This document shows positions 1-64,000 of a stretch of 64,000 bases of DNA, one piece after another. The stretch is from contig NZ_JAQNDK010000003.1 of assembly GCF_028368935.1 (NCBI RefSeq), positions 1 through 64,000 on the forward strand, read 5' to 3'. Source of the stretch: Sorangium aterium (lineage in GTDB: Bacteria > Myxococcota_A > Polyangia > Polyangiales > Polyangiaceae). The notes under the pieces are model-generated. The model made no database searches and had not been told where the DNA came from. It saw only the letters and a list, made by a program, of their open reading frames with translations. Position 1 is the first letter of the stretch. The number at the start of each line of letters is the position of its first letter. The position numbers and the translations under genes are program-made.

Positions 1-78
1 GGCGAGTTCGAGGCGACCGGCACGGACGAAGAGGGCTGGGCACGCGACCGGAAGGTCGACATCCTGCTTGCGGACTGA
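1..78 (+). CDS. OmpA/Pal-like protein, C-terminal fragment
   Basis: The window opens inside a reading frame that encodes 25 residues and stops at 76-78. The fragment ends GWARDRKVDILLAD, which matches the end of OmpA-family peptidoglycan-binding domains, where an NRRVDI-type motif and a short hydrophobic strand close the fold. Such domains anchor outer-membrane proteins or Pal lipoproteins to peptidoglycan. A TolQ/ExbB-type gene follows 150 bases downstream, which fits a Tol-Pal or energised envelope cluster. Only the last part is visible, so the family call rests on a short motif plus context. Confidence 0.55.
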   Translation, partial: GEFEATGTDEEGWARDRKVDILLAD

Positions 79-100
79 GCGCCGCGCCGCGCGCGGCGCT
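78..100 (+). terminator. Hairpin after the OmpA-like gene
   Basis: AGCGCCGCG (78-86) pairs perfectly with CGCGGCGCT (92-100) around a 5-base loop, starting in the stop codon. There is no T-run. It may end or attenuate transcription, or protect the 3' end of the message. Confidence 0.35.
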
Positions 101-116
101 GGGCGAACTTGAAGAG

Positions 117-157
117 GGCCACGGCCGCGCTTCCAGGCGAGAGAGGGGGCCGTGGCC
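117..157. repeat. Inverted repeat before the TolQ-like gene
   Basis: GGCCACGGCC (117-126) is the exact reverse complement of GGCCGTGGCC (148-157), with a 21-base spacer. It lies in the leader of the TolQ-like gene and could form an RNA hairpin or be a protein site. Function unknown. Confidence 0.35.
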
Positions 158-228
158 GCAAACTCCACTGAACTGGGCCGCGCGCGCGGAACCCTGACGA
201 GCCGACTCCCTGACCCGAAGAGATCGAA

Positions 229-969
229 ATGGCCTTCCTGCAAAGCGCCCCTGAGCCGGCGACGGCGGTCCCGATCAAGCTCGATCCCGTCTCCCTCGTC
301 CTTCACGCCTCCGGTCCCGTCTTCCTCGTCGTCTGGCTGCTGATCTTCGCGGCGATCCTCGTCTGGGTGATCGCCGTCCTCAAGGTCCTCCAGCTCGCGC
401 GGCTCGCCTCTCTGCAGGCGCGGTTCGAGCAGGAGTCGGCGCACGCCCACTCGCCCGATCAGCTGTTCGCGCTCGCGCAGCGGCACGCGGACGCGCCCGG
501 CGCCCGCGTCGTGATGGAGCTCAGCCGCCGCGTCGGGACGAGCCGGCTCCTCGACTCGATCGCGAAGCGGGCGATCGTGACCGAGACGCAGCGGGCGAGC
601 GCGCTCATGCCGACGCTCTCGTCGATCGCGGCGGCGTCGCCGTTCATCGGCCTGTTCGGCACGGTCTACGGGATCATGGATGCGTTCCTCCGCATCGGTC
701 AGCAGAAGAGCGCGTCGCTGCCCGTGGTCGCCCCCGCCATCGGCGAGGCGCTCATCGCGACCGCGATCGGGCTGTTCGCCGCGATCCCGGCGGTCATCGC
801 GTACAACGGGATCAACAAGCGCGTCGACGACCTGCTCGCCGCGCTCGAGGCCGCGAGCGAGGGCTGGGTGGAGATCGCGTCGCTCTCCGCGCGGGGGATG
901 CAGGAGTCCATCCCGCTGGCGCTCCAGCGGTCGAGCGACCGGCCCACGCCGGTGATGCCGAAGGGCTGA
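229..969 (+). CDS. MotA/TolQ/ExbB-family proton channel protein
   Basis: This 246-residue inner-membrane protein has the TolQ/ExbB layout: one membrane helix near residues 22-45, a cytoplasmic stretch, then two helices near 128-155 and 165-190. The hallmark [14 protein letters not shown] segment at about residues 134-147 is closer to TolQ than to ExbB. TolQ/ExbB proteins form a pentameric proton channel with TolR/ExbD that powers envelope constriction or TonB-type import. The OmpA-like gene upstream supports a Tol-Pal role. No TolR/ExbD gene follows; instead the gene converges on a kinase whose end lies 13 bases away. The start has a weak AGAGA ribosome site. Confidence 0.9.
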
Positions 970-982
970 GGGGCGGGGCCGG

Positions 983-4747
<3,765 letters not shown>

Positions 4748-5235
4748 GCAGCGAAGCGGCGCGCGGGCGCCCTGGCTGGGAGGCGCCGGGCGCGGTGAAT
4801 CGGGTGACCGGTGATGAACAAGGTCCGCGCTCGGTTCCCCCGATCCATGGAAGGACGACGGGTTGACCCGCATGGTAGCGTCCCGCCCGCGTCTCCGGGG
4901 AGACAACCAGGGTGGAAAGACGAATCTTTCTGGGTGGCTCGGGGATCCCCGCCGGGAGCGAGCCCGCCCGCGCGCCGCACATCCGCGATAGCGGCGCCGC
5001 CCGACCCCGGCCCTGACGTCTCGTGCAAGGCACCCTCCCACGGCGCCCGACACCCGGCGGCTGCTGCGCCAGCAACAACAAAGCTGTTGCCGAAGCATAG
5101 GCCGTCTGTTAAAACGGATGCCGCGTCTGTGATGAGAGACGCCGGGCGTCCGACCCCGGCCGCTGGCCGTTGGCCACTGGGCCGAGAGGCGGTGGGGTCG
5201 TCGTGTGCGCGCGCCTGAAACCTTGAGGGCTTGTA
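4748..5235. other. Divergent intergenic region, kinase / flavoprotein operon
   Basis: This 488-base stretch separates the kinase start (minus) from the flavoprotein operon (plus). I see no convincing gene. Its distal third holds three short inverted repeats (5072-5142) and is less GC-rich than its surroundings, so it probably carries the operon promoter and operators. I could not assign a -35/-10 or sigma-54 site with confidence. Confidence 0.6.
5072..5142. promoter_or_regulatory. Cluster of inverted repeats upstream of the flavoprotein operon
   Basis: Three palindromic elements lie side by side: GCAACA (5072-5077) with TGTTGC (5085-5090), CCGT (5102-5105) with ACGG (5114-5117), and GCGTCT (5123-5128) with AGACGC (5137-5142). 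They end about 95 bases before the operon start. They could be operators or a structured leader. I could not match them to a known riboswitch. Confidence 0.35.
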
Positions 5236-6969
5236 ATGGACATTCGCGTGACAGAGGCGGACGTCGTCGTCGTGGGCGGCGGCAGCGCAGGCTCCACTGC
5301 AGCGGTGGAGGCGCAACAGCGGTTGCCCCGGGGGAGGGTGGTCCTCCTCGAGAAGGCGCATATCAAGCGGAGCGGCGCCATCGCGATAGGCATGGATGGT
5401 CTCAACAACGCCATCATACCAGGGCACGCGACGCCGGAGCAGTACGTGAAGGAGATCACGGTGGCCAACGATGGCATCGTGAACCAGCGCGCCGTCTATG
5501 AATACGCGCGGAACAGCTTCGCGATGATCCAGGAGCTCGACTCCTGGGGCGTGAAGTTCCAGAAGACACGATCGGGCGATTTCGACGTCAAGAAGGTCCA
5601 CCACAACGGGAGCTACGTGCTCCCGATGCCCGAGGGCTACGACCTCAAGAAGATCCTGACGCGCATGGTCAAGCGCGCCGGCGTGAAGGTCGTCAACCGC
5701 GTGATGGCGACGCGGATCCTCGTGACCGACGGGCACGTCGCCGGGGTGATCGGCTTCGACACCCGGGAAGGGCATATCGAGATCATCAAGGCGAGGGCGG
5801 TCATCCTGTGCTGCGGCGCCTCGGGGCGGCTCGGGCTGCCGGCGTCTGGCTACCTCCACGGGACGTACGAGAACCCGTCGAACGCGGGAGACGGCTACTC
5901 GATGGCGTACCACGCGGGCGCCGAGCTCTCGGGCATCGAGTGCTTCCAGGTGAACCCGCTCATCAAGGACTACAACGGTCCGGCGTGCGCGTACGTGACA
6001 GGCCCGCTCGGCGGGCACACGGTCAACGCGAAGGGGCACCGCTTCATCGAGAGCGATTACTGGAGCGGGCAGATGATGCTCGAGTTCTACCGGGAGCTCC
6101 ACTCCGCGAACGGCCCCGTGTACCTGAAGCTCACCCACCTCGCCCCGGAGACGATCACCGAGGTCGAGCGGGTCCTGCACCAGACGGAGCGCCCGAGCCG
6201 CGGGCGCTTCCACGAGGGCAGGGGGCACAGCTACGCGAGCGATCTCGTCGAGATGCACATCTCCGAGATCGGCCTGTGCAGCGGGCACAGCGCGTCGGGC
6301 GTCTGGGTCAACGAGAAGGGCGAGACCACGGTGCCCGGGCTCTACGCCGCCGGCGACATGGCGTGCGTGCCGCACAACTACCTGCTCGGCGCGCTCACCT
6401 ACGGGAAGATCTGCGCCCAGAGCGCGCTCGATTACCTCGAGCGCGCGCCCGCGGTCGAGCCGCTCGCCGCCGCGGTCGACGCCGAGCGAGAGCGCATCCT
6501 CGCCCCGCTCTCTCGACGAAGCGGCGTGCCGCCGCACCAGTACGAATACAAGGTGCGGCGCCTGGTGAACGATTATCTCCAGCCGCCCAAGACGGGGAAC
6601 AAGATGACGCTCGGGCTCGAGTACTTCCTGCGGGCGAAGGAGGAGCTCGAGGAGGTCACCGCGGAGAGCCCCCACGAGCTCATGCGGGTGATGGAGTGCC
6701 ATTTCATCCGCGACTGCGCGGAGATGGCGGCGCGCGCGTCGCTGTACCGCACCGAGAGCCGGTGGGGCCTCTACCACTACCGGCTCGATTACCCCGAGAT
6801 GGACGACCAGCGCTGGTTCACGCACGTGAACCTGAAGAAGGACGAGCGCGGCGAGATGGTCGCCTTCAAGAGGCCGGTGGAACCTTATCTCTTCCCGATC
6901 GACGACGGCGAGCGCACGGCCTACCACCGGCTGCGCATCCCGGCCGAGGAGCCGCGCGCGTCGGTCTGA
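5236..6969 (+). CDS. FAD-dependent oxidoreductase, fumarate reductase/APS reductase (AprA)-like
   Basis: A 577-residue flavoprotein of the FAD_binding_2 superfamily. Residues about 8-25 hold the dinucleotide motif VVVGGGSAGSTAA; a second FAD contact, PGLYAAGDMA, lies near 370. A following 4Fe-4S protein, as in AprAB, points to the adenylylsulfate-reductase-like branch rather than fumarate reductase, and no cytochrome b subunit is present. It should move two electrons between FAD and the ferredoxin encoded next. The substrate is not evident; the linked NitT/TauT-type importer suggests a sulfur or other small anionic compound. A GAGGG ribosome site (5225-5229) sits 6 bases before ATG. It is the first gene of a six-gene operon. 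Confidence 0.85.
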   Translation: MDIRVTEADVVVVGGGSAGSTAAVEAQQRLPRGRVVLLEKAHIKRSGAIAIGMDGLNNAIIPGHATPEQYVKEITVANDGIVNQRAVYEYARNSFAMIQELDSWGVKFQKTRSGDFDVKKVHHNGSYVLPMPEGYDLKKILTRMVKRAGVKVVNRVMATRILVTDGHVAGVIGFDTREGHIEIIKARAVILCCGASGRLGLPASGYLHGTYENPSNAGDGYSMAYHAGAELSGIECFQVNPLIKDYNGPACAYVTGPLGGHTVNAKGHRFIESDYWSGQMMLEFYRELHSANGPVYLKLTHLAPETITEVERVLHQTERPSRGRFHEGRGHSYASDLVEMHISEIGLCSGHSASGVWVNEKGETTVPGLYAAGDMACVPHNYLLGALTYGKICAQSALDYLERAPAVEPLAAAVDAERERILAPLSRRSGVPPHQYEYKVRRLVNDYLQPPKTGNKMTLGLEYFLRAKEELEEVTAESPHELMRVMECHFIRDCAEMAARASLYRTESRWGLYHYRLDYPEMDDQRWFTHVNLKKDERGEMVAFKRPVEPYLFPIDDGERTAYHRLRIPAEEPRASV

Positions 6970-7009
6970 CGAGCGCCCGAGAACGCGAGAACACGAGGTC
7001 AATCAAGCG

Positions 7010-7294
7010 ATGGGTCACCTGCTCAACCGCGAATCCGTCAAGGCGCAGAGCGCCAGGTCCGTGGGCCACGCCGAGGCCGCCGTGCGGCTCGATCTGCCTG
7101 TCGTCATCGACGAGGCGTCGTGCATCAAGGGCTGCCGCATCTGCATCGACTCGTGCCCGGTCGATTGCCTCGCCATCGATCCCGAGACGAAGAAGGCCCG
7201 CATGGCCTACGACGAGTGCTGGTATTGCCTCGCGTGCGAGATCGATTGCCCCAAAGAGGCCATCACCGTGAAGATCCCCTTTCTCATCCGATAA
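7010..7294 (+). CDS. 2[4Fe-4S] ferredoxin, AprB-like partner
   Basis: A 94-residue iron-sulfur protein with two cluster motifs: CIKGCRICIDSCP (first spacing C-x3-C-x2-C-x3-CP, slightly unusual) and CWYCLACEIDCP (canonical C-x2-C-x2-C-x3-CP). About 30 residues precede the first cysteine. Small dicluster proteins of this type are the electron-transfer beta subunit of APS-reductase-like flavoproteins. It follows the flavoprotein by 40 bases and precedes the HEAT-repeat gene by 21, so one transcript is likely. It is probably cytoplasmic, as no signal peptide is seen. Confidence 0.9.
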   Translation: MGHLLNRESVKAQSARSVGHAEAAVRLDLPVVIDEASCIKGCRICIDSCPVDCLAIDPETKKARMAYDECWYCLACEIDCPKEAITVKIPFLIR

Positions 7295-7315
7295 CGACCC
7301 CACGGCAGAGACGAC

Positions 7316-8290
7316 ATGACACAGCCTTCGCTCGCGCGGGATCTCGAGGGCATCCTCGGGGATCCCGACCCCGGCGCGCGCCAGCTGGCGCTGACGCAGA
7401 TAGAGGATCTCTCGGATCCGGAGATCATCCACCCCCTCATCGCGGCCGTCCGCGACGAGGATCCGACGGTGCGGGCGCTCGCGCTCGGGCACCTCGAGGA
7501 TCTCGGCGACGCCCGCTCGGTGCCCGCCGTCGTCGGGGCGCTCGACGACGAGGACGCCCGCGTGCGGGAGGCGGCCGCTACGGCGCTCCGGGAGATCCGC
7601 GGGGCGGACGCCGCCACGCACCTCATCGAGGCGCTGGGGCACACGAGCCCGTTCGTCCGCACCTCGGTGATCGTTGCGCTCCGGGAGATCCGCGACCCGC
7701 GGGCGCTCGCGCCCCTCGAAGGGGCGCTCGGCGACCCGGATCCCGAGGTGCGGCGCGAGGCGGTCCTCTCCCTGGCCTACCTGCGGCGGCCCGAGTCGGC
7801 GCCGGCGCTCCGCCCGAGCCTGCGCGATCCCGACGCGCGGGTGCGGCAGGTCGCGATCGGCGCGCTCGAGTCACTCGACGCGCCGGGGCTCGTCCAGGAC
7901 CTCGTGGGGCTGCTCTCCGATCCGGACTGGCGGGTCCGGGTCGAGGCCGCCATCGTGCTCGGCCGCTCGGCGCACGGCCTCGCGGCGCCGCACCTCCGGA
8001 GCGCCCTCGACGACGGCGCCTGGCAGGTCCGGAAGGAGGCGGCGCTCGCGCTCGGGCGGCTCCGGGCCGCCTCGGCCACGGAGGATCTGGTCGGGCTGCT
8101 CGGGAGCGACCTCGCGGATCTGCGCAAGGCGGCCGCGCAGGCGCTCGGCGAGATCGAGGCGGCGGCCGCGGAGGCGCCGCTCCGCCGTCTGCTCGGCGAC
8201 GCCGACGTCGAGGTGCGGAAGGCGGCCGGCCGCGCGCTCGATGCCATCCGGGCGGGGACAGGACGACATGAGACCTTTGCGAGGGATTGA
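7316..8290 (+). CDS. HEAT-repeat (PBS lyase-type) protein
   Basis: 324 residues made almost entirely of roughly ten 31-residue HEAT repeats with the recurring pattern LxDxDxxVRxxAxxALxxI, for example DPDPEVRREAV and DADVEVRKAAGRAL. Such solenoids act as protein-binding scaffolds or helpers of cofactor and iron-sulfur enzymes. No catalytic motif or signal peptide is visible. It sits between the ferredoxin gene and the ABC transporter genes, with only 4 bases to the next start, so it likely assists the flavoprotein-ferredoxin complex. That role is inferred from position. Confidence 0.85.
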   Translation: MTQPSLARDLEGILGDPDPGARQLALTQIEDLSDPEIIHPLIAAVRDEDPTVRALALGHLEDLGDARSVPAVVGALDDEDARVREAAATALREIRGADAATHLIEALGHTSPFVRTSVIVALREIRDPRALAPLEGALGDPDPEVRREAVLSLAYLRRPESAPALRPSLRDPDARVRQVAIGALESLDAPGLVQDLVGLLSDPDWRVRVEAAIVLGRSAHGLAAPHLRSALDDGAWQVRKEAALALGRLRAASATEDLVGLLGSDLADLRKAAAQALGEIEAAAAEAPLRRLLGDADVEVRKAAGRALDAIRAGTGRHETFARD

Positions 8291-8294
8291 ACCG

Positions 8295-9734
8295 ATGACC
8301 AGGGCGCTTCGCACGCTCGCCTTCCTCACGTTGCTCGCTGCGGTCCTCACCGGGCTGTCGTGCAAGCCGGAGGCGAAGCAGACGATCCGGATCGCGATCG
8401 GGACGCAGGACACGACCATCAATTGCGCCACCGGCGGGCTGCTCATCCGGGAGCTCAAGCTGCTCGAGAAGCACCTGCCGAGGGACGGCAAGTACAAGGA
8501 CGTCACGTACGAGATCGAGTGGAAGGACTTCACCTCCGGGCCGCCGCTGACGACCGAGATGGTGGCCGAGAAGCTCGATATCGGCGCGATGGCCGACTTC
8601 CCCGGCGTGCTGAACGGCGTGGCGTTCCAGAAGCAGGGGAGCCGCAGCCACTTCATCGCCACGCTCTCCGGCAGCGCGCTGGGGAGCGGCAACGGGATCG
8701 TCGTGCCGAGCGACTCCCCGGTTCAGGGCCTGAAGGACCTCAAGGGCAAGCAGATCTCCGTGCCGTTCGGGTCGTCGGCCCACGGCATGCTGCTCCGGGC
8801 GATCCGCGATCTCGGCTGGGATCCGGACAAGGACGTGACGCTCGTCTCGCAGTCGCCGGAGGTGGGCGGCTCATCGCTCAAGGCGAACAAGATCGACGCG
8901 CACGCGGATTTCGTCCCGTTCGCGGAGCTGTTCCCCTTCCGCGGCTTCGCCAGGAAGATCTACGACGGCTCCAGCGTGAAGGTGCCGACGGTGCACGGCG
9001 TGCTGGTGCGCGAGGCGTACGCGGAGAAATACCCGGAGATCGTCGTGGCCTTCCTCAAGGCGGCGCTCGAGGCCGACCGCCTGTTCGCGGAGGAGCCCGA
9101 GAAATACAGCGAGCTCATCGAGAAGGTGACCGGGGTGGACGCCGAGGTCGCCTACATGTTCCACGGCCCGCTCGGCATCCAGACGCGGGACTTCACGATC
9201 AAGCCCGAGGCCCGCCGCGCCCTCCAGGTGGCGGTGGACACGCTCACGCTGCTGAAGCGCACGGACACGACCCTCGATGTCGGCACGTTCGTGGACGACC
9301 GGTACATCCGGCGCGCGGCGGCGGAGCTCGGGCTCGACTACGAGGCGCGGCTCGCGAGCTACGCGAAGCTCCCGCTGTCCGGGAAGGACGCGCTGTCCGG
9401 GGAGCCGATCGCCGAGCCGACGCTGGCCGCGCAGATCTGGGTCGCGGGCGAGCCGAAGGTGCGCGCGTACGCGAGCCCCGGCACGGCGCTCGCCGCCCTG
9501 GGGCAGCTGAAGACCGAGGGCAAGGAGATCCGCGCGGTGTTCGTGCACGATCGCGCGAGCGGGGTGAAGCTCCTCGCCGATCGCGCGTGGTACGCGAGGC
9601 GCCCGGACGGCGGCCTGTCGGCGTTCCTGGCGAAGGAGGACGCGGAGCGGTGGGCCGCGGAGAACGGCGCGGCGGTCGTCGACTTCGCGACCCTGCAGGC
9701 CGAGCGCGCGAAGCTCACGGCGGCGGCGCCATGA
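8295..9734 (+). CDS. ABC transporter substrate-binding protein (NitT/TauT type) with NosL-like C-terminus
   Basis: 479 residues, well above the usual 320-350 of SsuA/TauA-type binding proteins. The signal peptide ends near a cysteine (LTGLSC at about 20-23), suggesting a lipoprotein although the lipobox is imperfect. Residues about 30-370 are a periplasmic binding fold, with DLKGKQISVPFGSS near 155-170 typical of NMT1/SsuA domains. The last 100 residues resemble NosL, the copper accessory protein of nitrous oxide reductase: a VHDRASG strand, then WYARRPDGGLSAF and AERWAAENGAAVVDF. The start at 8295 follows a GAGGG site 9 bases upstream. The stop overlaps the permease start (ATGA). Confidence 0.85.
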   Translation: MTRALRTLAFLTLLAAVLTGLSCKPEAKQTIRIAIGTQDTTINCATGGLLIRELKLLEKHLPRDGKYKDVTYEIEWKDFTSGPPLTTEMVAEKLDIGAMADFPGVLNGVAFQKQGSRSHFIATLSGSALGSGNGIVVPSDSPVQGLKDLKGKQISVPFGSSAHGMLLRAIRDLGWDPDKDVTLVSQSPEVGGSSLKANKIDAHADFVPFAELFPFRGFARKIYDGSSVKVPTVHGVLVREAYAEKYPEIVVAFLKAALEADRLFAEEPEKYSELIEKVTGVDAEVAYMFHGPLGIQTRDFTIKPEARRALQVAVDTLTLLKRTDTTLDVGTFVDDRYIRRAAAELGLDYEARLASYAKLPLSGKDALSGEPIAEPTLAAQIWVAGEPKVRAYASPGTALAALGQLKTEGKEIRAVFVHDRASGVKLLADRAWYARRPDGGLSAFLAKEDAERWAAENGAAVVDFATLQAERAKLTAAAP

Positions 9735-10678
9735 CGATGATCTCCGAGCGCAGCGCGGCGGCCGGGGCGGAGCTCGGCGGCGCCGCGGCTTTCGCGCCCT
9801 CCCCGGCGAGCGCGAAGGCCGCGTCCGCCCCGGCGAGCGCGGCCCGGCGGGGCGCGTCCCCCGCGCCGGGCGGCGCGCGCCGCGAGGGGCGCCCGCGCCG
9901 CGACCTCCGCCGCGCCTTCCTGCGCGCCCTGTCCGTGGCGGCGTGCGTCGGCCTCTGGCAGTGGGCGTCGACGACACGCGCGGATCTCGGCGTCGTCACG
10001 TTCCTCAACGTGCCTGCGCCGACCGACGTCCTCGCCGCGGCGCGGGAGCTCTTCGCCTCGCCGAAGCTCTGGCAGCACCTCGGGAACAGCGTGTTCCGCG
10101 TCCTCGCGGGGTTCGCGGCCGCGGGCGCCACGGGGGTCGTGCTCGGTCTCCTCATCGGCAGGTCGCGGCTCGCCGAGGACACCCTCCTGCCGCCGCTCGA
10201 GATCCTGCGCCCCATCCCGGGCGTCGCCTGGCTCCCGCTCGCGATCCTGATGTTCCCGTCGGCCGAGCTGAGCATGATCTTCATCACGTACATGGGGGCG
10301 CTGTTCCCGATCCTGATCGCGACGATCCACGGCGTGGGCGCCCTCGATCCGCGGCTCATCGCGAGCTCCCGCAGCCTGGGCGCGCGCCCGCTCCGCCTGT
10401 TCCTCGAGGTGGTCCTGCCGGGCGCGCTGCCGAGCATCGTCACGGGGATGAGCATCGGCATGGGGACGTCCTGGTTCTGCCTCGTGACCGCCGAGATGAT
10501 CGGGGGTCAGTACGGCATCGGCTACTTCACCTGGGAGTCGTACAACTTGCAGCGTTATCCGGACATCGTCCTCGGCATGCTGCTCATCGGCCTGCTCGGC
10601 ATGCTCAGCAGCGCGCTCGTCCTGCGGGTCGGCGCGTGGCTCACCCCGTGGCAGCAGCCCCAGGAGAAGGGCCGATGA
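9731..10678 (+). CDS. ABC transporter permease (NitT/TauT/SsuC family)
   Basis: A 315-residue integral membrane protein. The first 60 residues are an Ala/Arg-rich cytoplasmic extension unusual for the family. About six membrane helices follow, with the permease signature near residues 210-240 (LIASSRSLGARPLRLF then VVLPGALPSIVTG), which contacts the ATPase. It forms the inner-membrane channel for the substrate delivered by the preceding binding protein. Its ATG overlaps the upstream stop, and its own stop overlaps the ATPase start, so the genes are translationally coupled. Confidence 0.92.
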   Translation: MTMISERSAAAGAELGGAAAFAPSPASAKAASAPASAARRGASPAPGGARREGRPRRDLRRAFLRALSVAACVGLWQWASTTRADLGVVTFLNVPAPTDVLAAARELFASPKLWQHLGNSVFRVLAGFAAAGATGVVLGLLIGRSRLAEDTLLPPLEILRPIPGVAWLPLAILMFPSAELSMIFITYMGALFPILIATIHGVGALDPRLIASSRSLGARPLRLFLEVVLPGALPSIVTGMSIGMGTSWFCLVTAEMIGGQYGIGYFTWESYNLQRYPDIVLGMLLIGLLGMLSSALVLRVGAWLTPWQQPQEKGR

Positions 10679-11523
10679 CGCTCGACGCGAACCGCGCGGC
10701 GGCGCGCCGGGAGAGCCCGGGGGGCGCCGTGGAGATCCGCGGCCTGTCCGTGGCCCTCGGGGCGGGCGCCCGCCGCGTCGAGGCGGTGCGGGATCTCGAC
10801 CTCCGCGTCGAGGGCGGCGAGCTCGTGAGCCTCCTCGGCCCGTCCGGGTGCGGGAAGTCGACGATCCTGAACGCCGTCGCCGGGTACGTGGCGCCGGAGC
10901 GCGGCAGCATCGTCGTCGGCGGCGAGCGGGTCGACGGGCCGGGGCCGGCGCGCGGCATGGTCTTCCAGCAGAGCTCCCTGCTTCCCTGGAAGACGGTGCT
11001 GAACAACGTGGGCTTCGGCCTCAAGGTGCGCGGCGTCCCCGAGCGCGAGCGCAGGGAGGCGTCCCGGCGCCTGCTCTCGCTGGTCGGGCTGTCGGGGTTC
11101 GAGGACGCCTACCCGGCGCAGCTCTCCGGCGGCATGCAGCAGCGCGTGGAGATCGCGCGCGTGCTGATCACGGAGCCGCGCGTCGTGCTGATGGACGAGC
11201 CGTTCAGCGCGCTGGACGCCCAGACCAGGCTCTCGATGCAGGAGCTGCTGCTCGACGTCTTCCGCCAGGTCCGCACGACGGTGCTGTTCGTCACGCACGA
11301 CATCGACGAGGCCATCTTCCTGTCCGACCGCATCGCCCTGATGACCCGCCGCCCCTGCCGCGTCGGCGCGGAGATCGCGGTGCCGTTCGGGAGGCCGAGG
11401 ACCGCGGCGATCGTGGGCTCCGGCGAGTTCGCGGCGATCAAGCGGCGGTGCCTCGAGGCCCTCCGCGACGAGCGCGCCGCCGCCGCGCACCGCCACGACC
11501 TGGAGGCCCAGACCGGCGCGTGA
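10675..11523 (+). CDS. ABC transporter ATP-binding protein (NitT/TauT/SsuB family)
   Basis: A 282-residue ABC ATPase with Walker A GPSGCGKST (about 57-65), Q-loop FQQSSLLPWKTV, signature LSGGMQQR, Walker B VVLMDEPF and the H-loop histidine in VTHDIDEA. The PWKTV sequence after the Q-loop is typical of SsuB/TauB/NrtD-type ATPases that import sulfonates, taurine, nitrate or similar small anions. It closes the operon begun by the flavoprotein and overlaps the permease by four bases. Confidence 0.93.
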   Translation: MTLDANRAAARRESPGGAVEIRGLSVALGAGARRVEAVRDLDLRVEGGELVSLLGPSGCGKSTILNAVAGYVAPERGSIVVGGERVDGPGPARGMVFQQSSLLPWKTVLNNVGFGLKVRGVPERERREASRRLLSLVGLSGFEDAYPAQLSGGMQQRVEIARVLITEPRVVLMDEPFSALDAQTRLSMQELLLDVFRQVRTTVLFVTHDIDEAIFLSDRIALMTRRPCRVGAEIAVPFGRPRTAAIVGSGEFAAIKRRCLEALRDERAAAAHRHDLEAQTGA

Positions 11524-11652
11524 GGCGCGGGCCGGCGCCCCGCCCCGGGCCGCGGTGGCGCGGCGTTCCGGGTCCGGCGGCTCCGGCCCTCTCTTGCGCG
11601 CTTGATGTCCCGGGCGTTCCTCCTTACTACCGAGCCGAGAGGAGTGATCCCG

Positions 11653-12078
11653 ATGTTCAAGAGATTCCTGCGGGTTACCGACGTGCCGTTCTCGGCCTCG
11701 GTCGGGCTGCTCGCGCTTCGCGTCGTTATTGGCGTCGCGTTCATGTTTCACGGCTGGGGGAAGATCCAGCACCCCTTCGGCTGGATGCCGGCCGGCGCGC
11801 CCGTTCCAGGGTTCTTGCAGGCGCTGGCCGCGCTCTCGGAGTTCGGGGGCGGCCTTGCCTGGATCGTTGGCCTCCTGACGCCGCTCGCGTCGCTGGGCAT
11901 CGCCGCCACCATGGCCGTCGCGGTCGCGATGCACGTGTCGCAGGGCGATCCATTTGTCTCGATGGGCGGACACTCCTACGAGGCGGCGGCGGTCTACCTC
12001 GGCATCTCCCTCGCGCTCCTCCTCGTCGGGCCAGGGAGGCTCTCCGCCGACGCGGCGATCTTCGGGACGAAGCGCTGA
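11653..12078 (+). CDS. DoxX family membrane protein
   Basis: A 141-residue protein with four predicted membrane helices and DoxX-family features: a first helix with LRVVIGVAFMFHGWGKI and a second segment with LAALSEFGGGLAWIVGLL. DoxX proteins are quinone or thiol-redox linked membrane subunits; the exact role of this one is unknown. The start at 11653 is chosen because GAGGAGTG lies just upstream. It lies 129 bases after the ABC operon and is followed by a terminator-like hairpin, so it is probably its own unit. Confidence 0.9.
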   Translation: MFKRFLRVTDVPFSASVGLLALRVVIGVAFMFHGWGKIQHPFGWMPAGAPVPGFLQALAALSEFGGGLAWIVGLLTPLASLGIAATMAVAVAMHVSQGDPFVSMGGHSYEAAAVYLGISLALLLVGPGRLSADAAIFGTKR

Positions 12079-12089
12079 GCTCTCGCGCG

Positions 12090-12116
12090 CGCCCTCGCCC
12101 GATCTGCGCGAGGGCG
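12090..12116 (+). terminator. Terminator-like hairpin after doxX
   Basis: CGCCCTCGC (12090-12098) pairs perfectly with GCGAGGGCG (12108-12116) around a 9-base loop, 11 bases after the DoxX stop. No T-run follows, which is usual in such GC-rich genomes. Confidence 0.5.
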
Positions 12117-12279
12117 TCGCCGCTCGATCTCGCGCGGCCGATCTGAGCCGCGCCGCCCTGCTGCGTCCTGCCTGGCGGATGAGGCCGGCGCGCGCTGGAG
12201 CGCCCGGATCCATCTGGGTTGGACAGCGTGTGCGCCGGCCAATGTGCGCGTTTGAATTGCGCATGTGAAGCCGCGCCGT

Positions 12280-12302
12280 CCCGACACTATGCTCCTGTCG
12301 GG
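12280..12302 (+). promoter_or_regulatory. Hairpin overlapping the ribosome site of the histidine kinase
   Basis: CCCGACA (12280-12286) is complementary to TGTCGGG (12296-12302). The 3' arm includes the first bases of the GGGAGGAC ribosome site (12300-12307) that serves the ATG at 12311. If in the transcript, it would partly hide the ribosome site. This is an inference from sequence only. Confidence 0.35.
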
Positions 12303-12310
12303 AGGACCCG

Positions 12311-15223
12311 ATGAGAGACGCCGAGGCGATGGCGCCTTCGAGCAGCGCGCGGCGCGGTGTCGTCATCGCAGCGGCCTGTTCGTTCGCCGTTGGGTGCGTG
12401 ACGCTGCTCGGCTGGTGGATCGGGGCGACCGCCCTCGTCGCCATCGCGGACGGCCTGCCGCGCCTGATGCCCAACACCGCCGTCGCCCTCGTCCTTGCGG
12501 GGGTGTCGCTCTGGGCGCTGGGCGCGCGAGAGTGTCCGGCGCCTTTACGCCGGCTGGGACAGGCGTGCGCCGCCGTCGTCGTCGCGCTCGGCCTCGCGGT
12601 CCTCGCGCAGTACATCTTCGCCTGGGATCTCGGCATCGATCGCGTGCTGTTCACGGAGCGCGTGGATTTCCCGAGCAAGTTCCCCGGCAGGCCGCCGCCG
12701 AACACCGCCCTCTGCTGCGTCTTGATCGGCCTTTCGCTCCTCTCGCTGCGCGTGAAGACGCGGCGAGCGTGCCTGTTCTCGGAATGGAGCGCGCTCCTGG
12801 CCGCGGCGCTCGCGCTGACGGCGCTGACCGGCTACGTGTTCGGCGTCGGCTACTTCTACGGGCTGCCGCCGCTATTTCCGTTCACGGGCATGGCGCTCCA
12901 CGCGGCGATCGCGCTCCTCGCCCTCTGCGCCGGGCTCCTCATGGCGCGGCCCGATTGCACGGCGTTCGCCACGCTGACGGCCAGCCGGTCCGGAGGCAAC
13001 CTGCTGCGGCGCTTCCTGCCCTACGTCGTCCTCGTTCCGCTCGTGAGCGGTCGCCTCTTCCTGTTCGGCGCGGATCGCGGGGCGTACCCCATCGCGGCGT
13101 CGTTATCGCTCGCCTCCGCCATCACGACGCTCCTGCTCGGGGCCATGCTCTGGGTCAGCGCGGCGCGCATGAACCTCCTCGACGAGGCGCGGCAGCGCGC
13201 CGAGGAGGCGCGCGCCTTCCTCGCGACCGTCGCGCAGGCCTCGGACGACGCCGTGATCGGCACCTCCCTCGACGGGACCATCCTGAGCTGGAACCCGGCG
13301 GCGGAGCGCCTTTACGGCTACTGCGTCTGCGAGGCGATCGGGAAGAAGCTGCCCCTCCTGTGCCTGCCCGAGCGCGCCGCCGAGGCGAAGGCCGTCCTCG
13401 CGCGCCTGCGCCGCGGCGAGCGCGTCGAGCGCTTCGAGGCCGTGAGCCGGACCAAGGGCGGCAAGAGCATCGATATCGAGGTCACCGTGTCGTCGATCGT
13501 GGACGCGTCGGGCCGCGTCACCGGCGTCTCGACGATCTGCCGCGACATCGGGCGCCGCAAGGCGATGGAGGCCGAGGTCGCGAGGGCGCACGAGGCAGAG
13601 CGGCGCATCCGCTCGCAGCTCGAGGCCATCGGCACGGCGAGCGCGGCGGTCTCGGAGGCGCTGGCGAGCCTGCCGCGCACCGAGTCGGGGGTGCGCTCCG
13701 TGCTGGAGGTCTTGACGCGGCACGCGAAGGAGATCGTGGGCGCCGACTACGCGGCGCTCGGCATCGGAGAGGACAGCCGGCGGCCGTTCGACGCCTGGGT
13801 CCCGAGCGGCGTCCCCGCGGAGCGGATCGCGCAGATCGGCGCGCCGCCGCGGCCCGTGGGCGTCCTCGGGGCGGTGGTCCGCGAGGGCCGAACGATCCGG
13901 CTCGCCGACCTCCACGCGCACCCCGCCTATATCGGTCTGCCGCCGCACCACCATCCGCTCGAGGCGTTCCTGGGCGTGCCGCTCCGGTTTCACGGCCGGA
14001 GCGTGGGCAACCTGTATCTCGGCAAGCGCCCCGGCGGCCCGCCGTTCACCGAGGATGACGAGCGCGTCGCGGAGCTGCTCGCCGACCGGACCTGCGGCGT
14101 CCTCGAGACCGCGCGGCTGTGCCGGGCCGAGGCGAACGAGCGAAAGCGGCTCGAGGCGGTCGTCGAGCAGCTTCCCGAAGCGGCGATCCTGGTCGACGCC
14201 ACGGGGCGGCTCATCACGTGCAACAGGGTCGCGCTCCAGTACGCGTCCAGCGCCGCGGATGACCCCGATCCCTGGGGCAACTCGGTCCTTTTCGAGCACA
14301 GGACGCCGGCGGGGAGGCCCGTCGCCTGGGAGGACCGCCCGCTGACCCGGGCCCTTCAGCGCGGGCAGATCGTGACGGGTGCCGAGGGACTGTTGTGGCG
14401 CGACGACGCGGGCTTCGTCCCGGTGCTGGTCAACGCCGCGCCGGTGCGCTCGGACGACGGCGAGCTCCAGGGCGCCGTCGCGGTCTTCCAGGACATCTCG
14501 GTGCTCAAGGAGATAGAGCGGCAGCGCCAGGAGTGGATCGGCGTCATCGCTCACGATCTCCGCCAGCCCATCCAGGTGATCGCGACCGCGAGCCAGCTCC
14601 TGGGTCGCGCGGCCGGCGAGCGGCCCGTCGCGGACTGCCGGAAGCAGCTCGACAGGATCACCTCGTCCATCGAGCGGCTGCGCCGCATGATCGACGATCT
14701 CCTCGATGCCTCGCGGATCGAGGCGCGGCAGCTCACGCTGGATCGTTCGCCGGTCGATCTCCGCGCGCAGCTCGGCGAGATCCTCGAGAAATCGGCCGAT
14801 GTGACCGCGGGCCACGCCGTGCGCCTGGCGGTGCAGGGCGAGGTGCCCGCCGTTTTGGCGGACCCAGGGCGGCTCGAGCAGATCGTCACCAACCTGCTCT
14901 CCAACGCGGCCAAGTACGGTCGGCCGGAGGGGGACATCGTGGTCGCGGTCGACGCCGGACCGGCCAGCGCGCACGTCGCGGTGACCAACTGGGGCGGCGG
15001 TGTCCCGGAGGCGTCCCTCCCGCACCTGTTCAAGCGCTTCTGGCGCGCGCCCGATGCCGTTCCGCGCAGCGTCCGCGGCGTAGGTCTCGGCCTCTACATC
15101 ACGAAGGGCCTCGTGGAGGCCCACGGGGGCAGCATCTCCGTCGAGAGCAGCCCCGGCGGCGCGACGACATTCCGCTTCTCGCTGCCGTTCGCGCCCGATA
15201 CCGCGCGAGCCGTCGGAGCGTAG
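12311..15223 (+). CDS. Membrane-bound PAS/GAF sensor histidine kinase
   Basis: A 970-residue kinase. Residues about 15-285 contain seven or eight hydrophobic segments forming an integral-membrane sensor region. A PAS domain follows (about 300-420, with GTILSWNPAAERLYGY), then a GAF domain (about 455-600), a second PAS (about 615-740) and the dimerisation domain with phospho-acceptor His748 in IAHDLRQPIQ. The ATPase domain has the N box NLLSNAAKYG and G boxes GLGLYI and GATTFRFSL. There is no receiver domain and no response regulator gene beside it, so it is an orphan kinase. The start has a GGGAGGAC site with good spacing. Confidence 0.93.
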   Translation: MRDAEAMAPSSSARRGVVIAAACSFAVGCVTLLGWWIGATALVAIADGLPRLMPNTAVALVLAGVSLWALGARECPAPLRRLGQACAAVVVALGLAVLAQYIFAWDLGIDRVLFTERVDFPSKFPGRPPPNTALCCVLIGLSLLSLRVKTRRACLFSEWSALLAAALALTALTGYVFGVGYFYGLPPLFPFTGMALHAAIALLALCAGLLMARPDCTAFATLTASRSGGNLLRRFLPYVVLVPLVSGRLFLFGADRGAYPIAASLSLASAITTLLLGAMLWVSAARMNLLDEARQRAEEARAFLATVAQASDDAVIGTSLDGTILSWNPAAERLYGYCVCEAIGKKLPLLCLPERAAEAKAVLARLRRGERVERFEAVSRTKGGKSIDIEVTVSSIVDASGRVTGVSTICRDIGRRKAMEAEVARAHEAERRIRSQLEAIGTASAAVSEALASLPRTESGVRSVLEVLTRHAKEIVGADYAALGIGEDSRRPFDAWVPSGVPAERIAQIGAPPRPVGVLGAVVREGRTIRLADLHAHPAYIGLPPHHHPLEAFLGVPLRFHGRSVGNLYLGKRPGGPPFTEDDERVAELLADRTCGVLETARLCRAEANERKRLEAVVEQLPEAAILVDATGRLITCNRVALQYASSAADDPDPWGNSVLFEHRTPAGRPVAWEDRPLTRALQRGQIVTGAEGLLWRDDAGFVPVLVNAAPVRSDDGELQGAVAVFQDISVLKEIERQRQEWIGVIAHDLRQPIQVIATASQLLGRAAGERPVADCRKQLDRITSSIERLRRMIDDLLDASRIEARQLTLDRSPVDLRAQLGEILEKSADVTAGHAVRLAVQGEVPAVLADPGRLEQIVTNLLSNAAKYGRPEGDIVVAVDAGPASAHVAVTNWGGGVPEASLPHLFKRFWRAPDAVPRSVRGVGLGLYITKGLVEAHGGSISVESSPGGATTFRFSLPFAPDTARAVGA

Positions 15224-15525
15224 CGCGCAGACAGCGCCTCTCTGCCCCTCTCTCCTGCTTCCTGCTCCACCGGCGACCCCACCTCGAAAAGCGGGCTTTC
15301 AGGCGAGCTCGTCAATCGGTCCTCCCGGTCCTCCCAGGATTGAAGAGACGTTTATCCTGCCGCTGTACGTTCTCCGTAGTCCATTTTGCGGTGCTGCCAT
15401 TCTTTCGCAGGTTTCTACGGCTCAGATCGTCAGAATGATTGCAGAAGGAACTTCCTGAGGTTCGTATCCTTGCTACACCTGAGATCCGCTCCGGCCCGAC
15501 GCCGGGGCAGTAAGGTGGCGCAGCA
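15224..15525 (+). other. Intergenic region before ftsH-like gene
   Basis: A 302-base stretch with no convincing gene. It is less GC-rich than the flanking genes, especially 15340-15480, and likely holds the promoter of the FtsH-like gene. A long-spaced inverted repeat CCGTAG (15374-15379)/CTACGG (15415-15420) is present. No promoter box could be assigned safely. Confidence 0.5.
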
Positions 15526-17334
15526 GTGAATTCCTGGTTCTTGCAGGTGAGTAAGCGGCTGGGGCCCGCGGGGCGCCGGCTTTGGGTGCTTGGGTTCATG
15601 GGGGTGGTGCTTGCGGTCACGCTCGGGCTCGCGCTGCGCGCGGCGCGCGAGTCGTCCGCGCAACGTACGGCGACGTACACCGAGCTCCTCCAGATCGCGC
15701 AGGCAGGGCAGGCGACCGCGGTCGAGGTGACGGGGGATCGCTTCCTCGTGCGTCAGGCGGGCGGCGCCGCGGTGACGGCCGTCGTCGATGAGCCGACGCT
15801 CCGGCAGGAGCTGGTCTCCCGGTTCGCTGGCGCCGGCGCCTCTGTCGACTTCGCCTCCCGGGAGGATCCGTCGCGCGCCGCGTCGGCGGTGCTCCCGGTG
15901 GTCGTGCTGGCCGCGGTCGGCTTCGCGCTCTTCACGGTGAGCCGGCGGCGCAGCCCGAAGGTCTTCTCCGACGTCAAGGCCGGCGCCGCGCGGGCGGCCG
16001 TGCGCTTCGCCGACGTCGCGGGGATGCACGAGGTCAAGCAGGAGCTCGCCGAGACGGTCGAGTTCCTGAAGAGCCCCGATCGCTTCGCGCGCCTCGGCGG
16101 CCGCCCGCCGCGCGGCGTGCTGCTGACGGGCGAGCCCGGGACCGGAAAGACGCTGCTCGCGCGCGCCGTCGCGTGCGAGGCGGGCGTGCGGTTCCTCTCG
16201 GCGTCGGGGTCGAGCTTCCAGGAGATGTTCGTCGGCGTGGGCGCCTCCCGTGTCCGCGCGCTCTTCGCCGAGGCGCGCAAATCCGCGCCGTGCATCGTCT
16301 TCATCGACGAGATCGACGCCGTGGGGCGGGCCCGCGCGAAGGGGCACGGCGACTCCGCCTCCGCGGAGCACGACCAGACGCTGAACCAGCTGCTCGTCGA
16401 GATGGACGGGTTCGACCACGAGACCGGCATCGTGGTGATCGCGTCGACCAACCGCGTCGACATGCTCGACCCGGCGCTGCTCCGGCCAGGGCGCTTCGAC
16501 CGCAAGGTCACCGTGCCGCTCCCCGACGTGCGCGGCCGCGAGGAGATCCTCAACGTCCACGCCGGGCCGATCCCGCTCCAGGGCGAGGTCGACCTCGGCT
16601 ACATCGCCCGCGGCACGCCGGGCTTCTCGGGCGCCGACCTGGCCAACCTCCTGAACGAGGCGGCCATCCTCGCGGCCCGCGAGGGCGCCGACGCGGTCGA
16701 CCCGACGCACATCGACCGCGCGCGCGACCGGGTGCTCATGGGGCTCGAGCGCAAGGGGGTGCTCGTCGACGAGGACGAGCGCTATGCGACCGCCGTCCAC
16801 GAGGCCGGGCACGTCGCGGTCGGGCTCCTCGCACCGAGCTGCGATCCCGTGCACAAGGTGTCGATCCTGCCGCGGGGCCGCGCGCTCGGCGTGACCCAGG
16901 CGCTGCCCGAGAAGGATCGGCTGATGTACCGGAAAGAGTACCTCGAGGATCAGATCTGCATGCTGATGGGCGGCCGCGCCGCCGAGATGGTGATCCTCGG
17001 GACGATGACGGCGGGCGCCTCGGACGACATCCAGCGCGCCTCGACGATCGCCTGGAAGATGGTCGCGGAGCTCGGCATGAGCCACCTCGGCCCCATCTGC
17101 GTCGGCGACGGGCACCCCTCGCGGAGCCCGGCGCTGCTCGACCGGGTCGACGAGACGGCGCGGGCGCTCACGGAAGCGCAGCTCTCGCGCGCCATCGAGA
17201 TCGTGAGGTCCCGGCGAGGCGAGATCGAGGCGCTCGTCAAGGCGCTCCTCGAGAAGGAGACGCTCGGCATGGATGAGATCCACGCCTGTTTCCCGGCCGA
17301 TCGCAGGCCGCGCCCCGAAGGCCAGGCCGCCTGA
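15526..17334 (+). CDS. ftsH: ATP-dependent zinc metalloprotease, FtsH family
   Basis: A 602-residue membrane protease. A first helix lies at about residues 22-42, a short periplasmic domain follows, and a second helix is near 122-140. The AAA module has GEPGTGKT (about 200-207), [11 protein letters not shown] and the second region of homology. The zinc site is HEAGH at 425-429. FtsH degrades misfolded membrane proteins and short-lived regulators as a hexamer. It is slightly shorter than typical FtsH (about 640) and may be a second paralogue, since the N-terminal and linker regions diverge more than the AAA core. Translation starts at GTG with only a weak AAGGTGG site. A strong hairpin follows the gene. 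Confidence 0.92.
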
Positions 17335-17346
17335 CCGGCGGAGGCT

Positions 17347-17386
17347 CGAGGACGCCGGGAAGGGAAGTCCTTTTCAGGCGTCCTCG
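17347..17386 (+). terminator. Strong hairpin after the ftsH-like gene
   Basis: CGAGGACGCC (17347-17356) pairs perfectly over ten bases with GGCGTCCTCG (17377-17386). The 20-base loop contains a smaller AAGG/CCTT hairpin and a TTTT tract. It starts 13 bases after the stop codon and fits a transcription terminator. Confidence 0.6.
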
Positions 17387-17490
17387 GCGACAGGCCGCCC
17401 CCGCTCGCCGCGAGCGCGTCCGGCGCTCTCCCTCTCGCCGCCGGACTCGACCCAACTCTCCCTAGCAGCCCAGCCGTCTCCTCTCGTCTC

Positions 17491-17517
17491 CGACGCTTCC
17501 GACGCTTCCGACGCTCC
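17491..17517 (+). repeat. 9-bp tandem repeat (three copies)
   Basis: CGACGCTTC occurs at 17491-17499 and 17500-17508, with a third copy CGACGCTCC at 17509-17517. Intergenic; function unknown. Confidence 0.6.
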
Positions 17518-17861
17518 CGCGCGTGTGGCTGGCGTGTGAAGCGCCTGTTGTCCGAGATACGTTGTGCTCGGAAAGCTCGCTTCACGGCTGCGCGCGCCGG
17601 ATCCGAACCCGGCGCGGGGGCATTGAGCCGCGGCGCGTCGCGCCTTCTTTTCCGTCCGGAGATGGCAAATCTCCCCTTGCGATTGCCGGGCAAGCTGGTG
17701 AAGTGTGGCCACTTGCATGCATGGATTCCGTTTCGTTCGCGTGTCTCTCGACAGGGCACCCCTTCCGCGTTCGCCGATGGTCAGGCCTCTCTCCGGCCGC
17801 TCCCAGAGCTCGGCGCGGCCGTCGCGGGCTCTCCTGCTCCGCGTAGGCTCGGAGGCGTGCG

Positions 17862-18998
17862 GTGCCTGAGCCTCGGATACTGATCCTGTCCAACAGAGAT
17901 CCGGAGGAAGCCGTCGATGAGCCGCCACTCGCGCAGCGGGTTGGGAGCGGGCGGCTCCGGCTCGGTCGCGAGGACGGCAGCGCGGTGGTCGCCGAGAGCG
18001 TGCTCGCGACCCTCGCCGCGGCTCCGGGCGTGCGCGTGGCGCACCGGCCTGTGCTCCGGCCGAGCGAGGTGCTCGCGGCCATCGGCGACCATCGCCCGGA
18101 CGTGATCTTCAACCTGTGCGAGGCGCTCGACGGCGACAGCCGCCACGAGGTCATGTGCGCGTGGCTGCTCGCGGGGCTCGATCTCGGCTTCACGGGCAGC
18201 GATCACGTCGCGCTCCGGAGCTGCCTGCACAAGGCCGAGGCGAACCGGATCCTCGCGCGCGCCGGCGTGCGCGTGCCGGCGACGGTGCGGGTCGAAGGCC
18301 CGGATCGCATCCCGGAGGTCGCGTTCCCGGTCATCGTCAAGCCGGAGCGCGAGGACGGCTCGATGGGGATCGATCGGGGCTCGGTCGTGCACGATCGCAG
18401 GGCGCTCCGCGACCAGGTCGCCTCGGTCGTCGCGCAGTGCCGCCAGCCGGTGGTGGTGCAGAGTTACGTGCACGGGCGGGAGATCTCGGTCTCGCTGCTC
18501 GGGTGGCCGACGCCGCGCGTGCTGCCGCCCGGCGAGGTCACCTTCCAGGGCCTGCCCGAGGGGCACCCGCACGTGATCACGTACGAGTCGAAGTGGCGCC
18601 CGGAGACCGCCGCGTCGATCGGGACGCCCTCCTCTGCGGCGGTGCTGCGGCCGCTCGATCTGCGCCGGGTCGTCGCCGTGGGCCGCCGCGCGTTCGAGGT
18701 GCTCGGGCTGCGCGACTACGGCCGCGTCGACGTGCGGCTCGACGAGCGCGGCACGCCGTACGTCATCGACGTCAACCCGAACTGCGATCTCTCGCCGGAC
18801 GCCGGCTTCGCGCGGGCGGCGGCGCGCGCCGGCCTGTCGTACGCCGACGTCATCTGGGAGATCCTCCGCGCGGCGCTCGCCCGCGGCGCGCGCCACGAGG
18901 ATCTGCTTCACGCGCGCGGCCGCGCGCCGGCGCGCGGCCGCGCCGCGGCGCGCTCCGCTGCCCGCGGCGCCCTCGCCGCCGCGCCCGAGGCGCCGTGA
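17862..18998 (+). CDS. ATP-grasp ligase, D-alanine-D-alanine ligase-like
   Basis: A 378-residue ATP-grasp protein. The N-terminal domain has VIFNLCEALDGDSRHE (about 79-94), recalling the D-Ala-D-Ala ligase entry motif. The ATP-grasp core has FPVIVKPEREDGSMGID near 152-168, the hinge VVVQSYVHGREISV and the metal site YVIDVNPNCDLSP near 302-314. Such enzymes join a carboxylate to an amine through an acyl phosphate. True Ddl enzymes are usually with mur genes; here the neighbour is an acetyltransferase-methyltransferase fusion, so the substrate is probably a small peptide or amino acid. The C-terminal 40 residues are Ala/Arg-rich. It starts with GTG and overlaps the next gene (GTGA). Confidence 0.85.
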   Translation: MPEPRILILSNRDPEEAVDEPPLAQRVGSGRLRLGREDGSAVVAESVLATLAAAPGVRVAHRPVLRPSEVLAAIGDHRPDVIFNLCEALDGDSRHEVMCAWLLAGLDLGFTGSDHVALRSCLHKAEANRILARAGVRVPATVRVEGPDRIPEVAFPVIVKPEREDGSMGIDRGSVVHDRRALRDQVASVVAQCRQPVVVQSYVHGREISVSLLGWPTPRVLPPGEVTFQGLPEGHPHVITYESKWRPETAASIGTPSSAAVLRPLDLRRVVAVGRRAFEVLGLRDYGRVDVRLDERGTPYVIDVNPNCDLSPDAGFARAAARAGLSYADVIWEILRAALARGARHEDLLHARGRAPARGRAAARSAARGALAAAPEAP

Positions 18999-20383
18999 TC
19001 ACCCAGCGCGGCCTCCGCGCGGAAGATCGGCCGCTCATCGCGGCGCTGCTCGAGTCGGTCCCGGCGTTCACCGACGACGAGCGCGCGGTGGCGCTGGAGC
19101 TCGTCGACGTGACGCTCGGCCAGCCCTCGACGGACGGCTATGGCTACCGGTTCGTGCTGAGCTTCCAGGGCGCCCCGGGCGGAGACGGGGCGCCGCGGCT
19201 CCTCGGGTACCTCTGCTACGGCCGCACGCCGATGACGCAGTCCACGTACGACCTGTACTGGATCGCGACCTCGCCCGATTTCGCCCGGTCGGGGGTGGCG
19301 CGGGGGCTGGTGTCCACGATGGAGAGCGAGATCGCGCGCGAGGGCGGCGGCCTCGTGCGCGTGGAGACGGGCAGCCGGGAGGGGCACGGCGCGGCGGTGC
19401 GCTTCTACGACGCGGTGCAGTTCACGCGGTCCGCTGTCCTCGCCGACTTCTACGCGCCGGGCGACGATCTCATCATCTACACGAGGCGGGTCGCCTCGGC
19501 GGCGCCCTCGGCCGGCGAGACGTCCGCGCGCGGCGAGGCACCGGCGCGCGGCGAGGCGACCGCGCGCGGCGAGGCGCCCGCGCGCAGCGATACGCGGCCG
19601 CCGGGCGAGCCTGCGCTCTACGACGCGGCGTTCGGCTACCGCGACTACGCCGCGGAGCGCGACTTCCTGCTCGCGTGCGCGCGCCGCTTCGGCGGCCGCC
19701 CGGTGCAGCGCGTCCTCTCGTGGGCCTGCGGGCCCGCGCGGCACCTGGAGGCGTTCGCCGAGCTCGGCGTCGGCTGCGCCGGCGCGGACGGCTCGGCGGC
19801 GATGATCGCCTATGCGGAGCGCGCCGCGTTCGCCCGCGGCGCCGGGGCGGGCATCCGCTTCTCGTGCGCGGAGCTCGACGAGCGCCCGGACGTCGCGCCG
19901 GTCGATCTCTCGTTCGTGCCGCTCTCGGCGATCCACCAGCTGGCCACGCCGGCGGCGCTCGAGCGCCACCTCCGGCTCGCCGCCTCGCTGCTCTTGCCGG
20001 GCGGCGTCCACGTCATCGAGGCGACCCACCCCGCCGATCTCACGCCGTCCGGCGTGAACAGGACGGAGTGGACCGAGCTGCGCGGCGAGCAGTCGATCGA
20101 CGCGCGGTTCCGCATCCACATCGAGCGGTCGACGCCCGATCGCGTGGTGCCGGTGACGCTCGAGGTGGTGTGCTCGGCCCGGCGCAACGGCGGCGCGCCG
20201 AGGGAGCTCTCGTCGATCCGCCAGGAGGTGACGTGGTACATCCCGGACCTCGCCGGGTGGCGGCGCGTCGCGGAGCGGGTGCCGGAGCTCTCGCTGGTGG
20301 CGACGCTCGGCGACTTCAACGTCGACGTGCCGTTCGAGCACGCCGCGGCGTGGCGGCTGATCCTGGTGCTGAAGCGCCTCTGA
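18995..20383 (+). CDS. GNAT acetyltransferase fused to a SAM methyltransferase
   Basis: 462 residues in two domains. Residues about 1-165 are a GNAT domain with YWIATSPDFARSGVARGLV (acetyl-CoA loop RSGVARG) and a C-terminal VRFYDAV strand. Residues about 205-462 are a class I methyltransferase-like domain with VLSWACGPARHLEAF as motif I and VDLSFVPLSAIHQL as motif IV. A hydrophilic ARGEAP-type repeat linker (about 177-200) joins them. It starts with GTG inside the stop of the ATP-grasp gene, so the two are coupled. The pair may build and modify one small molecule; the product is unknown. Confidence 0.85.
   Translation: MITQRGLRAEDRPLIAALLESVPAFTDDERAVALELVDVTLGQPSTDGYGYRFVLSFQGAPGGDGAPRLLGYLCYGRTPMTQSTYDLYWIATSPDFARSGVARGLVSTMESEIAREGGGLVRVETGSREGHGAAVRFYDAVQFTRSAVLADFYAPGDDLIIYTRRVASAAPSAGETSARGEAPARGEATARGEAPARSDTRPPGEPALYDAAFGYRDYAAERDFLLACARRFGGRPVQRVLSWACGPARHLEAFAELGVGCAGADGSAAMIAYAERAAFARGAGAGIRFSCAELDERPDVAPVDLSFVPLSAIHQLATPAALERHLRLAASLLLPGGVHVIEATHPADLTPSGVNRTEWTELRGEQSIDARFRIHIERSTPDRVVPVTLEVVCSARRNGGAPRELSSIRQEVTWYIPDLAGWRRVAERVPELSLVATLGDFNVDVPFEHAAAWRLILVLKRL
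19523..19594 (+). repeat. 18-bp in-frame repeat encoding the interdomain linker
   Basis: Four 18-base units (19523-19540, 19541-19558, 19559-19576, 19577-19594; the last one diverged) share the core GCGCGCGGCGAGGC and encode ARGEAP-like hexapeptides. Copy-number change would alter linker length without a frameshift. Confidence 0.75.
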
Positions 20384-20425
20384 TCGCCCGCGCCGCGCGC
20401 GCAGCGGAGGGCGCTTGCAGCGGGA

Positions 20426-21469
20426 TCAGTTGAGGTCCCAGAAGTACTTGCCTCCGCTCGGCGGCGGCTCGTCCGCGCCGCCGCCGGGGCGGCCCGCGTC
20501 TCCGGCGCGCGTCAGCTGGAGCACCTCCTCGAGCGAGCTTGCCTCCTCGCGCCAGTACGCCTCCGTGCCGAAGTGCGGAAAGGTCCTCGGGAAGATGGGG
20601 TCGTGCCACCGCCGCGCGATCCATGCGGCGTAGTGGATCATGCGGAGCCCTCGGAGGGGCTCGATCAGCCCGAGGGTCGAGCGGTCGAAGCGGCGGAGCT
20701 CCTCGTAGCCCTCGATGAACAGCTCGCGCTGCTGCCGGGCGGCCTCGTCGCGGCCGGGGAGGAGGAGCCACAGATCCTGCACGGCGGGGCCGACGACCAT
20801 GTCGTCGAAGTCGAGCACGCGGAGCGCGCCGTCGCGCAGGAGCAGGTTGCCCGGGTGAAGATCGCCGTGGATGCGGTGCACGTCGACGCCGCGCAGGCGC
20901 TCCTCGGCCGCGTCCGCGATGCCGCGCGCGGCCGCGAGGTACCGCTGCTCGACGGCCGCGGGGATGAGCTTGCGCTCGACGAGCCAGCCGAGGTCCTCGC
21001 GCGCGTAGGTGTCGGCGGAGAGCCGGACGCGGTGCTCGGCGGCGCTGGCGGCGCCCACGTTGTGGATGCGGGCGGCGAGCCTGCCGAGGCGCACGAACAG
21101 CTCGTCGCCGAGCTCGTCGGGGGCGCGGCCGCCCATGCGCTCGAAGAGGCAGTACGGGATGTGGTCGATCTGCTTGAGCGTCTCGCCGTCGGGGAACGGG
21201 CGCGTCGGGCAGACGGGGATCTCGGCGTCCGCGAGCTCCGCAAGGAACCGGTGCTCCTCGAGGATCTGCTCCCGCGTCCAGCGCCCCGGCCGGTAGAACT
21301 TGGCGATGACGCGGGTGCGATCCTCGCGCTCGACCTCGTAGACGCGGTTCTCGAACGAGTTCAGCGGGTAGCAGACGCGGTTGCAGGGGACGCCCGCGGC
21401 CTCGACGGCCTCGATCACCTTGTGCGGAGTCAGCGACAGGAAGAGGTCGGTCGGGGTGGTGGTGCTCAT
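20426..21469 (-). CDS. srkA: SrkA/YihE-type stress-response Ser/Thr kinase
   Basis: A 347-residue aminoglycoside-phosphotransferase-fold kinase. N-terminal residues NSFENRVYEVE and VIAKFYRPGRW (about 38-68) match the SrkA nucleotide site, and HGDLHPGNLLL and LDFDDMVVGP (about 197-228) are the catalytic and metal-binding motifs. E. coli SrkA protects cells from stress-linked death. The last 25 residues are Gly/Pro-rich. The gene converges on the GNAT-methyltransferase gene and has its own promoter region, which also contains a 20-bp repeat array. Length agrees with the family (about 328). Confidence 0.92.
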   Translation of the reverse strand: MSTTTPTDLFLSLTPHKVIEAVEAAGVPCNRVCYPLNSFENRVYEVEREDRTRVIAKFYRPGRWTREQILEEHRFLAELADAEIPVCPTRPFPDGETLKQIDHIPYCLFERMGGRAPDELGDELFVRLGRLAARIHNVGAASAAEHRVRLSADTYAREDLGWLVERKLIPAAVEQRYLAAARGIADAAEERLRGVDVHRIHGDLHPGNLLLRDGALRVLDFDDMVVGPAVQDLWLLLPGRDEAARQQRELFIEGYEELRRFDRSTLGLIEPLRGLRMIHYAAWIARRWHDPIFPRTFPHFGTEAYWREEASSLEEVLQLTRAGDAGRPGGGADEPPPSGGKYFWDLN

Positions 21470-21535
21470 GGTGGGGAGAGTTGAGCACCGACCGGCGTCG
21501 CGCTCGACGAGAACTTTCGCCGCGCGCTGCCGGAG

Positions 21536-21625
21536 GCCGTTGCCGCGCGGCGAGCGCCGTTGCCGCGCGGCGAGCGCCGTTGCCGCGCGGCGAGCGCCGT
21601 TACCGCGCGGCGAGCGCCGTTACCG
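21536..21625. repeat. 20-bp tandem repeat array, 4.5 copies
   Basis: The unit GCCGTTGCCGCGCGGCGAGC runs head to tail at 21536-21555, 21556-21575, 21576-21595 and 21596-21615, with a half copy to 21625. Later copies have TTACC for TTGCC. Each unit contains the palindrome GCCGCGCGGC. It lies between the divergent SrkA-like and TerB-like genes, where it could affect both promoters. Confidence 0.85.
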
Positions 21626-21680
21626 GGCGGGCCCAGGGGCTGTGTCAAGCGCGGCCGTGATACGCTATCCTGAGCACCTC

Positions 21681-22103
21681 ATGATGGAAGAAACGCAGCT
21701 TTCGTTTCGTCACCTCGAGATCAGCAGGCTCGAGGCGATGGTCGAGATCATGTTCCTCGCCGCATACGCTGACGGATCCATCAACGAGGCCGAGCGCGCC
21801 GAGCTCGCGCGGCACGTGGCGGCCATGAGCGAGGGGCGCGTCGGGGCCGACCTCGTCGAGTCGCTCATCTCCATCATCGAGCGCTCGGTGCGCGACGAGG
21901 GCAGGAGCGGCCGCTTCGCCGCGCTGCGCGCCCGCCTGCCCGACGTGCGGATGCGCGAGGCCGCGATCGAGCTGGCCGTCCGCCTCGTGGCCGCCGACGG
22001 CGTGATCCACGAGAGCGAGCACGCGCTGCTCGTCGAGGCGGCCAGGGCCCTCGAGGTGCCGATCGCGTTCAAGGGGCGCGTCGTGCCCGGCTCGGCCCGC
22101 TAG
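21681..22103 (+). CDS. TerB-like tellurite-resistance-fold protein
   Basis: A 140-residue all-helical protein with two copies of a TerB-type acidic motif: AAYADGSINEAERAEL (about 23-38) and VAADGVIHESEHALL (about 102-116). In TerB-like domains these DGxxxxxE motifs bind divalent metal, and the domain is linked to stress sensing or membrane complexes. No signal peptide. The frame opens further upstream with a possible GTG at 21657, but ATG at 21681 (or 21684) is preferred because homology starts there; no clear ribosome site. A strong hairpin follows. Confidence 0.75.
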   Translation: MMEETQLSFRHLEISRLEAMVEIMFLAAYADGSINEAERAELARHVAAMSEGRVGADLVESLISIIERSVRDEGRSGRFAALRARLPDVRMREAAIELAVRLVAADGVIHESEHALLVEAARALEVPIAFKGRVVPGSAR

Positions 22104-22113
22104 CTCCGCCCGC

Positions 22114-22145
22114 CAGCAGTCCGGCCGGGGATGGCCGGACTGCTG
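22114..22145 (+). terminator. Terminator-like perfect hairpin after terB-like gene
   Basis: CAGCAGTCCGGCC (22114-22126) and GGCCGGACTGCTG (22133-22145) form a perfect 13-bp stem with a 6-base loop, 10 bases after the stop codon. No T-run. Confidence 0.6.
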
Positions 22146-22538
22146 CGCGCTTCGCGGCGGCTTCGCGCGGGCGGCCCTGGGTTCGTCTCCTCGGGGCTCC
22201 GCCCCGAACCCCAGCGTCCGCTCCGCGGCGACCCCGGCGCGCCCCCGTGGTGCCTCGCTGGCCACGACGCGATCCGGACCGACATCCGCCGTCGATGTAC
22301 CCGTAGAGCGCCGGTGTTGCGCGCAGGGAATGCGTCGTGCGACGACCGTTGCGCCGACGGATCGGCCGCGCGCTCGTCCCGGGACCGCGCCGGCGGACGA
22401 GGCGCCGCGCGCCGGTCGCAGCGGACGGCGCGCGGCCCCCGGGCGAGCCGAGGGCGGCGGGCGCCGATCTGAGGCCTCCACACCGCAATCTCGGCGTCAC
22501 GGCGAGCGGGAAAGGGGCGGATCTGCGGCGATTTTAAG

Positions 22539-22554
22539 CGGCCTGCTCCTTGCA
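22539..22554 (+). promoter_or_regulatory. Sigma-54-type promoter for the Ser/Thr kinase gene
   Basis: The sequence has GGC at -24 (22540-22542) and TTGCA at -12 (22550-22554), with the strict 12-base GG-to-GC spacing of sigma-54 promoters. It matches 9 of 12 fixed consensus positions. Transcription would start near 22565, giving a leader of about 9 bases that still includes an AAAGGA ribosome site before ATG 22574. Myxobacteria use sigma-54 heavily in signalling. The enhancer-binding activator is unknown. Confidence 0.5.
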
Positions 22555-22573
22555 ATACCCGTGAGCAAAGGAC

Positions 22574-23836
22574 ATGGACAGCCACCGAACTGACAGCTCC
22601 ACGACGCCACATGGCGCCTCGATGGATCCCGCGTCGAATCGATCCCGCCCTCCGAGTGGGGGCCGAGCCTCTCAGCGTGCGTACCGCTCGCCGCGGTCTC
22701 CGCGCTGGCCTTCGTCTCACCGCCCTCCGTTCGAGCCTGTCGACCTCCGGACGTCGGGCCGCCTGTCGCGGCCGTCTGGCTCGGCCTTCCGTCACGGCGG
22801 GGACGTCGCGCCGCTGGAGGCGCCGAGCGACGCTCCGGCCACCCCGGCGAGCGTACCGCCCGCCACGCTGCGGACCGGCCTTGCCGGCTCGCCCACGGCT
22901 GCCGCCCGGGCGGTCCCCGCGATCGACCCGCGCTCCGCCGCGCTGCGGCGCTACGCCCCAGGCGACGTCCTCGGGGGGCGCTATCGCCTCATGGAGCTCC
23001 TTGGAGAGGGCAGCATGGGCGCCGTGTGGAAGGCGCGGAATCTCGCCCTGAGCCTCGATGTCGCGCTCAAGCTCATCCGTCGCGACTGCGCCGTCCCGGA
23101 GGCCGCCTCGCGGCTGACCCGGGAGGCGCAGGCGACGGCGCGGGTGTCGCACCGCGCCGCGGTGCGGATCTTCGATCTCTGCTTCACGGAGGAGGGAGAG
23201 CCGTTCGCCGTGATGGAGCTCCTCCAGGGCCGGTCGCTCGCCCAGGTGCTCGCCGAGTCGGGCGCGATGTCGCCGATCTCCGCGGTCCAGCTGCTCCTTC
23301 CCGTGATCGGCGCGCTCGGCGCGGCGCACGGCGCGGGGGTCGTGCACCGGGACGTGAAGCCGGCGAACATCGTCCTCGTGCGCGAGGGCCGCCGCACCGT
23401 CCCCAAGCTGATCGACTTCGGGATCGCCTCCACGGCGGTGCGCGCGGCGGGCGACGAGCGGGGCGAGACGCTGGTCGGGAGCCCGGCCTACATGGCGCCC
23501 GAGCAGGTCCGCGGCGGGCAGGAGTCGGACGCGCGCGGCGACGTGTGGAGCGCGTGCGTCGTGCTCTACGAGCTCGTGAGCAGCCGCCGCCCGTTCGGCG
23601 GCCCGAGCAGCATCTCCATCGTGCACGACGTGCTGCGCGCCGCCCCGCCCCGCCCGGAGGCCCTCGATCTGCACCCGCGGCTCTGGGAGATCATCGAGCG
23701 CGGCCTGGCCAAGGACCCCGAAGGGCGCTTCCCTACCATGGCGGCGCTGGGCCGCGCGCTGGCCCAGTGGGCGATCGCGGCCGGGGTCGCCCACGACGTG
23801 ACGGGCGCGTCCCTCGTCGACTACTGGCTGTCTTGA
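22574..23836 (+). CDS. Pkn2-family Ser/Thr protein kinase
   Basis: 420 residues. The first 130 are Pro/Ser/Arg-rich and probably disordered. Residues about 137-405 form a kinase domain with the glycine loop LGEGSMGAVWKA, catalytic lysine in VALKLIR, HRDVKPANIVL (catalytic loop), DFGIAS and the activation segment SPAYMAPEQ. There is no transmembrane segment and no sensor domain after the kinase, unlike many bacterial PknB-type proteins, so the disordered N-terminus may provide targeting. An AAAGGA site is close to the ATG, and a sigma-54-type promoter lies just upstream. The adjacent gene converges 9 bases away. Confidence 0.92.
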   Translation: MDSHRTDSSTTPHGASMDPASNRSRPPSGGRASQRAYRSPRSPRWPSSHRPPFEPVDLRTSGRLSRPSGSAFRHGGDVAPLEAPSDAPATPASVPPATLRTGLAGSPTAAARAVPAIDPRSAALRRYAPGDVLGGRYRLMELLGEGSMGAVWKARNLALSLDVALKLIRRDCAVPEAASRLTREAQATARVSHRAAVRIFDLCFTEEGEPFAVMELLQGRSLAQVLAESGAMSPISAVQLLLPVIGALGAAHGAGVVHRDVKPANIVLVREGRRTVPKLIDFGIASTAVRAAGDERGETLVGSPAYMAPEQVRGGQESDARGDVWSACVVLYELVSSRRPFGGPSSISIVHDVLRAAPPRPEALDLHPRLWEIIERGLAKDPEGRFPTMAALGRALAQWAIAAGVAHDVTGASLVDYWLS

Positions 23837-23845
23837 GCGGGGCTC

Positions 23846-25063
23846 TCAGTACTTCACGTCGCAGCCCTTCGCGTCGGAGAAGGCCTTGATCGCGTCGAGC
23901 TCGGTCGTGGTCGCGTCGCTGTAGGCCCAGCTGATCGCGCCCGCATATCCGTGGCTGTACCAGCTCTCCAGGAGGGTCGGCAAAGCGGCCGTGGCCAGGC
24001 CGGCGATGGGGAAATCTCCCATGATGACGGGCTTGTCGGTGACGCCGTAGTCCTTGGGCGACTGGTTGTAGGGCCAGTACAGGTTGACCCGGTCGTTGAT
24101 ATGAAAGGTGTAGAAATCGACGTCCGTGTCTCGCCAGGATCGCGCCCACTTCATCGACGCCGAGCCGATCGTGATGAGCGCCGTGCTCTCCGCGCGCAGC
24201 GCCCGGATGGTGTCGCCGAGGAAGGCCGCCATCTGCGCGTGCTCGATCGGCTCCACCTGGGGGTCGGGTTCGTAGCGAGGGCCGTCGTCCGGGCTCGATC
24301 CGGTCATGGCCAGCTCGGGCTCGTTGATCACGTCCCACGCGACCATCCGGCGCTGGTAGGGGCTCTGCGCCACGGCCTTGGCGATCGGGCGGACGACCTT
24401 GTCGATCAGCTTCGCGCGCCGCTTCGCGTCCTTCACGATGGAGGTGATACCGACGGTCTTCACGTCGGCGTCGAGCCGGGTCGGGTGGAAGTTGTCGAAG
24501 GAGAACAGGCAGAACACCAGGTTGACGTCCGCCTGCTCGGCGAGCTCTAGCGCCTTCTGGACGTCGCGCCGCGTCGTCCCGCCGAGGCCTGTCGGGTTCT
24601 CGCTCGTGTCGAAGACGACGCTCTCGCCCCGGATCTCCGGCAGCATCCACCACCGCACGACGCTCGCCCCGTGAGCACGGATGTCGGCGAGGTTCTTCGC
24701 GTGCGTCTCCGCCTCGGCCGCGACGCCGTGCTTGCCCCACGCGGCGATGCCGCCGAAGTCGCCGGCGAAGTTGTGCCACGCATAGTTCATTCCGAACATG
24801 AAGCGCTTCTTGCAGCCGATCGTGATACCCGCGCTCTCAGCGGGGCACTCGTCGACACACTCCATGGCGTCGCCCGGACCGCCTCCCTGTCCTCCGTGGC
24901 CACCGTCGGAGGGGGCGCCCTCGCCACCGCCGCCGCCCGCGCCGCCAGCGCCCTTGCCGGACGCCCCGCCAGCAGGCGAGCTCACGCCGGAGCAGGCGAC
25001 GAGGACCAGCGCGGCTGTTGCGATGAGCGCGCGGAGACCGGGTGGGCAACGGAGTGCGTTCAT
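23846..25063 (-). CDS. Secreted lipoprotein with GH5-like TIM-barrel
   Basis: A 405-residue lipoprotein: signal peptide with lipobox-like LVACS (cysteine about 24), a Gly/Ser-rich linker to about residue 68, then a TIM-barrel domain resembling glycoside hydrolase family 5 or mannanase-like enzymes. VAWDVINEPEL (about 245-255) holds the conserved Asn-Glu acid/base pair. The strand that normally carries the nucleophile (usually GEFG or similar) reads DKPVIMGDFPI, with Asp in place of Glu, so activity is uncertain or altered. It probably acts on polysaccharides at the cell surface. It converges on the Ser/Thr kinase gene. Confidence 0.75.
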   Translation of the reverse strand: MNALRCPPGLRALIATAALVLVACSGVSSPAGGASGKGAGGAGGGGGEGAPSDGGHGGQGGGPGDAMECVDECPAESAGITIGCKKRFMFGMNYAWHNFAGDFGGIAAWGKHGVAAEAETHAKNLADIRAHGASVVRWWMLPEIRGESVVFDTSENPTGLGGTTRRDVQKALELAEQADVNLVFCLFSFDNFHPTRLDADVKTVGITSIVKDAKRRAKLIDKVVRPIAKAVAQSPYQRRMVAWDVINEPELAMTGSSPDDGPRYEPDPQVEPIEHAQMAAFLGDTIRALRAESTALITIGSASMKWARSWRDTDVDFYTFHINDRVNLYWPYNQSPKDYGVTDKPVIMGDFPIAGLATAALPTLLESWYSHGYAGAISWAYSDATTTELDAIKAFSDAKGCDVKY

Positions 25064-25140
25064 AAGGACAGCGGGGTGATCGTACGCGTGCTGTCACGCG
25101 AACGCCATCCTCGGGTGGCGGCGCGGGCAGCGAGCGGGCC

Positions 25141-25186
25141 GCGAGATGCGGGCAGGCCGGGCGGCGAGATGCGGGCAGGCTGGACG
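25141..25186. repeat. 23-bp direct repeat, two copies
   Basis: A 23-base unit beginning GCGAGATGCGGGCAGGC occurs at 25141-25163 and again at 25164-25186 with two differences. It lies between the divergent GH5-like lipoprotein and alcohol dehydrogenase genes and could be a tandem regulator site. Confidence 0.6.
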
Positions 25187-25311
25187 GCGGGCGGCGCGGG
25201 GCGTCGCCAGCGGGGTCCCCCCTTGAAACCTGCTTCCCCGCCCGGCTATTGGAGGGGCTCGGGCGCCGCTCGGCCCCGAACGCCCCGCTTGCGGGAGGAG
25301 AACCACCGATC

Positions 25312-26424
<1,113 letters not shown>

Positions 26425-26495
26425 AGCGGCGCGGGGCTCGACGCCGGCCGCCTCGCGCGTGACCGCAGGGGCGGACGAGCGCACTAGGCCGCTCG

Positions 26496-26544
26496 GCGCG
26501 CGGGCATGGCGCGCGCGCCATGCATGCGGGCCATGCCCGCGCGC
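26496..26544. repeat. Long GC-rich inverted repeat between alcohol dehydrogenase and aminopeptidase genes
   Basis: A 15-bp arm (26496-26510, containing CGCGGGCATGGC) pairs perfectly with 26530-26544 across 19 bases. Overlapping it, 26504-26523 is itself a perfect 20-bp palindrome (GCATGGCGCG plus its complement). The two structures exclude each other. It could be a terminator for the dehydrogenase gene, an RNA switch or a protein site. Confidence 0.6.
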
Positions 26545-26616
26545 GCCAGGCCTGCTCCTCGGGGCGCGTGTCGGTGCCATGTCGGTGCCCTATCGGCGGC
26601 GACGGGTGCTGCAAAA

Positions 26617-28194
26617 ATGCTGACCCATGTGACATCATTCGCCGCCATGGTCCATGTCACCTCCCTGGCGGGGCTGCCCGCCAACGCCCTCGCGGAGTCG
26701 ACCGCGGCGATCGCGGCCTGCGATGCTGTCGTCCTCGTCGCGCCATCGCCCATCGCGAAGTACGCGGGGGGGCTCGGCTCCGCCGTGGGCGCGGTGGTCG
26801 AGGCTGCGGCGCGCGTCGACTCCGCGCTCGAGGGCAAGTGTGCTCCGCTCGTCCTGCCGGCGCCGGGGGTGCCTGGCGGGCGCCTGGTGCTCGCGCCGAT
26901 GGGGCCGCTCTCGGAAGACGTCGATGACGTCCGCTCCGTCGCGGAGGCGGCGGCGGCCGGCTTCGCGCGGGCGGTGGACGCGGGGGCGAGCCGGCCGCTG
27001 CTCGTCGTGCGCGCTCCGGTGGGCGCTGCGCCGCGGTTCGCGCGGGCCGTGGAGGTGGGCGCGCTCGCCGCGCTCGGGAGCCAGTGGACGCCGCTCGAGG
27101 CGCGGGAGGCCGAGATGGCCCCGCGCTCGGCCGAGTCGGTCGCGGTGCTCGGGCTGTCGGAGGCGCGCGCCCGCGAGATCGCGGCCATCGAGGTCGGCCG
27201 GGCGCTCTGCCGCGACATCACGGGCACCGAGCCGGAGCGGATGGCGCCCCGCCGCGTCGCCGAGATGTGCGAGGCGGCATTCGCGAGGACGGGGGTGCTC
27301 GTCAAGATCGAGCGCAACGTCGATGACTATCCGCTCATCAGCGCGGTCTCGCGGGCGTCGCGGGTCGTCGAGCGGCACCGGCCGTGCGTCGTGCGGCTCG
27401 ACTACAGGCCTCGCGGGGAGATCCGGCGAACGGTGCTGCTCGCGGGCAAGGGCGTCACCTACGACACGGGCGGCGTCGATCTGAAGACCGACGGGCACAT
27501 GGCCGGGATGTCCCGGGACAAGGGCGGCGCCGGCGCGGTCGCCGGCCTCGTGCGCGCGGCCGCGGCGCTCGGCCTGGAGGGCGTGCGCATCGTCGGGCTC
27601 CTCGGGCTCGTGCGCAACAGCATCGGCGAGGAGTCCTATGTGAGCGACGAGATCATCCGCAGCCGCGCCGGCGTGCGCGTGCGGATCGGCAACACCGACG
27701 CCGAGGGGCGCCTCATCCTGGCTGACCTGCTCGCGCTCTCGCGGGAGCTCGCCATGAGCGGCGCGGCGGACCCTATCGTGTTCTCGGTCGCGACGCTGAC
27801 CGGGCACGTCTACCGCGCCCATGGGCCTTATACCGGCGCGATCGGCAACTCCGCCGCGCGCGAGGAGCTCGATCGGCTCGACGTCCTCGCGGAGCGCTGG
27901 GGCGAGCCGATGGAGCGCGTCCGGCCGCGGCGCGAGGACTACACGTTCGTGGCGCCCCGGTCGAGCGCCGAGGACGTGGTCTCCTCGAACCGCCTCGCCT
28001 CGGTGAACACGCCGCGCGGGCACCAGTTCCCCTTCGCGTTCCTCGACATCGCCTCGGGGCTCAAGGGGGGGGCGCTGCCGTTCATCCACCTCGACATCGG
28101 CGGGGTCGGGGTCGAGTCGGCGGACTGGCAGTTCGGCCGCCCGACAGGCGTCCCCATTCCGAGCCTGACAGCCTATCTCTCAGGCGAATCTTAA
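26617..28194 (+). CDS. Leucyl aminopeptidase, M17 family
   Basis: About 525 residues. The C-terminal catalytic domain carries the two-metal M17 site: GKGVTYDTGGVDLK (Lys and Asp ligands), MSRDKGGA and NTDAEGRLILADLL. The N-terminal half is the variable macrodomain-like region. The enzyme removes N-terminal residues from peptides in the cytoplasm as a hexamer. The start is uncertain: ATG at 26617 or at 26647 (515 residues); neither has a clear ribosome site. All residues expected in the active site are present, so it is likely functional. Confidence 0.88.
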   Translation: MLTHVTSFAAMVHVTSLAGLPANALAESTAAIAACDAVVLVAPSPIAKYAGGLGSAVGAVVEAAARVDSALEGKCAPLVLPAPGVPGGRLVLAPMGPLSEDVDDVRSVAEAAAAGFARAVDAGASRPLLVVRAPVGAAPRFARAVEVGALAALGSQWTPLEAREAEMAPRSAESVAVLGLSEARAREIAAIEVGRALCRDITGTEPERMAPRRVAEMCEAAFARTGVLVKIERNVDDYPLISAVSRASRVVERHRPCVVRLDYRPRGEIRRTVLLAGKGVTYDTGGVDLKTDGHMAGMSRDKGGAGAVAGLVRAAAALGLEGVRIVGLLGLVRNSIGEESYVSDEIIRSRAGVRVRIGNTDAEGRLILADLLALSRELAMSGAADPIVFSVATLTGHVYRAHGPYTGAIGNSAAREELDRLDVLAERWGEPMERVRPRREDYTFVAPRSSAEDVVSSNRLASVNTPRGHQFPFAFLDIASGLKGGALPFIHLDIGGVGVESADWQFGRPTGVPIPSLTAYLSGES

Positions 28195-28391
28195 TCGATA
28201 GCAGCGGGAAGGAGGAGAGTGGGGCCTTCCGAGCTCTCGTGGAGAACCGGGAGGGAGCTCGTGGTGTTCCGCGCTCGATGGGCGCGTGATCCGTTCCTGG
28301 TGGCAGGGACGGAGGCGGCCCGAGCGGATGTGTTGCACGGTATCATCGGGCGATGGGGGCGGCCGGCACGTCGCTGGCAAGCTGGGCCTCC

Positions 28392-29114
28392 ATGCGGAGA
28401 ACTCGCTCGACCACGACCGGCCATCGCGCACCGATCCCGCGCGCGCTCGCCGGGGGACTCGCCCTCGCGGCCGCCGCGTGCAGCACGGGGGAACCGGGGA
28501 TCAACCTGGATGTACCGCGCCTGCCGGCACAGCGTGCCAGAGGCGATGTCCTGCCAGCCGCCACGAGCGACGGCGAGCAGGTCGAGAGCGCGCAGCCGGC
28601 GCCCGATACGACCGGGATCACGAGCATGGCAGTCCCGATCGGAAGCACCGGATTTGCGCGTGGACGGTCGACGGTGGTCGTGAAGGGCTCGCTGGAGCGC
28701 GTGCGCGCCGCCGTGCTCTCGTTCGAGCGTTATCCGGAGTTCATGCCGCACTACAAGAAGTGCCGCTTGCTCGGGCGCACGCCCGCAGGCGGGTGGGATC
28801 TCTACATGGAGGTCTCGGCCCTCTCGGGCGCAGTCACGATGTGGGCGCGCATCGAGATCCAGAAGCCGGTCGTCGAGGATGGCGTCGAGACCTACGCGTC
28901 CCGCTTCATCTCTGGCAATGTGCAAGATCTCCAGGCCACCTGGCGGCTCGAGAAGATCGACGCCCAGTCGACGCGCCTGTCCCTCGAGGTGTTCCTCCGG
29001 CCGAAGCTGCCGCTGCCGAAGAGCCTCCTCAACGCGGAGAACCTGGACGGTTCGGCGCGCGCCGTCGCGGCCATCCGGGCGCGCGTCGAGCAGGCGCAGG
29101 ACGGGAATCGCTGA
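28392..29114 (+). CDS. Lipoprotein with START/polyketide-cyclase (SRPBCC) domain
   Basis: 240 residues. The signal peptide begins MRRTRS and ends at AAAACS, a lipoprotein cleavage site, then a variable region to about 85. Residues about 90-230 resemble a Coq10/START-type lipid-binding domain (LERVRAAVLSFERYPEFMPHYKKC). Such domains hold hydrophobic ligands. An ATG at 28353 in the same frame is an alternative start, but 28392 gives a better signal peptide. It stands alone between the aminopeptidase and the convergent aldo/keto reductase. The ligand is unknown. Confidence 0.78.
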   Translation: MRRTRSTTTGHRAPIPRALAGGLALAAAACSTGEPGINLDVPRLPAQRARGDVLPAATSDGEQVESAQPAPDTTGITSMAVPIGSTGFARGRSTVVVKGSLERVRAAVLSFERYPEFMPHYKKCRLLGRTPAGGWDLYMEVSALSGAVTMWARIEIQKPVVEDGVETYASRFISGNVQDLQATWRLEKIDAQSTRLSLEVFLRPKLPLPKSLLNAENLDGSARAVAAIRARVEQAQDGNR

Positions 29115-29145
29115 CGCGCGCGCGAGCGAGGCGGAGCGGCCGGCG

Positions 29146-30207
29146 TCACCCGCCCGAGGCGAGCCGCCGGACGGGGTTGGTCACGTCGAGCCGCGCCGCC
29201 GTGGCGCCGTAGACGACCCGCTCGGTGCCAGGGTCGCCCAGGAACTCGTAAGGAAAGCCGAGCGGCACCCGGCTCGCCGCGTCGAGCCTCTCGAGGGCCG
29301 CGGCGGGCAAGACGACGTCGAGGCAGCCCAGGCAGTCCTGCATCTGCTCGGGCTTCCGGGCGCCGATGATGGGGATCACCTGCGCCGGGCGCGACCTGAG
29401 CCACGCGAGCGCCACCTGCGCCGAGGAGCACCCGAGCTCGTCGGCCACGGCGTCGACCGCGCGCGCGACGCGCAGGCCCCGCTCGTCCAGGCGCCCCTGG
29501 TTCATCGCCGCGCGCGCGGCGTCCTTGCCGCCGCCCCGCGTGTACTTGCCCGTGAGCACGCCGCCGGCCATGGGCGCCCACGCGAGCACGCCCAGGCCGA
29601 GCCGGGACGCCATCGGGACGAGCTCCCGCTCCACCGTGCGCTCGATCAGGCTGTACTCGATCTCGATGCCGATGAATGGCGACCAGCCCCGGAGCTCGGC
29701 GATCGCGTTCGCCCGGGAGACGACCCAGGCAGGCGCGTCGGACATGCCGACATAGAGCACCTTGCCCGCGCGCACCACGTCGTCGAGGGCGCGCATGAGC
29801 TCGGCCTCCGGCGTCGTCCAGTCCCACGCATGGACCCAGAGCAGATCGATGTAGTCCGTCCCCAGGCGCTTGAGGCTCGCCTCGACGGACTGGACAAGGT
29901 TCTTCCTGCCGTTGCCGCTCGCGCTCGGATCGGCGTCGTTCATCGAGAGCGAGTACTTCGTCGCGATGACCCACGCGCCGCGGTCGCCGCGGACGAGCTC
30001 CCCGACGATCCGCTCGGCGCTGCCGTTCGTGTACTTGTTGGCGGTGTCGATGAAGTTGCCGCCGCGGGCGCGGTACGCCTCGAGGATGCCGCGGCACGCC
30101 TCGGCCGAGGCGCCGAAGCCCCAGTCCTCGCCGAAGGTCATCGTGCCAAGGCTGATCTCCGAGACCTTGAGCCCGCTGCCGCCGAGCAGCTTGTAACGCA
30201 TCTCCAT
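29146..30207 (-). CDS. Aldo/keto reductase
   Basis: A 353-residue NADPH-dependent oxidoreductase with a TIM barrel. The catalytic tetrad is visible: Asp and Tyr in FIDTANKYTNGSAE, Lys in VIATKYS and His in LLWVHAWD. It resembles the large AKR group of YajO/general-stress type, which reduces aldehydes. The start at 30207 has a strong GAGGAGG site; an in-frame second ATG lies two codons later. It is transcribed divergently from the AraC-type regulator, which probably controls it. Confidence 0.92.
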   Translation of the reverse strand: MEMRYKLLGGSGLKVSEISLGTMTFGEDWGFGASAEACRGILEAYRARGGNFIDTANKYTNGSAERIVGELVRGDRGAWVIATKYSLSMNDADPSASGNGRKNLVQSVEASLKRLGTDYIDLLWVHAWDWTTPEAELMRALDDVVRAGKVLYVGMSDAPAWVVSRANAIAELRGWSPFIGIEIEYSLIERTVERELVPMASRLGLGVLAWAPMAGGVLTGKYTRGGGKDAARAAMNQGRLDERGLRVARAVDAVADELGCSSAQVALAWLRSRPAQVIPIIGARKPEQMQDCLGCLDVVLPAAALERLDAASRVPLGFPYEFLGDPGTERVVYGATAARLDVTNPVRRLASGG

Positions 30208-30357
30208 GGTCGTCCTCCTCGGGCGCAGTCGTCGCCCGGCGACGGGCAGCCTAGGGCCGGCGGGGAGGGTGCTATAGAACGCCGCTGCGCTCCCTGGAAC
30301 CGGGCTGCTGCGTTGACCGGCCACGCGCCGCAGGCGCATGCTGGGGCCGGCTCTCCA

Positions 30358-31269
30358 ATGGCATCCCGCGCATCTCGCGTCTCTCGTGCCTCCCGCAGCG
30401 CCATCCCGTTCGTCCGCGCCGGCACCCGCGAGCCCATCGAGGCGCTCCGGCAGGCGGAGATCCGCGCGTCCAGCCGCTCGCTGCGCTGGACGGGCATGGT
30501 GGCCGAGCTCGGCGTAAACCCGTCCTGGGAGACAGACCACCTCGCCGTCGCCGGCCATTACATCGCCATCAACCTCGCGGACGCGCCGCTGCGCTTCGAG
30601 CGAAAGGGCCAGCGCGGCTTTGAGCGCGTGGAGATGCCGCCCGGCAGTCTCTGGCTCCAGCCCGCGGAGGTGCCTTTCTCTCATCGCGTGAGCGAGGCCA
30701 CGATCTATGGCGCGCTCGTGCTCGACCCTGCGCGGCTCGCGCGGCTCGCCGGGGTGCGGGAGCTGCTGCTGGAGCCCCGCGTGGGGCTCGTGGACGCCCA
30801 GATCGAGCACGTGCTTCGCGCGCTGCTGGTCGAGGTCTCGCGCGGCGGCGCCACGGGCGCGCTCTTCGCGGACGCGATGCTCTCCGGGCTCGCGGCGCGG
30901 CTCGGCGCCCGCCATGCGGCCCGGCCGGACCGGCCGGCTCGGGGCGGGCTGTCCCCTGCGACGCTGCGGCGCCTGCTCGACTACATCGAGGCGCACCTCG
31001 GCGACGACTTCGGGCTGGAGGCGCTCTCCGGCGTGGCCGGGCTGAGCCCCGCGCACATGGCGCGGGAGTTCAAGCGAGCGCTGGGGGAGCCGCCGCTCGC
31101 CTACGTGACGCGGCGGCGGCTCGACCGCGCCCGCGAGGCGCTGCTCGCCGGCGGCCGCCCGATCGGGGAGCTCGCGGGCGCGCTCGGCTTCGCCGACCAG
31201 AGCCACCTGACACGGCTCTTCAAGCGGCGGTTCGGGATCACCCCGGGCGCGCTCGCCCGTGGCCGGTGA
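30358..31269 (+). CDS. AraC-family transcriptional regulator
   Basis: A 303-residue regulator. The N-terminal part (about 20-190) looks like an AraC ligand-binding domain (cupin-like, MPPGSLWLQPAEVPFSHRV). Residues about 205-300 are the double helix-turn-helix of the family, ending in GFADQSHLTRLFKRRFGITPGAL, which matches the AraC signature. The start at 30358 (ATG) is chosen by homology; a TTG at 30313 is in frame. It is divergent from the aldo/keto reductase, which is its likely target. The inducer is unknown. Confidence 0.9.
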   Translation: MASRASRVSRASRSAIPFVRAGTREPIEALRQAEIRASSRSLRWTGMVAELGVNPSWETDHLAVAGHYIAINLADAPLRFERKGQRGFERVEMPPGSLWLQPAEVPFSHRVSEATIYGALVLDPARLARLAGVRELLLEPRVGLVDAQIEHVLRALLVEVSRGGATGALFADAMLSGLAARLGARHAARPDRPARGGLSPATLRRLLDYIEAHLGDDFGLEALSGVAGLSPAHMAREFKRALGEPPLAYVTRRRLDRAREALLAGGRPIGELAGALGFADQSHLTRLFKRRFGITPGALARGR

Positions 31270-31294
31270 TCGCCGCGAGGCGCTCGCGGACCCC

Positions 31295-32986
31295 TCAGGG
31301 CAGCCGGGTGCTGAGGTTGGCGATCCCGTCCGGAGGGCCGTCGAGGGGAGGGGAGCCGAGCGTCCATTTGCGGACCGGCGTGCCCGGCGGCAGGCCGACG
31401 TAGTTGTGGCGGTGCCGGGACCCGTTGAGGTGCGCCCGGTTGCCGGTGAAGGCGCTGAGCCCTGCGGGGTCCTCGTTCTGGATGCCGAAGAGCGCGTTCC
31501 TCGACAGCGTGTTTCCCTCGACCAGCGCGCGCGCGCAGGCCCTCAGCCAGATCCCTTTTCCGTCGTTGTTCGCGGACTGGCAGCCGATGATCCTCGCGTC
31601 GCTCTGCCGCTCGAGCAGGAACCCCGCGCCCTTCTGCGGGTCGCCGCGCGACGGACCGGCGTCGACCGGGGGGGCCGGCGGCTGCACGAACAGCGGCGCG
31701 CGGTGGACGGTGTTGCCGTCGGCGATGCAGTCGACGAACGCGTTGCCCTCGCCGCCCACGAGGCCGCCCTGCGGATCAGCGAGCGGCGTCGAGGCGATGA
31801 ACCCGGCCGCGAGCCCGTCGTCCTCGGCGGCCCCGCTCGCGTTCCTGTTCCCCACGGCCACGCAGCGCCTCAGCACCACGTGGCGGGTCGAGTGGAGCGC
31901 GAAGCCGCCGGCGGGCGCGTTCGCGCTCGCGCCGTGGTTGCCGATCGCGCGGCAGCCCTCGAGCAGCCCGCGGTACACCGCCCTGCCGATGCGAAAGCCG
32001 AGCGCGGAGAAATCCTTGACCGCATCGGCGGACGCGGCCGGGTTCGCGTTGTAGTTCCCGTCCGCCTCGCACTCGACCATCTCCAGGTTGCTCGTGGTCG
32101 AGATGTTGAACCCGCACGCGCGGTTCCCGGTGAGCGTGAAGTTCCGGTTCGCCCTGCAGCGCAGGAACTTGTAGTTCTCTCCCCACGCGAAGAAGCCGGC
32201 CGGCTCTCCGCCCGACGTGTTGTCGTGCGCCTCGCAGTCCTCCACGAGCACGTTGCGGCAGATGACGAAGTCGACGCCGACGACGTTGAACTGCACGCCG
32301 CTCGGCTGGGCGCTGGTGTTCGCCGTGCGGTTGAACACGCACTCCTTGACCTGCACGTCGTCGCAGAACAGGACGAGCGCGCCCAGCGTCACGACGAAAT
32401 CGAGTCGGCTCGTGTTCTCCGAGCACACGCAGTTGATCATCCGGATGCCTTCCGCGAAGGCGACGCCGCCGGCCGCGTCCCGGGCGCCCATCACGAAGAT
32501 CCCGCCGTTGCGGCACAGGAACCCCGTGTCGATCACGCCGTCGCCGCCGCACCGCCGGACGGACAGATCGAGCAGATCGAGCTGGCTGCACGCCCTGGCG
32601 GCGATCCCGACCCCCTGGATCCCGAGCACGCTGCCGTTCCTGATGACGAGCCGCGCCCTCCCCTCGGCGAACACGCCGACGTTCCCGGAGACGACCTCGC
32701 CCCGGCAAGGCCTCGCGCCCGGGTCGGGGGCGACGACGGGCGCCGGTGGGTCGATCTGCCGCAGCGTCCTGCCGCCCAGGTCGAGGGTGACATCGTCGCT
32801 CGCGATCGTGATGGCCCGCGCGTTCGCGTCCCGCGCCACCCAGTCGACGTCCTCCACGAGGGCGTACACGCCGGGCGCCGTGATGACGAAGGGGACGCGG
32901 CGCTCGGGGTCCGGTCCGCCGTTGATGTCCTGCGCCGTGATCGGCGTCGCGGGGAGGCGCGCGCTGGCGCCGGGGAGATCGCTCAT
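31295..32986 (-). CDS. Right-handed parallel beta-helix repeat protein
   Basis: 563 residues. After about 30 residues, the domain begins with APGVYALVEDVDW and then runs through many beta-helix rungs in which short strands alternate with asparagine-rich turns, for example NNDGKGIWLRACARALVEGNTL and CVAVGNRNASG. This is the pectate-lyase-like fold seen in polysaccharide lyases and surface adhesins. No signal peptide is visible at the chosen start, so export is uncertain. No lyase catalytic residues can be identified with confidence. It lies 62 bases after the LysR-type regulator's stop and is probably in its regulon. Confidence 0.8.
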   Translation of the reverse strand: MSDLPGASARLPATPITAQDINGGPDPERRVPFVITAPGVYALVEDVDWVARDANARAITIASDDVTLDLGGRTLRQIDPPAPVVAPDPGARPCRGEVVSGNVGVFAEGRARLVIRNGSVLGIQGVGIAARACSQLDLLDLSVRRCGGDGVIDTGFLCRNGGIFVMGARDAAGGVAFAEGIRMINCVCSENTSRLDFVVTLGALVLFCDDVQVKECVFNRTANTSAQPSGVQFNVVGVDFVICRNVLVEDCEAHDNTSGGEPAGFFAWGENYKFLRCRANRNFTLTGNRACGFNISTTSNLEMVECEADGNYNANPAASADAVKDFSALGFRIGRAVYRGLLEGCRAIGNHGASANAPAGGFALHSTRHVVLRRCVAVGNRNASGAAEDDGLAAGFIASTPLADPQGGLVGGEGNAFVDCIADGNTVHRAPLFVQPPAPPVDAGPSRGDPQKGAGFLLERQSDARIIGCQSANNDGKGIWLRACARALVEGNTLSRNALFGIQNEDPAGLSAFTGNRAHLNGSRHRHNYVGLPPGTPVRKWTLGSPPLDGPPDGIANLSTRLP

Positions 32987-33048
32987 GGTCCTCGGTCGGG
33001 AGTCTACGCCGTTCACCCTGCTCCGCGCGGCGCCGGCGAGCGCGCGCC

Positions 33049-33942
33049 TCACTGGATCGGCACCGCGCGCAGCGACTCGGCGAGCTTCGCGTAGAGCGAG
33101 CTCCGCGGGTCGTCGCGCCGGTAGACGAGCCGGAAATGATCGCGCGCGAGGGGCGCGGACGGCAGGAGCCGCTTCAGCTTGCCGCCGCGGAGCTCGGCAG
33201 CGACCATGTGGCGCGGCAGCACGGCGACGCCCTCGCCGGCGAGGACCAGCGCCTTGATGGCGGCGCCGAGCCCCACCCAGCGGTGCCGCGCGAACGCGAA
33301 GCGGCCGGCGCCGCCCGCCTGATCGGCGAGGTACCGGAACAGCGGCATGGTCGGGTCGATGTCGAGCAGGCAGTGCCGCGCCGCGTGCTCCGGGCGGGCG
33401 AACGCCTCGCGCCGGAGCAGCCTGGGGGAGGCGACGAACGCGTAGCGCTCCTCGTGCAGCGTCTCCGCCGCGAGGCTCGTGGCGCTCCAGCGGGCGCTGG
33501 TGACGACGCAATCGACGCTGCGGTCGTGGAGGCGCCTCAGCAGGTCGTCGGAGGCGCCGAAATAGAGGTGGAGCGTCAGCTCGGGGCGCCGCCGCGTCAG
33601 CGCGCCGAGCTGGGGGACGATCCACGACATCCCGAGCTCGAACCGCGTTCCGAGCGTCAGCTCGACCGGCGCGGGAGCGGGGCGCATCGCGCTGCGGAGG
33701 CAGTCCTCGGCGAGCGCCAGGCACTGGCGGGCGCGCGGCAGCAAGGCGAGCCCGCGCGGCGTCAGCTGCACCCGGCGCGTGGTGCGCTCGAACAGCGGAG
33801 CCCCGACCTGCTCCTCGATCTGCCGGATGCGCTGGCCGAACGCGGCGGGGCTGAGCGCGACGGCGCGCGCTGCGGTCCGGAAGTTCAGCGTCCGCGCCGC
33901 GGCCTCGAAGCAGGCGAGGTTCTCCAAGGAAGGGAGCAGCAT
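33049..33942 (-). CDS. LysR-family transcriptional regulator
   Basis: A 297-residue regulator: winged helix-turn-helix in residues about 1-62 (LACFEAAARTLNFRTAARAV) and an effector-binding domain in residues about 90-290. The helix-turn-helix is of the GcvA type. The gene is followed on the same strand by the beta-helix protein. A 23-bp palindrome lies immediately upstream of its start and fits a LysR operator, so it may regulate itself. The small-molecule effector is not visible. Confidence 0.92.
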   Translation of the reverse strand: MLLPSLENLACFEAAARTLNFRTAARAVALSPAAFGQRIRQIEEQVGAPLFERTTRRVQLTPRGLALLPRARQCLALAEDCLRSAMRPAPAPVELTLGTRFELGMSWIVPQLGALTRRRPELTLHLYFGASDDLLRRLHDRSVDCVVTSARWSATSLAAETLHEERYAFVASPRLLRREAFARPEHAARHCLLDIDPTMPLFRYLADQAGGAGRFAFARHRWVGLGAAIKALVLAGEGVAVLPRHMVAAELRGGKLKRLLPSAPLARDHFRLVYRRDDPRSSLYAKLAESLRAVPIQ

Positions 33943-33948
33943 GGCGGC

Positions 33949-33971
33949 ATTGTATCGTCCAGCGCAACAAT
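33949..33971. promoter_or_regulatory. LysR-type operator upstream of the LysR gene
   Basis: ATTGT (33949-33953) and ACAAT (33967-33971) form a palindrome with a 13-base spacer, and it also fits the T-N11-A core expected for LysR sites. It sits 7 bases upstream of the regulator's own start, in a locally AT-rich spot, which supports autoregulation. Confidence 0.5.
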
Positions 33972-34072
33972 CCTGACCATGAGAACCGGGATCGCGCCGG
34001 CCACGGCGCGCGGCGCGCCGCGCGGCCGGCGCGCGTGCTCCGGAGGGCTCGGGTGGTCCGGACGCCGGGGCG

Positions 34073-35311
34073 CTACCGGGGATCCTCGACGGGCGCGGTC
34101 TCGAGCGGGACGGTGCCGCCGTTCGCGACCCACTTGAAGCCGTCGACGAGCGCGGTCGAGTCGAGCCTGTCGTCCCCGGTGTCGAAGATCATGAACCGGA
34201 GCTTGAGCTCCTCGCCGCCGGTCACCGGGGCCTGCGTGCGAAGCCAGCCGGTCGCGCCGGCGTCGTTCCAGAGCCCGAAGCCGGTGCCCTCGAGCTCGTC
34301 AGTCCCGAGCGGGCAGCCCTCGCAGACCTCGAAGAAGCTGATGTTGACGCTGACGGGGTTGCCCACGCTGTCGAACGACAGATTGCCGTTGAGCGACCCT
34401 GGCGGGGCCGGCGTCGCCAGGGCGACGAACTGGTCGTTGAAGGCGTCGCAGACGAACTCCGGGTATTCGAAGGTGTAGAACTTGAACGCGAACTCGTAGC
34501 CGGTCGCGTTCGTCGGCGTGCGGATGACGAGCTCGAGGGCGATGTCGTCGTTGATGTTCGCCGACGGAGAGCACGCGGGGTTGTCTTGCGGGAAGCCGGG
34601 CGGCGCCGTGCCCGATCCGTAGTTCTTGCAGCTGTCCGCGTTGCACGCGCCCGGCCACTGGGCGATCCGGGCGCGGCCCGAGGACAGGACGAGCAGGCGG
34701 GTCCCGCCCTGCGGGCGCACGTTGGGGCCGAAGGAGTCGAGCACGCCCACAGCGGGCGAGGGCGCCGCGGGCGAGCCGTCGCCGCGCACGTACTGCGCGC
34801 TCAGCACGCCCCACTTCCTGTCGCCGGGCGACGCCTTGGCGCAGAGGTCGATCGCGTGGGCCCCGTGGATGGCGTCGAAGTCGGCGGGAGCGATGTTCCT
34901 GTCGCAGGCCGTCGGCGCGTTGTCGATCACGCCGTCGCAGTCCTCGTCGACTGGCTCGGGCACCGCGCCGCTCTGGTCAGGCTCCGTGATCACGACCTCG
35001 ACGGCGCCTGGGTTGACGTTCGGGTCGCCGTCGTTGCAGTCGCCGTCCTCGACGGTGAACCCGTCGCCGTCCTCGTCGGGTGAGGCCCCGTCCTCCGTCG
35101 GCGCGCCGCCGTCGCCGAAATCAGCCCAGGAGCCCGTCGTACCGGTGGCTCCGCCGGCGCCCGCCTCCGCCGTCGTGGCGCTGGTCGCGCCCCCGCCGCC
35201 CTCGCCAGGCGCCTGCTGGAGGTGCGCCGTCGCAGAGCACGCGCCCGAGGACCAGAGCGCCGCCCCGATGCTCGCGCAGAGACCCAAGTAGACGAAGCGC
35301 CCGCCTCTCAT
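34073..35311 (-). CDS. Secreted protein with MopE-type metal-binding motif and choice-of-anchor-L-like domain
   Basis: 412 residues. A signal peptide (residues about 1-28, CSAT at its end suggests a lipoprotein) is followed by a Gly-rich linker and then DEDGDGFTVEDGDCND and VDEDCDGVIDN (about 78-130), the MopE/thrombospondin-like motif that binds calcium or copper. Residues about 135-400 resemble the choice-of-anchor L domain of myxobacterial surface proteins. It lies 76 bases downstream of the DUF2339-DUF3999 gene on the same strand. The function is unknown. Confidence 0.75.
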   Translation of the reverse strand: MRGGRFVYLGLCASIGAALWSSGACSATAHLQQAPGEGGGGATSATTAEAGAGGATGTTGSWADFGDGGAPTEDGASPDEDGDGFTVEDGDCNDGDPNVNPGAVEVVITEPDQSGAVPEPVDEDCDGVIDNAPTACDRNIAPADFDAIHGAHAIDLCAKASPGDRKWGVLSAQYVRGDGSPAAPSPAVGVLDSFGPNVRPQGGTRLLVLSSGRARIAQWPGACNADSCKNYGSGTAPPGFPQDNPACSPSANINDDIALELVIRTPTNATGYEFAFKFYTFEYPEFVCDAFNDQFVALATPAPPGSLNGNLSFDSVGNPVSVNISFFEVCEGCPLGTDELEGTGFGLWNDAGATGWLRTQAPVTGGEELKLRFMIFDTGDDRLDSTALVDGFKWVANGGTVPLETAPVEDPR

Positions 35312-35387
35312 GGTGCATCCACCTCGATGGTCGATCCGGACGCCGGAGCGACCTGCTCCCGGCGACCCACGGCAACATGCGAGCACA

Positions 35388-38300
35388 TCACGGCCCGGGC
35401 TCGCTGTCTGCTGTGCGCTGCCGTGGCGGCGCGGGGTCGTCGGGCGGCGCCCCTCGTTCTCCTTGTTCTCGTTCCCCTCGCTTCAGGAGCCGCGCGGCCC
35501 ACAGCGAGAGCGCGAGCAGCCCGACGGCCAGCGCGCCCCCGATCGCCGTGCGGTGCCGCTCGGTGAACGGGAGGTCGCGCGCGACAGGGGCGGCGCCGAG
35601 CGCAGGGTTCGCGGTTGCGGCGCCGAGCCTCGCGGCGGGGGGACGCTCGCGCACGGTGTGGTCGAGCAGGTCGACCAGGTCGTAGCTTGGGCGCTTGCCG
35701 AGCGCGTCGCCCACGTAGAGCCGGTGCGGGCCCGGCTGCGCGGCGCGGAACACGACCTCGCGCGCCCGCACCTCGCCTTGCGCGCCCGAGAGGGAGAGCG
35801 GCGCCGAGTCACCGTCGTGGATCGTGAGCCGGAGGAAGCGCTTCCGGGTGGGGTTCAACGGGACGCGCGTCGACGCGAGCGAGGGCCCTGACTCGCCGTG
35901 CGGGCGGATGCGATGGATCATACCGCTCCCCACGGCCGGCCAGACGGCGCGGTACGTGGTCGAGGCGACGTCGACGCGGCGGCTGAACTCCGGCGTGGAG
36001 ACGTCGAGGAGGACGGCCTCCAGCGGCGCGCCGTCGGCGCCGGCGTCGAGCGTGACGAGGGTCGTCTTCGCCTCGCTGTCCCGCTGCGTCTCGACGATCG
36101 CGAGCGGCAGCAGCGCGGGGGACTCGGCGGGGGCCTGCGTCTCGCACGAGACGGCGCCGCCCGTGATCCGGACGTCCGCGGCCGCGTCGCGCGCCGGGGC
36201 GCCCTCGGGGACAAGGCGGATCCGGACCAGGGCGGCGCGCGAGAGGGGATAGCGGACCGACAGGTGCTCGACCGTCTCCGATCCCTGGGGGATGCGGTAG
36301 ACGTAGGCGCCGCGCGCGACCTCGCTGAGCGACCTCGGATCCGTGCCGGTCTCGACCCGCGCCTCGCGGAGGAAGCTGCCGCCGATGACGCTGAGCTCGA
36401 CGTGGCAGTGGCGCGTGCCGGGCGCGTCGAGCGCCCACGTCGCTTGCGCGACGCCGGCGGCGTCGACCCCCGGATCGAGCATCGTGGCCGCGATCCGCCC
36501 GGACGAGTGCGCGGCGCCTGGCTCGCGGAGCACGTAGGGCACCTCGGCGCCGTCGGGGCCGGCGATGCGGACGTCGGCGAGCAGCTCTTCTGCGCGGCTC
36601 TCGCGGTAGAGATCGAGATCGACGTCGACGCGGTGATCGCCGGCGGCGTCCACGCCCTCGATGGGCCGGACGAGCGCGTGCTTCTCGATCGGGAGCGCCG
36701 CGCCGTTCTGCGCCTCGGAGGGCCGCGCGAGGCTCATCGCCGCGAGCAGCGCGAGCGGCCCGGCCGCGCCCCGCGATCCGGCGCGAAGGAGCGTCACGAG
36801 GCGCCGGCCGAACCGCGCGTAGAGGAACCCTCCGCCGACGAGCAGCGCCCCGACGCCCGTGAAGAGGGCGATCTGGTAGATGCGCTCGACGTGCCAGACG
36901 TCCCAGGCCACGAGCTTCGCGATGGTGACGGCGAACAGGGAGAGCCCGGCGTAGCGATGGAAGGCGTCGCGCGCCGCGAACCCCGCGGTGAGCAGCGCGA
37001 TCGCCGCGAGGGCGAGCACGAGCGTTGTCGCCATCGCGAGGCTGCCTTCCTGGCCCTCCAGGGCGGCGCGGTGCTGTACGGTGAGCTCGGCGAACTCGGA
37101 CGCGTCGAGCGGGGCAGGGGGGGCGGCGGGGAGCGCGGTGATCGCGCTCCGCACCTCGAGGACGACGGTCGTGATGAGCAGGGCATACCCGGCGCCCAGC
37201 GCCGCGGCCGCGGCGCCGCGCAGCTCGGCGCGCGCGGCGTCCAGGGGGCGGGCGAACGCCGCGCGCGACAGCAGCCGCCCCGCGGCGAGCAGGGCGGCGC
37301 TCACGCCCGTGAACGCATAGGTCCTCGCGTTGAGCAGGACGGGAACCGCCATCGTCCCGTCGCGGCCGCGCGTCGCGAACCAGGTGGTCACGAGCGCCTC
37401 GGCCTGAGCCCGATCGACGACGAGCGCCCGCGTGAGGGCGGCGGCGAAGAGCAGCAGCGTGACGGCGAGCCAGACCCGCTCGCCGGTGCGCGCCGCGATC
37501 GCGGCCGCCACGGCCGCGAGGATGCTCCAGATCACGGTCACCGTCGCGCCGCCGAGCCCGAACGCGGCGGACGCGGCGAACAGGGCGAGCGCCTGTCCGA
37601 GGAGCAGGGCGATGCGATCGGCGGGGGGCGCGGCTTCGGCGCGGGTCACGCCTGCGCGGAGGAGCGCGGCGCCGAGCGCCAGGTCCAGGGCGCCGGCGCC
37701 CGCGGTGAGCAGCGCGCGGAGCGTCGGCGTGTCCTCCGGCGTGGCGCCGAGCGCGGCCGCGACGAACCCGAGCGTCGCCACGCACGCGGCGAGCGCGTCG
37801 GACCAGGAGAGCGCCGGCGCGCCGGGCTCGCGCGGGCGCCGCGCCGAGGCGCCCGCGGCGCCGAGGAACACCAGCATGACGAGCGCCGAGGCGCCGAGGA
37901 AGCTTGCGTTGACCGCGCCGACCGCGCCGGCCGCGCTGGCGGCGTCGATGGACGCCGAGGCGCCCGCGTCCGCCGGCGCGATCGCGAAATGCGCCGCCGC
38001 GGCGAGCGCGCCTGCCGAGAGGATCGCCGCGGCGAGGAGCAGGGCGGGGAGCGCGGCGCGCGCGGCCGTCCACGCCGCGAGGGCGGCCGCGAGCGCGAGC
38101 GCGATCGCGAAGAGCGCCGCGTCGGCCTCGATCAGCAGCATGCCCGCCGTGCAGGCGAAGAGCGCCGCGCCGGCGGAGCACGCGATGGCGGTCTTCCGAT
38201 CGAGCTGGCCCGCGAGCCCGGCGCCGCCGCGGAGCCACCCCGCGAGGTAGACGAGCGTCCAGGCCGCGACCAGCGCGACGAGCGTCGTGCGATGCGCGGC

Positions 38301-39977
38301 TGGCGCGTCCGCGAACGTCGCGGCGAAGGAAAGGAAGCCGGCGCCCATCGGCGCCAGCAGCCAGGCGCCCTCGTCGGGCGCGCGCAGGGCGACCAGCGCC
38401 GCGAGCGCGAGCGTGATCGCGGCGGCCGTGAGCGCGCGCGGCGCGTCGAAGAGCAGCGCGGTCGCGGCCGCGTGCGCGAGCACGAGCGCGGCGATGCTGG
38501 TCGCGGTCGCGTCCGCGCGCGCCGCGACGCGGAGGACGCCGGTCGCCTCCGCCCCGGTCGGCGGGACGCTTCGGTCGGGGCTCGTGGCGGGCGCGCGGCG
38601 CAGCCACAGCGCGCGCAGGACGCCCTGCGCCGTGGCGAGCGCGACGAACGCGAGGGGCGCAGCGCGCGCGGCGAGCGCGAAGTAAGGCCCCGGGAGCGCC
38701 TGCGCAGGCGAGTCGAGCCAGGGCGCCGCGTCCGCGTCTCCGCCGGCCGGGGCGGCGCTGGCGTCGAAGTGCCTGGCGTACCAGCCCCAGAACAGCGCCG
38801 TGTGGCCTGCGATCGCGAGCCACGGCGCGACGCGGAAGCCGAGCCTCGCTGCGACGGCGTGGACGACGCTCGTCATGAGCAGGAGGTAGCCGAACAGGAC
38901 GAGCGGCCGGTCCTGCCCCGTCGACAGCACGACGGGGTTGAGGAATCCGGCGACGAGGCTGAGGATCAGGATGGCCTCGCCGCGGTGGCGGAGCGCGAGG
39001 CCGGCGCCGAGCAGGAGGAGCACCGTGTCCGCCGCGAATGCGGCGGGGATCGGGACGAGCTCGTACAGCGTGGCGCTCGCCCACACCGACGCGATCAGGA
39101 CCGAGAGGCCGAGGCCGATGAGCGTGTGGACGAATCGACGCTGCGCGCGCCCGTGGAGCACCTCGGCGATCGCGAGGAGCGCGGCGCCGGTGGCGGCGCC
39201 GATCGCGACGCGCCCGAACGGCCCGATCCAGGCGTTGTCCGAGGCGTACTTGAAGAAGAAGAGCGCGCCGAGCAAGAACGTGGTCGCGCCTGCGCGGGTG
39301 AGCCAGGTGAGGCCGAGCCGCTCCTCGATGGAGGGTCGCTCCTGGGCTTCGCGATGCGCGGGCGAGCCAGCGCCGAACGCGCTCGCCTCGAGCGTCGCCG
39401 CGGGGCGAGGCGCGCGAGGCGGCGGAGGAGCGGCGGGGCCCGGGAACGCGACGTCCGGGGGCGCCGCGGCCGAAGCGGCGGCGAACGCCGTGGACGCGAG
39501 CGCCGGGGGCGCGGTAGCGGTCGGATCCGCGATCCCAGGAAAGGCGCCGGCGGTCGCCGCGTCGAGCGCGGGCGGCGCGCTGGCGGTCGTCGCGTCGAGC
39601 GCGGGCGGCGCGCCGGTGGTCGCCGCGTCGAGCGCGGGCGGCGCGCCGGCGGTCGCCGCGTCGAGCGCGGGCGGTGCATCTGCGCCCTCGGCGTCGAGCG
39701 CGGGCCGGGCCGCCGCTGGGGGCGGGATCGCGCCCTGGGCGATCCTCTCTTGCTCCAGGTCGTGTGTGCTTCGCGGGCTCTCCGCCGCTGCAGTGAGCGC
39801 TGCGCGGCCACGATGCCCGGAGAGCTCGGCCACCCGGTGCTCCAGCGCGTGGATCCGCAGCAGCAGGTCCTCGTTGCGCCGGTTGGCCCGGACGGCGAAC
39901 ACGAAGGCGACGAGCGGGGCAACCAGGAGATAGCCGACGAGCGCGAGCCCGAAGAAGACGACGATTCCTGCCCCCAT
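35388..39977 (-). CDS. DUF2339-DUF3999 fusion membrane protein
   Basis: A 1529-residue protein. The N-terminus has one membrane helix, a coiled-coil stretch (about 35-55) and a Pro/Ala-rich region with four 11-residue repeats (101-144). From about residue 200 to 1100 there are some 20 or more hydrophobic helices, the DUF2339 pattern. At about residue 1080 an internal hydrophobic stretch ending AMSLARPSEAQ resembles a signal peptide, and residues from about 1100 to 1500 resemble DUF3999, ending in a last helix. These two families are usually encoded by adjacent genes; here they are one frame. Function is unknown, but envelope assembly is likely. Confidence 0.82.
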   Translation of the reverse strand: MGAGIVVFFGLALVGYLLVAPLVAFVFAVRANRRNEDLLLRIHALEHRVAELSGHRGRAALTAAAESPRSTHDLEQERIAQGAIPPPAAARPALDAEGADAPPALDAATAGAPPALDAATTGAPPALDATTASAPPALDAATAGAFPGIADPTATAPPALASTAFAAASAAAPPDVAFPGPAAPPPPRAPRPAATLEASAFGAGSPAHREAQERPSIEERLGLTWLTRAGATTFLLGALFFFKYASDNAWIGPFGRVAIGAATGAALLAIAEVLHGRAQRRFVHTLIGLGLSVLIASVWASATLYELVPIPAAFAADTVLLLLGAGLALRHRGEAILILSLVAGFLNPVVLSTGQDRPLVLFGYLLLMTSVVHAVAARLGFRVAPWLAIAGHTALFWGWYARHFDASAAPAGGDADAAPWLDSPAQALPGPYFALAARAAPLAFVALATAQGVLRALWLRRAPATSPDRSVPPTGAEATGVLRVAARADATATSIAALVLAHAAATALLFDAPRALTAAAITLALAALVALRAPDEGAWLLAPMGAGFLSFAATFADAPAAHRTTLVALVAAWTLVYLAGWLRGGAGLAGQLDRKTAIACSAGAALFACTAGMLLIEADAALFAIALALAAALAAWTAARAALPALLLAAAILSAGALAAAAHFAIAPADAGASASIDAASAAGAVGAVNASFLGASALVMLVFLGAAGASARRPREPGAPALSWSDALAACVATLGFVAAALGATPEDTPTLRALLTAGAGALDLALGAALLRAGVTRAEAAPPADRIALLLGQALALFAASAAFGLGGATVTVIWSILAAVAAAIAARTGERVWLAVTLLLFAAALTRALVVDRAQAEALVTTWFATRGRDGTMAVPVLLNARTYAFTGVSAALLAAGRLLSRAAFARPLDAARAELRGAAAAALGAGYALLITTVVLEVRSAITALPAAPPAPLDASEFAELTVQHRAALEGQEGSLAMATTLVLALAAIALLTAGFAARDAFHRYAGLSLFAVTIAKLVAWDVWHVERIYQIALFTGVGALLVGGGFLYARFGRRLVTLLRAGSRGAAGPLALLAAMSLARPSEAQNGAALPIEKHALVRPIEGVDAAGDHRVDVDLDLYRESRAEELLADVRIAGPDGAEVPYVLREPGAAHSSGRIAATMLDPGVDAAGVAQATWALDAPGTRHCHVELSVIGGSFLREARVETGTDPRSLSEVARGAYVYRIPQGSETVEHLSVRYPLSRAALVRIRLVPEGAPARDAAADVRITGGAVSCETQAPAESPALLPLAIVETQRDSEAKTTLVTLDAGADGAPLEAVLLDVSTPEFSRRVDVASTTYRAVWPAVGSGMIHRIRPHGESGPSLASTRVPLNPTRKRFLRLTIHDGDSAPLSLSGAQGEVRAREVVFRAAQPGPHRLYVGDALGKRPSYDLVDLLDHTVRERPPAARLGAATANPALGAAPVARDLPFTERHRTAIGGALAVGLLALSLWAARLLKRGEREQGERGAPPDDPAPPRQRTADSEPGP
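39546..39677 (-). repeat. 33-bp in-frame repeat in the DUF2339 protein
   Basis: Four copies of a 33-base unit encode APPALDAATAG-like 11-mers (residues 101-144). The copies are nearly identical at the DNA level, so length may vary between strains. Confidence 0.8.
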
Positions 39978-40272
39978 GCATGCTTCGTAGCATGCGGTGC
40001 GCGTCGCAGGCGCCGCCCGTCGGCGCGATGATGCCTGTGCTGTTCACGCTGCTCGCGCTGACGACCCCATCGGAAGGCGAGGACCTTTCGGCGCGCGCTG
40101 GGATTCGGGTAAGGTGCCTCCGCATGAGGAACACACGCCTGCCTGATCGCCGTGCGCCGTGCGCCTGCTATCTTCCCCGTGTTCCCGGACGGCGGCGTTG
40201 CTCGGGGGGGGAGCGCGGCCATTCGGGAACAGTTCTTCTGTCCTCTCGACCTTCGGCGCCGGAGACCTCGCG

Positions 40273-40539
40273 ATGGTGAAGCACCCGACCGTCTCTGCAT
40301 GGCAGCGGGATCACGAGGAAGGCGGTTATACGGCCGAGTTGCACGGCTGGACCTTGCGGGTCCGCTGGATACCCGAGCGCCCGGGTGAGCTCCGCGGCTT
40401 CGTGTGGGAGGCCGTCGATCCCTCGGGGAACAAGGTCACCTCGCCCGAGATCCACGAGGAGATCGAGGTGGCGATGGCGCACGCCGAGGAGCGCGCGGCC
40501 CCCGATCCGAAGAAGCACGAGGGGAAGACCGTCGATTGA
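40273..40539 (+). CDS. Small conserved hypothetical protein
   Basis: 88 residues, with no signal peptide or membrane segment. It contains the sequence GGYTAELHGWTLRVRW followed by GFVWEAVDPSG, suggesting a small beta-rich domain, and ends with a charged tail. Start ATG 40273 is chosen from the conserved-looking segment; an in-frame start at 40159 would add 38 low-complexity residues. It converges on the methylase gene 32 bases away. I do not recognise the family. Confidence 0.6.
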   Translation: MVKHPTVSAWQRDHEEGGYTAELHGWTLRVRWIPERPGELRGFVWEAVDPSGNKVTSPEIHEEIEVAMAHAEERAAPDPKKHEGKTVD

Positions 40540-40570
40540 GTGAGCCGCGCGCCGCGCGGCGGCGCCGGGC

Positions 40571-41458
40571 TCAGCCCGCCTTGTCCGCGGGCGCCGCCTT
40601 GCGGCTCCGCCTGGACCCGTAGTTCCGGATCACGATCTCCCCCACGCGGCCTCTGGCGTCGCTCTTCGCGTTGATGCTCCGGAGCGCCGCGACGCGGTCG
40701 ATCTTGAACCGCTTGTAGAGCGGCGGGATCTCCGGAACATCGGAGTTCGAGAGCATCACCTGGACGCCTCGCCCGTCGAGCTCCGCGAAGAGCGCAGCGA
40801 GGCGCTCCTGGTCGCGGAAGCCGAAGCCGCCCGCGCTGTAGGACGTGAAGTTCGCGGTCGACGAGACGGGCGAGTACGGCGGGTCGAGGTAGACGAAATC
40901 GCCTTCCTGGGCGTGGTCGAGCACGCGCTCGAAGTCGCGGACCTCGAGCTCGACGCCCCGCAGCGCCGCCGAGCAGGCCCGCAGCTGGGGCGGGTTGCAG
41001 ATGGCCGGCTTCACGTAGCGGCCGAAAGGCACGTTGAAGCGGCCGGCGCTGTTGACCCGGTAGAGCCCGTTGAACCCCGTCTTGTTCAGGAAGATGGTCC
41101 GAGCGGCGCGCTCGGGCAGCGTGAGCGAGGCGGGATCGACGTCGCGAACCTTGTAGTAGTGCGCCTCCTCGTAGGCGTGGCTGCCCAGCGCGGCGATCAC
41201 CTCCTCGACCCTGTCGCGCACGGCCCGGTAGCAGTCGATGAGCTCGGCGTTGACGTCCGTCAGCGTCGCGCGCTCCGGCTGCAGGCAGAAGAAGAGCGCG
41301 GCTCCCCCCACGAAGGGCTCGAAGTAGCGCCCGTACGACGCGGGGAGGAGCGGCTGGAACTGCCGGAGCAGCTGGCCCTTGCCGCCCGCCCATTTGAGGA
41401 ACGGACGTGGCATCACGGGCGCGTCGTCGTCGGGTTGGGTGACAAGGGCGGTGGTCAT
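40571..41458 (-). CDS. DNA adenine methyltransferase (Dam/D12 class)
   Basis: A 295-residue N6-adenine methylase. The SAM-binding motif FLKWAGGKGQLL is at about 20-31 and the catalytic DPPY in FVYLDPPYSP near 195. This order is that of the D12/alpha class to which Dam belongs. It would methylate adenine in a short palindrome, possibly GATC. No restriction endonuclease gene is beside it, so it appears to be an orphan methylase with a regulatory or repair role. The last 15 residues are Lys/Arg/Ala-rich. Confidence 0.9.
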   Translation of the reverse strand: MTTALVTQPDDDAPVMPRPFLKWAGGKGQLLRQFQPLLPASYGRYFEPFVGGAALFFCLQPERATLTDVNAELIDCYRAVRDRVEEVIAALGSHAYEEAHYYKVRDVDPASLTLPERAARTIFLNKTGFNGLYRVNSAGRFNVPFGRYVKPAICNPPQLRACSAALRGVELEVRDFERVLDHAQEGDFVYLDPPYSPVSSTANFTSYSAGGFGFRDQERLAALFAELDGRGVQVMLSNSDVPEIPPLYKRFKIDRVAALRSINAKSDARGRVGEIVIRNYGSRRSRKAAPADKAG

Positions 41459-42010
41459 CGCGCAATACTGGACGCCAACCTACCAGGGCGCGCGATCGTC
41501 CTCAACCACCGAAGGCCACGGCGAGCGAGCGCGGGCGCCCTGGTCCGACGCCCCTCGCCGGTCCGCCCCCGACGCGAGGGTGCCCGGGGCCATGCGTCTC
41601 TCCAGGCTAGGTCGTTCTATGTCCACGCCGCGGCCCCGTCGGGCGGCGAGGTGCCTTGTGGGCGACGGTGGATGTTGGCCTGATTCATTAGCGATTCCAA
41701 TTGTTTGTAAGCGTGCGTAAGCATGCGTGTCCCGGCTGGAGCGCTGCCCGGATCATGGCATGTCGCCGCTTGCGCGATCGCCGAGCAGGGATAAGTTGAA
41801 GTCTCGACACGCGGGCTGCACAGCCGCTGGTGGAGCGGAGTTCTCCCGCATGCGCGCACCGCCGCGTCAGGCCATCTCGCCGGTGGACCTGCGCGGCGCG
41901 GCAGGGGCTCGCCCGGGCGCTGGGCGCGGGCGTCCCGCGCCGGGTGGCGGCTCCTCGAGGGCCGCCATTCGTGGAAGCCGCCGTTGCTTCTCGACAGGAG
42001 GGATGCCGCC
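41459..42010. other. Intergenic region, methylase / GNAT gene
   Basis: A 552-base region with no convincing gene. It holds a locally AT-rich patch around 41685-41710 and two 10-bp direct repeats, TAAGCGTGCG (41708-41717) and TAAGCATGCG (41718-41727). The patch may carry promoters for one or both divergent genes; no boxes were assignable. Confidence 0.5.
41996..42002 (+). promoter_or_regulatory. Strong ribosome binding site deciding the GNAT start
   Basis: AGGAGGG lies 8 bases before ATG 42011. It fixes the start at 42011 rather than the in-frame ATG at 41984. Confidence 0.8.
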
Positions 42011-42982
42011 ATGATGCTTGCCTTCGACCTCGATCGCGACGATGCCCCGCAACAGCGCGGCCCCGCTCCGGCGGACGGACCGGGGTGTTTCGGTGAAGCT
42101 GCCGACTACCGTGCTCAGCGGATCCTGTACGCGGCCCGCGACTGGATCGGCGAGCAGGACGGCATCACCACCGACGGGCGCTCGCTGATCCTGCTGCACG
42201 CCCAGCGGACGCCGCCGGAGCGGCGCGAGGCGCTCGTGCGCTGCTTCGAGCGCGTGCTCCTGCACGCCCCCCGGCCGGAGCTCTCCGCGCTCTCGGCGTC
42301 GCTGCGCCAGGCGGGGCTCTCCGTGGACGAGGACTTCTCGGTGATGGGCGCCCCGGCCGGCGAGGTGCGCGCCGCCGTGCAGGGGCTCGGCCGGTTTCGC
42401 GCCTTCCCGCCGGGCCTGCGCCTGTCCAGGGTGTCGCCGGACGACGACGAGGCCTCGATCCGCGCGATCCAGGAGCTCCAGGCCGAGGGCGGCCACGCGC
42501 CGCTCCCGGGGTGGTACCTGCGCGGCGGCGAGGGCCGCTCCTTGACGCTCACGCTGCGCGACGGCGCGGGCGCGCTGATCGGCTGCACCACCCTGTGCGT
42601 CGTGACGCGGCCGCAGCCTGCCGAGGTCGGCGGCCGCGAGGCGCTCGCCCAGCTCGGGCTGCTGGGCGCCCCGCCGCTCTGGATCTCCGACGTGGACGAG
42701 GCGCCGTCGTGGACGGCCATGCCGATCTGCACCTGTCTGCGCGAGGACCACCGCGGACGGGGGCTCGGGGCCCCCCTCCAGGCGGCGGCGCTCCGGGAAG
42801 GGCACGATCGCTTTGGGATCCGGTGGTTCTATGCGCTCGTCAGGGCCGGCGACGAGATCGCCAAGCGCATGAACGCGCGTTGCGGGCTCGCCCCGCACCG
42901 CGCTGAAGGGTTCCTCGTCGCGTCGGCGTTGCCTCCCGAGAAGCCCCGGCGGCCGGCGGACGCGCGCCGCGGCTCAGGCTGA
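42011..42982 (+). CDS. GNAT-fold acetyltransferase with unknown N-terminal domain
   Basis: 323 residues. The C-terminal part (about 130-300) has GNAT features: ICTCLREDHRGRGLGAPLQAAAL, where HRGRGLG is the acetyl-CoA pyrophosphate loop, followed by GIRWFYALVRAGDE. The N-terminal 130 residues have no clear match. It probably transfers an acyl group to a small-molecule or protein amine; the substrate is unknown. The start is set by a strong AGGAGGG site. Its neighbours (methylase and Nudix) do not suggest a pathway. Confidence 0.8.
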   Translation: MMLAFDLDRDDAPQQRGPAPADGPGCFGEAADYRAQRILYAARDWIGEQDGITTDGRSLILLHAQRTPPERREALVRCFERVLLHAPRPELSALSASLRQAGLSVDEDFSVMGAPAGEVRAAVQGLGRFRAFPPGLRLSRVSPDDDEASIRAIQELQAEGGHAPLPGWYLRGGEGRSLTLTLRDGAGALIGCTTLCVVTRPQPAEVGGREALAQLGLLGAPPLWISDVDEAPSWTAMPICTCLREDHRGRGLGAPLQAAALREGHDRFGIRWFYALVRAGDEIAKRMNARCGLAPHRAEGFLVASALPPEKPRRPADARRGSG

Positions 42983-43014
42983 CGGGACGGACGCGAGGAG
43001 AAAGCGCCGGCGTC

Positions 43015-43725
43015 CTAGCCGAGGAGCCACGGGGCCGGCGCGTCGCCAGCAAGGCGCCGGCGGATGGTGTCGAGCGCGCGCTCGAAGTAGCCGTCGCGCG
43101 CGACCACGAACTCATCGAGCCGCGCGTCGCGCGGCTCGACCTTCACCGCGCCCGCGGCGTCCGGCGGCCGCCGCACGAGGCCGCTCGCGCGGGGCACCTC
43201 GCCTCGGACGAGGCGCAGCGCCGCGTCGAGCGGGAGCGACAGCAGCGCGGTCACCTCGTGCGGATCGGGACGCAGCTCCTCGAGCGCGCGGCGGGTCGTC
43301 GCGAGCAGCACGTCCTGCAGCTCGCGGTCGACGATCCCGGGCGCGTGATCGTCCTGGCTGCGGCGCGTGCCGAGCCGGACCACATCGCGCGGCGAGAGCG
43401 GCAGGCCGATCTCCTCCTCCGCCTCGCGCAGCGCCCCCGCGAGATCCTCTCCGGCGCGGTAGTGCCCCGACACGGCGACCTCGAGCGCGCCGGGCCAGGT
43501 GTCCTTGTCCGGGCTGCGCTGCTGGAAGAGCACCCAGGGATCCGCGGCGCTCTGGCGGCTGTCCAGCTCCAGGCCATCGGGCCCGCGCTCGAGGAGCACC
43601 CACACGTGAACGCTCCGGTGCCAGTCGCCGTCGCGGTGAACGAGCCCGCGCGCCTTGCGCACGCCGAGCGGCCGGCCGCCGTCATCGAGGATGTCGAAGA
43701 GCTCCTCTACGTCCTGCGCGGCCAT
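43015..43725 (-). CDS. Nudix hydrolase
   Basis: 236 residues with a Nudix box: GHYRAGE followed by LREAEEEIG (about 95-115). The spacing between E and RE is six residues, one fewer than the textbook seven, and the segment LFDILDDGGRPLG before it recalls the IPP-isomerase/YfcD-type Nudix group. Such enzymes cleave nucleoside diphosphate-linked substrates with Mg2+. The start at 43725 is chosen since homology begins there; an ATG at 43758 would add 11 residues. It lies downstream of the tRNA genes on the same strand. Confidence 0.85.
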   Translation of the reverse strand: MAAQDVEELFDILDDGGRPLGVRKARGLVHRDGDWHRSVHVWVLLERGPDGLELDSRQSAADPWVLFQQRSPDKDTWPGALEVAVSGHYRAGEDLAGALREAEEEIGLPLSPRDVVRLGTRRSQDDHAPGIVDRELQDVLLATTRRALEELRPDPHEVTALLSLPLDAALRLVRGEVPRASGLVRRPPDAAGAVKVEPRDARLDEFVVARDGYFERALDTIRRRLAGDAPAPWLLG

Positions 43726-43813
43726 GCGCCGGAGGGTAGCGCAACGTGAACGGCGCAAGACGTCTTTGCTGCTCTGCGTGCTCGAGCGCTCGTCAGATGG
43801 CGCTGTGCTTCGC

Positions 43814-43832
43814 GTCGTGCTCGACGCACGAC
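43814..43832 (-). terminator. Terminator-like hairpin downstream of tRNA-Glu
   Basis: GTCGTGC (43814-43820) pairs with GCACGAC (43826-43832) around a 5-base loop, between tRNA-Glu and the Nudix gene. There is no clear T-run on the minus strand; it may be a weak terminator for the tRNA transcript. Confidence 0.35.
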
Positions 43833-43875
43833 ATCGAGCGGAAGCAGCAGGAAACGAGGCGAAAGGGTGTGAAAG

Positions 43876-43950
43876 TGGCGATCCCAGCGGGAATCGAACC
43901 CGCGTTACCGGCGTGAGAGGCCGATGTCCTAACCGCTAGACGATGGGACC
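43876..43950 (-). tRNA. tRNA-Glu (CTC)
   Basis: On the minus strand the sequence folds into a complete cloverleaf: acceptor GGTCCCA/TGGGATC, a D arm with AGCGGTTAGGA, anticodon loop CTCTCAC giving CTC (Glu, GAG codon), a T arm with GGTTCGATTCC, discriminator G and an encoded CCA (43876-43878). It is the second gene of a tRNA-Gln/tRNA-Glu transcript. Confidence 0.95.
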
Positions 43951-43989
43951 TTGTTCTGTGGAGAAGACCGACAGCAGAGCTGAACGGCC

Positions 43990-44063
43990 TGGCTGGGGGA
44001 CAAGGATTCGAACCTTGATAGCAAGAGCCAGAATCTTGCGTCCTGCCGTTAGACGATCCCCCA
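43990..44063 (-). tRNA. tRNA-Gln (CTG)
   Basis: On the minus strand the acceptor TGGGGGA pairs with TCCCCCA, the anticodon loop TTCTGGC reads CTG (Gln, CAG codon), the T arm has GGTTCGAATCC, and CCA is encoded (43990-43992). It lies 39 bases upstream of tRNA-Glu in transcript order, behind a clear sigma-70 promoter. Confidence 0.95.
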
Positions 44064-44102
44064 AGGGGTCAGCGCCGTGTTCATCAGCGCCACGGGCCGC
44101 GG

Positions 44103-44130
44103 AATCTACTTGGGCTGCCTGGATTGTCAA
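44103..44130 (-). promoter_or_regulatory. Sigma-70 promoter for the tRNA-Gln/Glu operon
   Basis: On the minus strand, TTGACA (44130-44125) is a perfect -35 box, 16 bases from TAGATT (44108-44103), a four-of-six -10 box. Transcription would start near 44096, about 33 bases before tRNA-Gln. An A/T-rich stretch lies upstream. Confidence 0.75.
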
Positions 44131-44505
44131 GCGATCAAAATCGGGCCCGACGAAGAAAAATGCTCGGCACCAAAATCCCCGATGTTTCGTGCGCTTCGCG
44201 GGGCTCAGCAAGGCCTCCCGCTGCTCGACCCCCTCGTTCCCCTCGCTCAACCGGCTCCGCCCTCGTTGCATTCCGTCCGTTGTCGTTGCACGCCGCGCTG
44301 TCGCCATGATCCGTCCAGGTTGTCTACAGCGTGCCCTGCGTGCTGTCGGAGAGGGGGCTCGTCCCTGGTCGGAGAAGGGAGCTCGTCCCTGGAGGAGGCT
44401 TCACGACGTCGCGGCCGCTCCCTCGGCGTCGCTTCTCCAGACATCTCGGCTTCGCCCCTCCGGACTCTCGGCTCCGGAAAAGTCGCGGCTCCCTGCTGCG
44501 TGCCC

Positions 44506-44533
44506 TTGACGCGCCGGGTGACTGATTTACTTT
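44506..44533 (+). promoter_or_regulatory. Sigma-70-type promoter for groESL
   Basis: TTGACG (44506-44511) and TACTTT (44528-44533) are spaced by 16 bases. Transcription would start near 44541, directly before the CIRCE-like element, as in HrcA-controlled groESL operons. Confidence 0.55.
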
Positions 44534-44543
44534 CGGCCGCGGT

Positions 44544-44570
44544 TTAGCCACCGGCCTAGGAGAGTGCCAA
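44544..44570 (+). promoter_or_regulatory. CIRCE-like HrcA operator
   Basis: TTAGCCACC, 9 bases, then GAGTGCCAA. Compared with the CIRCE consensus TTAGCACTC-N9-GAGTGCTAA, 14 of 18 positions match, with the exact 9-base spacer. It lies right after the predicted transcription start, where HrcA would block transcription until heat shock. The left arm is degenerate. Confidence 0.7.
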
Positions 44571-44689
44571 GACACTGCGATCTCGGGCACTTAGCTCTTG
44601 TCGTGCGGGCGGAATGCCCCAGCGGGGGGGCGAACGGGACCTCCGGCGAGCCGATGGTCAGTCAACAAGCCGAGGACGAGGGAGCCAGC

Positions 44690-44989
44690 ATGAAAATCAG
44701 GCCGCTGCAGGATCGGATTGTCGTCAAGCGCGTCGAGAGCGAGACGAAGACCAAGGGGGGCATCATCATCCCCGACGCCGCGAAGGAGAAGCCGATCGAG
44801 GGGCGCGTCGTCGCGGTGGGCAACGGCAAGGTCCTGAAGGACGGCAAGGTTCGCCCGCTCGATGTGAAGGTCGGGGACAAGGTGCTGTTCGGCAAGTACA
44901 GCGGCACCGAGGTGAAGCTCGACGGCGAGGAGCACGTGCTCATCCGCGAGGACGACGTGCTCGCCGTGACCGAGTCCGCCGCGACGTGA
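44690..44989 (+). CDS. groES: Co-chaperonin GroES
   Basis: 99 residues, the usual GroES length. It begins [14 protein letters not shown] and has the mobile loop [16 protein letters not shown] that contacts GroEL, then the roof-forming and C-terminal strands ending [14 protein letters not shown]. GroES caps the GroEL ring during folding. Start 44690 has a GAGGGAG site; the frame continues upstream without homology. It is followed by groEL 68 bases later in one operon under the CIRCE-like element. Confidence 0.97.
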
Positions 44990-45054
44990 ACAAGGCCTGA
45001 GGCAACCGAACGCAAGCGTTTGCACACGCGGCCGCGCGGCCGCGAGGGGATTGA

Positions 45055-46746
<1,692 letters not shown>

Positions 46747-46829
46747 TCGCCTGTCCGCGCCGCTCTCGGGCTGCCGCCGCCTCCGCGCGGCGCCGGCCCG
46801 CTGAGCGCGCTGCTCCCGACGAAGCGGGC

Positions 46830-46876
46830 CGAGGGGTCCTCCAAAGCATGGTGGCTTGGGGGGCCCCTCGAGTTTT
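46830..46876 (+). terminator. Rho-independent terminator after groEL
   Basis: CGAGGGG (46830-46836) pairs with CCCCTCG (46864-46870) and the stem extends inward with a few mismatches (CCTCCAAAGC/GGCTTGGGGG) around ATGGT. AGTTTT follows at 46871. Fits a terminator for groESL. Confidence 0.65.
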
Positions 46877-46942
46877 GTGAGGGCCAGCGCTCTTGCCCGG
46901 GTTTTTGACCCGCGGTCACGTGGGGCGCTAGACTCCCGGGCA

Positions 46943-47599
46943 ATGTCGGAGTCGTCGTTCGCCCGCTATGGCCGCGAGTACGTGCCGGGCGACGTGCTCT
47001 TTCGTGAGGGGGACTCCGGCGACGTCATGTTCGTCATCCAGTCGGGCGCCGTGCGGATCACGAAGTCGGTCGCCGGCGAGGACAAGGTGCTCGCCGTGCT
47101 CGGGCCCGGCGAGTTCGTCGGCGAGATGGCGATCTTGAACGGCAAGCCCCGGAACGCGACGGCCACCGTGAGCGAGCCGTCCCGCTGCCTCGTGATCGAC
47201 GCGCGGAAGCTGGAGATCATGCTGCAGCGCGACGTCGAGATAGCGCTCCGTCTCCTCAAGAAGCTGGCGAAGCGGCTCGACGCGGCGAACTCGCTCGTCG
47301 AGATCCTCATGCACCGTGACCCGAAGGCGCGCGTGATGCTCGCGCTCGCGCGTCACGCCGAGGCCTTCGGGGAGGAGACGCCTGAAGGCATACGCGTCCG
47401 CTCCTCTCCCGAGGACATCGCGCGCGAGGTCGACGTCGAGCAAGAGACGGTGGACGAGGTGATGAAGCGGCTCCGCCGGCTGAGGCTCCTCTCGTACGGG
47501 CCGCCTGCACCCGCGGCGATCATGGTGACCGACATGCGCAGGTTCCGGGATTTCATCGAGTTCCTGGACATGCCGCAGAAGTTCGGCGGAGAGAGCTGA
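46943..47599 (+). CDS. Crp/Fnr-like cyclic-nucleotide-binding regulator
   Basis: 218 residues. An N-terminal cyclic-nucleotide-binding domain holds GEFVGEMAILNGKPRNATATV (about 66-86, shown here in part), whose Gly-Glu and Pro-Arg-Asn/Ala pattern matches the phosphate-binding cassette of true cAMP/cGMP sensors, with the key Glu and Arg present. A C-terminal helix-turn-helix (about 150-185, SPEDIAREVDVEQETVDEVMKR) is of the Crp type, though divergent. It should bind cyclic nucleotide and regulate genes. The next gene, 4 bases away, encodes a phosphodiesterase-like protein. Confidence 0.85.
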   Translation: MSESSFARYGREYVPGDVLFREGDSGDVMFVIQSGAVRITKSVAGEDKVLAVLGPGEFVGEMAILNGKPRNATATVSEPSRCLVIDARKLEIMLQRDVEIALRLLKKLAKRLDAANSLVEILMHRDPKARVMLALARHAEAFGEETPEGIRVRSSPEDIAREVDVEQETVDEVMKRLRRLRLLSYGPPAPAAIMVTDMRRFRDFIEFLDMPQKFGGES

Positions 47600-47603
47600 A
47601 CCA

Positions 47604-48371
47604 GTGGAGCTGCGTGTCATCGGCTGCCACGGCGGTGAGACCCCCAGGCATCGCACGTGCGCGTTCGTCGTGGACGACGTCCTCGCGATCGACGCCGGCT
47701 CGCTGACGAGCGGGCTCGAGGTGAAGGACCAGGCGCGGATCGAGGCGTGCCTCGTGAGCCATGCGCACCTCGATCACATCCGCGACCTGGCCACGATCGC
47801 GGACAACCGTTGCCAGCTCGGGTGCCCGCCGCTCGTGATCGCGGGCACGCGCGAGACGCTGCGCACGCTCAAGAAGCACTTCTTCAACAACGTGCTCTGG
47901 CCCGATTTCGCGGTGATCCCGAGCGCCGGGCAGCCGACCATCCAGTACCTCGAGCTCAAGCCGGAGCGCCCCACGCCGGTCGCCGGGCGGCTCGTGCGGG
48001 CGGTCCACGTGACGCACACGATCGACGCGTCGGCGTTCGTGATCGAAGGGGACGGCGGCGCGATCGCGTACAGCGGCGACACCGGGCCCACGGAGCGGCT
48101 GTGGGAGGTGCTGAACCAGCAGCAGGACCTCCGCGCGCTGCTGATGGAGGTCAGCTTCCCCAACCGGGAGCAGCGCCTCGCCACCGTGAGCGGCCACCAC
48201 ACGCCGCAGACGCTCGCCGTCGAGCTCCAGAAGTTCCGCGCGCCGAGGGATCTGCCGACGATGCTCTACCACATCAAGCCGGTCTTCCAGGCCGAGGTGG
48301 AGCGCGAGTGCGCCGCGCTGAAGGGGCTGAACCTGGAGGTCCTTCAGCTCATGGATCACTTCGTCCTGTAG
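47604..48371 (+). CDS. Metallo-beta-lactamase-fold, class II cyclic-nucleotide phosphodiesterase-like protein
   Basis: A 255-residue hydrolase with the metal motif SHAHLDHI (about 52-59), as in yeast PDE1/class II cAMP phosphodiesterases, plus later metal ligands in VHVTHTID, AYSGDTGPTE and VSGHHTPQ. In class II enzymes these residues bind two metals and cleave 3',5'-cyclic nucleotides to the 5' monophosphate. It starts with GTG 4 bases after the cyclic-nucleotide-binding regulator, so the two are co-transcribed. Other MBL-fold hydrolases remain possible. Confidence 0.82.
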   Translation: MELRVIGCHGGETPRHRTCAFVVDDVLAIDAGSLTSGLEVKDQARIEACLVSHAHLDHIRDLATIADNRCQLGCPPLVIAGTRETLRTLKKHFFNNVLWPDFAVIPSAGQPTIQYLELKPERPTPVAGRLVRAVHVTHTIDASAFVIEGDGGAIAYSGDTGPTERLWEVLNQQQDLRALLMEVSFPNREQRLATVSGHHTPQTLAVELQKFRAPRDLPTMLYHIKPVFQAEVERECAALKGLNLEVLQLMDHFVL

Positions 48372-48570
48372 CCGACGCGTCGCCGACGCATCGGCGCGGG
48401 GCGTCGTGCGCGCGGGTGATGGCAGCGCTGCGCTCGGCGGGAGCGCGGCGCCGAGCTGCCCGGCCCGAGGGGGATAGCTCGATGCCCCGAGCGAGAGCGC
48501 ACCGCGCAGGAGGTGAGGCCTGCGCGGCGGCGGCGGGAGCCCGCGCGCAACCGCAGCACGGCGGCGCGGG

Positions 48571-49389
48571 CTAGCGGCTTTCCTGCGTGGGCTCGTCGTT
48601 GAAGGGGCGCTTGCCGTCGGGCACCTCTTCGACGCGGGCGAGGACGACCGTGATGTTGTCGGTGCCGCCGAAGTAGTTCGCCCGATCGATGAGCGCCTTG
48701 CACGCAGCGTCCAGCGAGCCGCTGGACATCACGAGCTCGAGGATCTGATCGTCGCTCACCAGCCCGGACAGGCCGTCCGAGCAGAGGAGGTACACGTCAC
48801 CGTGCCGCGTCTCGTCCGTCACGAGATCGACGAGGACGTCCTCGCGGATGCCGAGCGCGCGCGTGATGACGTTGGCCGGAAGCTGCCGGACCTCCTCCTC
48901 GGTCATCCACGGGGCCATGTGCGCCGCGTCGCTGACGAGCGAGTGGTCGCGGGTCAGCTGCGTGATCTGGCTGTCGCGCAGGCGATAGCAGCGGCTGTCC
49001 CCGACGTGACCCACCGTCACGTGCTCGGCGTCCTTGGAGAACATCGCCGCCACGATCGTCGTGCCCATGCCGAAGTCGGCGAGCGTCTTCAGCGAGCGAT
49101 CGAAGATGCGCCGGTTCGCCAGCCTGAGGCCGGTGACGACGTAGTTCTCCTCCTCGGTCAGGTTCGGATCGGCAGGGAAGGGCCAGGTGGCGTCCCTCCC
49201 CACCGTCACGGACAGGAAGTCCGAGAGCGTGCTCACGGCAAGCTGGCTCGCGACATCGCCCGAGCGGTGTCCGCCCATTCCATCCGCCACGGCCACGACA
49301 CGGTACTCCTCGCTGACGAGGAGGTTGTCCTCATTGTGGTCCCGGAGGAGCCCGGTATCCGTCATCCCGGCAAACCGGGTCCGCAACAT
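48571..49389 (-). CDS. PP2C-family Ser/Thr protein phosphatase
   Basis: A 272-residue Mg2+/Mn2+-dependent phosphatase. Metal-binding motifs are in RDHNEDN, ADGMGGH (about 34-42), [10 protein letters not shown] and [10 protein letters not shown]. It matches the Stp/PrpC type that reverses bacterial Ser/Thr kinase phosphorylation. No membrane segment is present. With at least two Ser/Thr kinases in the window, it may counter one of them. It is convergent with the phosphodiesterase-like gene and lies 238 bases from the oxidoreductase gene on the same strand. Confidence 0.95.
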
Positions 49390-49627
49390 GGGCAGAGAGT
49401 AGACGCGGAGCAGGGGGGCAGCGCAAGTTCAAGGCGAGGGCAAAGCTGAAATCCTGGGCCGGATCTCCCACAGCGACCGCTCCATGGCCGCCGGAAGCGG
49501 CCGGCGGCAGGGGTGGAGGACCGTTCCGGAGGCGCTCGCTCGCCGGACGCACTTTGCTCTTGAAAGATGAGAGAGGACGTGGGGTTCCTCGCGGAGCGGC
49601 GCGCGCCGAGGCGACGGGCGCTCGAGC

Positions 49628-51265
49628 TCAGAGCCAGCTCTCGCCGATCGCGATCCCCGCCGAGGCCGCGATCGTCTCGGCGGCGCGCACGCCGCAGGCG
49701 TGCGCCTCCTCGAAGAGCGCCATCCCCGGCTGATCGACGTGAGCCCAGGCGACGCGCTCGGAGAGCGCGCAGCGCGGCTCGAACGGCCGCGGGCCGAGGA
49801 AGCCGGGGCGCGGGCGCGGCATCGCGTGACCCCAGATCATGACGTCCATCCGCTCGACGTCGTCGCGCAGGTGCGGGTGCGCCGGCGCGAGGTCGCGCAG
49901 CACGCCGTCGGCGAGCGACTCCCACGGCGCGCGGAGCAGCGCCGCGCGCGCGGCGGCCACGTCCGGCCCGCCGAAGGCGCGGTAGTAGGTCAGCACGGTG
50001 CGCTGCACCGGCGTCTCGAGGCGCGATCGCTGCATCGTCGCCGCCGCGAGATCGGTGAGCTGGTGGCGCGCGTCGACGTAGCCGAGCCCCTCGGCGCCGT
50101 AGAGGACGGAATCCCACGCGTGGTTGGGGTCGATCGGCCGCTCGACGTGCAGGTTCGCCACGAGCCACGCCGACGCGATCCGCTCCGGCAGGCCGCCCGC
50201 TGCGCTCCCCGCGAAGATCCGGCGCACGACGAACGCCGGCGCCGCGAGGATGGCCGCGCGGGCCTCGATACGGCGCGCCTCGCCGCGCTGCACGTCGACG
50301 TAGTCGATCTCGACGCGGCCGCCCGGCTGCGGGCGCACCGACGTGACGAGCGCGCCGAGCGACACGCGCGGCGCCGCGCGCTCGAGCAGCGCCTTCACGA
50401 GCCGGCCGTTGCCCTCGGGCCAGACGAGGTAGCGGCTGCCCGCGAGCTCCGGCGCGCGCGCCTTGCGCCCCGCGAAGTAGTGCAGCCCCGCCCAGGCCGA
50501 GATCTCCTCGGGCGCGCCGCCGAAGTCGTCGAGCATCGCGTAGCGCACGTACCAGCGAAGGAACGGCGTGCGGTACCCCTCGCGATCGAGCCACGCCGCC
50601 ATGCTCATCCGGTCGAGCTGGAGGAGCTCGGGGTCGCGCGAGGAGCGTTCGAGCGGGATCTGGAACGCCGGGCGCCCGTCGCTGCCGGTGAGCTCCGTGA
50701 GCTCCTCCTCGAACGCATGAAACCTCTCGAGCTCGTCCAGCGCCTCGCTCGAGAGCGCGTCGAGCGGCGCGAGGCCGCTGTGCCACGCGCCCTCGTAGAA
50801 CAGCCGCTCGCCCGGCGCGTGGCACAGCCGCCGCGGATCGAACGTGGGGCGCCCCGCCGCGTCCCACCCGGTGACGACGCCCATCTGCTCGAGCAGGCGC
50901 AGCGTCGCGCGCGCCTCGACGTTCGGCGCGGCGAGGTAGTGCGCGCCCCACGGGTACGGCACGACGCCGTCGTCGCCCCACGCGCTCGTGCCGCCTGGCC
51001 TCGGCTCGAGCTCGAGGACCCGCAGATCGAGCCCGGCACCGGCGAGCCGCCACGCGGCCGACAACCCGCTCACCCCGCCGCCGACGATCACGACGTCCGC
51101 GCGCTCGGCGGGGCCGCTCGCCGCGGGCAGCGGGCCGCCGCGGAGCAGGTGGCCCGCGCCGTGGGCCGCGCCGACGATCTCGCCGGCGAGCGGCGCGCGC
51201 CCGGGCGAGGCCGTGTGCACGACCCAGCCCGCGGCCACGGAGCTCAGGAAGCCGCGGCGGTTCAC
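49628..51265 (-). CDS. Tat-exported FAD-dependent amine-oxidase-like protein
   Basis: A 545-residue flavoprotein. The N-terminus MNRRGFLSS with a hydrophobic stretch is a twin-arginine export signal. VIVGGGVSGLSAAWRLAGAG (about 58-77) binds FAD, and the PGGTSAWGDDGV segment follows. The overall fold is that of amine oxidases/protoporphyrinogen oxidases. It is expected to be periplasmic. The gene lies 4 bases downstream of the spermidine-synthase-like gene on the same strand, so it may oxidise an amine made by that protein. Confidence 0.85.
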   Translation of the reverse strand: MNRRGFLSSVAAGWVVHTASPGRAPLAGEIVGAAHGAGHLLRGGPLPAASGPAERADVVIVGGGVSGLSAAWRLAGAGLDLRVLELEPRPGGTSAWGDDGVVPYPWGAHYLAAPNVEARATLRLLEQMGVVTGWDAAGRPTFDPRRLCHAPGERLFYEGAWHSGLAPLDALSSEALDELERFHAFEEELTELTGSDGRPAFQIPLERSSRDPELLQLDRMSMAAWLDREGYRTPFLRWYVRYAMLDDFGGAPEEISAWAGLHYFAGRKARAPELAGSRYLVWPEGNGRLVKALLERAAPRVSLGALVTSVRPQPGGRVEIDYVDVQRGEARRIEARAAILAAPAFVVRRIFAGSAAGGLPERIASAWLVANLHVERPIDPNHAWDSVLYGAEGLGYVDARHQLTDLAAATMQRSRLETPVQRTVLTYYRAFGGPDVAAARAALLRAPWESLADGVLRDLAPAHPHLRDDVERMDVMIWGHAMPRPRPGFLGPRPFEPRCALSERVAWAHVDQPGMALFEEAHACGVRAAETIAASAGIAIGESWL

Positions 51266-51269
51266 CGGA

Positions 51270-52874
51270 TCACCGGGTCCACTCGGCCCACTCGCGCGTG
51301 TACACGGAGACGAGCTTCTGGTCGTTCAGCCGGTTGATCGGCGCCTCGACGCGGCCGAGATCGCGAGGGAACCGGAAGAGCTCCGGCAGGCCGCTCGAGT
51401 CGAGGTAGCGGAGCCTCGACGGATCGATCCGGAGGGCGCCTGGCGCGGCGAGCCCCTCGCCGCCCGCCAGGATGAAGCCCCACTCGCCGAAGCTCGGAAC
51501 GTAGACGTGGAGCGGCGCGGTCTTGAAGCCGGCCGCCTCGAGCGTCGTCACGACGCACCAGAACGACTCGCGCGCGTAGTGAGGCGACGTCGCCTGGACG
51601 ACGGCGAGCCCGCGCACGGAGAGCCGCTGCCGGAGCAGGTGATAGAACGCGTCCGTGTACAGCTTGCCGACGGCGTAGTTGCCCGGATCGGGGAAGTCGA
51701 CGATCGCGAGATCGAACGACTCGGTCGACTCCTCGAGGTACTTGAACGCGTCCTCGTTGCGGACGGCGACGCGCGGGTCGCGGAGCGAGCCCTGGTTCAG
51801 CTCCGCGGCGAGCGGCAGATCGCGGAAGGCGCCGGTGACCGCGCCGTCCAGGTCGACGAGCAGGATCTGCTCGACCGACGGGTAACGGAGCAGCTCGCGC
51901 GCTGCGAGCCCGTCGCCGCCGCCGAGGATCAGCGCGCGCCGCGGCTCGCGCCCCAGCGCGGCGACGGCCGGGTGCACGAGCACCTCGTGGTACCGGTGCT
52001 CGTCGTCCGACGAGAACTGGAGGTTGCCGTTCAGGAAGAGGCGCGTCGTGCGCGGGCTCCTCGTGATGACGAGGCGCTGGTAGGGCGACTGCGCCGCGTA
52101 GACGATGGGCGCCCCGAAATAGAGCGCCTCCGAGCGCTCGACGAACCGCGAGACGAGCGCGAAGGCGACCCCGAGCCCAGCGATCACGATCAGGCAGAGC
52201 GCCCGCAGCCGGACGACGACGGCGCGATCGAGGGGGAACAGGAACGTGCTCGTGATCGCGACGGCCGCGTTGAGCATGCCGAAGAACAGGCTCGTCTGGT
52301 GGATCCCGAGGCGCGGCAAGAGGAGCGAGGGGAAGAGCAGGCTCGCGGCCAGCGCGCCGATGTAGTCGAGCGTGAGCACGCGCGCGACGAGCCGCTTGAG
52401 ATCGAGCGAGAAGTTGAGCAGCCGGATGAGCAGCGGGATCTCGAGCCCCACGAGCACCCCGATGAGCAGCACGAGCGAGTAGAGCAGCGCGCGGAACGAA
52501 CCGAGCGCCGTGTACACCCGGAAGAGCATCGGCGCGGAGAGCCCCCCGACGAGTGCGAGGCCGAGCTCGATCTCGACGAAGCGCTCGAGGAGCCGGCTCT
52601 CGATGTACTGGGAGAGGTACGAGCCGATCCCCATCGCGAACAGGTAAAGGCCGATGACGAAGCTGAACTGCGTCACCGAGTCGCCGAGGACGTAGCTCGC
52701 GAGCGTGCCGGTGATGAGCTCGTAGACGAGCCCCGACGTGGCGATGACGAACACGCTCGCGAGGAGCGCCGGGTGCACGAGCCGGGGCAGCGGCTGCGCA
52801 GCAGGAAAGGGCGCCGGAGCGTCCCCGGGAGGGGCGCCCCGAGCTCCCGCAGGGCTCTCCTCGGTGGCCGGCAT
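51270..52874 (-). CDS. Membrane-bound spermidine-synthase-like protein (polyamine aminopropyltransferase)
   Basis: 534 residues. About seven membrane helices occupy residues 35-250. The C-terminal domain (about 260-530) matches spermidine synthase, with the LILGGGDGLAAREL cofactor loop and the VDFPDPGN and LYTDAFYHLLRQRL segments. Enzymes of this class move an aminopropyl group from decarboxylated SAM; the fused membrane variants have unknown substrates. The start at 52874 is chosen from the first good ATG before the membrane part. It is divergent from the DUF4178 gene. Confidence 0.9.
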   Translation of the reverse strand: MPATEESPAGARGAPPGDAPAPFPAAQPLPRLVHPALLASVFVIATSGLVYELITGTLASYVLGDSVTQFSFVIGLYLFAMGIGSYLSQYIESRLLERFVEIELGLALVGGLSAPMLFRVYTALGSFRALLYSLVLLIGVLVGLEIPLLIRLLNFSLDLKRLVARVLTLDYIGALAASLLFPSLLLPRLGIHQTSLFFGMLNAAVAITSTFLFPLDRAVVVRLRALCLIVIAGLGVAFALVSRFVERSEALYFGAPIVYAAQSPYQRLVITRSPRTTRLFLNGNLQFSSDDEHRYHEVLVHPAVAALGREPRRALILGGGDGLAARELLRYPSVEQILLVDLDGAVTGAFRDLPLAAELNQGSLRDPRVAVRNEDAFKYLEESTESFDLAIVDFPDPGNYAVGKLYTDAFYHLLRQRLSVRGLAVVQATSPHYARESFWCVVTTLEAAGFKTAPLHVYVPSFGEWGFILAGGEGLAAPGALRIDPSRLRYLDSSGLPELFRFPRDLGRVEAPINRLNDQKLVSVYTREWAEWTR

Positions 52875-53010
52875 CGGCGCGGTCCTAGCACCGCTCGCGC
52901 TGGACCACAGCCTGTTCGGGCTCGCCGGCGCGCTGGTGAGCTCTGGCGAGCGTCCGCGCGCTGACGAGCTGCGGCGTGCGGCGTGTGCGGTACGCACGAC
53001 GTGCTCCGTG

Positions 53011-53052
53011 CGACGTGCGACGTGCGACGTGCGACGTGCGACGTGCGACGTG
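53011..53052. repeat. 7-bp tandem repeat (six copies)
   Basis: CGACGTG is repeated perfectly six times from 53011 to 53052, between the divergent spermidine-synthase-like and DUF4178 genes. It lies 74 bases before the DUF4178 start, so copy-number change could move promoter elements. Confidence 0.85.
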
Positions 53053-53125
53053 CTGCGTGTGATGTCGACGAGCGCACCTGAAACGCTTCCTCTTCCGTCG
53101 TCGAGGCTTCTAGTATGGTGCTCGC

Positions 53126-54598
53126 GTGAGCACGCCCTTCGACCGAGCAGCCGCGTGCCCCTCCTGCGGCGCGCCGATCACGTTTCGCTTCGCGGGCGCG
53201 ATGGCGCAGGTGTGCAAGCACTGCAAGTTCGTCGTCGCGCGCACCGATCGGGACCTCCGCGCCGTCGGGCGCGTCGCCGACTTGGTCGATATACCAACGC
53301 CCCTCCAGCTCGGCGTCACCGGGCGCTGGGGCAACGAGCCGTTCGTTGTCGACGGCCGCGTCCAGCTCGATCGGGCCAGCGCGCCGGGCGCGCCCTGGCA
53401 GGAGATCTTCATCGCGTTCCCGGCCAGCGGTCGCTGGACGTGGGTCGCCTTCGCTCAGGGGCGCTGGTACGCCACCACCGAGGCGCCGCTCCCGCTGAAC
53501 GGGCTGCCGCAGTGGAGCTCCCTCCAGCCGGGCGGCCGTGTCCACCTCGAGGGGCACGGCATGTTCACCGTCGTCGAGGTCGGCAGCCGGCGCGTGATCT
53601 CCGCCGAAGGAGAGATGCCCTACGTCGCCGCGCCGGGCGTGGTGACGGGCTTCGTCGACATCGCTGGGCCGAGGGGCGAGTTCGGGACGCTCGACTACGG
53701 CGACGGGCGGATGATCCCGCCCAAGCTCTACCTGGGCCGGCAGATCGACCCGGCCGTGATGAAGCTCGACACCGGCGCCCCTGTGGACCAGCCCACAGCG
53801 CAGGTGTCGGCCGTCGCGTGCCCGAACTGCGGCGGCAACCTTCCGCTCGCCGCGCCCGGCACCACGGAGCGCATCGTCTGCCGGTACTGCGGTACGGCGA
53901 GCGACCTCACGAAGGGCGCGCTCGTCGCGCTCGGCCAGGTCCCACGGCCGCCCATGGAGCCGTACGTCCCGCTCGGCGCCGAGGGCCAGCTCCGCGGCAC
54001 GCGCGTGCTCTGCATCGGCTTCGTCATCCGGGGCTGCACGGTGGAGGGCGAGCGCTACCGCTGGCGGGAGTACCTGCTCTACGGCGGGCCGAGCGTCGGC
54101 TACCTGTGGCTGATGGAAGAGGACGGCGCGTGGCAGCTCGTGACGCCTCTCTCACCCGGCGAGGTCCAGCCGATGGGCTCGACGGCGAGCTATCAAGGGC
54201 GGACGTACGCGCTCAAGCAGAGCGTCCACGCCGAGGTGGAATACGTCATCGGCGAGTTCTACTGGAAGGTCGAGATCGGCGAGGCGGTGCAGGCCACGGA
54301 GTACGAGGGCGAAGGCGGCAAGGTCAGCATCGAGCAGGCCCCGACCGAGGTGAGCGTGTCATTCTGCTCACCGCTTCCAGGGAAGGAGCTCGCCGCCGCC
54401 TTCCACCTGCCGCCCCCGCCGAGCCCCTCGTTCGGCGGCGGGACGAGCGCCAGCGCCGGCACGGTCGTCGTCATCGTCGTCGTCCTGATCGTCGTCCTCC
54501 TCATTCTCATCGCGCTCAGCGACTGCGGTGGGGGCGGCGGCGGCGTCATCTTCATTCCGAGCGGGGGGGGCAGCCCGAGCTTCGGCGGTGGGAAGTGA
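53126..54598 (+). CDS. Double DUF4178/zinc-ribbon protein with C-terminal membrane anchor
   Basis: 490 residues. A zinc ribbon CPSCGAPITFRF...CKHC lies near residues 11-34, followed by a DUF4178-like domain; a second zinc ribbon CPNCGGNL...CRYCG (about 232-258) precedes a second DUF4178-like domain. A helix of valine/isoleucine-rich residues (about 445-465) anchors the C-terminus, with glycine-rich ends. DUF4178 proteins are often encoded next to polyamine aminopropyltransferases, which is also true here. The function is unknown. It starts with GTG. Confidence 0.82.
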   Translation: MSTPFDRAAACPSCGAPITFRFAGAMAQVCKHCKFVVARTDRDLRAVGRVADLVDIPTPLQLGVTGRWGNEPFVVDGRVQLDRASAPGAPWQEIFIAFPASGRWTWVAFAQGRWYATTEAPLPLNGLPQWSSLQPGGRVHLEGHGMFTVVEVGSRRVISAEGEMPYVAAPGVVTGFVDIAGPRGEFGTLDYGDGRMIPPKLYLGRQIDPAVMKLDTGAPVDQPTAQVSAVACPNCGGNLPLAAPGTTERIVCRYCGTASDLTKGALVALGQVPRPPMEPYVPLGAEGQLRGTRVLCIGFVIRGCTVEGERYRWREYLLYGGPSVGYLWLMEEDGAWQLVTPLSPGEVQPMGSTASYQGRTYALKQSVHAEVEYVIGEFYWKVEIGEAVQATEYEGEGGKVSIEQAPTEVSVSFCSPLPGKELAAAFHLPPPPSPSFGGGTSASAGTVVVIVVVLIVVLLILIALSDCGGGGGGVIFIPSGGGSPSFGGGK

Positions 54599-54908
54599 TC
54601 CAGTTTCACTGCTCTATTCGGTTGCGTATGAAATAAACGGCCTGCGTCGGTGCGTCTTTTGCGATCCCGGCTGGTGTCGTGTCGGGCACGAGCAGCGCTG
54701 GACATGTCTATGTCCACCTCCGTGGAAAGGCGACATCGCGTCGAGCGGAGCGGTCGGATTCGGGCAGATGATGGTCGGTTTCGGGTATCGACCGCCGCCG
54801 GCCGCCGCTGGCGATCGAATGATTTCAATGGCTTACGCGCTGGCCACCGGCGGCCCGTGACGTGCAATGTGCCGTCCGACGCCGGCGGTGGGCCGGCGGC
54901 GGAGGCCC
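54599..54908 (+). other. Intergenic region before the isoprenoid/subtilase operon
   Basis: 310 bases with no gene that I can support. A weak sigma-54-like sequence lies at 54684-54699 (GG at 54685, GC at 54697), but its -12 part lacks the TT, so it is not called as a promoter. Confidence 0.45.
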
Positions 54909-55217
54909 ATGCAAACCGTGAATTCGATCGACCCGCACGCACAGCTGCGTGCGCTCTACATCTCGCTGCTCCGAAACCAGGAGTACTTCGACGAGTTCAA
55001 GCAGTTGCTCGCCCTCTACGTCGTCGCGCCCGAGGCAGACGAGGAGCCGGTGGACGCGGCCAGGATCCGCGCGCAGCTCAACGGCCGCATCCGCTCCTGG
55101 ATCGGCGGCTTCTTTGATGGGCTGAGCGCCTCCCAGGTGCTCCAGTGGCGCGCGATCGTGGTCGAGGAGCGCTTCAACGTGTGCCTGTCGCCCTGGAAGG
55201 AGTCGAACGTCTATTGA
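54909..55217 (+). CDS. Small hypothetical protein upstream of isoprenoid-synthase-like gene
   Basis: 102 residues, predicted helical and soluble, with no signal peptide or cysteine cluster. It contains LRALYISLLRNQEYFDEFKQ near 18-37 and ends ERFNVCLSPWKESNVY. A GGAGG site lies 5-9 bases before ATG 54909, supporting translation. The next gene starts 157 bases downstream on the same strand. I do not recognise the family; it could be an accessory or substrate of the downstream enzymes. Confidence 0.6.
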   Translation: MQTVNSIDPHAQLRALYISLLRNQEYFDEFKQLLALYVVAPEADEEPVDAARIRAQLNGRIRSWIGGFFDGLSASQVLQWRAIVVEERFNVCLSPWKESNVY

Positions 55218-55373
55218 TGCTGCGGCGCAGGCGACAGGCGGGGTTGCACCGCCATCGGCGTACGTCTCACCGGCGCGGCTCTGCCCCGGCGCCATCTACC
55301 GGCGCCCGGAGCGCGCCGCGCACCGCGAGCGCCGAGCCCGGCGCGGCGCGCCGGGCGATGGAGGTGCCCGCGC

Positions 55374-56477
55374 ATGGATGACGCCCTCTGGGTGGACGAG
55401 CTCTACAAGGCGTTCTGGCGGACCCTCCCCGGGATGCTGCACGCCGACGCGCAGGGGCTGGCCTACACGCTCGGCCTGTCCCCGTCGCGCGACGTGCCCT
55501 GGAGCGCCGTGTTCAGCAACGAGATCACGCTGGCCGCGCCCGCGCTGCTCGCGGAGGCCATGCCGGGCGTCCGCGGGGCCACGGTACAGGACGCGCTGCT
55601 CGCGCACATGCTCGCCGTCATCGAGGCGTTCGGCACCGATCGCATCAAGGACAAGCAGGTCCGCCCGACCTGGCAGCTCGAGGCCATCCTGGCGCACGCT
55701 CGGCGGGCGCGCGACGACGCGCTCCGCCGCGTCGCGCCAGGCGTCGACGACCCGGCCATCGATTTCGCGCGCGCGGACGACGCGACGCTGTTCGCCATCG
55801 AGACCGAGCGCAGCCTCCTGGCGAGCGGCGGGCCCGCCGGCTTCAGCCGCTACTACGCGCTCTCCCTCGGCAAGCAGAGCGTCGGCTTCCCGGCGTCGAT
55901 CGCCCTCGCGCACGCCGCCGGCTGGAACGCCGAGCGGCGCGAAGTGCTCGCGCGGCTGCTGTCGTCGGTGTGGCTCGGGCTGCAGCTCCACGACGACGTC
56001 ATGGACTGGCAGGACGACTACCAGCGAGGCGGCGCCTGGGCCGTCGTCCTGGCCTCGGAGCTCCGATCGCGCGCGCACGGAGAGCCCCAGGCCGAAGAGC
56101 GCGATCGGGAGCGCGCCTCGGAGCCGCGCCACCGCGGTGCCGTCGCGTACGGGCCGCTCGGCACGCCGCCCTGGGGGATCGCGGTGACGCCGAAGGCGCA
56201 GAGCGAGCCGCCGATCCCCGACGCGCCCTCGTCCCTGCTCCCCGTCCGCCGGATCGTCCTCGAGTCCGGCGTCCTCGCGGCGATGCTCGACGGCGAGCGC
56301 CGGTGCTTCCGCGCCGCGCGGCGGCGGGCCGCCGTGCTCGGCGCTCGCCGCGTCGCGGCCTGGGCGGAGGGGAGGGAGGGGCAAGCCCAGGAGCTCGCGC
56401 GGTGCGAGGCCGAGAGCCCCGGCTTCGCCAACCGCGCCCACGCGCTCAACGCCTGGGCCAAGGCCGTGCTGGCATGA
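55374..56477 (+). CDS. Class I isoprenoid-biosynthesis-enzyme-like protein
   Basis: 367 residues with an all-helical pattern. Two Asp-rich sites resemble prenyl synthases: a degenerate first one (DRIKDKQ, about 88-94) and a clear second one, LQLHDDVMDWQDD (about 203-215). In prenyl transferases these bind Mg2+ and diphosphate. The length fits the family. The weakened first motif suggests an altered substrate or a terpene cyclase-like reaction. Its stop overlaps the subtilase gene start (ATGA), so they are coupled. The C-terminus (about 260-367) is Ala/Arg-rich. Confidence 0.72.
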   Translation: MDDALWVDELYKAFWRTLPGMLHADAQGLAYTLGLSPSRDVPWSAVFSNEITLAAPALLAEAMPGVRGATVQDALLAHMLAVIEAFGTDRIKDKQVRPTWQLEAILAHARRARDDALRRVAPGVDDPAIDFARADDATLFAIETERSLLASGGPAGFSRYYALSLGKQSVGFPASIALAHAAGWNAERREVLARLLSSVWLGLQLHDDVMDWQDDYQRGGAWAVVLASELRSRAHGEPQAEERDRERASEPRHRGAVAYGPLGTPPWGIAVTPKAQSEPPIPDAPSSLLPVRRIVLESGVLAAMLDGERRCFRAARRRAAVLGARRVAAWAEGREGQAQELARCEAESPGFANRAHALNAWAKAVLA

Positions 56478-58444
56478 GCCGCGGCCGCGGCGCGGCCGCG
56501 CGAGGGGGGGCGGGCTCTCCGGAGGAGGGGTCCGCGCGCGCGCGTCCGGCGCCCGGCCGCAAGAGCGCGCCGCCTCCCGCGTCGTCGGCCGCGCCGAGGA
56601 CGCGCCCGCGGCGCCCGCCGTGGGACTTCGGCTATGCCCCGGTCCCCACCGCCGCCGGCGACGACGACGGTGGTCCCCTCGACGTCGTCGTCGCCTCGCG
56701 GTGCCCCGTCGCGCCCGACGCGGTCGCCGAGGCGCTCGGGGAGCGCTGGTCTGGCGTCGCGGTCGAGCGCGTCATCGAGCGGACGCCCATCTTCTGGCTC
56801 CGCGTCCGATCCCCCGATCGCGGGCGGCGCGCGGACGTCGTCGCGGCGCTCTCGGCCGCGGCGCTGCCGGTGCGCTACGTCGCGTCGGCCCGGCGCCCGA
56901 GCGCCGCCGTCGCCCCCCGCTTCGACGCGGCCGCCGGCGCCGCGGCGCGCCCCGAGGGGTGGAAAGCGCGCGGCGCGTCGGACGAGGACGAGCCCGTCAC
57001 CCCTGGCCGCTGGTTCCTGCGCGACGAGGGCGGCGGGATCGGCGTCGATCGCCGCCGTTGCGGGGGCGGCGCCGGGATGCGCCTCGGGGTCATCGACGAC
57101 GACGCCTGGACGGCCGACGAGCTCGGCCTCGAGCGCGAGGTGCTCGTCATGATGGAGCAGCCGCCGCGCAGCCAGGCGCACGGCGCGTTCATGGTCGCGT
57201 GGGCCGTCGGGGGCCGTCGCCCCGGCGGGTTCCGCGGCGTCGCGCCGGACGCGTCGCCCCGGCTCTACCTGATCCCGAAGCCTGGATCGTGCGTCCTCGC
57301 CCTGCCGGTCGCGATCGTCCAGGCGGTCAGCGACGGCGCCGACGTCGTTGTGTGCGCCGCGTACGTCGAGGGCTCGACGACGCCCATGCTCGACGACGCG
57401 CTCGAGTTCGCCGCCCGCCTCGGGCGCCGCGGCCGGGGCTGCCCCGTCGTGTTCCCCACCGGCCGCGAGGCCTCGAGCCCTCCCGAGTCGCTGCACGCGA
57501 GCTTCTCGCTCGGGTTCGGCGAGCCCGCGAGCGACCCGCGCGTGTTCTGCGTCGGTCCGGGCGCCCGCGGCGACGGGTGGTTCCTCTGGCGGGACCGCCG
57601 GGGGCGGAGTCGCCCCTTCGCCAACCGCGGCCCGGCGGTGCGGTGGCTCGCGCCAGGGGACGACCTCGCCTGCCCGCTGCCGTCCGCGTCCAGCGCGACC
57701 CCCGCGCTCGAGCGGCTCTGCCACGCCGAGTCGAGCGGGGCCTCGGCGCTCGCCGCGGGCTCGCTGCTCCTCATCCTGTCGCAGAACCCGTCGCTCCGCC
57801 TGCCCGAGCTCGACGCCCTCGTGATGCGCACGCTCGCCCCGGTGCCTCCCGCGGCGCCCGCGTCGGCCGAGCCGATCGCCGACCCGTGGGACGTGCTCCC
57901 CGACGGGCGCGATCGCGACGGCCACAACGCCAAGCACGGCTACGGCCGCATCGACGCCGGTCGAGCTTGCCTCGCCGCCGGAGATCCGATCGCGCTCGCG
58001 CTGGTGCTCATCGGCGAGGACGGCGCCGCGCGCATCTGGCACGACGTCCGCGCCGAGGGCCCGCTCCTCCGCCGCCTGTACTCGCGCCGCCTCGCGCGCT
58101 GGGCCGTCCGGGCGCTGCTCGCCGACCCGAGCCTCTGCCACGGCGTCTGCGCGCTCGTGCGCCACGCCCGCCTCACCGCGGGCGACCCCCGGCGCCGGCG
58201 CGCCCACGGCGCCGGCGCCGTGCTGCGGCAGCTCTCGCTCCTCGTCCGCGCCCTCGCGGCGAGCCGCGCGGCGCCGCCGCCCTCGCCGCGCGTGCGGGAC
58301 GAGATCACCGCCGTGCTCGACCGGCTCGAGCGATCGGCGACCGACGCCGCCGCCGTCGCCGAGGTCGAGTCTCGCTTCGGAGCGCTGGCCGACGTCGTGT
58401 TCGCGGACGCCACGGACGGCGACGCGCACGAGGGCGCCGCCTGA
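56474..58444 (+). CDS. Divergent S8 (subtilisin-like) peptidase
   Basis: 656 residues. The first 60 are disordered and basic; there is no obvious signal peptide. The catalytic triad is recognisable: Asp in LGVIDDDAW (about 206), His in SQAHGAFMVAWA (about 236) and Ser in SSGASALAAGSL (about 422). The oxyanion segment that usually reads AAGNEG is VVFPTGREASS, so the Asn is missing and activity may be altered. The C-terminal 180 residues are helical and unrelated to subtilases. It is coupled to the isoprenoid-synthase-like gene and seems cytoplasmic, which is unusual for the family. Confidence 0.78.
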   Translation: MSRGRGAAARGGAGSPEEGSARARPAPGRKSAPPPASSAAPRTRPRRPPWDFGYAPVPTAAGDDDGGPLDVVVASRCPVAPDAVAEALGERWSGVAVERVIERTPIFWLRVRSPDRGRRADVVAALSAAALPVRYVASARRPSAAVAPRFDAAAGAAARPEGWKARGASDEDEPVTPGRWFLRDEGGGIGVDRRRCGGGAGMRLGVIDDDAWTADELGLEREVLVMMEQPPRSQAHGAFMVAWAVGGRRPGGFRGVAPDASPRLYLIPKPGSCVLALPVAIVQAVSDGADVVVCAAYVEGSTTPMLDDALEFAARLGRRGRGCPVVFPTGREASSPPESLHASFSLGFGEPASDPRVFCVGPGARGDGWFLWRDRRGRSRPFANRGPAVRWLAPGDDLACPLPSASSATPALERLCHAESSGASALAAGSLLLILSQNPSLRLPELDALVMRTLAPVPPAAPASAEPIADPWDVLPDGRDRDGHNAKHGYGRIDAGRACLAAGDPIALALVLIGEDGAARIWHDVRAEGPLLRRLYSRRLARWAVRALLADPSLCHGVCALVRHARLTAGDPRRRRAHGAGAVLRQLSLLVRALAASRAAPPPSPRVRDEITAVLDRLERSATDAAAVAEVESRFGALADVVFADATDGDAHEGAA

Positions 58445-58653
58445 GCGCGCTCCCGTCCCGCCGTGGGGTGATCCCGCTCTCATCTCCGCGGGAAAACGTA
58501 ATAATAATTGCGTAGTAGCGCTGCTGGGGCGCCAGGATCGCGGGTGCCGGGCGCGTTGCACGCCGTCCGGCGCGCGAGGCCCGTTGGTTCACTCGGAATT
58601 CCAGCGTATCGTGAGTGGCTGGCGGCGCAATTTGCGCGCCGTCGGCTCTCCCG

Positions 58654-61017
58654 ATGCCCGCTATCGAGAATCGGCGTTGGCTCCTCGCGGTGGTTGTCCT
58701 CGCGGCGCTCGTGCTGGGCGGCTCGGGGATGAGGAGCGCTCTGAGCTGGTACGAGCGCCCGTTCCCCGGCGTGCTCGTCGATCCGGACGGCGTGGTCTCG
58801 AGCGTGGGCCTGCCGTCCTGGGAGGGCTTCCAGAAGGGCCTCCGGTACCCGGATCGCGTCGTTGAGGTCGACGGCTGGCGCCTCGAGAGCACCGCGGGGC
58901 GCTACCGCGCCGGCGCCTGGGATGCGGCGGTCGAGAGGGCGGCGCGCGAGGGGCATCGCTCGGTGAAGGCCCGCGTCGAGACGGCGGAGGGGCTGCGCGA
59001 CGTCGAGCTCTCCCTCGTCCCCTTCGACGCGCTCGCCTGGTGGTTCTACGCCGGCGGGCTGATGGTCGTCGCCTCGCTCTACGTGGGCGCCGCGCTCATC
59101 GCCCTCAGCGCGAGCCCTCGCGGCAAGCTCGCCCGCGCCTTCGCGAGCGCCGCGCTGTTCGCCGCGCTCTTCCAGTTCGCGCTGTTCGACTACCACAGCT
59201 CGCGCCACCTCGTCCCGTTCTTCCACGTCGCCTACGCGCTCGTCCCGATGAGCTTCTTCACGCTGGCGCTGCGGCTGCCGGACGACGTCCCGCTCATCGC
59301 GCGCTACCCCGTCTTCGCGCGGATCGCGCACGGGCTCGGCGGCCTGCTCGCCGCCGCCCTGCTCGCCTCGCACGCGATGGGCTGGACCACCGTCGCGCTC
59401 CGGAGCGTCTGCGCGATCCTGTTCGTGGCGTCGTTCTTCTTCTTCGCGACCACGCTGATCCTCCGCTTCGCCGCGGCGGAGGGCGACCGCCGCCGCACGC
59501 TGCGCGCGCTGCTCCTCGCGATGGCGCCGCCGCACGTGGTGATCGCCCTGGGCTTCATGCTGGCCATGCTCGGCGCCCCGGCGTCGACGCTCGCGTGGTT
59601 CGCGATCCCCGCGCTCGCCCTCACGCCCGTCTCGAGCGTCGTCGCGTTCATCCGCTACGACCTCTGGGGGAGCCGCGCGCTCCTGTCGCGCCCGCTCACG
59701 CGCGTCATCATCGCCTGCATGATGGTCGCGCTCACGGTGATCCTCTGCTCCGCGTGCGCGGGGTACGCCGGCCTCCCGCTGCTCGGCGCGATCAAGGTCG
59801 CGGCGCCGGCCGCCGTCGTCAGCGCGGCGCTCGTCGTGTTCGCGCTCGGCGCCGGCGATCGGAAGCTCTTCCCGGCGCGCGCGGAGTACAAGCCCACCGT
59901 CGAGCAGCTCAGCGAGGAGCTGACGCTCGTCGCCGATCCCGACGAGGTCGCCTTCGCGGTCGAGCGCACGGTGGCGCGCTGGCTCTCCTGCGAGCGGGTC
60001 ACCTTCCGTCGCATCGCGGTCGACGCGGCCGACGGCGCGAGCGCGGGCAACGCCGGCGCCGCGCCGGGCGAGCCGGCGCCGAGGGCGGACGAGTCGAGCG
60101 GCGAGCGGGTCATCGAGGTCGAGCCCTCCGAGAAGAGCGCGAGCGCGAGCGAGCTCTCGCTGACGGTCATGTTCCGCGGCCGGCTGCTCGGCGTCCTCGA
60201 GGTGGGCAAGAAGCGCGGCGGCGCCCTGTTCACGAGCGAGGATCTCGACCTGCTCCGCACGATCGGCAACCAGGCCGCGCTCGCCATGGCGCACGCCCAC
60301 AGCTACGCGGAGCTGGAGCGGCGGCGGCGTGAGCAGGCCGCCGCGTGGCGCGACGAGCGCGCGGCGCTCATCGAGACGCTCGCGGCCGAGATCACCCACG
60401 AGGTGCGCTACCCGATCAACTTCTTCCGCTCCGTGTTCAAGCGCGGCTCGAGCAACCAGAGCCTGGACGCCGAGGAGGTCGAGATCGGCTGCGAGGAGGT
60501 CGAGCGCCTCGAGCGCCTCGTGATGGGGCTGCGCCGGGTGACGCACAGGAAGCTCGAGCGCCGCCGCCTCGCGGTCGAGGAGCTCGTCAGCCGGGCGGAG
60601 ATGCTCCTGCGCGATCAGCTCGGCAAGCGGCGGATCGAGGCGCGCGTGAGCGCGGGATCGAGGCTCCGCTGCGATCCCGATCAGGCCACGCAGGTGCTCG
60701 TCAACCTCCTCTCGAACGGCCTCGACGCGGCCGGCGACAAGGGGACGATCGGGGTCGTCTGGGAGACCACCGAGAGCGGCGCCGAGCTCGTCGTGTGGGA
60801 CACGGGGCCGGGCATCTCGGGGGACGCGTCGCGCCTCTTCGCGCCCTGGTACACGACGAAGCCGCGTGGGACCGGGCTCGGGCTCGCCATCACGCACCGC
60901 ATCGTCCGCGCCCACGGGTGGTTGATCGAGCCGGAGCGGCGCGACGGCACGACGCGGTTCGTGATCTCGATCCCCGCCGCCGACGTCTCCATGACCGCTG
61001 AGGACGAGGTCGCGTGA
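58654..61017 (+). CDS. Membrane sensor histidine kinase
   Basis: 787 residues. A first helix (about 8-25) is followed by a PDZ-like or small periplasmic stretch with VVEVDGWRLES (about 70-80), then seven or more membrane helices (about 125-400). A GAF-like domain follows (about 410-560), then the dimerisation domain with His in EITHEVRYPI (about 580) and an ATPase domain with VNLLSNGLDAAG, DTGPGIS and GTGLGLAIT. Its GTG/TGA overlap with the next gene marks a two-component operon. Start 58654 is chosen over 58615 because the hydrophobic helix then starts near residue 8. Confidence 0.92.
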   Translation: MPAIENRRWLLAVVVLAALVLGGSGMRSALSWYERPFPGVLVDPDGVVSSVGLPSWEGFQKGLRYPDRVVEVDGWRLESTAGRYRAGAWDAAVERAAREGHRSVKARVETAEGLRDVELSLVPFDALAWWFYAGGLMVVASLYVGAALIALSASPRGKLARAFASAALFAALFQFALFDYHSSRHLVPFFHVAYALVPMSFFTLALRLPDDVPLIARYPVFARIAHGLGGLLAAALLASHAMGWTTVALRSVCAILFVASFFFFATTLILRFAAAEGDRRRTLRALLLAMAPPHVVIALGFMLAMLGAPASTLAWFAIPALALTPVSSVVAFIRYDLWGSRALLSRPLTRVIIACMMVALTVILCSACAGYAGLPLLGAIKVAAPAAVVSAALVVFALGAGDRKLFPARAEYKPTVEQLSEELTLVADPDEVAFAVERTVARWLSCERVTFRRIAVDAADGASAGNAGAAPGEPAPRADESSGERVIEVEPSEKSASASELSLTVMFRGRLLGVLEVGKKRGGALFTSEDLDLLRTIGNQAALAMAHAHSYAELERRRREQAAAWRDERAALIETLAAEITHEVRYPINFFRSVFKRGSSNQSLDAEEVEIGCEEVERLERLVMGLRRVTHRKLERRRLAVEELVSRAEMLLRDQLGKRRIEARVSAGSRLRCDPDQATQVLVNLLSNGLDAAGDKGTIGVVWETTESGAELVVWDTGPGISGDASRLFAPWYTTKPRGTGLGLAITHRIVRAHGWLIEPERRDGTTRFVISIPAADVSMTAEDEVA

Positions 61018-62624
61018 AGATCCTGATCGTCGATGATCAGCGGAGCGGCCGCCGCACGCTGCGGCAGATCCTGGCCGCGCTCGACGAGGTCGAGGTGATC
61101 GAGGCGGTCGGCCTGGACGACGCGATGGCCGCCGTGGAGCGGAGCGCGCCGGACCTCCTGCTCCTCGACGTGCGTCTGTCGGACGATCCGCGCGACCGCG
61201 GCGGCCTGGAGATCCTGCGGCGCGTGCGGGCCTCGGGGCGGAGCACGCCCGCGCTGATGGTCACGTCGGTCAGCGAGCTCTCCGAGATCCGCGAGGCCAT
61301 GCGGCTCGGCGCGCAGGACTACGTGCTGAAGGACGAGCTCTGCCCGGAGATGCTCCTGCCGATCATCGAGGGCCAGCGCGAGCGGCTGCTCCTGAAGGGC
61401 GAGGTGGTGCGGCTCCGCGAGCGGGTCGACCGCACGTTCGGCACGAAGGCGCTCCTCGGCTCGTCCGCGGGGATGGAGCGCGTCCGCCGGATCATCGAGC
61501 GGGTCGCCGAGTCGAACAAGACGGTGCTCATCCGCGGCGAGACCGGCAGCGGCAAGGAGATGGTCGCCCGCGCGCTGCACGAGATGAGCTCGCGCCGCGG
61601 CGAGCCGTTCGTCGCGGTCAACTGCTCTGCGCTGCCGGGGACGCTCATCGAGTCGCTCATCTTCGGGCACGAGCGCGGCGCCTTCACCGGCGCCGAGAAG
61701 CGCATGCGCGGCCAGCTCGAGCTCGCGGGCGCCGGCACCATCCTGCTCGACGAGATCGCCGAGATGCCCGGCGAGCTCCAGGCGAAGCTCCTCCGCGTCG
61801 TCGAGGATCGCCGCTTCCGCCCCCTCGGCGCCGAGTCGGAGATCCCGCTGCGCGCCCGCGTCCTCGCCGCGACCCACGTCGACCTGGAGAAGCGCATCAG
61901 CGAGGGGCGCTTCCGGGAGGACCTCTTCTACAGGCTCAACGTCGTCACGGTGCACGTCCCGTCGCTCGCCGAGCGCGACGCCGATCTCATCGAGCTCCTG
62001 CTCGCGTTCAGCGCGGAGCTCCCGCGCAAGCTGCGCTACACCGACGACGCGATCGCGTGGCTGGTCCGGCGGCCCTGGCCCGGCAACGTGCGCGAGCTCC
62101 GGAACGTCGTCGAGCGGCTGGGGCTGCTCGCGGACGACGATCTCATCGACGTCCCCACGCTCGAGGAGCTCGCGCGCGAGCGCCCGGTCGTGGACGCCAC
62201 CGCGGAGATCGACCGGCTGGCGCGCGCCCTGCTCGCGCTGCCCGAGCGGCTGGGATCGAAGCTCCGCGTGATCGAGCGCGCCGTCCTGCACCACGCGATC
62301 GAGAGCTGCGGCGGCAACAAGGCGGCGGCGGCGCGCCTCATCGGCGTCGATCGGAAGATGCTCGAGCGGCGCTGGGACCGGCACACCGGCGAGGAGCCGC
62401 CGAGCAGCCGGCGGATGTCGATGCCGACGCCGATCGCCGGGCGCCACCTCGGCGAGGAGCCGCCGAGCAGCCGGCGTCACACGCCCGCGAACGGGACGCG
62501 GCACCTCGGCGAGGAGCTGTCGGGCAGCCGCAACCAGACGCCCGCGAACTTGCCGCGGTACGTCGGCGAGGAAGCGCCGACCACCCGCCGCCAGGTGCTG
62601 CCGCCAGGCCACGACGACGCCTGA
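61014..62624 (+). CDS. NtrC-family sigma-54-dependent response regulator
   Basis: 536 residues. A receiver domain (1-120) has Asp52 as the phosphate acceptor (LLLLDVRLSDDP). The sigma-54 activator AAA domain follows (about 140-380), with Walker A GETGSGKE and the sigma-54 contact loop GAFTGAEKR. A Fis-like helix-turn-helix (about 420-455, NKAAAARLIGVDRKMLERR) ends the conserved part. The last 80 residues carry four GEEPPSSRR-type repeats that are not part of the family. It is coupled to the kinase upstream (GTGA) and would activate sigma-54 promoters. Confidence 0.93.
   Translation: MKILIVDDQRSGRRTLRQILAALDEVEVIEAVGLDDAMAAVERSAPDLLLLDVRLSDDPRDRGGLEILRRVRASGRSTPALMVTSVSELSEIREAMRLGAQDYVLKDELCPEMLLPIIEGQRERLLLKGEVVRLRERVDRTFGTKALLGSSAGMERVRRIIERVAESNKTVLIRGETGSGKEMVARALHEMSSRRGEPFVAVNCSALPGTLIESLIFGHERGAFTGAEKRMRGQLELAGAGTILLDEIAEMPGELQAKLLRVVEDRRFRPLGAESEIPLRARVLAATHVDLEKRISEGRFREDLFYRLNVVTVHVPSLAERDADLIELLLAFSAELPRKLRYTDDAIAWLVRRPWPGNVRELRNVVERLGLLADDDLIDVPTLEELARERPVVDATAEIDRLARALLALPERLGSKLRVIERAVLHHAIESCGGNKAAAARLIGVDRKMLERRWDRHTGEEPPSSRRMSMPTPIAGRHLGEEPPSSRRHTPANGTRHLGEELSGSRNQTPANLPRYVGEEAPTTRRQVLPPGHDDA
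62384..62600 (+). repeat. Imperfect repeats encoding a GEEPPSSRR tail
   Basis: Four units of about 60-70 bases encode HxGEEPPSSRR-like peptides separated by Pro/Thr/Asn-rich linkers at the C-terminus of the NtrC-type regulator. The first two cores are identical at the protein level; the last two have diverged. Confidence 0.7.
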
Positions 62625-62668
62625 GCGGCGCGGCGCCGCCGGCGTGCCGCGCTATCGGGTTTGGGGTG

Positions 62669-63970
62669 CTACTTCCTGCCGATGCCCGTGTAAACGAACC
62701 CCATGCCGCGGAGCTCGTCCGGCTCCCAGATGTTGCGCCCGTCGAAGAGCGTCGGGGAGCTCAGGATGCGCTTCAGCCGGTGGAAATCCGGGCGCCGGTA
62801 CTCGTGCCACTCGGTGACGACGACCAGCGCGTCCGCGCCCTCGGCCGCGCCGTACATGCCGTCGCTCAGGAGGATGCGGTTCCCGTAGATGGCGCGCACG
62901 TTCGGCATCGCCTGCGGGTCGTGCGCCTGGACGGTCGCGCCCGCCTCGAGCAGCGCGTCGATGAGCGTGAGCGCCGGCGCCTCGCGGATGTCGTCCGTTT
63001 GCGGCTTGAACGCGAGCCCCCAGACCGCGATCGTCTTCCCCTTCAGCGCGCCGTCGAAGTGGGCGCTCACCTTGCTGGCGAGCAGCCGCTTCTGCCGCGC
63101 GTTGATCCGCTCCGTCGCCCGGACGATCTCCAGATCGTGCCCGACGGAGCCCGCGGTGTAGAGGATGGCCGAGAGGTCCTTGGGGAAGCACGATCCGCCG
63201 AACCCGGGGCCGGCGAACAGGAACTTCGTGCCGATGCGGGGGTCGGCCCCGACGCCCTTGCGCACGAGCTCGATGTCCGCGCCGACCTTCTCCGCGAGCA
63301 CGGCCAGGTCGTTCATGAACGAGATGCGCGACGCGAGCAGCGCGTTCGCGGCGTACTTGGTGAGCTCGGCCGAGCGCGCGTCCATGAGCTGGATGCGGTC
63401 GCTCGCCCGCACGAACGGGTTGTAGAGGTGGCGCAGGATCTCGCGGGCCTTCGGGTCGTCCGAGCCGATGATCACGCGGTCGGGCTTCATGAAGTCGTTC
63501 ACCGCGTCGCCCTCCTTGAGGAACTCCGGGTTCGACGCGACAGCGAACGGCTGGGTGGCGTTCGCGCCGATGATCTGTCGGAGCCGGTCCGCCGTCCCGA
63601 CGGGGACCGTGCTCTTCGTGGCGATCACCTTGAAATTGTTCAGGTTCTTGCCGATCGTCTCGCCGACGGCCTCGACGGCGGAGAGGTCTGCGGAGCCGTC
63701 GTCCGCCTGGGGCGTCCCGACGGCGATGAAGACGATCTCGGCGTCGCGGATGGCGCTGGCGACGTCGGTGGAGAACCGGAGCCTGCCGTCGCGCGTGTTC
63801 TTCGCGATCAGCACGTCGAGGCCGGGCTCGTAGATCGGCACCTCTCCGCGCTTCAGCATCTCGATCTTGGCAGCGGACACGTCGACGCACGCCACGTCAT
63901 TCCCGAAATCCGCGAACCCCGCGCCGGCGACGAGGCCGACATACCCTGTTCCCACGACGGCAAGCTGCAT
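62669..63970 (-). CDS. ugd: UDP-glucose 6-dehydrogenase
   Basis: A 433-residue NAD-dependent dehydrogenase that oxidises UDP-glucose to UDP-glucuronate for polysaccharide synthesis. The NAD motif GTGYVGLVAGAGF starts at residue 7, followed by ATKSTVPVGTA and the active-site FGGSCFPKDL (Cys about 260) in the central domain. The length and the C-terminal UDP-binding domain match the family. It is convergent with the NtrC-type gene, 45 bases away, and its start lies 30 bases from the window edge. The next upstream gene is not visible. Confidence 0.96.
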   Translation of the reverse strand: MQLAVVGTGYVGLVAGAGFADFGNDVACVDVSAAKIEMLKRGEVPIYEPGLDVLIAKNTRDGRLRFSTDVASAIRDAEIVFIAVGTPQADDGSADLSAVEAVGETIGKNLNNFKVIATKSTVPVGTADRLRQIIGANATQPFAVASNPEFLKEGDAVNDFMKPDRVIIGSDDPKAREILRHLYNPFVRASDRIQLMDARSAELTKYAANALLASRISFMNDLAVLAEKVGADIELVRKGVGADPRIGTKFLFAGPGFGGSCFPKDLSAILYTAGSVGHDLEIVRATERINARQKRLLASKVSAHFDGALKGKTIAVWGLAFKPQTDDIREAPALTLIDALLEAGATVQAHDPQAMPNVRAIYGNRILLSDGMYGAAEGADALVVVTEWHEYRRPDFHRLKRILSSPTLFDGRNIWEPDELRGMGFVYTGIGRK

Positions 63971-64000
63971 GGGCGGGACGCTACCACGACCCCGGCGCCG

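Follow-up and report, generated by a model that had tools for sequence, protein, structure and literature searches.

Gene content of the locus

The window (the whole stretch of 64,000 nucleotides analysed here) contains five adjacent genes on one strand, termed X, Q, S8, HK, and RR, preceded by a tandem dyad and a sigma-54-like element (Table 1). The initial annotation had described X, Q, and S8 as a three-gene unit. All three reading frames are real and the trio is confirmed, but the unit is larger: two further operon genes downstream of S8 (58615–62624), missed by that annotation, complete it. The trio opens a five-gene signalling operon that is conserved in myxobacteria and apparently self-activating. 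No gene for an exporter was found among the genes of the operon.

Table 1. Genes and upstream elements of the X-Q-S8-HK-RR locus (positions in the window).
Feature	Position	Strand	Description
Dyad unit 1	54751..54766	+	16-bp quasi-dyad, close to TGSYCGGATCCGRSCA; putative binding site of RR
Dyad unit 2	54772..54787	+	Tandem partner, 21 bp from unit 1
Sigma-54-like −24/−12 element	54851..54866	+	CGGCCCGTGACGTGCA; 9/12 consensus letters; weak candidate
X	54909..55217	+	102 aa, conserved; C-terminus LSPWKESNVY
Q	55374..56477	+	367 aa; class I isoprenyl diphosphate synthase fold (predicted)
S8	56474..58444	+	656 aa; cytoplasmic subtilase-like; ATGA overlap with Q
HK	58615..61017	+	Sensor histidine kinase; TM1, PDZ-like loop, more TM helices, GAF, H-box HEVRYP, HATPase; possible alternative start at ATG 58654
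RR	61014..62624	+	NtrC-type response regulator; receiver, sigma-54 AAA+ with GAFTGA, Fis-type HTH; ATGA overlap with HK

Conservation and distribution

A search of 317 genomes of the class displays X in 20 genomes, in operon form in 16 of them, with S8 included in 14 of these 16. HK and RR come next in all 14 operons for which the contig is long enough, and the genes lie in the order X-Q-S8-HK-RR. S8 (E ≤ 1e-20) is found in 16 of the 317 genomes with Q as immediate neighbour every time; X heads 14 of these loci; the remaining two, G350 and G352, sit on contigs that start at or within Q. The five-gene block spans eight genera and two families with differing flanks and preserved gene overlaps, and protein identity is about 40–70% in the distant genera. 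Compared with four relatives, dN/dS amounts to 0.13–0.36 for X, 0.31–0.37 for Q, and 0.23–0.41 for S8, so these are not chance reading frames. The initial annotation had suggested a novel modification or regulatory system, which it would have given up if the genes were not found together elsewhere or the small protein were not conserved. The proposal is supported, since the trio occurs together in 14 of the 317 genomes and X is conserved.

The small protein X

The X gene is preceded by a ribosome site (GGAGG) that ends only 3 nt from the ATG, and its initial methionine is aligned in 10 of 10 rows (the window and nine relatives), the starts having been picked by script near the expected place. 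Identity to the nine relatives is 68–93%, with conservation along the full length. X displays no family in Pfam (E up to 1), NCBIfam, PADLOC, or PHROGs; a single match to solved structures is at chance level (E 0.96), and hydropathy analysis reveals no hydrophobic segment.

Trp96, the seventh residue from the C-terminus, is invariant in all 21 X proteins. These include five stand-alone X genes, each divergent from an adjoining large gene with kinase matches; as neither Q nor S8 was found in four of the respective genomes, Trp96 is not there only for Q. The extreme C-terminus varies with S8. Beside S8, X ends in LSPWK[ED]SNxY in 14 of 14 cases, and in both operons lacking S8 it ends in ESN followed by the stop codon. 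The terminal xY is likewise absent from all five stand-alone proteins, four of which end in Asn, so that of the seven X proteins without S8 none has xY and six end in Asn. The loci without S8 have at least two independent origins, and the association between S8 and the C-terminus rests on two events. As xY tracks the presence of S8, S8 may clip X at N|xY.

The enzyme Q

The window protein itself has no match in Pfam at E up to 1. A profile of 11 relatives matches prenyl diphosphate synthases (E 7e-6), and the predicted fold aligns with a solanesyl diphosphate synthase (VIA Z 23.0, rmsd 2.9, 273 residues) and with Ord1 (VIA Z 19.6, 272 residues, 15% identity), in agreement with the isoprenoid-synthase-like enzyme described initially. 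Located by colinearity with the structural match and not residue by residue, the first aspartate-rich site reads DRIKD (89–93) and the second DDVMD (207–211); Gln204 and Lys167 are kept. Among 12 aligned operon copies, the first motif is DRxxD in nine and DDxxD in none, and the second is DDxxD in 11, with L071 as the exception. Q hence displays the fold of a trans-isoprenyl diphosphate synthase with only the second of its two DDxxD motifs.

Ten genomes carry Q but neither X nor S8, and six of these (G277, G297, G500, G440, G441, G444) have kept both DRIxD and DDVVD. No conserved small partner gene was recognised beside the stand-alone Q genes in five compared region pairs and in the upstream reading frames of six genomes. 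Besides Q, these flanks share low-complexity matches, short weak ones, and a leader of about 150 bp only; the nearly identical pair G444/G441 is uninformative, and the flanks of G500 and G435 end early at contig ends. A search for Q in plasmids found none.

The subtilase S8

S8 reaches 21.7 bits against the Pfam family, just under the cut-off of 21.8, and it is not among the 13 matches of a whole-genome search with the Pfam S8 family. Two alignments of nine rows each, covering 13 different proteins (L021, truncated at a contig end, G350, and G352 being left out), display the catalytic triad Asp208, His236, and Ser424 in every row. In every row of both, the oxyanion Asn of the family, placed by motif position, is replaced by Arg (Arg331). 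The earlier description as an inactive-looking subtilase is borne out by the missing Asn but not by the intact triad; judged from these residues, S8 is not clearly inactive. The lack of a signal peptide is corroborated by the first 60 residues, in which no hydrophobic stretch is present.

The kinase HK and the regulator RR

In Pfam, HK matches HATPase_c and weakly HisKA, and RR matches Sigma54_activat and HTH_8. Hydropathy analysis of the HK sensor yields 12 windows, merged to about ten transmembrane segments, with the PDZ-like loop after the first; the predicted model contains nine full transmembrane-like helices and, where the model ends, the beginning of a tenth. The designation PDZ-like is based on predicted secondary structure, one Foldseek match (6al0, E 0.13, probability 1.00), and a profile match to the Deg PDZ domain (E 6.6e-4, probability 27%), compared with E 0.23–0.29 for three controls; no PDZ domain was detected by Pfam in four members. 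Foldseek comparison of the sensor returned mostly G protein-coupled receptors, and the best VIA Z (13.5) is at about the chance level for helical bundles, therefore nothing is claimed from it. Across three distant genera, aligned identity is 45–53% in the sensor and 60–64% in the cytoplasmic half. The full sensor part is kept in 13 of 14 operons with a visible HK; the kinase of G497 comprises only 490 amino acids, without the PDZ-like loop and the first transmembrane helices, and X is still present there.

RR has the receiver, AAA+, and Fis-type domains of NtrC-type enhancer-binding proteins. GAFTGA is present in eight of nine RR proteins, the ninth (L034) carrying GVFTGA. A PADLOC search for anti-phage defence left X, Q, S8, and HK without a match. 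Six models were hit by RR, three of them of the CARF-AAA-HTH kind, because AAA+ and receiver domains are common, and an assignment to anti-phage defence was rejected.

The upstream tandem dyad

The tandem dyad precedes X in all 16 operons and in none of the five stand-alone X genes; it also precedes the extra Q gene of L036. Its chance expectation in the window is 0.01, and it occurs once per genome in six genomes of the genus. Of 400 random stretches, 390 scored 15–22 and ten scored 27–31; since the stretches were drawn from the same loci, these ten probably overlap true dyad sites. A regulon search in the genus genomes with up to three mismatches returned the operon itself only and so pointed to no target beyond it.

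Downstream of the dyads, the best sigma-54-like elements agree with 8–10 of 12 consensus letters in 15 of 17 regions in a scan without shuffled control; the −24 GG is missing in four of those 15 (L034, L036, L036q1, L067). In L071 and L072, the best element has 6–7 of 12 letters.

Comparison with known systems

The initial annotation drew on cyanobactins for comparison. In these, the S8 peptidases PatA and PatG are associated with a genetically encoded peptide and with a prenyl enzyme, and the pathway includes a cyclodehydratase and an ABBA-fold prenyltransferase. The operon has neither of the latter two; Q has the isoprenyl diphosphate synthase (IDS) fold, and a two-component system is present. 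With HK and RR counted in, the nearest known layout is ComQXPA, the prenylated-peptide quorum-sensing system of Bacillus, in which ComQ is the isoprenyl transferase, ComX the precursor, ComP the kinase, and ComA the regulator; it is a better comparison than the cyanobactins. The likeness to peptide prenyltransferases had also been doubted because Q resembles a prenyl synthase; this objection falls away, as ComQ and PalQ are themselves described as prenyl-synthase-like (PMC5331326, PMC13290415, PMC10853753).

ComQXPA and the myxobacterial operon each encode, in neighbouring genes on one strand, an enzyme of the IDS fold, a small protein, a kinase, and a regulator. The enzyme gene lies beside the small gene, X being a putative precursor. 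ComX precursors carry a Trp within 5–10 residues of the C-terminus (PMC4008528), as does X (Trp96 of 102). With its PDZ-like loop behind the first of about ten transmembrane segments, HK matches the published description of ComP, in which a PDZ loop separates TM1 from TM2 and the transmembrane helices number ten (PMC9620489).

On the other hand, the 2014 census of ComQXPA lists Firmicutes only, whereas the host here is a myxobacterium. The X gene comes first, X is nearly twice as long as ComX and lies outside PF05952, and the myxobacterial operon contains the extra S8 gene. ComX is extremely variable (PMC4008528), whereas X and the sensor are conserved. ComP and ComA belong to PF07730 and PF00196 (PMC4008528), in contrast to the weakly HisKA-like HK and the NtrC/sigma-54-type RR. 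The aspartate motifs are reversed: in ComQ the first DDxxD is intact and a pseudo-second motif reads NDxxx or GDxxx, and DDxx(D) at the second position is called unsuitable for Trp prenylation by ComQ in a review (PMC5331326). Trp96 at position −7 also lies outside the window of −2 to −4 given for the modified Trp of one ComQ (PMC5331326).

PalQ/PalX/PalP of Paenibacillus alvei likewise combine a Trp prenyltransferase of the IDS fold that acts on a peptide (PalQ) with its neighbours, the precursor PalX and the histidine kinase PalP (PMC10853753); PalX differs in its NHLP leader and C-terminal Trp, and the cluster, from another phylum, is described with three genes, without S8 and regulator. 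Ord1, a free-Trp farnesyltransferase, shares the fold of Q. Gln204, three residues ahead of the second motif, and Asp207 occupy the positions that are described as holding the indole in enzymes of the Ord1/PalQ type (PMC13290415), although canonical synthases have both residues too.

Proposed mechanism and alternatives

Based on this dataset, we hypothesize an autoregulated signalling operon working like ComQXPA, i.e. an autoinducing modified-peptide circuit, a reading to which we assign an even chance. X would be either the precursor of the signal or the signal protein itself; Q would modify it with an isoprenoid, Trp96 being the most likely site, and S8 would cut behind Asn100 and so remove the last two residues. 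After maturation, X or a fragment of it would cross the membrane and act on the PDZ/transmembrane sensor of HK, and phosphorylated RR would bind the tandem dyad ahead of the X gene and switch on its own operon via a sigma-54 promoter. The more specific proposal, a Gram-negative autoinducing loop outside Firmicutes in which a dedicated subtilase removes the last two residues of a prenylated 102-residue protein that is read by the PDZ/ten-helix kinase, is tentative and somewhat more doubtful than the general one. Several observations count against our reading: Trp96 in stand-alone X, Q without X, the reversed motifs, and the conservation of X, as well as the lack of a hydrophobic segment in X and of an exporter in the operon, the Trp at −7, the missing oxyanion Asn, the two events on which the link between S8 and the C-terminus rests, and the absence of a second tandem site.

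Some of these would fit an intracellular regulator instead of a pheromone, a possible though less probable explanation. Q would lipidate and S8 would trim X for membrane docking, HK would be set from inside, and its PDZ/transmembrane part would sense something else, e.g. envelope stress. The full-length conservation of X resembles that of a folded partner protein and agrees with this view, as do the missing hydrophobic segment and exporter, the truncated HK of G497 beside a retained X, and the divergent kinase-like neighbours of all five stand-alone X genes; the ComP layout of the sensor, kept in all but one of the operons with a visible HK, speaks against it. Q occurring alone in 10 genomes, with both motifs kept in six, together with the absent oxyanion Asn, may also suggest that a free isoprenoid diphosphate or lipid, made or sensed by Q, is the signal, with X as adaptor and S8 as scaffold or pseudo-protease. 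This appears unlikely, as the S8 triad is conserved and, in two lineages, the C-terminal end of X varies with the presence of S8, pointing to X as the S8 substrate.

A cyanobactin-type natural-product cluster with S8 as maturation protease, suggested by the S8 peptidase and prenyl-group enzyme adjoining a short gene, was rejected as highly improbable, given the lack of a cyclodehydratase in the operon, the IDS fold of Q, the two-component system within the operon, and an X that is not variable; X, Q, and S8 also had no NCBIfam or PHROGs match, apart from a chance-level NCBIfam match of S8. The wider synteny around the block common to the genus loci would be expected of functionally unlinked neighbours as well. 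We consider this the least credible account, since the block recurs in eight genera of two families with different flanks, at about 40–70% protein identity in the distant ones, and since its genes overlap and have an upstream site in common.

Significance

The interpretation given by the initial annotation is partly supported as a whole. The operon is undescribed in the literature covered, with preprints and most subscription papers outside its scope. Characterised peptide prenyltransferases of the trans-IDS-like type are few, with ComQ, PalQ, and ChrPC being named (PMC13290415), and the protease maturing ComX is given as unknown (PMC10853753). If true, our reading would provide a Gram-negative counterpart in which modifying enzyme, protease, receptor, and upstream site form one package; its hosts are social bacteria whose genomes are very large, and the question of precursor maturation would become testable in one locus.

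Composition and distribution of the operon

The initial annotation proposed three open reading frames, for a small protein (X), an isoprenoid-synthase-like enzyme (Q) and a subtilase (S8), and all three are real in the window sequence (contig C3, 1–64000, of a 13.5 Mb genome). A histidine kinase (HK) and an NtrC-type response regulator (RR) follow downstream of S8, their genes overlapping at ATGA. Since the flanking genes for DUF4178 and spermine-synthase-like proteins were seen only at the genus loci and in genome G260, we regard X to RR as the operon unit. The ORF beside the Spermine_synth-domain gene resembles, as judged by eye only, a flavin amine oxidase.

Coordinates of the operon and of neighboring or related features
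Feature	Location	Position	Strand
Spermine_synth-domain protein, adjoining an ORF with twin-arginine-like start	window	49628-52997	-
Zinc-ribbon and DUF4178 protein, immediately 5' of the operon	window	53126-54598	
Perfect dyad GGACATGTCTATGTCC	window	54700-54715 or near	
Tandem dyad	window	54751-54766 and 54772-54787	+
X	window	54909-55217	+
Q	window	55374-56477	+
S8	window	56474-58444	+
HK	window	58615-61017	
RR	window	61014-62624	
Two Q genes flanking X	L036 (G300)	4927-5883 and 6404-7372	
S8-less operon	L071 (G497)	6694-9324	

A first search located X in 10 of 144 relatives; a profile search across the class then raised this to 20 of 317 genomes, giving 21 X genes (two in G355), the flanks of which were all examined. 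X heads the operon in 16 genomes, and the co-occurrence of X, Q and S8 asked about in the initial annotation holds in 14 of these 16, S8 being absent from G496 and G497 of one genus. HK and then RR follow in all 14 operons with a sufficiently long contig (those of L021 and L070 stop earlier). The five other X genes (G353, G354, G357, G358 and the second X of G355) stand alone. At these loci (L073, L074, L075, L076 and L077, family f58) X has an rRNA-methyltransferase-like gene on one side and, on the other, a large divergent gene that matches kinases (names by eye); the contig of L075 ends beyond X.

At E ≤ 1e-3, 33 of the 317 genomes contain a match to Q. Clear relatives are present in 28, with E 1e-44 or better in 27 and a gene truncated at the contig start in G352; the remaining five weak matches are probably common prenyl synthases. 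The 28 genomes comprise the 16 operons, G350 and G352, in which the contig edge lies at or inside Q and X was not found, and ten that have Q and lack both X and S8 (G242, G277, G297, G500, G433, G435, G216, G440, G441, G444). The Q of G242 may be the remnant of a lost operon, because the gene next to it shares 76 percent identity with the UDP-glucose-dehydrogenase-like gene (named by eye) flanking the window operon. S8 occurs at E ≤ 1e-20 in 16 of 317 genomes, directly adjoining Q every time. At the same thresholds neither Q nor S8 was found in G353, G354, G357 and G358, and no S8 in G496 and G497, where Q is present; these six are draft genomes, 82–93 percent complete. Values of dN/dS against four relatives are 0.13–0.36 for X, 0.31–0.37 for Q, 0.23–0.41 for S8, 0.32–0.36 for HK and 0.13–0.17 for RR.

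The subtilase and the terminus of X

Asp208, His236 and Ser424 of S8 are conserved in 9 of 9 rows of each of two alignments, and the oxyanion Asn position is Arg in all of the same rows. The window S8 has no hydrophobic stretch within its N-terminal 60 residues. Every X encoded beside S8 (14/14) ends in LSPWK[ED]SNxY. Both X proteins from S8-less operons stop immediately after ESN; in L071 the following codons are stop-Phe, as though the x codon had turned into a stop. The stand-alone forms end in ESRN (two), EARN, PWGN and ESGRFASIS, hence xY in none of five and a final Asn in four. The S8-less forms make up two separate groups when all 21 X proteins are placed in a tree, and its supported branches require at least two changes. 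The simplest reading of these sequences, although two events are few, is that S8 would remove the last two residues of X after Asn, with S8-less lineages encoding X pre-trimmed. Alternatively, xY may merely be a docking tag for S8.

The Q enzyme

Pfam gave no match for the window Q; among 11 relatives, two reach polyprenyl_synt (E 0.011 at best) and three hit a different family in a chance-like way. Run against the PDB, a profile of these 11 retrieves prenyl diphosphate synthases (best E 7e-6). The AlphaFold model (pLDDT 84.7, pTM 0.81, disordered at 236–285) aligns with prenyl diphosphate synthases over most of its length (9jr6: Z 23.0, rmsd 2.9, 273 residues) and with Ord1 at Z 19.6. Since Foldseek alone gave a best E of 1.9e-3, the fold assignment draws on the profile, the coverage and the second aligner. 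Colinearity makes DDVMD (207–211) the second Asp-rich motif and puts DRIKD (89–93) at the first; in the profile search, the top sequence alignment places DDVMD at the first instead, most others at the second. Across 12 aligned operon copies, DDxxD persists in 11 (all but L071), DRxxD in 9 (all but L036a, L071 and L072) and Lys167 in all 12. The first Q gene of L036 has its own tandem dyad copy, and its first Asp motif is one Asp short.

Kinase, regulator and upstream site

The HK sensor model (pLDDT 82.6, pTM 0.85) shows TM1, a small beta-alpha domain (about 34–124) and a helical membrane domain in which eight more helices are complete and another one begins; hydropathy gave 12 windows, merged by us to ten TM segments. 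The small domain is PDZ-like, as judged from Foldseek, with one PDZ entry among its first 50 rows (6al0, E 0.13, probability 1.00), and from a profile comparison, in which the DegP/DegQ/DegS PDZ matched at E 6.6e-4 (probability 27 percent, 36 columns) and three controls gave E 0.23–0.29. Pfam found no PDZ in four HK members. For ComP of Bacillus amyloliquefaciens the published description gives ten TM segments, with a PDZ loop of 85 residues separating TM1 from TM2 and the cytoplasmic part starting at 382 (PMC9620489). All 9 HK proteins compared carry the H-box, and 8 of 9 RR proteins carry GAFTGA (GVFTGA in the ninth). Repeated GEEPPSSRR-like units form the RR C-terminus, whose length varies among strains. 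The S8-less L071 operon looks like joint decay, its Q having lost DDxxD and its kinase, of only 490 aa, lacking the first TM helices together with the PDZ-like loop.

Two 16-bp quasi-palindromes, close to TGSYCGGATCCGRSCA in sequence, precede X at a spacing of 21 bp (22 in G496 and G497); one unit is a perfect palindrome in L068–L070 and L072. The pair scores 25–31 of 32 against the consensus in 17 of 17 operon-type regions, including the one ahead of the additional Q gene in L036, and 16–18, which is background, before the five stand-alone X genes. Chance would give 0.01 sites in the window. When up to 3 mismatches are allowed, each of the 6 genus genomes contains the pair once and none contains the reversed control pattern. 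A sigma-54-like element follows the dyads in 15 of the 17 regions (8–10 of 12 letters, scanned without shuffled control), four of these 15 lacking the -24 GG. This arrangement fits an NtrC-type activator of its own operon well, with the dyad pair as the candidate binding site. The separate perfect dyad upstream of the operon is shared by 4 of the 6 genus loci (window, L017, L019, L021).

Relation to ComQXPA

X, Q, HK and RR reproduce the parts list of ComQXPA, the prenylated-peptide quorum-sensing system of Bacillus, to which S8 adds a protease, a step with no known enzyme for ComX (PMC10853753). A 2014 census places comQXPA in Firmicutes only (PMC4008528). Judged by sequence, the operon falls outside that family: X has no ComX Pfam, RR belongs to another regulator class, the Asp-motif state of Q is reversed and hypervariability is missing. 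The Trp of X, conserved in 21 of 21 proteins, is kept where Q is absent, and Q occurs without X, which puts prenylation of X by Q in question. A version of the mechanism with an internal regulator appears rather unlikely to us, and one with an isoprenoid signal distinctly improbable. That the operon works by a ComQXPA-like mechanism has, in our estimate, an even chance of being correct.
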